DNA of 64,000 nt from Isoetes taiwanensis (Eukaryota > Streptophyta > Lycopodiopsida > Isoetales > Isoetaceae): positions 1,646,852 through 1,710,851 of the forward strand of contig JAJEKV010000015.1 of assembly GCA_021234155.1 (NCBI GenBank). The letters run 5' to 3'. The translations under genes were made by a program, and so were the position numbers. Within the stretch, counting starts at the first letter, position 1. Each line of letters begins with the position of its first letter. Positions 1 to 64,000 of this stretch are shown one piece after another. The notes beneath the pieces were generated by a model. The model saw nothing but the letters and a program-made list of their open reading frames with translations. It did no database searches and was not told the origin of the DNA.

Positions 1-2085
1 GTGAAAATCCTTTTACCATCATCCTCTAAAAAAATAAGCGTGTCATCTGCATACTGCATCAAAGATAGAGACTTACAATCATTAGGCATTTGAAGACACT
101 TAATTTGCCAAGTTTGTTGAAGTTTATGGTAATTCTGGTCACCATTTCTGCCACTATAAGAAACAAATATGGGGCAAGAGGGCACCCTTGTCTGACTCCT
201 CTTTTGCAAGGAAAAAAAAGGGAAGGAGAGCCATTGACCATAACTGCAAATCTAGCCTCTTTATTGAAAGCATAAATCAAATTGATTACCTGCTGAGAAA
301 AGCCAAGGAACTCCATTGCCCTATATACAAAATCACAGTGAATGGTATCAAAAGCCCTTTTGAAATCAAGCTTTAGTAGCATGCAATTTTGCTTGGAAAG
401 TTTATTCCAATGCAGGCCTTCATATGCTCCAATGAAATTGTCGAGAATGCTCTGGGAAGGAAGAAAAGCAGATTGCAGGGGACTGATAGTTATTTCCAAC
501 ATGGGCTTGAGCCTATTTGCCAACAATTTGGCCAATATTTAATAGCTGGTGTTAGTCAAAGAGACAGGTCTCCAGTCAGAGAAACCTATAGGTTGATCCA
601 CCTTTGGAACCAAAGCTTTAAGACCAGCATTAATTGCAGGGTGTAAACTATCAGCAGTCCAAGCCCCTTGAATAAAAGTTGTGATGTCATCTTGCATAAT
701 GTTGTGATTCTGGGGGAAAGCCATCATGACCTGGACTTTTACTAGAAGCGATAGAGTTCAAAGTGAGAAAGATTTCCTGCTTCTGTGGAACAGCTATAAG
801 AAGCTCATTGTTAATTAACATGGGACCAGAATCAATAGAATTGAAAAATTCTTTAAGATCAACCTGAGAATAAGACTGCACATCAAACAACTCAAAGGAA
901 TTTCTGGGCAAAGAAGGATTGGATTCCTTGCTGGCCCTGAATGATGTTGCTTTGATCATCTTGGACTGAAATGATACTATTATTGATAACTCTACTTTTG
1001 GCAGCTCAAAAAAAGAAAGAAGAGCTACTTTTGTCCATCAAGTTGATATATTGACATTTACTTCTGATGGCCAAGGACTGAGCCTCTAACTCCTCAATGT
1101 GTTTGACATTGATTTCCAGCCTTTCTTCTTGCTCCTGCAAAGACTGATTATCCTTATCAAGAAATAAGAGTTCCCTCACCTTTTTTTATCTGAGCATAAA
1201 CCTCATTTTTATCTTTCCCCCAGTTTTTGATCCAATCCTTCAGCTTTTTTAATTTCTACACAAAACTTGCCATTCAAGCTTGGGAAGGGACACATAATAT
1301 TCCCTTAATTGTAAGCAGAATTGCTTAATATGCAGTAGCTGAACATTAAATTTAAAGGGAGTGTTTACCTTGGCAGCACGTGAGGCATAAGAGGGGGACT
1401 CCAAAACCTGTGGAAAATGATCAGAGATGGAGTTGCTACAATCTGACTTGATGAGAACTTGATCCCAAATGTCCAGATCAGTTGATGAACTATAGAACCT
1501 GTCTAGAACACAGAAGGTACTCTCAAGGCCTTTTCTTTTATTGCTTCAGGAATAGGTGGCCGAGGAGGAAGGGAGATGATAAACAAACATATCAATAAGC
1601 TTTTCCCATTCTCTCCTTTCATTTTTTGTCATGTTTAACTTCTTATCCAACTTCTGATCCCAGTGGGGGGTATTATTAAAATCCCCTGCTAAGAGCCAAT
1701 TATGCATCTGATTTTGACCTTCACTCCAAATTCTCATTTCACTCCACTGTGGCTCTGTTGCAGCATAGACGTTAATAATGCCTGAAATTTGACCTTTAAT
1801 ATCCAGAAAACTGACAGACCATCGACCTGAAGGGGCTACATAAGAGCCAGAGGATGAAAATCCTTTCCAGATCATGCAAATGCCTCCTCGGATACCATTG
1901 ACAGCAACCCAAGTGGAGTCACTCCCTGGACATATCCAATCTCCTAATTTAGAAGATTCAAGAAAGGGAAGTCTATGCTCCTGCAATAAAATAATGTCTG
2001 CTTTCATTTCTTGTATGGCAATCAGAGCCCTTTTTCTTTTTAAAGGATCCTTTATGCCTCTAAGATTCCAACAAACAATCTTCAC
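1..2085 (-). pseudogene. LINE1 ORF2, endonuclease-reverse transcriptase, broken
   Basis: ORF2 of an L1 LINE nicks target DNA and copies the element RNA at the nick. The endonuclease domain is open from 2085 to 1546 and starts MKIVCWNLRGI; it includes a QEH motif (LLQEHRLPF) and a GDFN motif (LLAGDFNNTPHW), as in APE-like nucleases. The linker 1545-960 has no long open frame. Reverse transcriptase motifs follow in shifted frames: an LIPKV-type motif and DWRPVSL near 545-620, LKLDFKRAFDTIH near 338-376, RGVRQGCPLAPYLF near 160-205, and YADD at 42-53. The YADD codons are out of frame with the preceding segment, so at least one indel lies between 60 and 130. Endonuclease to YADD is collinear with known plant L1 elements. 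The thumb and C-terminal parts are off the window. Confidence 0.88.
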
Positions 2086-2239
2086 AAAGATTTATTTTTG
2101 GTATTAGAGGCAGGCCCATCCAAATTGAAAAGGACCATTTTCTTGTGCTTTTTCTTCGATGTTTATGGGGTATAGAATTCCTCAAGCCCAGATTGTGCAG
2201 GAGATGACATAATCAAATCATTTATTGGGTATACCTCTT

Positions 2240-3905
2240 CTAGCCTAACATCCACAGCAGCCCTTGTACCTTGATCAACACAAGTAGCTTGAACAATTGT
2301 TGGAGTTCTGAAGGCTGGATTTCTGAGCCCTCTCTAATAGCAGAAGTCTCAACATGATTTGGAGATTTTGGCTGTTGCTTTAAAAGCTCACTAGTATCTA
2401 CTTGATTTCCAATCCCAGAATTATGGATCAGAGGCATTGGCTATTGCTTCTGAAGCTCAACGATACCTTTCAGATGTGGTTTATCAGGGCTGGGAAAAAG
2501 GATTTGGACAGGAAGATCAGAGACCATTTTAGAGGCATGTGAACATTCACCCTTCTCCACAGCAGCAGAGGGAGAAGCAAGACAGAGCCCCATTCTCCAC
2601 AGTTGGCTCCCTAATTATAATTCCTCGATTTAAAACCTTTACACTTCCACGAAGCTCATCAGACTTCCGAATCCAGGCCATTTTTCCTTTCTCCTGAGCT
2701 AATTGAGCCTGTTCAGCTCTTTCATGCTCTTCTCTAATCTTTTGTTTACGGGCCTTTCTCTTCACATTGCCATTAACATTCTGCTTCCTGGATGCAGGGG
2801 ATGATTTCTTATATGTGTAATCCATGGGTTTGGGGGCTCCAAGTTGGCTTTTTGTTCTCAATAAAGCCTTTGCAGATTCCGCCACCATGCAGCCAAATTC
2901 CACAAGTACTATAAGGAGTGGGGATCCCTCTCCATTGCAAAGGAAGACATTTATGAAGGCCAAAGTAATCATAATAGTCAATTCTCTCAGGGATTGGCTT
3001 GAGAAGATTTAATTGGATCCAAACACGCGGAGGTTGATCCGGCATGGCTTCCATTCCAACGAAATCCCCCAATTCCTGAAAGAGATTCCTCAGAATTTCT
3101 TCACTCCAATAAATTGGACTAAGGCCTTGCATCGAGGTCCATGCAGGATGGAAGAGTTGCTTGATGTCCTGAGGATCAAAGGCCGGGTACCATCTTTGAA
3201 AGAAAATTTGGGTATTGGCTCTCGTAATTGTGCCTTGTTTAGGGAGCATTTTAACAGATATCTCATTTCCACATTCCACAATGAAGAAAGGGAAACCAAG
3301 CCAATAAATCTTAGAAATAGAGATACTTTCAATCAATTTTTCGAGCTCGGCTCTTATCATCGGGAGTTTCACTCCCTCATGTCTAACACAGCTAATCACT
3401 GCTCGATTCACCATCTGTTTTAACCTTGCTTCCACAAACGGGTTTTTCAAAATTTTACCATGGAATACATGCTTGGCTTTTTCCTCGACTGGCTCCAGAA
3501 TTGGCACACAATATTCTGCTGCCTTTGCACAGCTCCTATCTCCATCTGTTGCCTCGTTGCCACCATATCTATAGGAGTTACACTTGTCTTTTGCTTCTCC
3601 GGCTCTGAGTCCGACAGGTACGCGAAAAAGTCGCCAAAAGCCATCAAATTTTCTGCGTTCTCTTCGACTTCCTTTCCTTTTCTCACCCTATTGGTTTCAT
3701 CATTATTGATTGCTGCATTCTGTCCTTTTGCAGGCTCCAAATCATTCAAAAATTGTACCAATTTCCTCCTTTCAAAATCTAACATGACAGACACTCTTCT
3801 TGCAATCATTTTGATCTCATCTGGCACAGAATCCAATGTTTGGCTGTCACTCGCTTTTCTCAAATTGTCTTTCCACGACAAAATAGAGGATTTACCATTA
3901 TCCAT
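2240..3905 (-). pseudogene. LINE1 ORF1, gag-like RNA-binding protein, broken
   Basis: This is the first ORF of the LINE. It starts at the ATG ending at 3905 (MDNGKSSILSWKDNLRKA) and runs through frames that overlap at 3507-3447 and 2981-2809. The middle block (about 3420-2990) has the pattern of the DUF4283 region of plant L1 ORF1 proteins, with FPFFIVECGNEI, a TRANTQIFFQRWYPAFD stretch and PPRVWIQL. A short basic zinc-knuckle-like segment (CGIWLHGGGICKGFI) comes next, followed by a lysine/arginine-rich tail (2820-2640). It should bind element RNA in the ribonucleoprotein. Three or more frameshifts are needed to read through. The assignment to ORF1 rests on position upstream of the endonuclease and on the DUF4283-like block. 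Confidence 0.75.
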
Positions 3906-4005
3906 AACTAACTTCTCAAAAAACTATGAACCAAAACCAAGAACCAAATCGGTTTTCCCTTTTGAGTTTTTCTTCTTCTTTTTTTTTTTCTTTTTTTTTT
4001 TTTTA

Positions 4006-4412
4006 AATACTATGATTTTCCCATCATGCCAATCACAGAAGACATGGAATATACCATTGGCAGCAGCATTTCTATCACCAATGAATTCTCCTAACCAAAA
4101 CTCTTCAGCAAGAATAGCGTTTTCAGGAATGGTTGAAAAAAATGGGGGCAAAAAGTTGATCTGGGAAGAATTGCTGCATCACCAGGGAGTTCCATAGTAC
4201 ATCAGGCTCCCCTTCAAGCCACCTACATGAATACCGACCGTCCTGTATCAAAATTGCGAGTAGTCTCACCATGGCACCATTTTTGAGTGCTCAGAAAAGA
4301 TCCCGTGAACTTAGGGGTCTCGGTCAGACACTCTCGCATACCATGCAAGCTGAATATGTTGGTGGCAAATAGCACTGCCGTTTCCAATGCCGTGATCGTT
4401 GATTTACATCAG
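4006..4412 (-). pseudogene. Decayed Ty3/gypsy integrase scrap
   Basis: Read on the minus strand, the segment has a short integrase-core signature around the second catalytic Asp (SDRDPKF, near 4290-4330), followed by sequence whose frames are broken. A sister copy at 39031-39480 keeps a longer open piece with IVSDRDPKF preceded by a helix typical of gypsy integrases. The 4010-4190 part (read as GDRNAAANG...FCDWHDGKII) is not recognised. The segment flanks the 5' end of LINE1 in both copies, so it was probably the insertion target of LINE1. Confidence 0.5.
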
Positions 4413-4579
4413 TATACCCATTTATTAGTATAAAGTTTTTTTTTTTTTTTGAAGAACTGTGTCATCAATATATTAAAAGAATGGTAATGTTACAAAGCAA
4501 GTGAGGAGGAAGGAGAACTGCCCCAAAGAGACAGTGATACCTCGACACTCCACAACAAACTCACAGAAAAACTGCAACT

Positions 4580-7500
4580 CTACTGCTGTACAAACCGATC
4601 ATCACCATCTACAACACCCAAGAAGTCCCGCCAAATGGCAAACTTCCGCTCTACTACTCCCGGGAACACCAGAAAGCTTTGAAATAGCTTGTACCGAGTC
4701 GAGGAATCGAGAGGCCGCAGTCTTTGAATCCCCGAAAGATCCACAACCGCCGCTTCCAAATCAGCCACACCAACCAAGCCACGCGACAGATGCAAGGCTT
4801 GCCGCCGCAAGAGCGGCCAAGCACCAGATACACATGAAGCAAAGCTGGCGGCTAGTCAATCTCACCGAAACAGAGCCCTAACCTAATCGAGGCAAACACG
4901 CAAGTGAGGGCATAAAACCGGACAATGCTCCACGGCCTCACGATGAAGGCCACAACAAGGGCGTAGAGAGGGCTCACACCCGCCTAAACCGACTCACAAG
5001 GGCATTCACCCGATACGGTGCACCACCGCCACGAAGCACCCTAACCTTCGGTGGGGAAGTGAGCTCCATGTCCACGCCCAAACCGAAGCGCCATCGAGAA
5101 CCCGGCTGCGCAGAGACCACTTGCACGAAGGGGGGTGTGTCATGAATAGCCAAGACCGGTAAGAAGACCGCACAAAGCAAGAAGACACAACATCATCGGA
5201 TGAACCTTCCAAACCTGCACCACCACATCATCCCGAGGGACTATAGGTATGTGTAGCGGAATACTCCCCGCCACGTGCTCCCCGAGATAGCCCTGGTCCA
5301 CGCCCAGCTAAAAGCGATCTCGAAGAGCTCCCACGAAGCTAGCTGACCACCCCAATACCAATCCTCCAAGGTGAGCACGCGACTCGCTTCGCCTCCAACG
5401 AACTCAACGTCCAGAGCATGCACTGATGGCAGCCAAAGGGCAAGGGCGCAGGGGGTAAAGGAACCCACAAGAAAAGGAGAAGAGTGGTGATAAACCGAGG
5501 CATAATCTAGCTGGAAGAGCACACGCACATGATCCCAAGCCCGCAACACCCACGCGGAGAAAAGGGGATGCATGTGGAAAAGCGAGGAGACCATACAACG
5601 GTGCCTGTGGCAACTCCACATGCATGCAGGCGCTTCCCAAATGCCACACAATGGCGAAGAGATCGCAACAACAAGTGCCGCACTGTGAGAAGATGCTCCA
5701 TCCTGCAGAATGCTCCAAACAAACTTGGAGACCAACACCTTACTATGCAGCTAAATCGAGAATGGCCAAGACCCCATCCTCCCGGGCGGAGACATCCACC
5801 AAGCCACTTTAACAACCGCCCCTTCATCATCCCCGCCCCCACACAAAATTTCGAACAATCTTATCCAAAGCACGTATCTTACCCTCAGTAGCTAGCATCG
5901 CAGATCTTTGTATATACATGAGTGCTACAAAGCATCGACTTGGCAATAGTGATCCCACCGCCATGGACAACTTGCTACCCTTCCACCAATTGAGGTGTTT
6001 TACGCAATCCCCGCAAAATCTCATCCCACACCCTCCCCATGGAAACATCCCTCCAAAGGGAATACCCAATGACTTAGTACACACATTACCCGGAAGCACC
6101 TTCCAAGGGAATAGAGCCAAACAAGGGGGGAGGCGGAGTCAATCGGGCCCATAATGCGGAGCACTTACCCCAATTGAGGAAGAATGCCCGAGGCCAAGGA
6201 GAAAGTATCCAACAAACCCTTCACATTCTCGCAAATTCCTCTTACGCCACCAAGAAGAGGAAAGTGTCATCGGCAAAACCGGTTAATAATTATTTTGGCT
6301 ACCATCCTGCATCCGAAGCCCATCCACCACTCCCTCCTCCACTGCAGCAAAAAACAACTGAAACAAAAACGGCGCCAAAGGGCACCCCTGACGCACCCCT
6401 CTGCCTAAGGAAAAAAAGGCGGAGGGTTCACCCTGGCACACCACCGTAGGCGCGGCCGACCTATAAACTTCATGATCGTTTTCGAAAAGCGTGGACCACA
6501 GCCCAACGCTAACATCATGGCAGACAAGAACTCCCAACGGACACTATCGTAAGCTTTGGCAAAGTCAAGCTTAAGATAGGCAATGCCTTGCCCTGTTCTT
6601 CTGGCCCAATAAAGGCCCTCATAAGCTGCGGCAACATTAGTCAAAATGTTCCTCCCAGGGACAAACCCAGACTACACCTTACTAATGGAAGAAGTCAACA
6701 CCGGCTTCAACTTCTCTGCCAGGGCTTTCGCAATAATCTTATACACAGAGGACAACAAGGAGATAGGCCTCCAATCATTAATAGTAGAAGGCTGTTTAAC
6801 CTTAGGAATCAAGGAAATGCATGCGGTATTCAAGATCCTATCCATTTGAGAAGACTGCAGCAACTCAAGGTACACCTGATACACCGACTCACCAGCCCAC
6901 TCCCAATAAGTCTGAAAGAACTCCACGGGGATGCCATCCAGCCGGGACATTTATCCTTGGCCATGCACATACATGCCGCCGCTAAATCCTCTCTGGAGAG
7001 CTCCTGCTCCAAGCTCTCACGCTGGTGAGGCAGAATAGATGGCTTAACAACCCCCAAAACAAGCTCTTGCATCTCCTGCTCATAGGGAAGAGTGCTTGCC
7101 AGGCGAAAAACCCCGAGAAATGGGCATGCACATACCCTCGCAAATCAGCGGGATCCTCCAAAGTCCGGCCATCGGGCGTGCAAAGCAAGGGACGCCATAG
7201 ATTCGTGATATCGCCGCCCTTTAGCCGCTCAAGAACACCAAGCGAACTTGTGTCCCCCTCCTTCAACCAGGTAAGGGCTGCCTTCACGTGCTCTCTCGTG
7301 ACTTTAACCTGCTCGAGCAACAACAATACGCTGCAACACACGCATTCTCCTAATGCCATCGAAGGTCGCGCCCGAATCCTCTCCAACTCGATAGAGACCA
7401 TGCAACTCCCGCTCCTCCCCGCCGCACACGCGCCTACCAAAGACCTTTGGCAAAACGCTTCACCTCGCCAAGGCGGTCACCATACCGGGACATACCCTTC

Positions 7501-8350
7501 GAGGAGATGAAAAGGTATCAAGCCACAACTCCCGGCACCGGGCCGAAATCCACATCGGCCAGCCCGGATGTTCAAGCGGAACACCGCCCTAGAGGGCCGA
7601 GAGGCAAGCTGCACCATTTGGACAAAACACGAGGGTAATGATCGGGAAATGGAGGTAGACGAGAATGTTACTCTGGCGCAAAGAGGGCACACCATCCAAA
7701 GGCGCATGGGGAAGCATAACACCGGTCATGCCTAGCATACGCCCGCCCGCACCAATCTGCCTATTACAATAGGTGAAAGACAAGTCCCTGGGGACCTCAA
7801 CCAAGGCCAAATCCACGCAACAAAGCGAGACCCTTTGGTTCCTCTCAAAACCATGCACAACACGGGTTCCAGAAGCAGTGATCCTCTACAGCTCTACCAT
7901 ATTGAAGTCCCCTAACAACAACCAAAGCGACCGCAACCCACCAAGGGCTCATGAACTTATTCGAATCGTGGCCCATAAAGCACCCGTGAGAAGGCTGATT
8001 AGGGGCATAAACATTAACAATCCCCCACTCCGCCCTCCCTCCAACCACTTAATGATTGCCCACCGGCCAAACACATCTGGCTGCGTAATGCGTGACTCGC
8101 ACATCCATCCTCCAAGCAATAAGAGTACCCCCACTAGTCCGCCTAGGAAGAAGAAGCAATAGAGGCAAACCGCCTACCAACCATATTCATGAGCCTAGAC
8201 ATATCACCCTCTGTGACACTTATGCTCCTGAATGCAAACAATATCGGGGCCGAAGCAGCCGAAGTGCCAAAGAAACACGGGCCCTCTTACTACTAGAGGA
8301 CCGCACCCCACTTACATTCCAACTGAGGATCGACCTATTCATCCGGGAGG
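4580..8350 (-). pseudogene. LINE2 ORF2, endonuclease-reverse transcriptase, broken
   Basis: The start of the endonuclease is near 8350 (ILSWNVSGVRSSSSKRARV, then QEH in a shifted frame at about 8230-8250). WGIVNVYAPNQPS at about 8000-8030 is the endonuclease core. The RT region holds DGIPVEFFQTYW (about 6910-6940), LIPKVKQPSTINDWRPISLL (about 6740-6810), LKLDFAKAYDSVRW (6534-6575), RGVRQGCPLAPFLF (6358-6399) and the catalytic FADD at 6266-6277. A W...KLSMAVG segment (about 5940-6000) and the GC-rich stretch 5840-4580 match the C-terminal zf-RVT-like region of plant L1 ORF2 in position. Several frameshifts separate these blocks. Order and spacing are normal for a plant L1. Confidence 0.85.
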
Positions 8351-8634
8351 AGAAGTGTCAAGCCCCACATGCCCACCCACCGGGCCATCAGTCAACTCCC
8401 GTAGTCATCACCTAGAGCCAGAGGATTAATCACAGCAAAGTGACCCACAGCCGATGTACGTGGCACTCCACTTCCAACACGTGTTGGAAGTCCCCCAGGC
8501 ACCTCCATAGAGTCATGGGCCACACTAGTCTCTACCTCCAACCGGGCTGCTCCAGCCACCTCATGCTCAGCACATACCGCTACCTGGACATCCCCGGGGA
8601 TCACCCGCCCCTCCCCCGGCCACGTCCTCCGGAC

Positions 8635-10175
8635 CTAGCAGAACCAAATCATCATCGAGCCCTCCCGAGCCACCACATCCCCTAGCCACGCCATCCAATG
8701 GCGGCCCGTGACAAGCCTGCCCCGGCCTCGTCCCACACCACCTCTCCCAACCACACCACCACCTCGTCCAACTCCACTCACTGCACCACGGAGTCCTCCG
8801 CCTGTTACCTCAGGAACAAAGGAATCCCGGGCCCCTGCACAAGCACCTGCAACCCCTACCACATCACCAGCACCAGCAGGATCATCAACATGGTCAGATG
8901 GCAGCACAATAGATGAGAACATTCGCCGGATCTCAGAGCCATTCAAAAGCTTCAATCGGAACAGAAAATGCCAGGGACCACTACGTACTGGAAGAGAAGT
9001 GGGCACAGGCTGCAAAGCAGGCAGAGCAACACAGATCTTGGGGACTTGCACAATAGAATGAGCCAAATATACACCCAGGCCATTAGCCATAGAAACCAAG
9101 AAATCAGGCACCATCGGATCGGGGAGGAAGATCCGAACTGCGGAACCAACAAGGATTTTAACCATTTGTCAAAGAACTGGTGGACATTGCCGGAGTATAA
9201 TACTGATACAATACATCTGAGTCACCCAAAGTATCCACCCCTCGACTAACCAATTGCCGCACGGAAGACTCAGCCTCAAACATGATTATGAAAAAATTAT
9301 TTGGGAGGAATTTCAGAGACTGATACCTGGGCAAACCAATCCGCCTCAGATGTCCAGCAAGCCAAGAGCTAAACCTCCTCGTGTCCAATATGTAACCCGT
9401 GAAGTAGCCCAACACTGCAAATGAAACTAGATTCTCAATAGTCTGAACATGCCTGGTATGATCAATATCTATCCATGGAGTCCGTGGAAGAGCCGCTGCC
9501 AGTCAAGCAGTGATGATCCTCCACAAATTTGAGCCTCTTGAACACGCGGGCAAGCCCTACACACCGGAGCCTTGCGCTTAATCCAATCAAAACCCCCGCC
9601 GAAAGTGATGCGAAAGCAGTGTCATTGCTTCGCCAGCCCGGGCAAGACAGGGTTGGGGCTGCCGCCCTGGCATCCTGAGAGGTATCCAGGGGCACCCCAG
9701 GAGGCACATCAGCTACATGCACCCTAGAAGAGGGCGCATCACCAGCAAGTGATCCCTTCCCAAGCACAGGGGAAGAGAGCATCACAGATCCAGTTTCCAA
9801 AGGGGGCATGCTTGATGGGATCAAGACCGGAGTCTCCAAAACACAATCTATTGGGGTCTCAGAATTATATTGAGAGGAAGAGCAATCCACATACCTCTCA
9901 ACCGAAGGGGATTCCAAGAGCTCCCTCATCTCTGCCACCAATTGCATGCCACTTCCTACAGCCCCCGCCTCTTCATGCATGCCGAGACCCGCGCCCTTCC
10001 CCTTTACTGGAGGATTCTTCCTCCTCGCCATCTCCCTTGGCTTCAGCCCCAAGCCATGAGGCTCAATCGATCCCCCATCAGCCTTTCTGGCAGGAGCCAT
10101 GACATCCGAACCAGTCCGGAAATCAGCTGTTTGCGGCAACAAACCACATGCAAAACAGCTGATGCTATACACCAC
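8635..10175 (-). pseudogene. LINE2 ORF1, gag-like protein, broken
   Basis: Three overlapping minus-strand frames (10175-9462, 9415-9158, 9165-8635) lie upstream of the LINE2 endonuclease where ORF1 belongs. The first encodes a low-complexity N-terminal part (MAPARKADGG near the start of the conserved region). The second (LPRYQSLKFLPNNFFIIMFE) looks like the beta-strand core of DUF4283. The third ends in a Gly/Arg-rich tail (GVGRGGGVVGRGGVGRGRGR) that could bind RNA. No clear CCHC knuckle is visible. Identification rests mainly on position and the DUF4283-like block; the frames are broken by at least two indels. Confidence 0.65.
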
Positions 10176-10350
10176 CGGAAAGAGCTCGGAACAAGCTTTC
10201 CAACGAGCCTAAGCACGCCGAAATCTGACACCAGATAAGAGAGATATCGCCGATCAAAGTTTCGCCGTCAGAACCCCAACTGCCCAATTCGACCGCCTTC
10301 CATCTTTGTGAATAGTTATATTTTGCTACAATCTTTATTAGTATATAAAG

Positions 10351-10978
10351 TTAATGCTGTATTATACTATAATTTCGAATTTTTCCTAATGGTTTGAAGT
10401 GTTAATTATGAATTTGCGCCATTTTTCACCCAGGTCTCGAATTGGCATGATTCTTCGACCTATTTTGGGTGAAATTTGATGCCAATGCATAATTTCCACT
10501 CCACTTTTACTATAATGTTAATTTGACTCATTCTTTTCCCTCTTCTAGCAACTTCGCCTATTCTTACGGATCCACTAACTAGGAGAAAAATTTTTCCCAT
10601 ATTTTTGAATTTTTTCATTCCTCACCCTACTAGGCCTGTTAGATTACTACTAGGGTCATGGTCAGTGGGAGTTCCTGGTCAACCAAGAACATTGCTCTGA
10701 TACCATTGTGACGCTCATTACCAAATATACGACGCCCAGCCGTACACTCCGTAGGAAATCCCCCATCCGGTCCTTCGACCGCACGGGCCCTCCGTCTATC
10801 CCGCACTCTGGGATGACCTTAGTGCGGCAAGGGGACACGAAGGTGTCTTGCGCGCCCTTCCCCTATGGGCTCTTATCACAGCGGAAGCATAAACAACGTC
10901 AGAACTAGCAATAGCAACACATCATACTACCTCGAAAGGTAGCCCATCCACATATCCATAACTACAAAGAAGATAACC
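10351..10978 (-). mobile_element. Fragment D: gypsy leader, PBS and truncated LTR
   Basis: On the minus strand an LTR end (...CGTCACA, at 10707) is followed by a primer-binding site for initiator-Met tRNA (10694-10705) and a leader with the phrase tggttgaccaggaa, as seen after the LTRs of elements B and C. The LTR piece is only about 270 bp (10707-10978) of an expected 1.5-1.6 kb. The remaining leader is cut by LINE2; its far side is probably 4413-4435. The fragment lies exactly where ATRX copy 1 differs from copy 2, which lacks it. Confidence 0.75.
10694..10705 (-). other. Primer-binding site, initiator-Met tRNA (fragment D)
   Basis: The minus strand reads TGGTATCAGAGC, complementary to the 3' end of plant initiator-Met tRNA. 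It lies one base from the LTR end. Confidence 0.85.
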
Positions 10979-11457
10979 ATATAGGCATTGAAAAACTGGG
11001 GGCTTAATTTCTATTTTTCGGTTTGCATTTTTACTTACCACTAAAAAGTTCCTAGGAATTTTGAGGTTTCTATACAAAATTCGGCAAATACTTATTAGCT
11101 TATATACAAAATCCGGTGGAACATGACATTCAGAGGCAAATTATCTAGATAGAGGTACTTGAGATTTCAAAGCCTGCAATGAAGCCACCTTTATTCATGT
11201 CCCTATTAAAAAGTTAACCTAACATCACAGCTAGTGTGAGCCACCCATATTCATGTCCCAATGGGTTGCTGTCATTAAAAGAAACTTAAAATCTAACCTA
11301 AGAGGACGGGCAGTGTAAAGTCACCCTTATTTTGCTTAATTCTGCTGTTGAATGTCTTCCATAAGGCCATTACGCTTTACATGAAATGGCCGTGACATGC
11401 CATTTTTATCAAAATACGGCGGTCAGACCAGTTCAAAACCAAACTACGGCCTCACAG

Positions 11458-12485
11458 CAGGGTTCAAGTTTGACGGCTTTCATGCCTGTTTTTGGCTTTT
11501 TTGCCCGTCAAAACAGGCAGCAAAAAAAATTGCCCTGCATATGAAGGGTAATAAGTATCAATTTGCCTGTCATATAGAAAGGCAAGAAAAAAATGTGTAT
11601 GTCATTTGAAAGGTCGCGAACATAAGGCAAGAAAAAGATGTGTATGTCATTTGAAAGGTCGCGAACATAAATTTGCCTTTCATTTTTGTATAAGTACTAG
11701 GGTTATTTTATAGACATATCGAGTTAATGTACCTCTAATGGAATAATGAATTATGTAATATTAATTATTAATTTTTTTAACTTCTACAATTACTGAGCCC
11801 TCAGTAGTCATTATCTAAGCTTGTCTAGTATCATCATTACTGCAAAGGTTTTTCCCTTGAAAACCTTTCGAGGCATGGGTTTTTTAATCCTAGTAGTAAT
11901 GATTGTACTAGCCCATTGTATGGGTCCCATGACCTATTGGTCTCCGTGGACGTTAAAAAAAACTATTCTATTCTATTCCTACATTCTTCCATTTCCCAAC
12001 GAATCCACCAACTTGGGAAATTCGAATCATTTTTGCTCCGCCAGTTGCCTGTCACAGCTCTTTTCAGTAAGCCGATAATGCTCAGAGCATTTTTTTTATT
12101 CGTTTCCCTCCTTTTTCACAAAATGGCGTCTTTGTATGGAGTCTGTGGACGGAGTGCCTGGCGTGGTTTCTTCGCCACATTTCAATCAGAGCGAGCACTG
12201 CCGAGCAAAGAGACCGTCAGTGTCTCTGTCGTCGAGATTCACCAATGGACATTAATCAGAGCCCCACATCTGCTATTCTTAACTTTTTAACTATATATTT
12301 ATGTTAGTAGTTACTATTATGTAACTTACGTTTTTGTTCTAAGTTTATAATTGAAAAATGGTCTTCCGTCAACTAAAATTTTTGTATGTCAATTGAAGGG
12401 TTCAAATTGATAACATTCTATTATATGAAAGACCAATAAAAAAAGTGCCATTCATTGGGAGGGTGCCCGTCAAACTTGAACCCTG
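11458..12485 (+). mobile_element. Non-autonomous hAT transposon, 1028 bp
   Basis: Perfect 19-bp terminal inverted repeats (CAGGGTTCAAGTTTGACGG at 11458-11476, its complement at 12467-12485) are flanked by an exact 8-bp target duplication CCTCACAG (11450-11457 and 12486-12493). An 8-bp duplication and CAGGG termini are hallmarks of the hAT superfamily. ATRX copy 2 keeps the empty site with a single CCTCACAG near 39944-39951. Open frames inside (for example 11821-12078 and 11916-12290) show no transposase motif, so it must be mobilised in trans. Orientation is arbitrary. Confidence 0.93.
11581..11670 (+). repeat. 45-bp tandem duplication inside the hAT element
   Basis: Units 11581-11625 and 11626-11670 differ at one base. 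Each holds ggcaagaaaa and catttgaaaggtcgcgaac. They lie about 120 bases from the left terminus, where hAT elements often carry subterminal transposase-binding repeats. Confidence 0.85.
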
Positions 12486-12689
12486 CCTCACAGCTAAGTA
12501 AAATTCGCGGCATATTTTTTCAGGCGGAGATTTAGGCGCCATATTTCTACACGATTGGCTGTCCGTCTTCCTCATAGCCGGGGATTTTCTCGTAGTAGCT
12601 TATTTGATCCTAAATTGCGTTCTTATGTTTTCCCGGCAATTCAATGCATCAGTCGATCTTGAGGAGCTAGTACCTCCTTCTCAAGCGTG

Positions 12690-15600
12690 ATGGGTTCGTG
12701 CAGTGGTGATATTGAAGGTTCTGAAGATGAGAGATACACCCTGGAGGTATTTGTTAAGAGCATTTTCTTTGTCAGAATCATGCTTTTGCTTAAGTATTAC
12801 GTTTGCAGAAAACTTTAACAAATGAAGAAGTTGAAAAGCTGGTTGACGAACTTCTGCAAGTCGAGAGTGAGGTATCTGATCCTAACAATTTCTTTTGAAC
12901 CATATATTTTCACCTCTTCCTTCTAATATATTTGAGTGTTGCACCTTCTTAGGCTGCTGAGGCACAAGAAGCGTTAGAGGAGGAGTGTCTGGAAAAAATT
13001 AAGGAATCTGTCCTGAAGGAGCTTTCGGAGATTCTTTCCAGCTCGGAGGTATCAAGTTCTTATAATTCGCTTCTATGTAGCATTCACTGAGACTGCAGAT
13101 CATCAGTTAGATGCAGCAGTGGAGAAAGAAATGGCTACTTTTATTGCTCAATGGGAGGATGTGCTGGCTGTTTTGGAGGATCGAAGTTCTATTCTTCAGG
13201 TATTTTTCATATTCATAACCCGCGAAAGATCAGCTTATACTCGTTTGGGAGGGACCCTCTGCCCCCATTTAGTACGAAAAAAGTTGTGCAAGCTCTTTTG
13301 ATCTTTTACATGGATCTGGTGGAAGGTCGATTCTGAATTGTATAAACAAGGATTACTGCTTTGTGGAGAGAGAATGCATCTGAATTGTCATTTTTTGTTA
13401 ATTTACTATAAATGAACTTTGTTTCATATAGGTGAGAATATAAAACCTTATGCATCTTTCTATTTGTTGCTTGTAGGAACAACTTGAAGATGCTGGTGTT
13501 GATCTGCCGAGCATTTTTAAGTCTATTGAGAAACAAGCACCAGACGGCTGTCTAACTGAAGCTTGGAAGAAAAGAACACATTGGGCGGGTGTTGAAGCAT
13601 CAGAAGGTGTTGCTCAGGTGATAAGGGAAGCAGAAACGGAGCTTGAATTGCAACATCCTGTACAGAGGTAGACAAAAGACTTACATGGCTTTCATGTAAT
13701 TTAGTATGTGAATAATGGTGAGTGCTTTCTTCTATTAGACGCCGTGGAAAGCTTGTTGAAGAAGGGGCCAGTGGATTTCTAGCAAAGAAGATAGGACATT
13801 CCTTGCCAACTCCTGAATGGTCGCTGCTTTCTCAGGTGGGGGAAGGTGTCCCTGAGTGGGCCACCGTTTATGCAGCTTCCACACCAGAGCAAACAGCACG
13901 ATTGGGCTTGAAGTTTCCAGGAGCCAATGAGGTGCATGACACACCCTTCCAGAATATTCTTATGTGCATGAAGTGATCAAGGTGATTGTATGATGTGTGC
14001 AAATATCTCGAATTTCACTAAAGGCACCCTCGTTTTGCTCATATGAAGTGGTAAGGCATGGGATCTCTGACTGAAGATGACTGTAGGTTGAAGAAATTGG
14101 AGATATTGATAGACAAGAAGCTGCAGAAGTTGCAGCATTGGCAGAGGAGAGTGCACATGGTCTTACTGAAGATCAGCGAACGAGTATAAAGCGGGTATGG
14201 CAACGGTGAAGTCCAAAGAAAAATTCTGCATTTTGACAATGGTATTGATGTAATGTAGCTACCACTCTGCATGTCACGATCATAAATTGTGTTTCTAAGT
14301 ATATAGGTAAGAGATGAAGATGATGTCAAGAAAATGAGGAAAATACAGCAAATTTCTGCTCCAAACCGCAGAAAAACACATCGTCGGTATCAACAAAAAG
14401 CAGCAGAGGTAATGGTGATGATTGGTGATTGAACACATTTTGTTTTCTTTGTTCTTGTTCTTTGTACTTTTCTTGTTTATACTCCTTTGAGTTGAATTTT
14501 CGGCTAGGCTTTTAGTTTGCCAGAAAGGGCAGTGTGGGCAAGCACCAAAATGTACAAGTTATGCTAATGATAGGCATTCAGTGAAGGATTTAATGCCCAT
14601 CCAGAATCCATTCCAGTTGGCGTATTCTTAGTTGAAATGAAAATGCTGCCTTGCTTCTCACCGAACATAAAGTTGTTCTACAGAAACATGCCGCCAATGT
14701 TTATATTACTTAATGTTGGCGATTGAGCAGATTCCTTGTGGTAGAGTTTCTATTTGGTCCTCTCCATGATGACTATTTTTGCTCTATCATGTCTAGCAGG
14801 AAAAAAAGGACGTTCTGCCTTCATTTGGAAACAAGATAGTCACTGAAGAGGTCAAGAAAGATGTGTCAAAGCCAATAATGGACGAAATAGTCGCGGATGC
14901 AGACAATGTAAAAGAAAATGTTATGGATCTCATGGGTAAAAGAAATGCCTTGGCTATGCCAGATGCAGCATGTTCAATACAAGTAAAACAGGAAAGTAGT
15001 CGGAACTCTGATGATGGAGGGCATAGGCAAGCAAGTCCAGAATCTGTTCCAAGGTTGCGAGAGGATGTCATTGTTTTAAGTGATGATGATGATGGTTATG
15101 AAGAGTCCTTAGGGAAAAGGAAACGCCTATCTATGAAATCCAATTACGTCCATACGAATGCTAAGGAGAACAGTTCTGACAGCTCTAGGAGTGGTATGCT
15201 CATTATTTATATTCATGTGCTTTTCTGCAATCTATATTATGTTTATATTTGTCATTCTATGTATCACACCTTTGTGCATTGATATCTATGTTTGTCCTTT
15301 CTATTAGACAAAGAGAATGTTTTTCGGACTGAGGCAGTTTCAAAACGTGTGGCTCCATCTGGCAGAAAACGTCCTAAGGTCTTAGTTATTGATAGCGAAG
15401 ATGAGAAGGAAACAAGAAGAAATACTGAAACTGATGAGTTGCCAAGTAAAGAACATTATTCGATACCAAGTTCTGACAGTGATGGGGAGGAGGTTTTGAA
15501 CCAAAACAAGCGATTAAGACGAAAACGTTGTAGCAGAAAATTTAAATGCACCGTATGCGATAAATCTTTAACCAGCATGGAAGTGCTTATACATCCATCA

Positions 15601-16335
15601 TTGGAAGTGATTATCTGCAATGATTGCAAGACGCGCTACGAATGTGGTCCATTCTTGAAGGTCATTGTTGTTATTTTGATATAACTAGATCAGAACATGT
15701 ACTAAGTCTGATTATGTACTAAATCTGCTTACAGGATGAAGATGGTTCAGAAGCTCAATGCCGGTGGTGTGGGGAAGGAGGAGAGATGATTTGTTGTGAC
15801 TTCTGTGACAAGGTCTTCTGTCAAAAATGCATAATTTCCCGTTTGGATGAAGAAGAATTTGAAACAATACTTTATCTAAAGGAATGGAGATGTTTCATTT
15901 GTGATCCTAGTCCTTTAGAGAAGTATAAATTGCTGCTTCAAGAAGCTGAAGAAGATACTAATGAACAGAATAATTATACCAGCTTGAGGTGCAATTTTTT
16001 TAACATTGTTTTTCCTTTTCTCTTGACATTATAGTCAAGAATTAATATATTTGCTTGTGTTATTGTGGATTCTTCAGAAAAGGGAAGCACCGGAGAAATA
16101 TTAGAAGGTTATGGATGATGATGGACTTAGTGAGAAGGTACATTTATTAAATTCCATTAGATTTTGGAAAGTGCAGTATATGCTTTCTTAGAAAGTTTAT
16201 TGTTACAGGAGCGCCAAGAACGTCTCGACCAATGGTATAAGAATGCCAGGGAGAAAGGACCAAGTAAAGGAACAGAATCATCCTCCAACCAGCAGCAAGA
16301 TAACGAGAAGAAGACTATCAAGTTGCCTCCAGTGA
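12690..16335 (+). pseudogene. ATRX: ATRX copy 1, truncated after the ADD domain
   Basis: Exons by comparison with copy 2: 12690-12746, 12809-12871, 12953-13048, 13107-13199, 13477-13667, 13739-13931, 14087-14194, 14307-14408, 14800-15193, 15308-15660, 15735-15988, 16078-16137, 16209-about 16306. The start ATG is that of copy 2 (MGSCSGDIE). Relative to copy 2 a 507-nt block (40178-40684: introns 1 and 2, exon 2 and most of exon 3) is missing, leaving a joined, in-frame exon 1. The ADD domain (GATA-like finger plus PHD finger, 15540-15900) is intact. Exon 12 has a 1-nt deletion (frameshift) and a 27-nt deletion. Exon 13 runs into gypsy element A near 16306, and the shifted frame stops at 16333-16335. 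All SNF2 helicase exons are absent. As read it could encode about 696 residues, an ADD-only protein; whether it is expressed is unknown. Confidence 0.88.
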
Positions 16336-16650
16336 AGCCGATACCACCAAGTAGCGAGGAAGCCCCGGTCGAGACTGGCGCAAGCAGTTCGAGAGATCCG
16401 GCATTTCCAGAGAAGTTACGGCCTTCTCATCCCCCGAGCACCATTCGCCAGGCTCGTGAAGGAGGTCGTACAAGAATTCGACAAAAGCAAGAGAGTCACG
16501 GTTGAAATGCTGCTAGCTTTACAGGAGGCAGCAGAGCAGAAGTTGGTGCAGCACTCTGAAGACTTGAGGGTGTGCACTTTGCACGCCAGGAGAGTGACAT
16601 TAATGAACAAGGACATGCAATTGGCAAGTCACATAAAAGGAGAACGCTAG
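16307..16650 (+). pseudogene. Histone H3/CENH3-like ORF of element A, C-terminal part with intact fold
   Basis: From 16390 to the TAG at 16648-16650 the frame encodes 86 residues that align without gaps to histone H3 residues 49-134. Recognisable blocks are REIRHFQRSYGLLIPRAPF (alpha-N to alpha-1), LLALQEAAEQKLV (alpha-2), CTLHARRVTLMNKD and QLASHIKGER (alpha-3 to end). LQEAAE and REIRHFQ resemble plant CENH3, where canonical H3 has LQEACE and REIRKYQ or REIRRYQ; loop 1 has canonical H3 length. The N-terminal tail and charged insert are missing because the element is truncated at the ATRX fusion, and a 7-nt deletion near 16350 shifts the upstream frame. The fold itself has no stop or frameshift. 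By family knowledge such a fold pairs with H4 in a nucleosome; whether this one does is unknown. Confidence 0.88.
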
Positions 16651-16787
16651 TTCTTGTAAATAATAAATTTTGTAAATAAAAAGTTTTGTAGAACAAGTTC
16701 TAAATGCATAAATGTTGTTGATAAGGTTGAATTAGCAGTATTTGCTTTTTGTTTTAGTTAAAATGTACTTCATCTGGTCAAGGAGTT

Positions 16788-17055
16788 ACTCACGGTATGC
16801 GCCAGAGCATCGACCTAAATTTTAGGTCAGGCCCCAAGCGCATACCGTGAGTATTTCGCATCAAAAAGGGTCCTAACCATCTCCAAACTAGGCAAGTAAG
16901 GGGTCAATCTTGCATATTTCGGTGAGACTATCATGTTTTGACCCTTAGTTAATCCTATTTAGATAAGTTTTGACCAAATACGGCCAAATTACTCATGGTA
17001 TGCGCCAGGACCTCGACCTAAATTTTAGGTCAGCTTTCTAGCGCACACCGTGAGT
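16788..17055 (+). promoter_or_regulatory. Paired nested hairpins upstream of ORF X (element A)
   Basis: Hairpin 1 (16788-16852) has perfect 15-nt arms ACTCACGGTATGCGC / GCGCATACCGTGAGT around an inner palindrome GACCTAAATTTTAGGTC. Hairpin 2 (16991-17055) repeats the design with slightly mismatched arms. The same pair occurs in element B before ORF X and again before the histone-like ORF. Role unknown; position suggests promoter or RNA-structure function. Confidence 0.7.
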
Positions 17056-17248
17056 ATTTTTAGCATTATCTCTTTTATGCCACCTCCAATTGACCTCAAA
17101 TTTGTTGCAGTAGGTTCACTAGATAGTCTTATTCATGCTCATACCATCAAATTAGCCTTCAAATCCTCATTTAGACCTCAAAATAGGTGAGATTTGCCAA
17201 ACCCTAAAATTTTCTAAGTTTTCCAAAAATTAGGGTTTTCCCTTTTTC

Positions 17249-17258
17249 CTATAAATAG
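17249..17258 (+). promoter_or_regulatory. TATA box of internal promoter for ORF X (element A)
   Basis: CTATAAATAG lies about 115 bases upstream of the X start at 17372, preceded by telo-box-like AAACCCTAA (about 17200) and TTAGGGTTT (about 17231). The spacing suits a plant core promoter. The same box occurs in element B (27812-27821) and a variant in C (57901-57910). Confidence 0.55.
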
Positions 17259-17371
17259 ACCCCCCCATATCTCAGTTAGCATCTTAAAGGTTTGCTCCCA
17301 GCTTTTAGGCGATTTTCCAGCTCTCTGAGGTGCTTCAAGAGCTGTTTGCTAGTCCCATTCAGTCAAGATCA

Positions 17372-18897
17372 ATGACAACTCCAGCATTCAGGCGCTGGTA
17401 TAGTGCCAGTGCTCATGTGGCTGAGGCTAACATCAATGCCATTTTTGCAGTTTTCCAGAAGGAGATAGACATCCAAGCCACCTTGCAGGCAACCCCATCC
17501 TATCAGGAAGTCATGACTGAGTTCCAAGCTAGGGTAGGACCATCCTTAATACAGCTTTCCCCTTGTACAGGATATTTTGTTCCTAAGCAATCCCTCCAAG
17601 CAGCCTTGGGTGATGTCCCGGACATTGCCAAGTACCTGAACAACAAGGTTGCTAGGATGCCAGACTACATGGTCATAACAGTTAATAGGGCAAAATATTT
17701 CTCCTATACCGTTGCCATAGCCATCTTTCTCTCTCACCGTGCCCAAAACCCAATCGGGGAACCCTCTATCTAGGCCATGGATGTAGACCCCATAGCCTCT
17801 TCAGCAGATGGTCAGCTCCTCTTGCAGTATCAAGCGGAGCAAGAAGGAAGAGCCGAAGACGAAGAGCTTGACTCAGACGACGAAGACTATGTCGAGTTCA
17901 ACCTGGACCAGGAACGGCAACAAACAGAGCAGGAGATCCAGTCTTTCGACGAGGACCTGCAGACCAACAGGATTGCTCCCCCGCTCGGGCTAGGTATCAC
18001 AAGCCTAGCCCCCATCATCATCAGCGGCCAGGAGTACCTGCTCCTGAGTGACATCCAGAACCTTCCCCAATGCAGAGCCATGGAGTACAGACGCGATGAG
18101 TTGCTGCACCTTCTGCGGCAACAACCAGATCTGGATGAGTTTATCGATCGGGAGGCTTCCGACTTCCCAATCAACGTAAGAGAAGCCAACACTTACACTG
18201 GGGAGTCGACTTCAGATATCGAGGCATATAGCAGCATCCGGCAATTGATGGCAGCTCGGGATCTGCCTTCCGAAGAAGAATTCTACGCCATCCAAGAACG
18301 GATGGGGATCCGCGGCAAGTCCACAAGTATTTTGATGCCGAGTTCTTCGAGACTAGCTTCCACAGATGTCCAGAGAAGAGGCGAGATCAACCTGACAAGC
18401 CTCGCATCAACAACAAGGGACCATAGAGACCTGACTGAGGTTCACGTCGATGAATATGCGGGAAGACATAGAGCTAGTGCCCGACCCAACGAAGAATCAA
18501 CAGCAACGGGCAGGGACAAGTCGATAACGTATTAACTTCCTCTGCTGTTGGACGGGAGAATAGCGGTCACCACCGCAAATTCAGCCCAAGGGGCGAAGGA
18601 GTATTCATGCTCATCGCACTCTCCGGATTTGGTAGGCATGCTCGGCTGATTCCAACAGTTGACCATGTCATCCTAGTCAATAGAACGGTGGCACTTGATA
18701 TCTTTTACTTCGTGGTACCCTACCGACGGCAGGAAAGATTAGCAGTGACCGCGGCCTACACTTCCGACCGCAGAGTGGAAGACTTGGTGACAGCCTTGCA
18801 GGGTAGAACACCAACGAACATCCTCAGGAACTTGGGACGCTTAGTAGGAACGGCCCAGGTTAAGAAGTTCCTTGAGGATAACCCATCCCGCCGGTGA
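17372..18897 (+). pseudogene. ORF X of element A, unknown protein upstream of gag
   Basis: I do not recognise this protein. It begins MTTPAFRRWYSASAHVAEAN at 17372 (MATPAF in B, MAPTNF in C, so this start is conserved). An in-frame TAG (17771-17773) splits it; the frame goes on at 17777 as MDVDPIASSADGQLLLQYQ, an acidic stretch (EELDSDDEDYVEF) and a conserved block with LGITSLAPIIISGQEYLLLSDI. A frameshift near 18540-18600 leads to the last part (SPRGE..FMLIALSGFGRH..., ending FLEDNPSRR at 18897). Element C keeps the same order, with CAG at the TAG position. The length without breaks is about 500 residues. It has its own TATA box and hairpins upstream. No zinc finger, membrane segment or enzyme motif is visible. 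It may be an accessory or an N-terminal gag extension. Confidence 0.7.
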
Positions 18898-19078
18898 TTC
18901 CAAGAATAGTTAGACTCTTGATCCCGGAAGCATTGTAATTAAGTTTACTATATATATAAATACATTTTGTTTGGCATTCTAAATGTTTTGTTGATGTATT
19001 TTGTTTCCACAACTATATCAGCAAACACATATAATGCAATAAAACAAACAAAACTAACCGTAAGGCTATGATCTACTT

Positions 19079-20160
19079 GTGTATGCAGCTAGAGGTCCAA
19101 GAACAGCTGAGCAAGACCGGCGAGTCCATAGAGATGAAGAGACTCCGGCCAGACAGCACCCAGCAAGGAATCTGTATGAAGAATTCGGTCCCATGACTCC
19201 CGAAGAGGAGATGTCGCAGATGAGATCGGTAGCAACGCAAGCAGCAGTTGACCCTGATCACAACGTCCAGTTGCTGCAAGCACCACCTCGAAAGATGGGA
19301 AAGGATAAGAAGAAGAGCAAGAGAAGGAGGTCCCCTAGCACGGACTCCTCCGACACAAGCTCACATTCGGACTCCGACTCCGAGGAAGAGGTGGAAGCGG
19401 TGCAGGACCGTAGAGATGGCAGACTCAGGGAGACAAGGACCTCAGACTACCAGAAGAAAGTAGACGGCACTGAGCAATGTATGGAAGGCAAGAAAGCTTG
19501 AACAGTTCTCAGGTGACAGTCGGTCAGGCATGGAGACAGAGGCCTGGCTGGACGAGATGAGGGAATATGGGAATGCATACAGAATGAGGGACAAAGACAA
19601 AGGCAGGGTGGCAACAGCCAACCTCAAGGGCGCAGCTCATATATGGTGGAAAGGGTATGCAAAAACACATAAGCTAAGCCGAGACAGCTGCAGGTTTCGG
19701 GAATTCTCAAAGGCATTCAAGCGCCACTATGTGCCAAGGGAGCACAAATGCCACATGATGCAGCAATTCTATCGGCTAGAGCAGGGCAACAAGTCAGTGC
19801 AGAAATACACAGAAGAGTTCATGAAACTGAGGCTTTATGTGCCGAAGCTGAGTGAATGCTATGCAGTGGAAGGGTACATCGAGGGATTAAACGACGAGAT
19901 AAGGAAGCCGGTAAGAGCAATTAATCCCCGAACAATATCAGAAGCGGAATTGAAAGCAGTCAGCCTGCAAGGATCCAGCCCTCAGAACAGTGGGCAGAAA
20001 CATCAGTACTACTAGGATAAGGGCAAAGCAACAGGAAGTTATAGCCCTAGGGCAGCTAGTCCGGGACCAGCAAAGGCTCCGTACAGTGGCAGTTATGGAA
20101 AGCAGCAGAAAAAGAAACAGGTATCCTTCAAGAATAAGCCGTAGTAAGAAGGGTCAAATT
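19079..20160 (+). pseudogene. Gag of element A, frameshifted
   Basis: Ty3/gypsy gag forms the particle and binds RNA. The N-terminal part (19079-19501) is charged with a Ser/Asp/Glu-rich stretch (DSSDTSSHSDSDSEEE). The capsid-like Retrotrans_gag core follows in another frame (19530-20015): EAWLDEMREYGNAY, GAAHIWWKGYAKTH, FKRHYVPREHKCHMMQQFYR and QKYTEEFMKLRLYVPKL. The frameshift near 19463 interrupts a block that is continuous in element C (KKIDIAMSNVWKTRKLGQFSG). A possible splice acceptor (tgtatgcag) lies at 19080-19088, so the true 5' end is uncertain. The zinc knuckle is in the next reading frame. Confidence 0.82.
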
Positions 20161-20171
20161 ATTCGAAAGCG

Positions 20172-22732
20172 GTGCGATCCTTTTTGCAATCAATACCTAA
20201 GGAGAAGAGGCAGGAGTGCATTGAGAAACAGCTCTGCTTCAGGTGTTTCCAGCTAGGCCACAGAACAGCAAACTGCCCTTTTGTAATGAATGCGGCATTA
20301 GCAGAGATGGGTGGATGGGAGATTCCCTCTGACGACGACGGTGGGGAAGCACGCGACTTCATTCAGGGTGAGTGTCACATCTTTGCAGCCATAGATTCAG
20401 ACCAAGCAGAAAATCAGTATCAGGTAATCTCCACAGTAGGGAAGGCCAAGGCCAAGTCTTTTATAGTCCTGATAGATACGGGGAGCACCCACAATTTTGC
20501 GTCTCCAAGAATGGTCGAGATATTGAAGCTCAAGCCGTTGAAGTCAAAGCCGAGACCCGTGGTGTTAGCAAGCGGGGCAGTGAGACACGCGGCAGGCAAG
20601 AGGATAAATTTCGACATCGATTTGCCAGGGATCAACATCCAAATGGGAGCAGAAGTGATGAACATCGGGAAGTATGATTTGATCATCGGCATGGAGTACC
20701 TCGCTCCAGCAAAGGCCATCATCGACTGTGGAAACCGTAAAGTGACCTTGACGGCGCCCAACGGCAAGATCATAGAAATTGCAGGTAAAGAAGTTGTTCC
20801 TATCATGCAATGTATGTGTAATAAGCGGCTGCTCAAATGCATAAAGAGCGAGCAGGTAGCCTATGTCTTCAAGCTTCAGATCGAAGAGCCCGAGTCAGAA
20901 GAAAGCAAGGAAGATAAGGTGCTCAGCAAATTACCAAAGCAGATAGCTAAGTTGGTAAAGGAGTTCTATGATCTCTTCCCAAACGAGATCAAGCAGCTTC
21001 CTCCTTACAGGAGAGTCGAGTGCGAGATAGCACTCGAACCAGGTACGAAGCCGATGAGCAAAGCGCCGTACAGGATGACGACGCAAGAGCTGGCCGAGTT
21101 GAAGAAGCAATTGCAGGAGTTGCTTGACCTAGGGTTCATTAAACCTAGCGTCTCACCATTTGGGGCACCTTCAGGACCAGGTATGGGCATAACGCACCAG
21201 CAACGTTCATGAGGCTTATGAACGACATCTTCAGAGAGTTTTTTGATACTTTTGTCATAGTATTCTTTGATGATATTCTAGTGTACAGCAAATCCCTGGA
21301 AGAACACGTACAACACCTCAGGAAAGTGCTCGAGAAGCTAAGAAGGCACCAGTTGTACGCTAAGTTGTCGAAGTGCCACTTCGCAACGGAGAGGGTAGAG
21401 TATCTGGGGCACGTGATCAGCGGAGGGGATTTCGACGGATCCTGCCAAGATCGAAGCAGTCATACATTGGCCGGCGCCGAAGAACATCCACAAGGTCAGA
21501 AGCTTTCTCGGCCTAGCAGAGTATTATAGGAAGTTCGTGAAGAACTTTGCAAAAATAGCGGCCCCGCTAATGGATTTGACGAGGGCGGAAAAAGTAAAGG
21601 ATTGGGCAGATCACTGGCAGAAGAAAGCCCAAGTAGGATTCGAGATGTTGAAGAAAGCTTTGACAACCGCTCCCGTCCTGACCCTGCCAGATCCCGAGAA
21701 GGACAAACTTGTGGCGACGGATGCAAGTAAAATTGCCACAGGTGCAGTACTGATGCATGAAGAGCGGGTAGTGGCTTATGACTCTCGGAAGATGAACGAC
21801 GCCGAAACGCACTACCCGACTCATGACCAAGAGTTGCTTGCAGTTGTCAGAGCACTAAGAATTTGGAGGCACTACCTGTTGGAAGGAAGTTCCAGCTGGA
21901 TACGGATCATCAGAGCCTCCAATACGTGTTCACGCAACCACATCTCAACCTGAGGCAACAAAGGTGGATGGAGAAGAATACGATTTTGTTATAGTTTATA
22001 AGTCGGGGAAGCTCAATGTGGTAGCAGATGCGCTTTCAAGGCGTCCTCTGACAACAAGAGTTCACTGCAACGCAATCTCGACGCTCACCAGCAAGTTCGG
22101 AAGGAAGATCGAAGAAGCCTTGCCGACAGATACAGACTTCAAGGAAATGTGGGCGAGCATGTGCAAAGAGGCAAGAACAGATAAGGAGAGGGAGACCTTC
22201 AAGAATTTTAGGAAGGAAGGTAACCTTTTGTACCATAAGAATAAGTTGTGTGTGCATGAGTCATCAGGAGTGAGGAAGTTGATTCTCCACGACACCCACA
22301 ACAGTCCAATAGCTGGCCACGCAGGATTTATGAAGACATATTTCAAAGTGCGCAGCAGTTATTATTGGCCAGGGATGAAGAAGTAGATAGCTCGCTACAT
22401 CAAAGAGTGTCAGCTGTGTCAGCAGACGAAGGCAGAGCAGCTTCGAATTCCAGGAGCATTGGAACCATTAGCGGTGCCGAACGCTAAGTGGAAAGTAGTT
22501 GGAAATGACGGAAGAGCAGCTAGAGATAGTCCCAGACTTGATCCTTGATAAGGAGATCAAGAAGACAAGGAGATCAGAGTTTCTCCAATATTTGGTCAAG
22601 TGGAAACACTTGCCGGTGGAAGACGCGACGTGGGTACTTAAGCAGGACCTGATAAGGCAGTACCCCCAGTTCATGAAACAATGGGACGGCAAGGTCATCT
22701 CTGAAGTAATCGGCTCTAAGATTTACGTTTAG
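20172..22732 (+). pseudogene. Pol of element A: protease, RT, RNase H, integrase remnant, chromodomain
   Basis: An open frame 20172-21212 holds the zinc knuckle CFRCFQLGHRTANC (C-x2-C-x4-H-x4-C), the aspartic protease site VLIDTGSTHNFAS and the start of RT ([12 protein letters not shown]). About 260 nt of RT palm motifs are deleted at about 21170-21195; RT resumes at [13 protein letters not shown] with the catalytic [12 protein letters not shown] (about 21255-21290). RNase H follows in shifted frames ([14 protein letters not shown], 21700-21750). The integrase HHCC zinc domain (HNSPIAGHAGF ... CQLCQQTKAEQ) has an in-frame TAG at 22384-22386. The integrase catalytic core is deleted at about 22495, joining directly to a chromodomain (FLQYLVKWKHLPVEDATWV, 22580-22640). 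The element cannot move by itself. Confidence 0.88.
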
Positions 22733-23686
22733 ATTAATTTCATGTGTAGTTAAGATTAATCTACGCATGCAGCCTATGCTAAGTATGGATTGCACGCGTA
22801 ATTATCGATGATGGGACCACTACGGTGATCTTTAGGTGTAATGTCATCGTAGGCATGACCGCGGTTTTGCTTGAATTAGTTAGGCAAATGGTGAACATGA
22901 GCAATGTTGCACCGTAATGTAAGCATGTCCATAGGGGAAGGACATGCGATTAAAGGTAGAAGTGATCATGGGTGAGGATGAGATCATCAGGGATGTTCTC
23001 TAGCTTAAACCCTTTGGGCCATGCTGCACTGGGGTATGCATGATCAAGGAGGTCATGCATAAGGTAGCACCCAATCATGGGCTATGATAGGATCGCCTTA
23101 AACGACCCTTACGCTTAAACCCTCATGGGCCATGATCGAGTGCGGGGTATAGGCATTATAGGGCGCTGTCTCCACGGCCACAATGGAAGAAGCATCCTCT
23201 TCCTATGCCGGGAGATTAGTCATGCATTCATTTAGTTAATTTGATGAGTGGTTCCCTTATAACCATAATTTTATTAATAATTAAAATGGTACTAACGTAG
23301 TATCGACCTGCAGGCCAATAGAGCGCTCCCGAGGGCAAGGAGGTCGAGCTACGAAGACTTGCAACACAAGTTTTGTTGGAATGTGTTGCAAGGAATGAAG
23401 AGTACCTTGAAGGATAATTTTATATGAAATTGCTAAATCTTGATATAATAGGTGTATTAAGTGAGGCTAGTAAGTACCTTGCTTTAATGAAGTTATGAAT
23501 TGATAAGTTATTGGGATAATGTAATGTTGTAGTAATGTTTTAAAAATATTACCTTAGGGTAATTCTAATAATTGTGTAAGTATAATAATAATAAATTGTA
23601 TGCATCAAGTTGGTTGCAGGACAAGAAGATCCCAAGGTGGGGAGACCCACGATGCTGCAGACAACATCATTTCAAGGTGGGGAGAA
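22733..23686 (+). other. 3' untranslated region of element A with polypurine tract
   Basis: No gene is seen in these 950 bases. The segment matches 32938-36575 of element B once the Helitron is removed. It ends in a purine-rich tract (aaggtggggagaa, 23674-23686) next to the LTR, the expected plus-strand primer. Confidence 0.7.
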
Positions 23687-25218
23687 TGTGACGTTCCAGC
23701 ACAGTATACGGTCCCAGGACGTATACTGTACTGTATCGTCACGCCTACACGCCATCCCGATTGCGTGTACGCCGACGTGTAGCTAAGCAAGTAGCGCCCT
23801 AGGGGACAACTTGCAAGTGTGTGCACATTTATTCATGTGTGCACTTTAGCCCACTTAAATAATAAGTGGGCAAGTGGGCAAGTGGGCCAAGTGGGGGCTA
23901 CATCGACTTACCCTACAAGGGCAAGTGGCATGATCTCAAGGGTTGATGGAAACCCTAGCCCTAACTTATAGCCTATATAAGGTATCCAAACCCTAACTTT
24001 CCATTTTCGTCCACAGCCTTCTTCCAAGAGCCAATCTTTGTCTCCGAAGTCTGTCTGAGCAGCCTAGCTCATCAGCTTTCCTTTCTGGCTTCATCTTCAA
24101 GCAGTTCCACAGCATGGACGCGTTCAGAGCAGGAGGAGCAAGCCAGGGATCAGGTATTTTGCCAATTCAATAGTCTAATCCGCCTTCCAGGCATAGAGTA
24201 AGTAGGTTTAACCTATTGAATTGCCCATAGCAGCCATCTAGACCTCTAGATATTAAGCCATAACTAAAGAACCTAACTTCTGTGATTTAGATTAAATCTT
24301 GTTCTTTACTTCTTCTATTATATGTATGTGATGATGATCTCTATGGAATCATTGTATTGGGAAGGGGGGTAGAGGCCCTAAAAGCCTAGTAATTTGATGC
24401 TCCTAGCTAGTCCTCTTTAATGCACTATTAAATTCGGCCTGCGTACAAGAACCACACCTGGTTGTGGGTGGAGGGACCAGACTGGCTTACAAGGAGGTTC
24501 ATGTCCTGATCACGTCCCTCTGGTAGTAAAGCCTATCGTGGAGTACAGTGCACTAGACCTAATGCTCTGCCACTGCATGCGGGCTTTGCATGGGTTCGAC
24601 ACTCTTGGGATGGTGTACACCTTCCATGGAGTTCAGTCGAGTACGGGCAGTGGCCCTCTAGTCACCTTGAGTCAGCATGCCAGCCTCTGGTGGGAGCAAT
24701 CCCTACCTGCCCCATCGGAACTGGGGAGATGCAACCCAAAAGTAGTCCCTCTGGCTATGCATCCGGCGGGCTACAGTCAAGTCCCAAGAACTTTCAACCT
24801 ACTCTGCAAAGTGTGCATAGGAGGGGCGGATGGAGCGGACTACCCAATTGCCATGTTCTTATGCCAACCAACTCCACTGTTATTGCACTCTGTCTGTTTG
24901 ACCTCTGGAGACCCAAGCTTGTCAGTCCATCCCTGTGTCTGAACTTGGGTAGACCTTCCATATGTGATGTATGTGGTGAGCCATCCTTCGTGATGGTCAT
25001 GTGATGTTGATGTATGTATACTTATATGTATGTAACGCTTCCGCAGCTAGGTAGGCCCTGAGGGAGACAGGGTAAAATGACCCCTTCATTCTTCCCACTG
25101 GAACTCGTCAAGGTTGCAGTGATACGTGGAGGGCCTTGTATCAGCATGGAGCTGGTATGGGGGATGAACTCCTGTTTGTATACAGTGAGTGCACTGTATA
25201 TGAATAGGGGACGTCACA
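23687..25218 (+). repeat. LTR shared by element A (3') and element B (5'), 1532 bp
   Basis: It begins TGTGACG and ends CGTCACA, the usual TG...CA with short inverted termini. A purine tract precedes it and a tRNA primer-binding site follows directly, so it serves both as 3' LTR of A and 5' LTR of B. A TATA-like CCTATATAAGG lies at about 23972-23982 with telo-box sequences around it. It is very similar to 36576-38148. Confidence 0.92.
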
Positions 25219-25219
25219 G

Positions 25220-25231
25220 TGGTATCAGAGC
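25220..25231 (+). other. Primer-binding site, initiator-Met tRNA (element B)
   Basis: TGGTATCAGAGC starts one base after the LTR end and is complementary to the 3' end of initiator-Met tRNA, which primes minus-strand synthesis in many plant gypsy elements. Confidence 0.9.
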
Positions 25232-25434
25232 TATGTTCTTGGAGACCAAGAGCAAAGCACTGGCCATGCTCCCAGTAGTATTAACTTAGTAGAATTCTCA
25301 AACCTCGAAAAAGTGTGAAAAAAATTTTCTCCTTTTTTTTTGTAGCATATGCTAAGCTAGTAACAGTTAGAAGAATTGAAAACCAAGAAAAAAACTAAAA
25401 AGTTGAACTAAATTTTGACCAAGTGTGGAAATTG

Positions 25435-25711
25435 CTCACGGTATTCGTCAGAGCATCGACCTAAATTTTAGGTCAGGCCCCAGGCGCACACCGTGAGTAA
25501 CTTTACCATAATCACCTTCAAACTTGATGAATTCGAACAAGATAATATGCTAGATCGAATTTTAAGGTAAGGTTTAGCTAGATTTGTATATCACACCCCT
25601 ATGAATATGTCTAGAAGTTATATATTTTTAGTCAAAAATGCAAAAATACTCATGGTATGCGCCAGAGCCTCGACCTAAATTTTAGGTCAGCCTCTAGCGC
25701 ACATCGTGAGT
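25435..25711 (+). promoter_or_regulatory. Paired nested hairpins upstream of the histone-like ORF (element B)
   Basis: Hairpin 1 is 25435-25498 and hairpin 2 is 25648-25711. Both have outer arms of the ACTCACGGTATGCGC type and the inner palindrome GACCTAAATTTTAGGTC. They are the same structures as the pair upstream of ORF X and are followed by a TATA box. Confidence 0.7.
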
Positions 25712-25843
25712 AATTTTACTTAGAAAACTCTAAAGTAAGTACATGAATGAGCCATTATTCAAGAAAATTATCCAAGTTAAGTTAATATGTGCCTTTATTC
25801 AAGAAAATGCGCAACTTAAAATTTGACCTAAAATTTGCCAAAA

Positions 25844-25853
25844 CTATAAATAG
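25844..25853 (+). promoter_or_regulatory. TATA box of internal promoter for the histone-like ORF
   Basis: CTATAAATAG lies 103 bases before the ATG at 25956. The following leader (gctcccggattttgaggc) resembles the leader after the ORF X TATA box, which suggests the promoter module was duplicated. Confidence 0.55.
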
Positions 25854-25955
25854 CACCCAAACCCTTCTTATTTGTAGATTCTCCGCTTAGAAGTTAGCTC
25901 CCGGATTTTGAGGCAATTTTTAGGCACCAGAGTTCCGATCGAGTTGAAGTAAAGC

Positions 25956-27225
25956 ATGGCGCGCACTAAACAGACTGCACGCAAGTATCGACCAGGCGAA
26001 AGGGCCAGTGCCCAAGAGAGGAGGAGAATTCAGCAACTGCTTTCGCAAGAGGAGAACAACTTTCGTCAACGGAGGAGATTACTTCTGACGAGTCAAAGGG
26101 ATCAAGCGAGGAGGCCTCAACATCAGAGGAGTCCAGGCAGGAATCAATAGACGAGCTGGCCGACTTCATCAACCAGCGGTCACTCGACGAAGAAGCAGAG
26201 ATTGAGTCTGAGGGATCGATGGACGAAGAAACTCGCAGAGTGTTCGAGAAAATCGAGGAGGAGATACTAGAGCAGGAGAAGGCAGAATGAGAGCAGGCTA
26301 CCAACAAGCATGACGAACAGAAGGAGCCCTCTCCCAAACCCACCCTGGAAGAAGAAGTCAAGGCCTGGATCTAAATGCAAAAGACGAAGTTACGACGCAT
26401 CAAGAGGAGAACGGCCGAGAAGAAAAGGAAGTTGCAAGAACAGGAGGCGGAGATAAGGAAGAAGCTCAAAGGGAAGGGCAAGGAGGAGCCCAAGAGAAAA
26501 TTGAAGAAGACACCGATTGTCAAAATTGTCATCAGAGAACGGCAGCCCGACCAGCCCCCATCCTCTGACGACGAGGATGACGAAGATTACGAGCCCTCCC
26601 CAAGAAGAGATCAAGAGGTAGGGAGCTCCTCAAAACCGGCGGACGAGGATCAGACGACCGAGGATCAGCAGATACAGGTACCCCCACCATACCCCACGTG
26701 GGAGAAGGAGAAAGATCCGAAGAAGCCGACCCGACCTGCATGGGAGTCATATGTGGTCGACCATCTCAGGGTTTACCAGAAGAAGCTCAAGGCTTACAAG
26801 GAGTACATGCGGATGTGGGAGGCCTACAACACCTACTATCAGGCAAACAAGGTAACATTCGTCGAGGGAGGACGACCATCTAAGAAGAAGACTATCAAGC
26901 CGCCCTCAGTGAAGCCGATACCACCAAAGAAGCCAGTAGCGAGGAAGCTCGGGTCGAGACTGGCGCAAGCAGTAGTCCGAGAGATCCGGCATTTCCAGAG
27001 AAGTTACGGCCTTTTCATCCCCCGAGCACCATTCGCCAAGCTCGTGAAGGAGGTCGTACAAAAATTCGACAAAAGCAAGAGAGTCATGGGTGAAATGCTG
27101 CTAGCTTTACAGGAGGCAGCAGAGCAGAAGTTGGTGCAAGACTCGAGGGCGCACTTTGCACGCCAAGAGAGTGACATTAATGAAAGGACATGCAATTGGC
27201 AAGTCACATAAAAGGAGAACGCTAG
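25956..27225 (+). pseudogene. Histone H3/CENH3-like ORF with H3 tail (element B), frameshifted
   Basis: The ORF begins MARTKQTARKYRPGERAS: residues 2-10 equal the first nine residues of mature histone H3 (with K4 and K9), and YRPG equals H3 41-44. After an indel near 26050-26060 the frame continues with a Glu/Ser/Asp-rich stretch, two stops (26288-26290, 26372-26374), then Lys/Arg- and Asp/Glu-rich low complexity, PPPYPTW, an aromatic-rich segment (WESYVVDHL ... YKEYMRMWEAY) and FVEGGRPSKKK. The histone fold starts at 26968 (REIRHFQRSYGLFIPRAPF) and includes LLALQEAAEQKLV; indels at about 27135 and 27180 shift the last helix, whose stop would be 27223-27225. Tail and fold are 337 codons apart, against 48 residues in H3. 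Known H3 tails recruit readers and writers at K4 and K9; the same role here is inference. The copy is dead, the design is not chance. Confidence 0.9.
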
Positions 27226-27369
27226 TTCTTGTAAATAATAAATTTTGTAAATAAAAAGTTTTGTAGAACAAGTTCTAAGTGCATAAATGATGTTGATAAG
27301 GTTGAATTAGCAGTATTTGCTTTTTTGTTTTAGTTAAAATGGACGACATCTGGTCAAGGAGTGGGAAAT

Positions 27370-27618
27370 TGCGCCAGAGCATCGACCTAAATTTTAGGTC
27401 AGGCCCCAGGCGCACACCGTGAGTGTTTCGCATAAAAAATGGGTCCTAACCATCTCCAAACTGGACAAGTAAGGGGTCAATCTTCCATATCTCGGTGAGA
27501 CCATCATGTTTTGACCCTTAGTTCATCCTGTTTAGATCAAATAGGGCCAAATTACTCACGGTATGCGCCAGGACCTCGACCTAATTTTTAGGTCAGCTTT
27601 CTAGCGCACACCGTGAGT
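27370..27618 (+). promoter_or_regulatory. Paired nested hairpins upstream of ORF X (element B)
   Basis: The first hairpin (27370-27425) has lost its left outer arm but keeps the inner palindrome. The second (27554-27618) is complete, with arms ACTCACGGTATGCGC and GCGCACACCGTGAGT. They match 16788-17055 of element A. Confidence 0.68.
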
Positions 27619-27811
27619 ATTTTTAGCATTATCTCTTTCATGCCACCTCCAATTGACCTCAAATTTATTGCAGTAGGTTCATTAGATAGTCTTATTCATG
27701 CTCATACCCTCAAATTAGCCTTCAAATCCTCATTTAGACCTCAAAATAGGTGAGATTTGCCAAACCCTAAAATTTTTCAAGTTTTTCAAAAATTAGGGTT
27801 TTTCCTTTTTC

Positions 27812-27821
27812 CTATAAATAG
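27812..27821 (+). promoter_or_regulatory. TATA box of internal promoter for ORF X (element B)
   Basis: CTATAAATAG, 115 bases before the ATG at 27936, with telo-box-like AAACCCTAA upstream. Conserved with element A. Confidence 0.55.
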
Positions 27822-27935
27822 ACCCCCCCCGTATCTCAGTTAGCATCTTACAGGTTTGCTCCCAGCTTTTAGGCAATTTTCCAGCTCCCTGAGGCGCTTC
27901 AAGAGCTGTTTGCTAGTCTCATTCAGTTAAGATCA

Positions 27936-29463
27936 ATGGCAACTCCAGCATTCAGGCGCTGGTACAGTGCCAGTGCTCATGTGGCTGAGGCTAACATCAA
28001 TGCCATTTTTGCAGTTTTCCAGAAGAAGATAGACATCCAAGCCACCTTGCAGGCAATCCCATCCTATCAGGAAGTCATGGCTGAGTTCCAAGCTAGGGTA
28101 GGACCATCCTTAGTACAGCTTCCCCCTTGTACAGGATATTTTGTTCCTAAGCAATCCCTCCAAGCAGCCTTGGGTGATGTCCCGAACATTGCCAAGTACC
28201 TGAACAACAAGGTTGCTAGGATGCCAGACTACATGGTCATGACAGTTAATAGGGCGAAATATTTCTCCTATACCGCTGCCATAGCCATCTTTCTCTCTCA
28301 CCGTGCCCAAAACCCAATCGGGGAACCCTCTATCTAGGCCATGGATGTAGACCCCATAGCCTCTTCAGTAGATGGTCAGCTCCTCTTGCAGTATCAAGCG
28401 GAGCAAGAAGGAAGAGCCGAAGACGAAGAACTCGACTCAGACGACGAAGATTACGTCGAGTCTAACCCGGACCAGGAGCGGCAACAAACAGAGCAGGAGA
28501 TCCAGTCTTTCGATGAGGACTTGCAGACCAACAGGATTGCTCCCCGCTCGGGCTAGGTATCACAAGCCTAGCCCCCATCATCATCAGCGGCCAGGAGTAC
28601 CTGCTCCTGAGTGACATCCAGAACCTTCCCCAATGCAGAGTCAGGGAGTACAGACGCGATGAGTTGCTGCAGCTTCTGCGGCAACAACCAGATCTGGATG
28701 AGTTTATCGATCAGGAGGCTTCTGACTTCCCAATCAACGTAAGAGAAGCCCACACTTACACCAGGGAGTTGACTTCAGATATCGAGGCATATAGCAGCAT
28801 CCGGCAATTGATGACAGCTCGAGATCTGCCTTCCAAAGAAGAATTCTATGTCATCCAAGAACGGATGGGGATCCGCGGCAAGTCCATAAGTATTTTGATG
28901 CCGAGTTCTTCAACATCAGCTTCCACAGATGTCCAGAGAAGAGGCGAGATCAACCTGACAAGCCTTGCATCAACAATAAGGGATCACAGAGACCTGACGG
29001 AGGTTCACGTCGATGAATATGTGGGAAGACATAGAGCTAGTGCCCGACCCGACCAAGAATCAACAGCAACGGGCAGGGACAAGTCGTAAGGTATTACCTT
29101 CCTCTGTTGTTGGACGGGAGAATAGCGGTCACCCACCGCAAATTCAGCCCAAGGGGCGAAGAAGGAGTATTCATGCTCATCGCACTCTCAAGATTTGGTA
29201 GGCATGCTCAGCTGATTCCAACAGTTGACCATGTCATCCTAGTCAAGAGAACGGTGGCACTTGATATCTTGGACTTCGCGGTACCCTACCGACGGCAGGG
29301 AAGATTAGCAGTGACCGCGGCATACACTTCCGACCGCAGAGTGGAAGACTTGGTGACAGACTTGCAGGGCAGAACACCAACAAACATCCTCAGGAACTTG
29401 GAACGCTCGGTAGGAACGGCCCAGGTTAAGAAGTTCCTTGAGGATAACCCATCCCGCCGGTGA
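27936..29463 (+). pseudogene. ORF X of element B, unknown protein
   Basis: Nearly identical to ORF X of element A. It starts MATPAFRRWYSASAHVAEAN and has the same in-frame TAG (28335-28337), followed by MDVDPIASSVDGQ. A 1-nt loss near 28545 (RIAPRSG, then stop) shifts the frame; the conserved remainder is read from 28664 (LRQQPDLDEFIDQEASDFP) and, after another indel near 29090, in 29107-29463 (FSPRGEEGVFMLIALSRFG to FLEDNPSRR). That the TAG is shared while later damage differs shows the TAG is older than the split of A and B. No known domain is visible. Confidence 0.7.
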
Positions 29464-29644
29464 TTCCAAGAATAGTTAGACTCTTGATTCTGGAAGCATT
29501 GTAATTAAGTTTACTATATATATAAATACATTTTGTTTGGCGTTCTAAATGTTTTGTTGATGTATTTTATTTCCACAACTATATCAGCAAAGACATATAA
29601 TGCAATAAAATAAACAAAGCTAACCGTAAGGCTATGATCTACTT

Positions 29645-30665
29645 GTGTATGCAGCTAGAGGTCCAAGAACAGCTGAGCAAGACTGGCGAGTCCATAGAGA
29701 TGAAGAGACTCCGGCCAGACAGCACCCAGCATGGAAACTGTATGAAGAATTCGGCCCCATGACTCCCGAAGAGGAGATGTTGCAGATGAGATCAGACCTT
29801 CAAGAAATAAAGGCCTTATTGGCAGCGCAAGCAGCAGTTGGCCCTGATCACAACGTCCAGTTGCCACAAGCATCACGGATGGCTAGGCTTTGAGTTTGCC
29901 AGAAAGGGCAGTGTGGGCAAGCACCAAAAAGTGTGGTCCAGAAGGAGGTCCCCTTGCAGTGTGGTCCAGAAGGAGGTCCCCTAGCACGGACTCCTCCGAC
30001 ACAAGCTCACATTCGGACTCCGACTCCGAGGAAGAGGTGGAAGAGGTGCAGGACCGTAGAGATGGCAGACTCAGGGAGACAAGGACCTCAGACTACCAGA
30101 AGAAAGTAGATTTGGCACTGAGCAATGTATGGAGGCAAGAAAGCTTGAACAGTTCTCAGGTGACAGTCGGTCAGGCATTGAGGCAGAGGCCTGGCTGGAT
30201 GAAATGAGGGAATATGGGAATGCATACGGAATGAGGGACAAAGATAAAGGCAGGGTGGCAACAGCCAACCTCAAGGGCGCAGCTCGTATATGGTGGAAAG
30301 GGTATGCAAAAACACATAAGCTAAGCCGAGACAGCTTCAGGTTTCAGAAATTCTCAAAGGCATTCAAGCGCCACTATGTGCCAAGGGAGCACAAATGCCA
30401 CATGATGCAGCAATTCTATCGGCTAGAGCAGGGCAACAAGTCAGTGCAGAAATACACGGAAGAGTTCATGAAACTGAGGCTTTATGTGCCGAAGCTGAGT
30501 GAACGCCATGCAGTGGAAGGGTACATCGAGGGATTAAACGACGAGATATGGAAGCTGGTAAGAGCAATTAATCCTCGAACAGTATCAGAAGCGGAATCGA
30601 AAGCAGTCAGCCTGCAAATCTGGCCCTCAGAACAGTGGGCAGAAACAGCAGTACTACCAGGATAA
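29645..30665 (+). pseudogene. Gag of element B, with filler insertion
   Basis: Collinear with gag of A. The N-terminal charged part runs 29645-29893. An 80-base foreign stretch (about 29875-29958) then replaces the basic segment seen in A; its first 49 bases match an ATRX intron. The Ser/Asp/Glu-rich part and the capsid core resume (EAWLDEMREYGNAYGM, GAARIWWKGYAKTH, KYTEEFMKLRLYVPKL) in the frame 30129-30665. Interrupted and probably non-functional. The zinc knuckle follows in the next open frame. Confidence 0.82.
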
Positions 30666-30816
30666 GGGCAAAGCAACTGGAAGTTATAGCCCTAGGGCAG
30701 CTAGTCTAGGACCAGCAAAGGCTCCATACAGTGGCAGTTATGGAAAGCAGCAGGAAAAGAAACAGGTATCCTTCAAGGATAAGCCGCAGCAAGAAGGGTC
30801 AAATTATTCGAAAGCG

Positions 30817-32937
30817 GTGCGATCCTTTTTACAATCAATACCTAAGGAGAAGAGGCAGGAGTGCATTGAGAAACAGCTCTGCTTTAGGTGCTTCCAGCCA
30901 GGCCACAGAATAGCAAACTGCCCTTTTGTCATGAATGTGACATTAGCAGAGATGGGTGGATGGGAGACTCCCTCTGACGACGACGGCGGGGAAGCACGCG
31001 ACTTCATTCAAGGTGAGTGTCACATCTTTGCAGCCATAGATTCAGACCAAGCAGAAAATCAGTATCAGGTAATCTCCACAGTAGGGAAGGCCAAGGCCAA
31101 GTCTTTTATAGTCCTGATAGATACAGGGAGCACCCACAATTTTGCGTCTCCAAGAATGGTCGAGATGTTGAAGCTCAAGCCGTTGAAGTCAAAGCCGAGA
31201 CTGCCAGGGATCAACATCCAAATGGGAGCAGAAGTGATGAACATCGGGAAGTATGATTTGATCATCGGCATGGAGTACCTCGCTCCAGCAAAGGCCATCA
31301 TCAACTGTGGATGGCTCCAATACGTGTTCACGCAACCACATCTCAACCTGAGGCAGCGAAGGTGGATGGAGTTCCTCGAAGAATACGATTTTGTTATAGT
31401 TTATAAGCCGGGGAAGCTCAATGTGGTAGCAGATGCGCTTTCAAGGCGTCCTCTGACAACAAGAGTTCACTGCAACACAATCTCGACTTCAGAAGGAAGA
31501 TCGAAGAAACCTTGCCGACAGATGCAGACTTCAAGGAAGTGTGGGCGAGCATGTGCAAAGAGGCAAGAACATATAAGGAGAGGGAGACCTTCAAGAATTT
31601 TAGGAAGGAAGGTAACCTTTTGTACCATAAGAATAAGTTGTGTGTGCATGAGTCATCAGGAGTGAGGAAGTTGATTCTCCACGACACCCACAACAGTTCA
31701 ACAGTTGGCCATGCAGGATTTATGAAGACATATTTCAAAGTGCGCAGCAGTTATTATTGGCCAGGGATGAAGAAGCAGATAGCTCGCTACATCAAAGAGT
31801 GTCAGCTATGTCAGCAGACGAAGGCAGAGCAGCTTCGAATTCCAGGAGCATTGGAACCATTAGCGGTGTCGAACGCTAAGTGGGAAGTCATCAGTATGGA
31901 CTTCATAACAGGGCTCCCGAGGACAGCAAGAGGAAAAGATGCCCTGATGGTTGTGGTCGACAAGCTGTCGAAGATGGCACACTTTGTGCCTTGCAGGACC
32001 ACTGACACAGCCTTGGATACATCGGCTCTCTTCACAAAGAAAATCTTCAGGCTCCATGGTATGCCGAGAGAGATCATCTCTGACAGAGACTCGAAGTTCC
32101 CCGAAAGTGCCTTTTGGCGTGGTCTTTTGCGACGATCCGCACGGCTCGTCCATGAGCACGGCCTATCATCCTCAGACGGATGGGCAAACAGAACGGACCA
32201 ACAGAATCTTGGAAGATATGCTAAGAAACTATGTCTGTAACAAGCAGACTAAGTGGGAAGATTACATTCACTTGGTTGAGTTCGCTTATAATAGCACCAA
32301 GAAGGAATCAACCCAGATGTTGCCGTTCATGATCAACTACGGCTACCAATGTCTGACTCCAGACACTTGGCACAATCCTGTGTCAAAGGTAGAGGTTTCG
32401 CAGCAAATGTTGACCGACATGCAGCAGCTGGTAGAAGAGGTCCAAGGATATCTTCTTGCAGCAAGGAGTGGACAAAAGATCGTCACCGACAAACACCGGA
32501 CGGTCAGAGAGTTCGAGGTTGGCGACAACGTCTGGCTCAAGATCAAAGTGAAGCAGGCAAAGCTCTGCATCGGAAATTGTAAGAAGCTTGCTCCAAGGTG
32601 GACTTGCCCCTTCAGAATAGCCAAGAGAGTAGATAACCAGTCCTACAAGTTAGAGATGTCAGCACACCTGAAAATTCATAAAGTCTTCCACGTGAGTTTG
32701 CTGAAGAAGCATACTCCAAACCCAGAAGAAGTCTTGGACATGCCAACGTTGTTGGAAATGACAGAAGAGCAGCTAGAGATAGTCCCAGACTTGATCCTTG
32801 ATAAGGAGATCAAAAAGACAAGGAGATCAGAGTTTCTCCAATATTTGGTCAAGTGGAAACACTTGCCGGTGGAAGACGCGACGTGGGTACTTAAGCAGGA
32901 CCTGATAAGGCATTACCCGCAGTTCATGGAGCAATGA
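30817..32937 (+). pseudogene. Pol of element B: protease, integrase and chromodomain, RT deleted
   Basis: Frame 30817-31665 has the zinc knuckle CFRCFQPGHRIANC and the protease site VLIDTGSTHNFAS, then jumps at about 31310 from the end of the protease region to the last part of RNase H (FVIVYKPGKLNVVADALSRR): all RT motifs are gone. Integrase follows (31512-32240): HHCC zinc domain (HNSSTVGHAGF, CQLCQQTKAEQ), first catalytic Asp in SMDFITGLP, second in IISDRDSKF. After a frameshift near 32100-32150 the third acidic residue lies in TDGQTERTNRILEDM. The C-terminal part has VFHVSLLKKHTPNPEE and a chromodomain (LQYLVKWKHLPVEDATWV). Chromodomains of this class bind methylated histone tails and steer integration to heterochromatin in known chromoviruses. 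Complementary to element A, which lost integrase but kept part of RT. Confidence 0.9.
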
Positions 32938-33538
32938 GACGGCAAGGTCATCTCCGAAGTAATCGGCTCAGGCATGTCGATTTACGTTTAGATTAATTTC
33001 ATGTGTAGTTAAGGTTAATCTACGCATACAGCCTATGCTAACTATGGATTGCATGCGTAATTACCGATGATGGGACCACTACGGTGATCTCTAGGACATG
33101 GTGTAATGTCATCGTAGGCATGACCATGGTTTTGCTTGAATTAGTTAGGCAAATGGTGAACATGAGCAATGTTGCACCGTAATGTAAGCATGTCCATAGG
33201 GGAAGGACATGCGATTAAAGATAGAAGTGAACATGGGCGAGGATGAGATCATCAGGGATGTTCTCTAGCTTAAACCCTTTGGGCCATGCTGCACTGGGGT
33301 ATGCATGATCAAGGAGGTCATGCATAAGGTAGCACCCAATCATGGGCTATGATAGGATCGCCTTAAACGACCCTTACGCTTAAACCCTCATGGGCCAAGA
33401 TCAAGTGCGGGGTATAGGCATTATAGGGCGCTGTCTCCACGGCCACGATGGAAGAAGCATCCTCTTCCTACGCGGGGAGATTAGTCATGCATTCATTTAG
33501 TTAATTAGATGAGTGGTTCCCTTATAACCATAATTTTA
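32938..33538 (+). other. 3' untranslated region of element B, left of the Helitron
   Basis: Matches 22733-23280 of element A with small differences. No gene is seen. It continues at 36159-36575 after the Helitron and ends in the same polypurine tract (about 36563-36575). Confidence 0.7.
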
Positions 33539-33550
33539 TCTTATATTATA

Positions 33551-33670
33551 ATGTTTTGCTGTAATTCTTGGATCCAGCCCTAAATCTGACGGTTCAAATC
33601 GTTCGACCAAATGTTTTGCTGTAATTCTTGGATCCAGCCCTAAATCTGACGGTTCAAATCGTTTGACCAA
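33551..33670 (+). repeat. 60-bp tandem duplication in the Helitron
   Basis: Units 33551-33610 and 33611-33670 differ at one base (gttcgaccaa against gtttgaccaa). They lie just inside the 5' end. Confidence 0.9.
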
Positions 33671-34420
33671 ATCGGACGGCTTAGATAGGTTACCTTTTTT
33701 TAGGGTTTCTCAACAGGAGCGAGAGTTTGCTGGATGTCCTTGGTAGCTAGAAGAAAATTGTGGTGGCTATGGCGGATGCCTTATGGTCGAAGATTTAGGT
33801 TTGCTTCTACAATTCTTCAGCAGCATCTTCGACGTACCGATTTGCTTCATGTAACTTAATTCTTTAGCAGCATCTTTGGTATACCCAAACTGCTTCGAAT
33901 CTTAAAGTCAACCATGTCTGCTACAACGCCAGGCTTCAAATTATAGTAAGCTTCAGATTACAGTGGAAGCTCGCAAGGCGCTTTGCACTTCTGGCTTATT
34001 CATAAGGTTTTCAGTCGTAGACAGCTTAAAAGACCCATTTTAAGATCTGGAATTGCAAAAGAACAGGCGGCCTTACCATTTCTTCACGTTTTTGTTTCGG
34101 GCATTTTTGTTTCGTGCAGGGCATTTCGTTTTAAGGGCTTGGAGTTGCTTGAAGATTTTAGGATTTTTGTTTCTCTTCATGGTTCCACAAAATATACAAT
34201 CATGCAATTAGAGCCAGATTTAGAATACAAAAAGCAGATGAAAAAACACTGGTTGATCATGCAGTTAGGACCAGATTTGGAATGCAAAGAGCATATGAAA
34301 ATACGCCAACATGACGATCAACATGCCCTGCAGGTTTGTTTCCTTAGTAGAAAATTTACTTACTTACTTCATGTAGTTTGGTTTTCCATTTTCTGAATGC
34401 TAACTTGAATTTGGTGCCAG

Positions 34421-34541
34421 GTCTTGGATTTCGTTATTTCTGAAGCTTCCAGTCATGGCATCAAGCTCATCCTTTCCTTTGTTAATAACTATGTTGACCT
34501 CGGCGGTCGACCTCAGTATGTTTGGGCAAGGTGGACATCCT
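34421..34541 (+). pseudogene. Captured exon of a mannan endo-1,4-beta-mannosidase
   Basis: After an acceptor-like gtgccag the sequence reads [19 protein letters not shown], then [19 protein letters not shown], the pattern of a conserved internal exon of plant GH5 endo-beta-mannanases (LDFV..EA...GI.LILSLVNNY.DFGGR.QYV.WAR). The enzyme cuts mannan in cell walls. Only this exon is recognisable; the flanks could hold adjoining introns. A stop follows within a few codons, so it is a captured, non-functional piece. Other capture candidates in 33700-34400 and 34700-36100 are not recognised. Confidence 0.75.
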
Positions 34542-34584
34542 GTTGCAGCTGTTAGTTTCTTTCGTGTGTTTACACCATGATTAG

Positions 34585-34700
34585 ACAGCCTTTATTCTTC
34601 TGTTTAAATAGTTGCAGGAGCAAATTGGATATACTATGTGTAACAGCCATTATTCTTCTGTTTAAATACTTGCAGGAGCAAATTGGATATACTATGTGTA
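34585..34700 (+). repeat. 58-bp tandem duplication in the Helitron
   Basis: Two units (34585-34642, 34643-34700) containing ttattcttctgtttaaata and gcaggagcaaattggatat, with few differences. Confidence 0.85.
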
Positions 34701-36575
34701 ACTGCCTGCACTATGGACCAATTGCACATCACGCAAAATGTGCTCTATTTGTTACAAATTGTAGTAGAATGACTGCCCAGAAATACAAAGTTCACAGGAA
34801 TTGGAAAACATACTATGACAATTGATAGTAGAAAACAACATCTTCGGCTGGCCAGCACTGATAAGAAAATGGCTTTTATGATTCCTTCTGAAGAGCTGAA
34901 GAGCTGCTCCCATCAGGACATAAATGTGTCATGTTATAGCCATGGTAATGGTGGTATATTTTGAAATTTAAAATAGCATATTTGTGGTTGATCAACATGA
35001 AGATGCCCAAGTTTAGGATGCAAATGGGGTGATGGATTATACAGGATTTGAGTCAAAAAGGCCTGCAGACCTATTCAAAAGATACAGGATTTTACTTGCA
35101 GATTCAAAAGGTTAGAAAACGTTTTAAAGCGTGTGCAACAGAATGTTGAAGGGGATTGCCCAGTTTCTTAGGAGGCAATGGCAACTGAAGCTGGAAACAT
35201 TTCAGAGCCTATGGTATTTTGTATGGTATGTGGTGATAATGTACACAAAGATTGCTTTGAGAGATGGGGTAGGAGAAAGGGTTCTGGTATTGTTACATGT
35301 ATTTATTTCAGAGCTGTTTGTAGTGTTTGAGTCACACCTATGCTCATTTTCTTTGTATTGTATTACTGAGAATGAAATTTTGCAAAGCTGCCATCTACTG
35401 CACTACTGAGTAATAAGGGCCAGAATCATATGTGATAGACATGCTGCAGATCTGTATGGACTACCACTTTTATATTTTGAAGGCATTTCGTGCAGATCAA
35501 GCTTTGCCATGTATGCAGCAAACGATACTGATATTTGCAGGTTATTATTTTTTTTATGACAGTCATGTTGTGATGCCTTGCTAGAGCAATGATACTCAAA
35601 TACAGAGACGATTGATCCTACCAAACAACATGTTGTCATGCATACATGTAAATGTCTAAAGATATCTAGGTGAGGTGTTACGTTGCCCATGCCCACCAAG
35701 TGCACTCATAATATTAAATTATAACTTTAATTATACAGGTATCCACATTCTTCATGCAAAACTTGAAGATTTTACTCATAGACATAGAGATTTTACTCAT
35801 GGCATGGGATGTGCTATCTTGCACATGGACGCTATTCAAGATAGACGGAGTCTAATGGGAATTTTTCATATCATGTTGGAAGTCAAGCCAAGTATAATAG
35901 AAAGTGAAGAAAGAAAGAACTCATACAACCCATATGCAAGTCACGAACCAATAAGTCACGAACCAATTGATTAACTTCTTTTAACATTTGCAATGTATTG
36001 AATGCTATTTTGAATTTGTGTTCCCGCCCAAATTAACATTGTGTAACATGAAGGAGCTATATTTCTTTTCAGCGTTGTTAAACCTTTAGAAAGTCATTGG
36101 GGCCAAAACATTTATAAGGCCCCAACTTAAGCCCAGCAACGCTGGGCACCATTACTAGTTAATAATTAAAATGGTACTAACGTAGTATCGACTTGCAGGC
36201 CAATAGAGCGCTCCGGAGGGCAAGGAGGTCGAGCTAAGAAGACTTGCAACAGAAGTTTTGTTGGAATGTGTTGCAAGGAATGAATAGTACCTGGAAGGAT
36301 AATTTTATATGAAATTGCTAAATCTTGATAAACTTACATGTTGTATTAAGTGACGCTAGTAAGTACCTTGCTTTAATGAAGTTATGAATTGATAAGTTAT
36401 TGGGATAATGTAATGTCGTAGTAATGTTTTAAAAATATTACCTTAGGGTAATTCTAATAATTGTGTAGGTATAATAATAATAAATTGTATGCATCAAGTT
36501 GGTTGCAAGACAAGAAGATCCCAAGGTGGGAAGACCCACGATGCTGCGGACAACATCATTTCAAGGTGGGGAGAA

Positions 36576-38148
36576 TGTGACGTTCCAGCACAGTATACGG
36601 TCCCAGAACGTATATCGTACTGCATCGTCACGCGTACACGCCATCCCGATTGACGTGTACGCCGACGTGTAGCTAAGCAAGTAGCGCCCTAGGGGGCAAC
36701 TTGCAAGTGTGTGCACATTTATTCATGTGTGCACTTTAGCCCACTTAAATAATAAGTGGGCAAGTGGGCAAGTGGGCCAAGTGGGGGCTACATCCACTTA
36801 CCCCACAAGGGCAAGTGGCATGATCTCAAGGGTTGATGGAAACCCTAGCCCTAACTTATAGCCTATATAAGGTATCCAAACCCTAACTTTCTATTTTCGT
36901 CCACAGCCTTCTAGAGCTCCATTTCGCTTGCTCCAAGAGCCAATCTTGGCTCCTGAAGTCTATCTGAGCAGCCTAGCTCATCAGCTTTCCTTTCTGGCTT
37001 CATCTTCAAGCAGTTCCGCAACATGGACGCGTTCAGAGCAGGAGGAGCAAGCCAGGGATCAGGTATTTTGCCAATTCAATAGTCTAATCCGCCTTCCAGG
37101 CATAGAGTAAGTAGGTTTAGCCTATTGAATTGCCCATAATAGCCATCTAGACCTCTAGATATCAAGCCATAACTAAAGAACCTAACTTTTGTGATTTAGA
37201 TTAAATCTTGTTCTTTAGTTCTTCTATGATATGTATGTGATGATGATCTTTGTGGAATCATTGTATTGGGAAGGGGGGTAGAGGCCCTAAAAGCCTAGTA
37301 GTTTGATGCTCCTAGCTAGTCCTCTTTAATGCACTATTAAATTCGGCCTGTGTACAAGAACCACACCTGTTTGTGGGTGGGGGGACCAGACTGGCTTACA
37401 AGGAGGTTCATGTCCTGGCTCATGATCATGTCCCTCTGGTAGTAAAGCCTATCGGGGACTACAGTGCACTAGACCTAATGTTCTGCCATTGTGTGCGGGT
37501 TTTGCATGGGTTCGACACTCTTGGGATGGTGTACACCTCCCATGGAGTTCAGTCGAGTACGGGCAGTGGCCCTCTAGTCACCTTGAGTCAGCATGCCAGC
37601 CTCTGATGGGAGCAATCCCTACCTGCCCCATTGGAACTGGGGAGATGCAACAGCCCCTCTGGCTATGCATCCGACGGGCTACAGTCAAGTCCCAAGACCT
37701 TTCAACTTACTCTGCAAAGTGTGCACAGGAGGGGCGGATGGAGCGGACTACCCAATTGCCATGTTCCAATGCCAGCCAACTCCACTGTTATTGCACTCTG
37801 TCTGTTTGACCTCTGGAGACCCAAGCTTGTCAGTCCATCCCTGTGTTTGAACTTGGGTAGACCTTCCATATGTGATGTACTGATCTCTGTCTATGCAGAT
37901 ATGTGGTGAGCCATCCTTCCTGATGGTCATGTGATGTTGATGTATGTGTACTTACATGTATGTTACGCTTCCGCAGCTAGGTAGGCCCTGAGGGAGACAG
38001 GGTAAAATGACCCCTTCATTCTTCCCACTGGAACTCGTCAAGGTTGCAGTGATACGTGGAGGGCCTTGTATCAGCATGGAGCTGGTATGGGGGATGAACT
38101 CTTGTTTGTATATGGTGAGTGCACCGTATATGAGTAGGGGACGTCACA
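36576..38148 (+). repeat. 3' LTR of element B, 1573 bp
   Basis: TGTGACG...CGTCACA, preceded by the polypurine tract. Nearly the same as 23687-25218 with small indels (for example about 23 extra bases at about 36911). TATA-like CCTATATAAGG near 36862. Directly after it comes gaggt and LINE1 ORF1 sequence. Confidence 0.92.
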
Positions 38149-39030
38149 GAGGTCCATGCAGGATGGAAGAGTTGGTTGATGTCCTGAGGATCAAAGGCCG
38201 GGTACCATATTTGAAAGAAAATTTGGGTATTGGCTCTCGTAATTGTGCCTTGTTTAAGGAGCATTTTAACAAATATCTCGTTTCCACATTCCACAATGAA
38301 GAAAGGGAAACCAAGCCAATAAATCTTAGAAATAGAGATACTTTCAATCAATTTTTCGAGCTCGGCTCTTATCATTGGAGTTTCACTCCCTCATGTCTAA
38401 CACAGCTAATCACTGCTCGATTCACCATCTGTTTTAACCTTGCTTCCACAAACGGGTTTTTCAAAATTTTACCATGGAATACATGCTTGGTTTTTTCCTC
38501 GACTGGCCCACCCTGCTCCTCTTGCAGATTGTTCAAATGCTCCAGAATTGGCACACAGTATTCTGCTGCCTTTACACAGCTCCTATCTCCATCTGTTGCC
38601 TCGTTGCCACCATATCTATAGGAGTTATTGCTTCTCTGGCTCTGAGTCCGACAGGCACGTGAAAAAGTCGCCAAAAGCCATCAAATTTTCTGCGTTCTCT
38701 TCGACTTCCTTTCCTTTTCTCACCCTATTGGTTTCATCATTATTGACTGCTGCATTTTGTCCTTTTGCAGGCTCCAAATCTTTTAAAAATTGTACCAATT
38801 TCCTCCTTTCAAAATCTAACATGACAGACACTCTTCTTGCAATCATTTTGATCTCATTTGGCATAGAATCCAATGTTTGGCTGTCTCTCGCTTTTCTCAA
38901 ATTGTCTTTCCATGACAAAATAGAGGATTTACGATTATCCATAACTAACTTCTCAAAAAACTATGAACCAAAACCAAGAACCAAATCTGTTTTCCCTTTT
39001 GAGTTTTTCTTCTTCTTTTTTTTTCTTTTT
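38149..39030 (-). pseudogene. LINE1 copy 2: 5' part of ORF1
   Basis: Matches 3134-4005. The minus strand encodes the LINE1 ORF1 start (ATG ending at 38942, MDNRKSSILSWKDNLRKARD) and part of the DUF4283-like block (FPFFIVECGNEI, about 38260-38300). It is cut at 38149 by the gypsy LTR. About 24 bases present here (after 38507) are missing in the first copy. Confidence 0.85.
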
Positions 39031-39480
39031 TTTAATATCTTGCTTAAACTTAACGGTAGACTTTAACTATGATTTTCCCATCATGCCAATCACAGAAGAC
39101 ATGGAATACACCATTGGCAGCAGCATTTCTATCACCAATGAATTCTTCTAACCAAAACTCTTCAGCAAGAATAGCGTTTTCAGGAATGGTTGAAAAAATG
39201 GGGGCAAAAAGTTGATCTGGGAAGAATTGCTGCATCACCAGGGAGTTCCATAGTACATCAAGCTCCCCTTCAAGCCATCCACATGAATACTGACCGCCCT
39301 GTATCAAAATTGCAAGTAGTCTCACCATGGCACCATTTCTTAGTGCTCAGAAAAGATCCCATGAACTTAGGGTCTCGGTCAGACACTATAGCTCTTTGCA
39401 CACCATACAAGCTGAATATGTTGGTGGCAAATAGCACTGCCGTTTCCAATGCCGTGATCATTGATTTACATCAGTGTGAA
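39031..39480 (-). pseudogene. Gypsy integrase scrap, copy 2
   Basis: Matches 4006-4412. The minus strand has LFATNIFSLYGVQRAIVSDR then DPKFMGSF (about 39350-39440), an integrase-core motif around the second catalytic Asp. The rest is decayed. Confidence 0.6.
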
Positions 39481-40146
39481 GATAGGCATTGAAAAATTGG
39501 GGGCTTAATTTCTATTTTTCAGTTTGCATTTTTGCTTACCACTAAAAAGTTCCTAGGAATTTTGAGGTTTCTATACAAAATTCGGCAAATACTCATTAGC
39601 TTATATACAAAATCCGGTGGAACATGACACTCACGGGCAAATTATCTAGATAGAGGTACTTCGAGATTTCGAAGCCTGCAATGAAGCCACCTTTATTCAT
39701 GTCCCTATTAAAAAGTTAACCTAATATCACAGCTAGTGGTGAGCCATTCATGTCCCAATGGGTTGCTGTCATTAAAAGAAAAAATCTAACCTAAGAGGAC
39801 GGGCAGTGTAAAGTCACCCTTATTTTACTTAATTCTGCTGTTGAATGTCTTCCATAAGGCCATTACGCTTAACATGAAATGGCCGTGACATGCCATTTTT
39901 ATCAAAATACGGCGGTCAGACCAGTTCAAAACCAAACTACGGCCTCACAGCCAAGTAAAATTCGCGGCATATTTTTTCAGGCGGAGATTTAGGCGCCATA
40001 TTTCCACACGATCGGCTCTCCGTCTTCCTCATAGCCAGGGATTTTCCCGTAGTAGCTCATTTGATCCTAAATTGCGTTCTTATGTTTTCCCGGCAATTCA
40101 ATGCATCAGTCGATCTTGAGGAGCTAGTACCTCCTTCTCACGCGTG
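39481..40146 (+). other. ATRX copy 2 promoter and 5' UTR region
   Basis: The upstream region is shared with copy 1 but without the hAT insertion or the LINE2/LTR-fragment block. A single CCTCACAG near 39944-39951 is the empty hAT site. An E2F-like ATTCGCGG lies near 39960. No TATA box is clear. Confidence 0.5.
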
Positions 40147-43100
40147 ATGGGTTCGTGCAGTGGTGATATTGAAGGTTTGCAATCTCTCCCTTCTTGAATA
40201 AGCATGTAGTAGCAGTCTCTCTCTTCTTGAAGGACTGCTTGTAAATTTGCTTTTGATATAACTTTCCTTTTATTGAATCAATTATCTGCTTTATCTAACT
40301 TTGATATGAATCTAAATTATGGAAAACTTAATTATTTGCATATGATATATAAGCGCACATCATCTTGAATCTAGAACTGACATAGACAAAAGTCTGGGAA
40401 TGTATAGTCAATCGAGCTAGTTATGATGTATGCTATGCACAACTTTGCAGAAGAAGACAATGTGATTAAAGCGAGGCAAGACCCATTTATAAATGTACAG
40501 CCAAGTGAGAGGTATGGTTGTCATTTGGTCATACCTATGTGCTCTTTACCATAGCGTGTCTTTCATGTGGGTCATACCAGGGATGGAATATTGGATTATA
40601 GTGATACCAACTCTGATGATGGAGAAGCTTCTGACGTATCAGATGGTGATACATTGTCCAATGAGGAAGATGATGTTTCCCTATCTGAAGATGAGAGATA
40701 CACCATGGAGGTATTTGTTAAGAGCATTTTCTTTGTCAGAATCATGCGTATACTTAAGTATTACGTTTGCAGAAAACTTTAACAAATGAAGAAGTTGAAA
40801 AGCTGGTTGACGAACTTCTGCAAGTTGAGAGTGAGGTATTTGATCCTAACAATTTTTTTGAAACATATATTTTCACCTCTTGCTTCTAATATATTTGAGT
40901 GTTGCACCTTCTTAGGCTGCTGAGGCACAAGAAGCATTAGAGGAGGAGACTCTGGAAAAAATTAAGGAATCTGTCCTAAAGGAGCTTTCGGAGATTCTTT
41001 CCAGCTCGGAGGTATCAAGTTCTTATAATTCGCTTCTATGTAGCATTCACTGAGACTGCAGATCATCAGTTAGATGCAGCAGTGGAGGAAGAAATGGCTA
41101 CTTTTATTGCTCAATGGGAGGATGTGCTGGCTGTTTTGGAAGATCGAAGTTCTATTCTTCAGGTATTTTTCATATTTATAACCCGCGAAAGATCAGCTTA
41201 TACTCGTTTGGGAGGGACCCTCTGCCCCCATTTAGTACGAAAAAAGTTGTGCAAGCTCCTTTGATCTTTTATACATGGATCTGGTGGAAGGTCGATTCTG
41301 AATTGTATAAACAAGGATTACTGCTTTGTGGAGAGAGAATGCATCTGAATTGTCATTTTTTGTTAATTTACTTGCATCATAAATGAACTTTGTTTCATAT
41401 AGGTGAGAATATAAAACCTTATGTGTCTTTCTATTTGTTGCTTGTAGGAACAACTTGAAGATGCTGGTATTGATCTGCCGAGCATTTTTAAGTCTATTGA
41501 GAAACAAGCACCAGATGGCTGTCTAACTGAAGCTTGGAAGAAAAGAACACATTGGGCGGGTGTTGAAGCATCAGAAGGTGTTGCTCAGGTGATAAGGGAA
41601 GCAGAAACGGAGCTTGAATTGCAACATCCTGTACAGAGGTAGACAAAAGACTTACATGGCTTTCATGTAATTTGGTATGTGAATAATGGTGAGTGCTTTC
41701 TTCTATTAGACGCCGTGGAAAGCTTGTTGAAGAAGGGGCCAGTGGATTTCTAGCAAAGAAGATAGGACATTCCTTGCCGACTCCTGAATGGTCGCTGCTT
41801 TCCCAGGTGGGGGAAAGTGTCCCTGAGTGGGCCACCGTTTATGCAGCTTCCACACCAGAGCAAGCAGCACGATTGGGCTTGAAGTTTCCAGGAGCCAATG
41901 AGGTGCATGACACACCCTTCCAGAATATTCTTATGTGCATGAAGTGATCAAGGTAGTTGTATGATGTGTGCAAATATCTCGAATTTCACTAAAGGCACTC
42001 TCGTTTTGCTCATATGAAGTGGTAAGGCATGGGATCTCTGACTGAAGATGACTGTAGGTTGAAGAAATTGGAGATATTGATAGACAAGAAGCTGCAGAAG
42101 TTGCAGCATTGGCAGAGGAGAGTGCACATGGTCTTACTGAAGATCAGCGAACGAGTATAAAGCGGGTATGGCAACGGTGAAGTCCAAAGAAAAATTCTGC
42201 ATTTTGACAATGGTATTGATGTAATGTAGCTACCACTCTGCATGTCACGATCATAAAATTGTGTCTCTAAGTATATAGGTAAGAGATGAAGATGATGTCA
42301 AGAAAATGAGGAAAATACAGCAAATTTCTGCTCCAAACCGCAGAAAAATACATCGTCGGTATCAACAAAAAGCAGCAGAGGTAATGGTGATGATTGGTGA
42401 TTGAACACATTTTGTTTTCTTTGTTCTTGTTCTTTGTACTTGTTTATACTCCTTTAAATTGAATTTTCGGCTAGGCTTTTAGTTTGCCAGAAAGGGCAGT
42501 GTGGGCAAGCACCAAAATGCACAAGTTATGCTAATGATAGGCATTCAGTGAAGGATTTAATGCCCATCCAGAATCCATTCCAGTTGGCGTATTCTTAGTT
42601 GAAATGAAAATGCTGCCTTGCTTCTCACCGAACATAAAGCGTTTTCTACAGAAACATGCCGCCAATGTTTATATTACTTAATGTTGGCGATTGAGCAGAT
42701 TCCTTTTGGTAGAGTTTCTATTTGGTCCTCTCCATGATGACTATTTTTGCTCTATCATGTCTAGCAGGGAAAAAAGGACGTTCTGCCTTCATTTGGAAAC
42801 AAGATAGTCACTGAAGAGGTAAAGAAAGATGTGTCAAAGCCAATAATGGACGAAATAGTCGCGGATGCAGACAATTTAAAAGAAAATGTTATGGATCTCA
42901 TGGGTAAAGGAAATGCCTTGGCTATGCCAGATGCAGCATGTTCAATACAAGTAAAACAGGAAAGTAGTCGGAACTCTGATGATGGAGGGCATAGGCAAGC
43001 AAGTCCAGAATCTGTTCCAAGGTTGCGAGAGGATGTCATTGTTTTAAGTGATGATGATGATGGTTTTGAAGAGTCCTTAGGGAAAAGGAAACGCCTATCT

Positions 43101-46100
43101 ATGAAATGCAATTACGTCCCTACAAACGCTAAGGAGAACAGTTCTGACAGCTCTAGGAGTGGTATGCTCATTATTTATATTCATGTGCTTTTCTGCAATC
43201 TATATTATGTTTATATTTGTCCTTCTATGTATCACACCTTTGTGCATTGATACCTATGTTTGCCCTTTCTATTAGACAAAGAGAATGTTTTTCGGACTGA
43301 GGCAGTTTCAAAACGTGTGGCTCCATCTGGCAGAAAACGTCCTAAGGTCTTAGTTATTGATAGCGAAGATGAGAAGGAAACAAGAACAAATACTGAAACT
43401 GATGAGTTGCCAAGTAAAGAACATTATTCGATACCAAGTTCTGACAGTGATGGGGAGGAGGTTTTGAACCAAAACAAGCGATTAAGACGAAAACGTTGTA
43501 GCAGAAAATTTAAATGCACCGTATGCGATAAATCTTTAACCAGCATGGAAGTGCTTAGACATCCATCATTGGAAGTGATTATCTGCAATGATTGCAAGAC
43601 GCGCTACGAATGTGGTCCATTCTTGAAGGTCATTGTTGTTATTTTGATATAATTAGATCAGATCATGTACTAAGTGTGATTATGTACTAAAGCTGCTTAC
43701 AGGATGAAGATGGTTCAGAAGCTCAATGCCGGTGGTGTGGGGAAGGAGGAGAGATGGTTTGTTGTGACTTCTGTGACAAGGTCTTCTGTCAAAAATGCAT
43801 AATTTCCCGTTTGGGTGAAGAAGAAGTTGAAACAATACTTTATCTAAAGGAATGGAGATGTTTCATTTGTGATCCTAGTCCTTTAGAGAAGTATAAATTG
43901 CTGCTTCAAGAAGCTGAAGAAGATACTAATGAACAGAATAATTATACCAGCTTGAGGTGCAATTTTTTTAACATTGTTTTTCTTTTCTGTTGACATTATA
44001 GTCAAGAATTAATATATTTGCTTGTGTTATTGTGGATTGTTCAGAAAAGGGAAGCACCGGAGAAATATTAGGAAGGTTATGGATGATGATGGACTTAGTG
44101 AACAGACTAAATATAAGTTGCTTCTTGAGAAGGTACATTTATTAAATTCCATTAGATTTCGGAAAGTGCAGTATATGCTTTCTTAGGAAGTTTATTGTTA
44201 CAGGAGCGCCAAGAACGTCTCGACCAATGGTATAAGAATGCCAGGGAGAAAGGCCCAAGTAAAGGAACAGAATCATCCTCCAACCAGCAGCAAGAAAATG
44301 AGAATGATCATTTGTGTGCTGATGATTGTGCAACTCTTGGATGTACGGTTAATATTGCCCACAAAGCTCATGAGGAGCCAGTTGTTCATATACCATTGAG
44401 TATTTCTAGAAATATGAAGCCTCATCAGGTTTGTTTCCTTTTTTTTATTAGCATAGCTGTCAGTCATAATGGTTATTCCATGGTGGTTGTTTGATTGCTC
44501 AACCTTATAATATATTTGATTGCTTTCTGAGTTGCGAATATGTTCGATTTTAATTTCAATTCATCCACTGCATGGCACCGCATCCTAATTTTAGTCTTTA
44601 CTTAAGGATGTGTCCACATTGTTTGCATCCGCTGCGTGACTGTTGTTTTATACCCACTCAGACCACACATTTTCACCAGCTATGGTGTGATGGTCATTTT
44701 GCATGTATTTATCACATGGAATTGAGATGTTCTTAAAAAATTCTTGAAGACGTAGATTAGTTTCACATCTAAAAAAAACGTATCTTGTGATGCAGCTAGC
44801 TGGCGTACGCTTTATGTGGGACAATTGTATCGAATCCATCAAAAAGGTGAAATCAGGGGGGCAGGGACTGGGTTGCATATTGGCACACAGCATGGGGCTT
44901 GGAAAAACTATGCAGGCAAGCTTATTGTGGAGGAATTTGTTGACAGATCACAATGCATTACTTTTTGAGTTGAAGTTATAAATTATATGCATTTTTGGCT
45001 CTGGGTTGTGTTCATGTTCATTTGTTGCTCTTGTAGGTCATAGCTTTTCTGTATACTGTGATGGCAATTGAAGAGCTTGCACTAAGAACTGTGCTCATAG
45101 TTGTTCCAGTCAATGTCTTACATAATTGGAAATACGAATTTGATAAATGGAGACCTAAGGAAGTCAAGCGAATACGTGTTTTTATGCTGGATGACTATAG
45201 GTCAGTATTTTTTCTAGCCCAAAGTAGTGGTAAATATACGTAAATATTAGGACCACTGTATAGACAATTACCTACAGTATGAACTTTGGCACTTGTCTAA
45301 AATTTGAGCTTAGATGTTGGCGCAGTCTCTTGGATGCAAATGCAGTAAAGGTACTTGTGGTCTGTAGTCATCTGCATAACTGTAGCATAACAAAAGGTGG
45401 CCTTATCATCCATGCGTCTTTGCATCCCTTTCTTTGTCCCTGATAATAGTGCTGTGTCATCTCCATAAAACAGTAAGTAACGTGATAATATGAGCTATAA
45501 ACAGAGTACCATCCTCACTAAACTAATAGTAACCTTTCAACATCATTTATACATATCTCAATAATAGGCGAGAGGGGGCAGCCTTTGTTTGAAATCAACA
45601 TTGTTGTCTTACAGTGTTTGACAAAAATATTTATCAAACTTATATTGCTTCGTCATGTTGAATGATAACAAATAATGCTTTCCTTTTACCATTCACGAAG
45701 GCCACGATAGCTTTCCTCTTTGAAGGCTACGAGGTGTTACCAGTTGATCTATTGCAGATTCTTTGGGCCTAAAATCCAGCTTGTCTTCAGTTCTAGTACC
45801 GAGTTCTTTCATCCATAAACTGATTTTTTATTCCAAGATCGACAGTGAAGAGCTTGGAAATGTTCATTATTTTTGCCTGGCTCATGATTAAACTCTTTAA
45901 ATGCAATTTGACTTTGACCTTCAGTCCTGTGTATTAGATTCTCTTTGCTTTATATTCAACATCCAACGAACCATTTGGAACAGTTACAAATCATAGGAGA
46001 GCTATAGAAGGCGCCAATATCGCTATATTGATGAGGCAAACAGGTCAAGGAAATATAAAAGGATCATGATTATATAGCCATGTGCATGATGCATGATGAC

Positions 46101-49100
46101 GTGGAGTCATCTGGTTCAGTCATATTATGGAGTAGTTAGAGTTGGATTTCATATCTCTAACACCATTAGCCCTAAACTCCTTGTTGTCTTGCACCTATTG
46201 GCCACAAAGATGTGTTAAACCAATCCCTAAGCTCCTTGATGTAGCGCACCTATTGATTAAAAAGACGTGTTAAACCAATCCCTTATAGCCATGCCATCCG
46301 CCTAGCCTATCATGCCTGGATATGTGCTATGATAGAAACTTGGTATGCCTTGCTTCTTAATGATGTGCTTGTTCCCCCAGGGAAGTTTCTGGTCCTATTA
46401 TTCAAGTTTAGATTTATAGATTGAGGCCATTGCACATGTCAATCAACCCATTGAGTGGGTCATCTATTCTCGCCATCTGGGATAGCTTCCAGCCAGCAAA
46501 ATTCATCTCATTCTTATTCAAGTGGTCTAGATCTCTATTGTTTTTGACATTTCTTGCTGTATTTTGTTAGAGAAAATAATAAGAGAGCCGAAGTCTTAAG
46601 GCATTGGAAAGAAAATGGCGGGGTTATGCTTATTGGATATGCTGCATTCCGCACCTTAGCGAATGGGAAACACGTGAAGGACAAGGAAGTGCGTGATGCT
46701 TTCTGCCAGTGCTTGCAGGTTAGCATATTGTGCTTTCTAATGAATTTTGTTTTGCATATGTTTGAGCTCTATGGCTTGCAGAACCCAGGGCCCGACATAT
46801 TGGTGTGTGATGAAGCGCACACCATAAAGAACAGAAAGGCAGATATAACTCATGTTTTAAAACAAGTTCGAACTCAAAGACGAATTGCACTGACTGGGTC
46901 CCCATTGCAGAATAATCTGATGGAGTACTATTGTGTATGTTCTCATCAAGAATTCCATGTTATAAAATATTCCATTTTAACTGAGTTCTTTGGCGCAGAT
47001 GGTAGATTTTGTACGTGAAGGATTTTTGGGGGGGGCAGCAGACTTTCGGAATAGGTCAGTTTATCTATTCTGTTAAATACCTTGAAGCGATGGTGCCGAT
47101 GAAGGGCATAATCTCATTTCGCACTTCGTTTTTATGCAGGTTTCAGAACCCTATAGAGAATGGCCAGCATGCTGATTCGACAGCACAGGATGTTAGGAAG
47201 ATGAAACATAGGGCACATGTCTTGCATAAGCAGCTAAGAGGCTTTGTTCAACGGAAGGATATGACTGTGCTCAAACATGACCTACCCCCGAAATGTGTAT
47301 GGGTGATTTCCGTTAGATTATCTCCTCTCCAGAGGCAATTATATAAAAGTTTTCTGGAGGTATATAATCAGAGTAAAAATGATGGCACTGCATCAAAGAA
47401 GAACTTTCTTTTTTATTCCTATCATTGTTTGGCAAAGGTATCTATAGAATTTATTGACTTTTCCTGCATTTTGGTTTCTGTAACCGTTTTTCCTTTATTA
47501 TTTTCTTCTGTCTCAGATATGGAACCACCCTGATATTTTGTGGCGATCAAAGGAAGAAAAAGAAGATCTTTTGGAGGACTTTATTGTGGATAGTGATGAC
47601 GATATAGAAAGCGATGAAGAAACTGCTGGTAATTCCTTATTTAGGATGGGAATTGTACTTCTAACAGTAGAAATTCTATAATAGTGCTCTGTCGATTCTC
47701 ACAGGGGGTAAAGGAGATAAGAAGGCCGGGAAAACCAAGGCGGATGATGCTGTGGTATGAGTCACTTCTGTTCTATCTTATAATTGAAACACTAGCTCAT
47801 AACGTATGTGATGTATGTTTTTAGGTTGACGATGATCGGTGGTGGATAGACATTCATGATGGCAGTGAACGAGACATAATTGATCATAGTGGCAAAATGG
47901 TGATCTTGCTGCAGCTACTGCGTATGAGCTCCTCTCGTGGAGACAAGGTGTTAGTCTTTAGCCAAAGTCTTCATACCTTGGATATTATTGAAAGCTTCCT
48001 GGAAAATGTACCACGTAATTTCAAGCCTGGTTGTTGGAAGAAAAATAGGGAATGGTACAGGTGCTAATATTCTGTCCAAATTTTTAGGCTTACTGGTATG
48101 CTTAGAGATTCTTTTGATAACCAAGATGGTTCATTATTTTGGCAGACTTGATGGTCAAACGTCAGCCATGTCAAGGCAGAAACTTGTACAGCAGTTCAAT
48201 GATCCTGCAAACTCCGATGTTCAATGCGTTCTCATCTCAACACGTGCTGGTTCTCTTGGTATTAATTTGCCAGCTGCAAATCGTGTGATTATTGTTGATG
48301 GATCGTGGAATCCAACACATGATCTGCAAGCTCTTTTCCGTGCATGGAGGTAAGCAGTCATCTTTGAGATCGTGTCTATCGCGACTTCATGTATACTATG
48401 ATCTGTAGGTTTGGGCAGACAAAGCCTGTGTATGCATATCGTTTGCTAGCATATGGTACAATGGAGGAGAAGATTTATAATCGACAGGCAATTCCTCTAT
48501 AACCTACCTTTGCCATTTTTATGGTTGTCATCATTCACAAAACGTTTAGTAGTCATTTGCATGTTGTTGCCATTCACAAAAGTATTTTTGTTCAGTTAAC
48601 AAAGGAGGGAGTTGCTGCAAGGGTCCTTGATGAGCACCAGGTTGGTCGACATCTGACAGCTGATGACCTTGAGCTTCTATTTACCCTTGATGATGACTCA
48701 ACTGAGTCCTCAAAAGGAGAAGCCTCTGGTGCGTCCAATAGTGATATGCCAGGACCTTCCCAGAAAACGAAGCATAGTGTTATGTTCTCAGCACCTGAAG
48801 ATGCACCACCTCGTGACGAGCTCATGGCTATGCTTTTACTGGACTTACGGCCCCGGTATGCCACGTTTTATGGATAACATGCTATATTATACAGTTGTTG
48901 ATGCATGATTTCTCTGCTGGCATTGCCAGGAACTCATCCTTAGGGTCCCTCAATCCTATCTTTGTGAAATGCAGATGTTTGTGCCCTTTGCATATTATGC
49001 ATTTCTTGCTTCAATATTAGTTGCGAGTCAACTGGAGCCTCATTTATGGGGGGCCTTCTGGTTATCTACCTGTTAAAGTTTTTTAATTCGTGACATTTTT

Positions 49101-49608
49101 CCTACTATGTGGCAACATTGATTGCATCTCACCTTTCATTAGAAAATATGGTTGGCACTTAACCAAACTGCAAGATTTTTCTTATAGAATGACTGGTAGG
49201 TCACCTCTATTGAGTGATTCCTCATTCGCCCACTCTTTCTACTGTTTGCGTGGGGCAGCTTCGGTTTTCTTACTAACTTGTTCTTGGTTTGCAATGCTTG
49301 TCAGTTGGATTGTGAAATACCATGAGCATGAACCCTTATTGGAGGATTTGGAAGAGGAGAAGCTCACCAAGGAAGAAGAATTGCAAGCATGGGAAGCCTT
49401 CCATCACCAGCAGCAGCAAGAACAACACCACCAGTCCCAGCAGGAGATATACCAACAAAATGCAAATCAGCTAACTTGTGACGTCAACCAGCACATTAAG
49501 TTGTTACATAGCTTGAAAATAGCAATGGGCGCCTCAATCATGTGTCCTTTCTGCAAACAAATTTTTGGATGGGAGCAGATAACGAGAAGACCACGGAATG
49601 GACCATAG
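40147..49608 (+). CDS. ATRX: ATRX-type SNF2 chromatin remodeler, complete, 28 exons
   Basis: Exons: 40147-40174, 40451-40511, 40581-40710, 40773-40835, 40916-41011, 41070-41162, 41448-41638, 41710-41902, 42058-42165, 42279-42380, 42768-43161, 43276-43628, 43703-43956, 44045-44132, 44204-44428, 44796-44915, 45037-45200, 46571-46718, 46782-46934, 46999-47054, 47140-47437, 47517-47628, 47705-47754, 47825-48060, 48146-48349, 48409-48487, 48596-48855, 49305-49608. All phases fit, giving about 1520 residues. In order: acidic N-terminus; ADD domain (GATA-like finger KFKCTVCDK...[28 protein letters not shown]), about 565-660; SNF2 motif [11 protein letters not shown] (about 825), Ia [12 protein letters not shown]-like, DEAH box [12 protein letters not shown] (about 945), motif [12 protein letters not shown]; helicase [11 protein letters not shown]...FRAWRFGQ (about 1240-1310); Gln-rich C-terminus with [13 protein letters not shown]. 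Closest to plant ATRX (Arabidopsis CHR20). ATRX with DAXX deposits H3.3 and its ADD reads the H3 tail in known systems. Introns 16 and 26 use GC donors. Confidence 0.93.
45330..45800 (-). pseudogene. Non-LTR reverse transcriptase remnant in ATRX intron 17
   Basis: Antisense within intron 45201-46570. The minus strand reads a catalytic [19 protein letters not shown] block (about 45420-45480) and, upstream of it, a broken QGCPLSP-type motif (about 45570-45590, needing an indel). It is a decayed LINE-like RT of another family than LINE1 and LINE2. It explains why this intron is the longest of the gene. Confidence 0.65.
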
Positions 49609-51544
49609 CAGCGTGATTAGCCAACATATGGAAGATTCCAATGAAATTTCTATATTAGAATTTTAAACAAATCAATAGAATCAGATCTTCAAATATTGTA
49701 CGGAAAATTTTGCTTCCATTTTTAACGATGGACCATAGCTGGGCAAGAGTCATGCGTACTAAAAAAGGCATAAAGAACATCTGTCGCACAAAAGTGTTTG
49801 GAGCAGAAATTTTCTATAGAATAACGTTTTTAAAACTTTAAGAAATGAAAACAATAACCGCATTAAATATACATAAAGTCTTACTTTTCCGTGGGTTTTG
49901 AAAAGAATTATAATAGCAAGGCAAAATTATATTTTGAGTTACGATTGATTTTTATTAACATTTGCGAGACCAACTGATAAAGATGTCAACAATATCTCTA
50001 ACATATAATTGTAATAGGATAGATTCTGGAATGTTCTATAATTAGATGTTAAAGTATAAATATTTCAATGGTGCCAACCGAAGCTACTAGAAGATTCTAA
50101 AGGAAAGGGATGGAGTCGTTTCGAGGCCTTTCTGGAAGCTAATCAGGAAGGTATAGCGCAGATTGAATGACGGTTGAAGCCTGAGGTTAGGGATTTAGAG
50201 CTTTCGGATTGCTAATATTTTATGTTATGTATTGAATTGCAAGCAGGCTCACGTTGGTGCTTTGCTTTTTTTGTATTGAATCTCGACTTGGATTTTTGAT
50301 CCTTAAACTGCTAGGCTGCAACCCAGAGTTCTGTATTTCCTATGTGCCAGCCGTTAGAGGCTTAAGAGACTGGAGTTTGTGAAGAGTGATGGCACTGTGA
50401 GACCCATGTTGGGTTAAATTAAGCCTTGCGTTTCAAACTCGCGTGGATCCAATGCGGTTAAACAGAATTGAAGCTGCAGAAGGCACAGAAAACTGGGAAG
50501 GGTTCTGACTTGGAGATGCTTTTAGGTAAGCAATTTGAGGTTCAGAATATGGCGACGTTGCTCATTGGCTCGGCCGCTTCTTCTTTTTTGCTCCGAACAG
50601 GGGACTTTTGTGGTCTATTACTGGTCTATAGTGATCCAAGGAGCTTTTGCAGGAAGAGATGCCGTAATCTGGGATCTGGATTTGCATAAAAGTTAATCTT
50701 CGTCAAAATTAATTTAATTTGCATGTTAGTGTGGATTTTCAATACGACAACGTTGCGGTAACATGTCAAAGAAAAGGGCGAGGAAGAGGACAGTGGCCGA
50801 GATGAAGACTAATAATTTGTTCGGAGATGAGGGAAGAGATGACAGATTTGGTTTTGGTGCTGTGGTAACTTTCTTTTTGGGCATCAGATATGGCTTCTGG
50901 AACACAAAATGCTTTTTCTTGCCTGTTGTTATTTGCTCTGTCAGTTGTTTCACAATATTTTGATTTTAATCTGCCTTATTTCCGGCAAATTTGGTGGACC
51001 TGCAGACTTGAAAAATCTGGGCCAAGCTCACCCGTGATAGTATTCCATGTGAGTACAAATCTTCTTAAGGGATCTGTCCTTCATATTACATGCAAGCAAG
51101 GTCGATTGATCCATTTGATAACTCATAACAATCAAATAGCAGGATCTGATTCAGGCAAATTTGGCAGTTACCCATCTCTTGAACGGACAATAATTTCTTG
51201 AGCGGCTAAGTTTATTTTACCATTGGGCAGGCTGAACAAACGTTATACCCACAACACTGTACCAGAGGGAATTGAGGTGTTTACATTTCACCGTTGCTGC
51301 AGGAACGAATTGCAAGTGTCCTATGTTAGAATATTATCAACGAAGGCATTTCCTACATAAACAGAACTTGAACAGCTAAATTAAGTCACACTATTTAGCC
51401 CTGGTTTTGCTAGATTGCTACGGGTAACTTTCATTTCATTGCTAACACTAGTTTTAACTCCTGATCTATGCAAGGAGGTTGATTGATCCATTTGGTAGTT
51501 TATAACAAGCAATTGACATGTGCACACAGCAAAGCATAAGTACA

Positions 51545-51676
51545 GTCTCTACTTATGTTTTAATGGCTTAAAATTCTTAAAAGCAAAAGCATTTATCTAC
51601 ATAGCCAAAAGTCTCTACTTATGTTTTAATGGCTTAAAATTCTTAAAACCAAAAGCATTTATCTACATAGCCAAAT
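51545..51676 (+). repeat. 66-bp tandem duplication
   Basis: Units 51545-51610 and 51611-51676 (gtctctacttatgttttaat...) differ at very few positions. Confidence 0.9.
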
Positions 51677-53030
51677 GTGATGTATGTAGCCAAGTGTGAT
51701 GATGGAAATGCAAAGTAGAAGTTGTTCATTAGGAGGTTAGAGATAAATAAATGCATAGATCATGATATAGCATTGTGCAGGTATAAAGAGGTGGATCAAA
51801 AATCGAACCCAACTTACAAAAGGTGGAATAAACCCAATAAAAAATATAATGCACATACTATTTTTAATATTGACAACATTGAGCTAGAAAGAAACTTAAG
51901 TTTCACAAAAATTACGATTATACCAACACCTTGATCCATCGAGAACCACTTTCATCACAAGCATAACTTCATGAATAGACAAAAGAAGCAAACAAACCAG
52001 CCATAGCCAGCTTTGGAAGCACAGAATAACTAGAGAGCGTTGATATTAGCTATGTAACCTTAGCCTTATGTACATCTAATAGATTATGGTTGAATAGGGA
52101 TAAGAAAGCCCACACAGTAGTCTATGTTCTCAATGCAAACTATACAATATTATATCTTTTGATCACATATTAGAATAGAATAGGAGGGTTTTTATCCATA
52201 TTATAGTCATATGATTGATTATCCATGACAATATGACAATGGTTCTTTTTCGTTTACGGCCTTTGTATGTCATGTGTAATATTAGATTGGCCTTTTACTT
52301 AATTCCAACATGTTGTCTCCTCCAAAACAATGACTTCAAAATTTACCAAATGTCGTTTAATGAAATACTTTTAGTACCACTAACTACTTTGTGAAGAGTC
52401 CATGGGCCTTGCTTGAATGAAGATTCACTTTCAACATTTGACTAGCAAAAATCCATTTAGTACAACTAACCTATGGGGCTTGCAAAGACTAAGTTAATTT
52501 TTAGAATTCATTACCTAGAAATTCATTTTTCACACTTGACCAGCTTCCTTGGTGTCCTAGTGACTACCATAGTTTTTTTGAAACTATAGTTCTCTTGCCC
52601 CCTTCTTTCGCTGTTCTTATATGCTAACAATATAAATAGAGAGGTAGAAGGAGGTCTAATGTGGATAGAAAAGAGAAATAGTAGGAGGAAGCGACACAAC
52701 AATAAGGGGTGTTAGAAGAGTTTAGAAATCTCGAATTCCAACTACCTACGTGGCTTCTTAAATTCATCCAATGGTTATAATGGGCACTAAATTGCCTAAT
52801 GGTTATTTAAAAGCTTCAAGAATAGTAGGAAGCATCCACTTGGACACCTAAGAAATATATGCTAAAACACCAATATGAGAACTCGAGGTAAGAACATGAT
52901 CTCGAATCCCGTATGCTCAATCAATTCAAGGATGCCTATTGGGCAACTTGAACTGTCACAAATGCGTTACTAAACAAGATCTAGAACATATGATAAGCCA
53001 GATTTACAGGGTTGGAACTAGAGAAATGTT

Positions 53031-53052
53031 CGCGGCGGCCTTGGCCGCCGCG
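53031..53052. repeat. GC-only palindrome in AT-rich DNA
   Basis: Perfect 10-bp arms CGCGGCGGCC / GGCCGCCGCG with a 2-nt loop; a weak gaaat/atttc pairing extends the stem outside. Function unknown. Confidence 0.8.
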
Positions 53053-53499
53053 ATAAATTTCTTGTAGATTTAATAGTGAATAAGACTGCCAACCTAAAGA
53101 CATGTATTTTAAATTAAAATTAAAGTATTATATAAAAAAACTAACTCTTGGAAATTATAATCGTTACAATATTCCAGTGTGGAGCATGATTATCTACGCT
53201 GCTTTTACATTCTTGTGATTCATCTTTGCGCTGCTCTTACATCTTGTGATTCTTAATCATGTCCAACCTACTATATACGAGGGCCATGAACACAATTAGT
53301 TTATACATATAAAAAAAAATAGCACATTAAACACAAAAATCCTTTATCATCAAGAATCTGAAGTTCTGTGAATTACTTAGAAAGTCTTCGACATCTGACT
53401 TAAAGCCAAGAATTGCAAAGACCATAATTCACAACATGAGCACTCTTAACATCATTAAAGCATATCTCAATGACACAATGAACTCATAAGTTTAACCAA

Positions 53500-53720
53500 G
53501 CCTATTCAGAAGAAAATTGCCATGATTGGACATTTTCAAAAAGTCTTTGATACAGTCCCATAAGGTCTTTTTAGAGAGATTGGCCAATTTCAGCCGCCAT
53601 ATGACAATATGGGTTCAAGCAGCATAGACTGATTGAATGAAAACATCACAGCCAGCATCAAGCAAGGCCCCTTAACTGAAGAGGAGGCATCTCCATTCTG
53701 CTAAAAGTTAGATATATGCT
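53500..53720 (+). pseudogene. Possible non-LTR RT remnant
   Basis: The sequence near 53535-53560 reads as KVFDTVP followed by broken frames, and near 53660 as a KQGPL-like piece, as in the A and B motifs of LINE reverse transcriptases. Many stops. Weak, based on two short motifs in the right order. Confidence 0.3.
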
Positions 53721-53920
53721 ATGGTGTTTTCATCCTGATATCAGGTTTGTCAGAGTTTATGCCTTAAAGTTATGTTCCAGACTAATTGCTGTTATGCCAA
53801 TTGCTTTATATATATTTGCAAGTTCTCTTGGTATTCATTTTTTGTGCTGAAAGATATTGCCCCAAAATGGATCTCTAAAAAAAGGATATCTGGATATATG
53901 GCAAAAATGGGGAGCAATAC

Positions 53921-55528
53921 TGTGACGTTCCCCTAAAATATACGGTATGTATACGTATATTTTGGGCCACGTCACCATACAAATCCAGTATGACTTAGAT
54001 TTGTAAGTTCAAGTCACATTAAAATGTAACTTGATTAACCTTAGGAAAGGATATATCCACGTGGCACTACCTGATTGGAGTAGCTGGCCACGTGTTCGCA
54101 TCCCATTGGACAAGGTGTCAACCCTAACCCTAACTTGCCTATAAATACCTAACCCTAACCCAGAAGACACTTTTGCTCCTCCCACTCTTGAGGCTATTGT
54201 CTGGCAGGAGTTTGTAATCAAGATCCGAAGGCCAAAAGATAGCACGGTTTTAGCGACCCAAGCGGCGTGGGCGTGTTGGATTGATGAGTGATAATCTCAA
54301 ACATTGAAGAATCGATGGAGACCCCGGGATCGGGAGGCAATGCGTCGAGGGCGGTATTTTGAAGCGGTTTGACTATAGAGATGTAGTTGAGTCATGTATT
54401 CTAGTAGAGCCTTCCTAGAATCACTATTTCACCTCATGAACCGAATCAATGAACCCTAATTCCCTAGTTAGATTCATGTGATTAGGTTAGATCTTATTCT
54501 TATTGTTCATATGTTATGGATATGATGTGGTTGATCTCTTGTTATGCTCCTCATGTATTGGGAAGGTGGGTAGAGACCTAGCAGCCTTAAGTATGATGCT
54601 TCTAGATAGACCCATAATACCTATTATATGCGGCTGTGCATAGAGCCCACCGGACTAAAGGGAGTTATGGAATGACTGAGCACCATATAAGCGGGATCGG
54701 TGATGAGATGGAGGAATAGTCCCCTTTGGCCGAAAGCGACTCTTTGGGGACTCGAGCAATAGGCCTATGGTGGGTCACCGTGTGGGCGGGCATGGGTTAA
54801 ATCACCCCTAGATCAATGGTGCCGCTCTGATCCTGAAGAGCTGCAGGTGCCGGCCTGGTTCTTGCTTTTGGGGGTTAAAGGCGTGAGCGGGCGTGTGTCG
54901 CCCACGATCCTCTAGTAAGCCCATCGAATCAGCGATTTCGGGAAGGGGAGATGCAACCCGACCTTGCCTCATCGGACCGGGGAGATGAAACACGGAGTAT
55001 TCTCTTAGGGTGAATCCAAGAGATTGCGTATCCGGGCGACTCTGATCACGCTATAGCTCGTTTTAGCTCATCGCAAAGTATGCAATGAGGGGGCGGATGG
55101 AGTGGTCAACCCTTAGCCATTGTCTTATAGCCAGCCCGCCATTGTTATACTTCCGATGCGTATCTATCTTGAGACCTAGCCGTCGGGTGCACTTTCCCAC
55201 AGTCGAGCACGGGTAGAAGCTTTATTGTTTTATGGTGTATTGATCCTTCCGGACGATTCTATGGATGGATGGATTGAGCTACCCTTCGAGGTAGACTTAT
55301 TATTATTGTTGTTGTTAGTTGCTAGTACTTGACATTTAGTTATATGCTTCATTTGTTATTAGGAGTCCATAGGGGACAGATTTCTGAGACACCTCCATGT
55401 CCCTTACCGTTCTAGCCATCCCTAGAGCGGGATAGATGGAGGGCCCATCCGATGGGGCGATCGGGTTGGGGGATTTTCAGAGTGGAGTGTACGGTGGTTC
55501 ACCGTATATTGTGCGGGAGGGCGTCACA
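53921..55528 (+). repeat. 5' LTR of element C, 1608 bp
   Basis: Begins TGTGACG, ends CGTCACA, and is directly followed by the primer-binding site. TATA box CCTATAAATACC near 54138-54149 within CCCTAAC repeats (telo-box-like). The last 40 bases contain a small palindrome (55490-55506). Confidence 0.9.
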
Positions 55529-55529
55529 A

Positions 55530-55542
55530 TGGTATCAGAGCC
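55530..55542 (+). other. Primer-binding site, initiator-Met tRNA (element C)
   Basis: TGGTATCAGAGCC starts two bases from the LTR end. Confidence 0.9.
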
Positions 55543-56068
55543 ATGTTCTTGGTTGACCAAGAACTAGCACTGACCATATCCCTGTTTTAGTAGACTAATT
55601 GACCTAGAAAAAGGTAGGAAATGAAAAATTCCAACCTCGGACTTCGTAAAGTGGGGAGAAAATTTTTCCCCAATAGGAGGGTCCTAGAGTCAAATTAAAT
55701 TCTAATAGGGGATGTAGTCAAATGAACATTCTAGTAAGATTGGGGAGAAAATTATGCGTCTACATCAAATTCCACCTAAAAAGGGTCAAAGAATTTTTAA
55801 ATTCTGAGATCCCAGTGAAAAATGGCGAAGGTTCATAATTTTCCAACCAAGAAAATGCGAAAAATTAAATTTAGGAAGGGATATTAATGAAAGGGGGCTC
55901 AATAAATTCCACCATAATGAAAAAGGAATATTCCCCCACGATTCCCCATAAACTACCTTTTTAAACTTCATATTAACTAAAAGAACCCTAAAAAGCCTCT
56001 TAAGCTCCTTTTTCTTAGTGATAAGCAGTTGTATAGCCAATCAACGTCCGTTTTCTGAGGAAAAAAAC

Positions 56069-57140
56069 ATGGCCAGAACCAAATCCACTGCCAGAGTTTG
56101 TGGCCCCTATGCAGAACAAATTCACTTAGCTGCTCAAGCAGCAGCTGCCCAGCCACCTCCTCGAGAAGAGGAAGTAGCTGAAGAAGAAGAGGAGGAAACA
56201 AGTGAGGAAGAAGAGGAAGAATCAAGTGAAGAACAGGAGGTTGACGAAGAACGGGCCGAAGAAGAACCAGTCACTAGACCCACAACAGGTGGGAAGCAAC
56301 TCCCAAAAAGTATGAGACCCAACAGCAAGAAAGGCAAGGAAAAAGTATCCGAATGGGCCTCAGAAAGGAGGGAGAGAAAGAGGAAAGAAAGAGAGGAGGA
56401 GTTGAGAAGGCAAGAGAGGAGGACGAAGAGGAGGCAGGATAGGCCTAGGGGGACAATTTCTATTGAGGAACCCATTAGAGATGAAGAACCAACTGAAGAA
56501 CAAGAGGAGGACGCTGAAGAAGAAGAGGAGGAAGACCCCGTGGTCGAAAGATCAGGAGATGAGGCCGAACCCTCCAACCCCAATGCCCCTCCACCATACC
56601 CAACATGGCCCAAGGCCTGAAGAGCAAAAGAAGCAAAAAGGAGAAAAAGGCTGCTATTCAAATTGAGTCATGGCCCCAATTTGAAAGAAAGAAGGCGGCA
56701 TATAAAATTTATTTTCGCCGATGGTACCTATACAACGAATGGTATTGCAAACAGAATTTTCCAAGGACGGTAAAGGGGGGTAGACCCAAGAAAAATCAGC
56801 CGAAACCACCCCCACCACACCCTAGAGAGCCCAAGAGGAAACACCATGGCCCCAACTCGAAGCACTCCCGTGCGTTTAGGGAAATTCGGCACTTTCAACA
56901 GTGCACAAATCTCCTTATCATGAAGGCACCCCTTGGCGGTTTGCTTAGAGAGGTGTTTGTGAATTCAAGGCGGATTATCGGGTCACACCATTGATGGTTC
57001 GATGCCGCAAGAAGCTTCTACTTTTTGAGCTAGTTCAACTATTCGAAGAAGGTAACCTCTGTGCTATTCATGCCAAGAGGGTTACCGTAATGCCTAAAGA
57101 TATTCATTTGGCAAGAAGAATTAGAGGAGCAAAGTTTTAG
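56069..57140 (+). pseudogene. Histone H3-like ORF of element C, two frameshifts
   Basis: Starts MARTKSTARVCGPYAEQ, matching H3 residues 1-8 except Q5 to S. An acidic stretch (EEEVAEEEEEETSEEEEEES), a Lys/Arg-rich part and PPPYPTW follow. A frameshift near 56600-56640 leads to an aromatic segment (YKIYFRRWYLYNEWY), GGRPKK and the fold at 56878: REIRHFQQCTNLLI. One base is lost near 56960, after which the frame to the TAG at 57138-57140 reads EFKADYRV, then [20 protein letters not shown] and [13 protein letters not shown], almost canonical H3 ([33 protein letters not shown]). Spacing to H3 is exact after the single-base correction. Alpha-2 is atypical ([11 protein letters not shown] for LQEACEAYLVG). 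It is closer to canonical H3 at the end than the A/B copies. The copy is inactive as it stands. Confidence 0.9.
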
Positions 57141-57268
57141 ATAGTATATAATTGTCTAAAAATTTTGTAAATTTTTACTCCAGGGTGTTATATAGAGGTT
57201 GTACTACTTTTTAAAATTAATAAATATCGGAGTTAATAAAGTCAACGGCGCCAAAAAGTCAAAATTCA

Positions 57269-57720
57269 GTCACACCACGCCAAATCGCCTTCTGAGGGGC
57301 TCAGAAACCGCTTTCGCGCGGTGTAACCGAAATAGGGTAAATTCGGAGTCAAATAAGTTAAATTTTTATAAATAAACATGCTAGGTTGGCTAAAAATAGG
57401 AAATAAACACAAGTTAGTATGTTTTATTATAAAAAATCGTCAATATAGAAATAAAGTTAACCCAAATTAGGTCCGCCAAATGTCATATACGAGGGGCTCA
57501 GAAACCCCTTCGCGCGGTGTAACCGAAATAGGGTAAATTCGGAGTCAAATAAGTTAAATTTTTATAAATAAACATGCTAGGTTGGCTAAAAATAGGAAAT
57601 AAACACAAGTTAGTATGTTTTATTATAAAAAATCGTCAATATAGAAATAAAGTTGACCCAAATTCGGTCACACCGCGCCAAACCGCCTTCTGAGGGGCTC
57701 AGAAACCCCACGGTGTAACC
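57269..57720 (+). repeat. 197-bp tandem repeat with nested hairpins between histone-like ORF and X (element C)
   Basis: A unit starting gaggggctcagaaacc occurs at 57294 and 57491, with a third partial start near 57692. Hairpins 57269-57328 and 57667-57720 have outer arms of type GTCACACCGCGCC / GCGCGGTGTAAC and an inner GGGGCTCAGAAACCCC. The position equals that of the unrelated-sequence hairpin pairs in A and B. Confidence 0.7.
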
Positions 57721-57900
57721 GAAATCGCCCGATTTGATCAAAAAGATGCCCAAATTAGCTGAAATGAAATAAATTAATATGTTTTTCGCCTTATTCTAAC
57801 TACGTTAGCATTTCATCTCTTAGATTGGTAAGTTCTAGCTCATAAAACTTAGATTTTTCTAAACAATTATGATTGGCACGAAAAACTAGAAACCCTAACC

Positions 57901-57910
57901 TCTATAAAAG
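57901..57910 (+). promoter_or_regulatory. TATA box of internal promoter for ORF X (element C)
   Basis: TCTATAAAAG, about 120 bases before the ATG at 58021, with AAACCCTAA-like sequence before it and a leader (agctcctacccctttaggcg) shared with A and B. Confidence 0.5.
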
Positions 57911-58020
57911 GAGGGTCATTTTCTATTTTTTTCTTCTCAAAGATAGCTCCTACCCCTTTAGGCGATTTTTCAGGCCTTTTGCTATTTTATCAAACCGTCT
58001 TTTACAACTACCTTGCTCTA

Positions 58021-60406
58021 ATGGCGCCGACCAACTTCATCGAATGGTATAATAGCTCCGACCACAAGGGAGAAGTACCCATACAGCAGGCCTTTGAGGT
58101 GCTCAATCATACATTTGATCTATATGCAACACTAACAAGGACACCATTCTACACAGAGATAATGATCCAGTATGATCAACAGATATTGCCAAGGGAAGTT
58201 GACATTCCACCCAGAGCAGGAAAGTGGGTTTCTTGATTGGAAGCTGCGTTGGGAAGTTTCCCGGGAGACCGTTGAGCTACTGTCCAGCCTGGCGAAAATC
58301 CGGCCTATGTGGCAAACCTACGGAAGCCCTCCCCTGCCCTGATTTCGATCTTTCCGGATCCTTCCTGCCCAGAAAGCTTAGGGCCGGAACTTGTACTCTT
58401 TGTTGTTCATCTACCAGGAAGCAGGCGAATCCGACTCTTGCTTAATCCGACTCTTCCTTCCTTTCATGTATTTCTTTGTAAATATTTTCAGAATCATAGA
58501 TGGCGGTATGTTGCATCTGGCCCTTTTTTTTCTGAACTGTCTAAGTTAAAATTAGAATCAAGCAAATCGAGACGATTGTCCAGATGGGGATGGTGGTGCA
58601 AGTATTGATCCCCTTCAAATATCAGAAAATACAAGTGCCCTGGCTACATTGCAGGTATGTTAGATCTTTTTTCTGTATATATCTTTCTTTTCCTTCTATA
58701 TTTATGGTTTTTTCTAAGTAGATCTGCTCCTTTCCATTCAAATTTTGTTAAGACAGGAAGCTTGAGCATGCAAAAACACTGTAGTAGCATATTGGATGAA
58801 ATATTGCAAGGATGCCTTTGAAAAGAATGACTGGATATTCTCGCCAAGATCCACAATGGTAAAAGGAAGCATAAAACATTTTGGCTGAGCAGCATAGACA
58901 TGGATATAGGCGGTTTCTAATTTCATCCTCGCTTGTTTATAGGTGGCCTCAAGGTCCTAAGAAATAAAAGACGATTATTATCGGCGAAAGTATACGCATT
59001 TGCACCAGTTGCAAGCTTATTCATATCACGGTGTCAAGAATCACATCCAAGGCGCCCTGCCTTTGCCAAATTGAAAGAACAAGCAACATGATTCTCCGGT
59101 GAGTATTGGGCAATACATCAAAAATCAAGAAACAAATATGGGAAAGAACAAGCAATATGATTATATGAGATGTACAAAGACAAAAGCATAGGCATGTTTT
59201 AGCACAAGCAGCACTTGCAATTTTTATGCAATTTAACGCCATCAATCAGGTAGGGGAACCTTCAGTTCAGCCCCTAGACCTTGCACCCTTGAACACAAGG
59301 GTAAATCAAGATGACATCCTCGAACTCGACACGACCGAGTACGTGACCCAAGGCACATCACATGGAATACTCAAGCCGCATCTTAAGATTATGAAGAAAC
59401 CGGTGAGCTAGATGAAGAAGAGGAAGCTTAGATTCACGAAAAATGGGAAAGGCAAATCACTATGCATGAAGAACGGGTGCTAAAATCAAACCCGCCACCA
59501 ATAGGTATCACTGCCTTATCTCCAATAATTGTCGAAGGAGAAGAATACCTCCTCACAAATGACATATTGCATCTACCTTACTGCTTGGAACAAGGCCTAA
59601 GAATTGATGAACTTCTAGGCATCATCTCCGAAGGACAGCAGCATGACCTTATCGACTATTCTTATCAGGAGATTCCTCGTGAAGTAGCAGAGCACCATTC
59701 TTATACGGGTGAAACAATGTCCGATATTGAAGTCTATAAATACATAAGGGAGTTCTATAAGCAAAATGAACCCATAATATCGGAAGAAGAATTCCAAGCA
59801 ATTCAAAGCACCTTGTATAAACCAGGCAGAGGACCTAGCGCGAGTCAACCCAAGAGATCATCAAGTGTCAGGGAGAGAAACACCATCAATCTTGAAAACG
59901 CGGCGACAATGATGAGAGACCATGATGATCTCCTAGCACTTGACATAGTGGGATCTGCAGCAGCAAGAAAAGGAACAGGCAAAGGAAAAGCACCGAAGGG
60001 GCATAAAAAAGGCAAGGCCTTGAGATACTACCTCCCAACCTTGTGTCAAGGCCAAATGTTAGTCTTTCACAAAGAATTTAGCCCAAGAGGGGAAGAAGCA
60101 GTAGCATTGCTCATGGCACTCACAGGTTTCAGGCAACATGCCAAAATAAGAGAAAATATCGATCACGTCATTCTCATTAAAAGATCGGTAGCTCTCTATA
60201 GTCTAGATTTCGCCCGGGGCCACATGCGAGATGGACCACTGACAGTTGTAGCAGCTACGGCACCGGAACTCCCAGCACCACAGATGCAGCAAGCCCTAGA
60301 AGGAGGATCGACACGTAATATCCTAAGAAATGAGGGCAAAGGCCTTAGACTCAAGCATATCAAGGATTTCTTCAAATCCAAGACAGGATCCAGCTCCAAG
60401 GAATAG
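58021..60406 (+). pseudogene. ORF X of element C, interrupted by a foreign insert
   Basis: Starts MAPTNFIEWYNSSDHKGE and is homologous to X of A and B (IPPRAGKWVS for LPPCTGYFVP). Homology breaks near 58260 and resumes near 59215 (FMQFNAINQVGEPSVQPLDL), with CAG where A and B have TAG. After small frame damage at 59400-59470, a long open part 59462-60406 contains IGITALSPIIVEGEEYLL, HSYTGETMSDIEVYKYIREF, a basic GKGKAPKGHKKGKA stretch and the conserved FSPRGEEAVALLMALTGF block, ending at 60404-60406. That X is conserved across diverged elements shows it was under selection. Function unknown. Confidence 0.72.
58262..59215. other. Foreign insert in ORF X of element C
   Basis: About 950 bases without counterpart in A or B. 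It contains an acidic coding-like stretch (DDCPDGDGGASIDPLQISEN, about 58580-58640) directly followed by CAG|GTATGT, as at an exon-intron border. No transposon termini were found. Possibly captured host gene sequence; source not recognised. Confidence 0.45.
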
Positions 60407-60690
60407 ATTAGCAAATTCATGTTTAGCTTTCTTAAAATTATGCCAAGTATTTACTTTCTAAAGATAATATTATAATTTTATGTACTCATGTGTTTTGAAT
60501 AGAAAAGTTATCTTATGATTATATAAATCATCTTCTATTTTAAAAATCTTTATGGTTTATTTGAAGTAAGATAACAATATCATAACACCAAGGAATATTG
60601 CATAAACAATGTATTTGATAAAATCTTGCAGCTGGAACATTCGGCTTACCACCTCAGGAACAAGAATTTCAAAACCGACAACGAAACTGG

Positions 60691-62910
60691 TTGCCAAGGA
60701 ACTTATTTGGCCATGACAATGATGAAGCAGTCGAGGATGACATGTCACCCGAAGCTATAAACCGACGATTAGTGCGCATGAGAAATCAAATGAGACGGAT
60801 AGTCAACTGGGCAACACCACTGATGCAAAACCAGGAGTGCCCACCCCTTCAACAAGTTCACCAAGGGCAGAACCCACCACCGGAAGTTCCAAAGGAGAAA
60901 AAGAGAAAGAAAAGACATAGGAGAAGTGTAACTCCTTCAAGCTCAAGTGCAGACAATACCACATCAGGTACAGCTAGTGACAGTAACTCCGACACTGAGT
61001 CTGATAGTTCCAATGGTAGGAACAGACATCGAAGAGGAGGAACAGTACGTCGAGCGGAAGATTACCAGAAGAAAATAGATATTGCTATGAGCAATGTCTG
61101 GAAAACAAGGAAACTAGGGCAGTTCTCTGGAAAGGACAGATCCGGCATGGAAGCAGAAGCATGGCTTGATGAGATGGAAGAATTTGGCAACTCCTATGGG
61201 ATGAAGGATAAGGACATAGGAAAGGTAGCAACAGCAAATTTGAATGGTCCAGCCAGAATATGGTGGAAGGGATATGCCAAATCAAATAGACTGAAAAGAA
61301 ACAATTGTAAGTTCAAAACTTTCAGTAAAGCATTTCGCAAGCACTATGTACCTCGATCACATACAAGCAGGCAGATTCAACAATTTTATAGGTTGGATCA
61401 AGGAAATTTAACCGTAGCCAAATATACAGAAGAGTTCATGAGGCTACGACTAAATGTGCCAACAATAACAGAAAGACAAGCCGTAGATGGTTACATTGAA
61501 GAACTAAACCCCAACATCAAGAGACTTGTGCGGGCCATAAACCCAAAAACAGTTGGGGAAGCTGAGGATAAAGCCTTAAGTTTGGAAGAAACTCCACAAA
61601 CACCTGGCCAAAGCAGAGCAACTATTCAAAGGACAAGTCAATAGCTCCATACACTCCAAGGCAGCATGGAAATCAACCTGCTAACCAGCAGTTTCAAGGG
61701 AAGAATGACAGGAAGGGACCATGGAATAAATTACTACTCCCGTATTTTAGTGTAGCCAAAATAGGTTTAGCTAAACTACCTTCAAATTGGGGTTAGAAGT
61801 TTCTAACACGTGGCTAAACTAAATGATTTTTATCCATTGTAGTTTCTTGCTTTTGGCTAAACTTTCACAAAATGAAGAGGCAAATATTAGTCATCACGCT
61901 CCAAGCATCTTGGCAAAGACATTCAATTTATTGTAAATACAATGTCATGCGATATAGATAAAGTAATGACAATCAACATAATATAGCATAATAGAATTAT
62001 TATCATTGTTATGACTTCCTTGATATGAAGAACAAAGACATAAATCAAGGCACAAATATACATGAACATGTTCAAAAACCCAAAAAAAAGAGTACATTGT
62101 TCTTTTTCCTCTAATGCTTCAACTTTGTACTTGGAACAAGGAAAAAACATGAAAAAGAAAAGGAAAAAGATAAACCCTATTTGATAATTTCTTAAAGTTG
62201 GTACATATATTGGTGTGGATTCTGGGCTAATCTATCTATTTTTCCAAGCCCACTCTATCTTAGGTTTAGCTAATCGATGTCCTAATAGATATGTCTGGAG
62301 GTAAAGGTTGGACTATTAAACCTAAAAGATCACTTGGGCGGCAAAAAAATCAGGCTAAAATTTTCTTTTTTTTCGGCATTTTTTCCATTTACTTTAGCCA
62401 TTTTTCTTGGCAAAATTGCCACAAAATAGCCATTTGGCTAACCTTAGCCATTATTTTATTCCATGGAAGGGACCATACAGAAACCAGTCAGCTCAAGGGT
62501 CTTCATCTGGCAGGTCAATCAAAAGCTTCCTAGACAGCATTCCAAAAGAAAAGAGGGATGAATGCATCAAGAAACAACTCTGTTTCAGATGTTTCCAACC
62601 AGGCCACAGAACACATACATGTCCTTTCGTCATGCAGGCAGCCTTGGCAGAGCTAGATGGATGGGAATCACCTACTGAACAAGATGAAGATGATGATCAG
62701 GAGGAAGCCCAAGATTACATAGATGGTGAGTGTAAGATTTGTGCAGCTATTGAGACTGATAATGTTGCAAGTCAGTCCACGGTCATCTCAGCTGATGCTA
62801 TAATAGATGATAAACCGTATGTAATTCTAATAGACACAGGTAGTTCACACAATTTTGCATCTCCTAGACTGGCGGCAAAGATTATTGAAGTCAAAGACCA
62901 CGAAATCTAA
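60691..62910 (+). pseudogene. Gag and protease of element C, interrupted by a DNA transposon
   Basis: The frame 60691-61644 holds the charged N-terminus and the whole Retrotrans_gag core (KKIDIAMSNVWKTRKLGQF, EAWLDEMEEFGNSYGMKD, GPARIWWKGYAKS, KYTEEFMRLRLNVPTI). It then shifts and is split by the 744-bp insert 61721-62464. On the far side the frame 62407-62910 contains the zinc knuckle CFRCFQPGHRTHTC and the protease active site [14 protein letters not shown]. The part upstream of the ATG (60631-60690) is also coding-like, so the real start may be earlier or reached by splicing (ttgcag at about 60625). Removing the insert and one target duplication restores collinearity with A and B. Confidence 0.85.
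61721..62464 (+). mobile_element. Small non-autonomous DNA transposon (MITE-like), 744 bp
   Basis: 10-bp inverted termini ATGGAATAAA / TTTATTCCAT are flanked by a 10-bp direct duplication GGAAGGGACC (61711-61720, 62465-62474). Subterminal copies of TAGCCAAA / TTGGCTAA occur at both ends. A 9-11 bp duplication suggests a Mutator-type element, though the short termini leave that open. No transposase ORF. Orientation arbitrary. Confidence 0.75.
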
Positions 62911-64000
62911 AACCTGCGGTCCAAGCATGGCAAATGGGGCAATTCGACATACAAAGGGAAGAAGAGTTAATTTTGACGTCGGATTGACCGGAATTAAGTT
63001 CACCATGGGAGCTGAGATAATGGATATTGGCAAATATGACTTGATAGTTGGAATGGAATTCCTCAAACCAGCTAAGGCAATCATTGACTGCGACAATAAA
63101 GAAATAGCAATCACCGCACCAGATGGCAAACGAATAGTGGTCAGAGGTAAGGAAATTCTTTCAGTAATGCAGTGTATAACTTTAAGCCAGTTGAATAAAT
63201 GCAATTTAAAGAAGGAGATCGAATATATCCTTAGGCTAGAAGCAATTCAACCTGATAGTGAGAAAATAACACAGGAGGAAAGCATAGAAAAATTGCCTAA
63301 GCCTATTGCTAAAATCATAAGAGAATTTTATGATGTTTTTCCGGATGATATCCGAGAGCTACCACCCTATAGAGGTGTGGAATATGAGGTTGCTCTAGCA
63401 CCAGATGCTAAGCCTACTAGCAAGGCTCCTTACAGGATGAGCACACCAGAACTTGGAGAGCTCAAGAAACAGTTGAAGGAGTTGTTGGAAATTGGTTTTA
63501 TAAGACCAAGTGTATCACACTTTGGGGCACCTATTCTCTTCGTGAAGAAGAAAGATGGAAGTCTAAGAATGTGTATAGATTACCGACAACTCAATAAGCA
63601 AACGGTAAAGAATAGATACGCATTACCAAGGGCAGATGATCTAATGGATCAACTTCAAGGGGCAAAGATATTTTCCAAAATTGACTTAAGGTCAGGATAC
63701 CACCAAATAAGAATAAAAGAAGAAGATGTTCATAAAACAGCTTTCAGAACACGCTATGGTCATTATGAATTTACAGTTATGCCCTTTGGCCTATCAAATG
63801 CACCAACAACGTTCATGAGGTTGATGAATGATATTTTCAGAGAGTTCTTGGACGATTTTATAATAGTGTTCTTCGACGACATCCTCATTTATAGTAAGTC
63901 AATCGAAGAACATGATCACCATCTGAGAAAAGCATTACAGAAGCTAAGAAGGCATAAGCTATTTGCCAAATTTTCCAAGTGTCACTTTGCCACCCCCAAA
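62911..64000 (+). CDS. Pol of element C, protease end and reverse transcriptase, partial
   Basis: After a frameshift near 62900 an open frame runs from about 62924 to the window edge. It has the protease C-terminal half ([37 protein letters not shown]), a linker and the [83 protein letters not shown] and the catalytic [13 protein letters not shown] (about 63855-63895). All palm motifs are present with no stop. RT copies element RNA to DNA. RNase H, integrase and the expected chromodomain lie outside the window. This is the region that elements A and B have lost. Confidence 0.9.

What the first reader, a model, noticed from the sequence alone, without database searches (positions are those of the whole stretch)
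25956..27225. A Ty3/gypsy chromovirus encodes a histone H3/CENH3-like protein with an exact H3 tail
Directly after the PBS and leader, element B has an ORF that begins MARTKQTARK-YRPG, i.e. H3 residues 1-9 fused to H3 41-44, and ends with an H3 histone fold (REIRHFQ, LIPRAPF, LQEAAE). A large charged insert of about 320 residues sits between H3 residues 44 and 49. REIRHFQ and LQEAAE are CENH3-like. I know of no described LTR retrotransposon family with such an ORF. Possible roles (inference): mimic of the H3 tail for K4/K9 readers, packaging of element DNA, or incorporation into nucleosomes, perhaps at centromeres, to steer integration.
Basis: partly seen in the sequence, partly recalled or inferred. 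Interest (0 to 1): 0.97.

Follow-up and report, generated by a model that had tools for sequence, protein, structure and literature searches.

The report
Jumping genes carrying a histone H3
A lineage of plant retrotransposons carries its own altered histone H3 gene, kept working by natural selection in many copies, which suggests that these elements make a chromatin protein of their own.

Summary
The H3-like ORF is real. The window copy is broken, but the host genome (1.66 Gb, a plant) holds 139 scored relatives of it (capped list). Ten complete ORFs (402-429 aa) give pooled dN/dS 0.17, and 0.06 in the histone fold; shifted-frame controls give 1.26-1.39. Where the tail is recognisable (51 of 60 loci) K4 is kept in 51, K9 in 23. 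A divergent element C in the same window has the same plan; of 111 scored copies of its bridging subfamily, 77 show no in-frame stop (counted by eye). Outside the fold, classes I and II are homologous (hhalign E 1.6e-18). A third class has a near-canonical H3 fold (dN/dS 0.025, 3 copies) behind an unrelated N-part, in the same slot of a related element. A TATA-like box precedes the class I ORF in 48 of 51 loci. So it is a retained accessory gene of a Ty3/gypsy lineage, not a one-off capture. CENH3 identity is not supported. The likeliest role, inferred, is a histone variant that joins host H4 in chromatin. Ten literature searches found no such report.

The parts
16336..16647 (+). Complete H3 fold of the truncated sister copy A (5' half of its ORF is missing)
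   Evidence: PF00125 3.4e-22; translation
23687..25219 (+). LTR shared by copy A (3') and element B (5'), TGTGACG...CGTCACA(G)
25220..25231 (+). Primer binding site TGGTATCAGAGC of element B
25429..25732 (+). Two hairpins in the leader of the H3 ORF (25429-25518, 25643-25732)
   Evidence: z -5.8 and -7.9
25844..25853 (+). TATA-like box CTATAAATAG, 112 nt before the H3 ATG
   Evidence: in 48 of 51 class I loci
25956..27225 (+). Broken H3-like accessory ORF of element B (class I): tail, charged insert, H3 fold
27355..27638 (+). Second pair of hairpins, in the leader of ORF2
   Evidence: 27549-27638 z -8.5
27936..29086 (+). ORF2 of element B (unknown family, broken)
   Evidence: no Pfam match for the copy A pieces
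30060..31662 (+). Gag and protease region of element B
   Evidence: RVP_2 and zinc knuckle; sister copy gag PF03732 4e-18
31948..32934 (+). Integrase C-part with chromodomain of element B
   Evidence: PF00385 3.2e-9
36576..38149 (+). 3' LTR of element B
   Evidence: 92.9% to the shared LTR over a stretch that includes about 75 nt of internal sequence
55530..55541 (+). Primer binding site of element C
56069..57140 (+). Broken H3-like accessory ORF of element C (class II)
   Evidence: complete relatives L083-L086
58021..60403 (+). ORF2 of element C (broken in its 5' part)
60622..61641 (+). Gag of element C
   Evidence: Ty3_capsid 4.2e-17, Retrotrans_gag 3e-15
62834..64000 (+). Protease and reverse transcriptase of element C, cut by the window end
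   Evidence: RVT_1 3.1e-37

Best explanation
A lineage of Ty3/gypsy elements carries, between the primer site and gag, an accessory gene for an H3-type histone variant. The protein (classes I and II) is H3 residues 1-8, often 9, then about 300-330 (class I) or 255 (class II) element-specific charged residues with conserved PPPYPTW, Y/W-rich and GGRPxK motifs, then a complete H3 fold. SHOWN: many copies, complete frames, purifying selection strongest in the fold, a kept tail, and in class I a TATA-like box before the ORF. INFERRED: it is made as a separate product, pairs with host H4 and enters nucleosomes or tetrasomes on element DNA or on chromatin that the element uses. Further inferred and weaker: because it keeps the K4 end but lacks the H3 tail from K14 to K36 and often K9, such chromatin could carry active but not silencing marks.
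For: PF00125 in A, B, L009 and L087 above the cut-off. 139, 150, 133 and 111 scored genome matches with four H3-ORF queries (capped, overlapping). dN/dS 0.17 / 0.14 / 0.138 in classes I, II, III, folds 0.06 / 0.084 / 0.025; shifted frames 1.26-1.39. Tail K4 51 of 51, K9 23 of 51. In all three classes the commonest residue equals host H3 at C110, H113, A114, R116, D123, L126 and at R69, R83, K115, T118, K122 (that these serve the H3-H3' contact and DNA contacts is recalled). TATA box 48 of 51. AlphaFold model of fold A matches nucleosomal H3.
Against: No expression, binding or localisation data. Class I has changed R63, R128 and R129 and other surface positions, so nucleosomes or chaperone contacts may be altered. 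K9 is kept in about half of class I and in L098, so loss of K9 is not general. Class III has lost the ARTKQTAR tail, so the tail cannot be essential to every class. The leader of element C's H3 ORF shows no TATAAATA. The structure model is moderate (pLDDT 76.5, pTM 0.49) and used H3 rows in its alignment.
Confidence: 0.55

Rival explanations
1. Decoy: the protein is not built into nucleosomes but uses its H3 N-terminus and fold to occupy readers or writers of H3K4, or H3-H4 chaperones, and so hinders silencing of the element.
For: The first eight H3 residues are kept next to a long foreign insert.
Against: The fold is under the strongest constraint (0.06, 0.084, 0.025), and class III has the fold without the tail.
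Confidence: 0.2
2. Packaging or targeting factor: the protein coats element RNA or DNA in the particle, or guides integration to chosen chromatin together with the integrase.
For: Long charged insert and GGRPxK motifs (AT-hook-like, recalled); the element has a chromodomain.
Against: Nothing here shows nucleic-acid binding. The chromodomain lacks two of three aromatic cage residues by eye (cage described in PMC6317226 passages), so tail reading by the integrase is doubtful.
Confidence: 0.17
3. CENH3 mimic that acts at centromeres.
For: REIRHFQ and IPRAPF resemble plant CENH3; AU does not reject class I with CENH3 (p 0.46); many profile hits are CENH3s.
Against: 0 of 21 element folds have the loop-1 RW and all are 84 aa; canonical tail kept; classes II and III are closer to H3 (60 and 74 of 84 positions).
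Confidence: 0.05
4. Passenger sequence or artefact without function.
For: The window copies A, B and C are all broken or truncated.
Against: dN/dS far below 1 with shifted-frame controls above 1; 77 of 111 copies without stops; homologous class I and II ORFs.
Confidence: 0.03

Closest known systems
Orchid Ty3/Gypsy elements with an AlkB m6A demethylase ORF (PMC9289625; outline with abstract, section 12 and passages seen)
   Same: A plant Ty3/gypsy lineage with a captured, retained host-like domain that may counter host control
   Different: Cargo is an RNA demethylase, not a histone; that screen of 121 angiosperm genomes reports 15 extra domains and the text seen names no histone
Histones encoded by DNA viruses (PMC9145170; passages seen)
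   Same: A mobile genome encodes an H3-type histone; one single-H3 case has 68 extra N-terminal residues
   Different: Those are DNA viruses; the terms retrotranspos and retrovir do not occur in that review's main text
Plant CENH3 (P0015 and others)
   Same: REIRHFQ..LLIP.APF in alpha N/alpha 1, variable N-part
   Different: CENH3 has RW in loop 1 and usually 1-2 more residues; elements do not
Additional ORFs of plant LTR elements (PMC7264820; two passages seen)
   Same: Extra conserved ORF beside gag-pol
   Different: The word histone does not occur in that review's main text
Unplaced long-tailed H3s P0028 and P0082/P0102/P0108
   Same: H3-like N-terminus, long insert, H3 fold
   Different: Inserts not homologous to classes I-III beyond the H3-like ends; organism and context unknown

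Membership tests
Ty3/gypsy chromovirus | LTR, primer site, gag, protease, RT, integrase in order | tested here: met
   LTRs and PBS; gag and protease; RT by Pfam only in C, integrase part in B, order read by eye in L069-L078
Ty3/gypsy chromovirus | Chromodomain at the integrase C-terminus | tested here: met
   PF00385 3.2e-9 in B; not tested in class II or III
Histone H3 | H3 histone fold above the Pfam cut-off | tested here: met
   A 79.4, B 40.6, L009 87.2, L087 138.9 bits against 26.4; the 5' piece of C's fold alone is below it (17.1 bits)
Histone H3 | Canonical N-terminal tail including K9, K14, K27, K36 | tested here: not met
   Only residues 1-8 or 1-9 kept in classes I and II; none in class III
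CENH3 | Loop-1 insertion and RW | tested here: not met
   0 of 21 element folds, 84 aa each
CENH3 | Grouping with CENH3 in a tree | tested here: inconclusive
   Seed-plant CENH3s apart (95/98), AU p 0.46 for class I with CENH3
CENH3 | Centromere localisation | not testable with these tools
   needs ChIP or imaging
Retained accessory ORF of LTR elements | Present in many copies under purifying selection | tested here: met

The most novel reading that the evidence does not exclude
Retrotransposons evolved their own histone variant, which replaces H3 in nucleosomes on element DNA. It keeps the K4 end but has shed lysines used for silencing (K27 in all read here, K9 in about half), so the element makes chromatin that resists silencing. 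The gene was captured at least twice (classes I/II and class III) and is expressed from its own internal promoter.
Probability: 0.22. Interest if true: 0.98.

Novelty: new variant of a known kind. Interest (0 to 1): 0.92.

Why it matters
Core histones are known from some DNA viruses, but the searches listed here found no retroelement that encodes one. A selected, high-copy H3 variant made by the party that is silenced would give a direct handle on how transposons meet chromatin silencing. It is also a natural experiment on H3: the fold and, in two classes, the first eight residues are kept, while the tail from K9 or K14 to K36 was replaced. Plain in vitro histone biochemistry can test it.

Tried and rejected
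CENH3 origin: loop 1 and the tree speak against it, not decisively. The CENH3 labels of P0037, P0042 and P0117 are mine; their sources call them hypothetical proteins. One-time capture at this locus: rejected. Binding of the chromodomain to the element's own H3 tail: weakened (cage residues by eye; K9 variable). One origin of all three classes: the class III N-part is unrelated to I and II and its fold sits beside host H3 (99/84), yet AU does not reject one clade (p 0.18); left open. Relatives elsewhere: no match in six scans of IMG/VR and one of GTDB contigs; the protein collection gave H3/CENH3 types and unplaced long-tailed H3s (top 120 listed) and nothing for the class III N-part. Structure of ORF2: pLDDT 34.7, useless. 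Literature: ten answered searches in an open-access library that lacks most subscription journals and preprints. Host species not identified; three matK-like fragments point to a plant.

Full report
WHAT IS IN THE WINDOW. In this copy it is broken by stops and frame changes, but the open piece 26375-27208 matches Pfam Histone at 3.7e-10 and solved H3 chains at 3.4e-9. Two further cases lie in the same window. Copy A, a truncated sister of B, keeps a complete H3 fold at 16336-16647 (PF00125 3.4e-22). Element C, far diverged, has its own broken H3 ORF from 56069, with MARTKSTARVCGP, PPPYPTW, REIRHFQ and [25 protein letters not shown] in turn. A and B share an LTR (23687-25219) and B ends in an LTR at 36576-38149 (92.9% identical over the stretch compared). 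Primer sites follow the LTRs at 25220 and 55530. Gag, protease and, in B, an integrase part with chromodomain (PF00385 3.2e-9) mark a Ty3/gypsy chromovirus.

THE FAMILY. The window belongs to a genome of 1.66 Gb with matK-like fragments, so a plant; the species is unknown. Class I query: 139 matches scored out of 9583 first-look candidates, 55-100% identity; a diverged class I query gave 133 matches. Class II: 150 matches with C's tail piece and 111 with the bridging member L098, together 237 distinct places, not sorted further by class. Of the 111, 77 show no in-frame stop over the matched stretch (my count by eye). These lists are capped. I read 60 class I loci, 42 chosen with no stop in the matched stretch and 18 with stops, so not a random sample. 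Twelve have a start and at least 370 open codons; ten of these are complete, 402-429 aa. Four class II ORFs of 357 aa are complete.

SELECTION. Nei-Gojobori dN/dS over all 45 pairs of the ten complete class I ORFs is 0.17: tail 0.28, charged insert 0.22, linker 0.18, H3 fold 0.06. Class II (4 copies, 6 pairs) 0.14, fold 0.084; class III (3 copies, 3 pairs) 0.138, H3 part 0.025. The class I codons read in shifted frames give 1.39 and 1.26. Choosing complete ORFs lowers dN/dS somewhat, but I do not expect it to reach these values. Many pairs have dS above 1, so the ORF has been kept for long.

TAIL. A tail with at least 6 of 9 matching residues was found in 51 of 60 class I loci and in 0 of 20 shuffled loci. 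Among these 51, T3 is kept in 50, K4 in 51, R8 in 47, exact ARTKQTAR in 29; K9 only in 23, with V in 25. The 6-of-9 rule favours conserved counts, but K9 is outside it. K4 is the codon AAA in 50 of 51, so it says little by itself; R2 is CGC in 20 and AGA in 20. L098 has MARSKQTARKYN and C-type copies MARTKSTARV. The rest of the H3 tail (K14 to K36) is replaced.

HOMOLOGY BETWEEN CLASSES. Outside the fold, classes I and II are homologous (hhalign probability 99.1%, E 1.6e-18, 118 columns), including PPPYPTW, the Y/W-rich stretch and GGRP-K. So one capture preceded their split. Class III (L087-L089, 413-420 aa) was found with a CENH3 query; its 150 scored hits also include host H3 genes and were not sorted. 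Its N-part is unrelated to I and II and unmatched in the protein collection. Its commonest fold residue equals host H3 at 74 of 84 positions (II 60, I 45). At the one class III locus whose flanks were fetched, the ORF lies in an element of the same lineage: LTR end homologous to C's (61.9% over 1084 columns, 8e-51), a one-mismatch PBS-like site (by eye), ORF2 (26% identity to C's, 3e-15) and gag (58% identity to C's, 3e-90), in the same order. A second capture and a swapped N-part are both possible.

PHYLOGENY. In a tree of 42 folds I and II group (92/87), III groups with host H3 (99/84) and the ten seed-plant CENH3s stand apart (95/98); the fern one joins them only with 84/73. AU rejects neither class I with CENH3 (p 0.46) nor I+II+III as one clade (p 0.18). 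All 21 element folds are 84 aa without RW; all 11 CENH3s have RW and 10 have 85-86 aa.

OWN LEADER. TATAAATA lies 88-121 nt before the H3 ATG in 48 of 51 class I loci; in the same loci 95 of 3000 random positions have it in the 150 nt before. Relatedness of the copies adds to this figure. Window B has two hairpins before the H3 ORF and two before ORF2 (four copies tested in the window fold with z -5.8 to -8.5). In the self-comparisons four of five fetched copies show two repeats on either side of the H3 ORF, and L022 one before and two after. A TATA-like box also stands 120-124 nt before ORF2 in A, B and C. C's H3 leader shows none. Separate expression is thus suggested for class I; no transcript data.

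CONTEXT TESTS. The exact primer site lies upstream of the ORF in 4 of 5 fetched copies; LTR pairs lie inside the fetched 20 kb in 3 of 5 (94.9, 92.5, 91.5%), and were not found for L009 and L026. Of the 115 best gag-protease matches, 18 have a call-38 H3 ORF 4.1-5.7 kb upstream on the same strand, shifted control mean 0.015; 22 of 115 after adding. Because the H3 lists are capped, the other 93 do not show absence.

HOW IT PROBABLY WORKS. The selected core and the kept contact positions (roles recalled) fit pairing with host H4 and entry into chromatin. The kept K4 end with the lost remainder of the tail fits a variant that can carry active but not silencing marks. Both are inference; a decoy role is the main rival. 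A moderate AlphaFold model of fold A (pLDDT 76.5, pTM 0.49, H3 rows in its alignment) matches nucleosomal H3.

KNOWN OR NEW. Ten full-text searches (listed under Tried and rejected) showed no retroelement-encoded histone. PMC9289625, section 12, describes extra domains of LTR elements in 121 angiosperm genomes, and no histone domain is named in the text seen. PMC9145170 passages concern DNA-virus histones. I rate it a new variant of a known kind, a gene captured by LTR elements, with an unusual cargo.

Noticed in passing
window 25429-25732, 27355-27638, 16783-17075: Pairs of strong hairpins (about 70-90 nt) precede both the H3 ORF and ORF2, each followed by a TATA-like box: a repeated leader module of unknown role.
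   Followed up: partly
window 27936-29086, 17372-18532, 58021-60403; L091:26-1468: A second accessory ORF (ORF2) lies between the H3 ORF and gag in the three window copies and at the class III locus; no Pfam family was found for the copy A and L091 pieces.
   Followed up: partly
P0028; P0082, P0102, P0108, P0008: Unnamed contigs encode other H3s with a long insert before the fold; inserts of the P0082 group are 45-77% alike among themselves and unrelated to the elements here. Could be further mobile histones.
   Followed up: partly
window 3134-16309 and 38149-44304: Host sequence on both sides of A/B is duplicated at about 93-97% identity; by eye it holds zinc-finger exons near 15500-15990. 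The copy at 3134 may be the empty site of B's right flank.
   Followed up: no
window 10652-10960, minus strand: LTR end and primer site of a further C-like element (75% to C's); no H3 ORF was found near it by tblastn.
   Followed up: partly
window 57294-57669: Direct repeat of about 180 nt (97.8%) downstream of the H3 ORF of element C.
   Followed up: no
window 33553-36159: Element B has about 2.6 kb here that copy A lacks.
   Followed up: no
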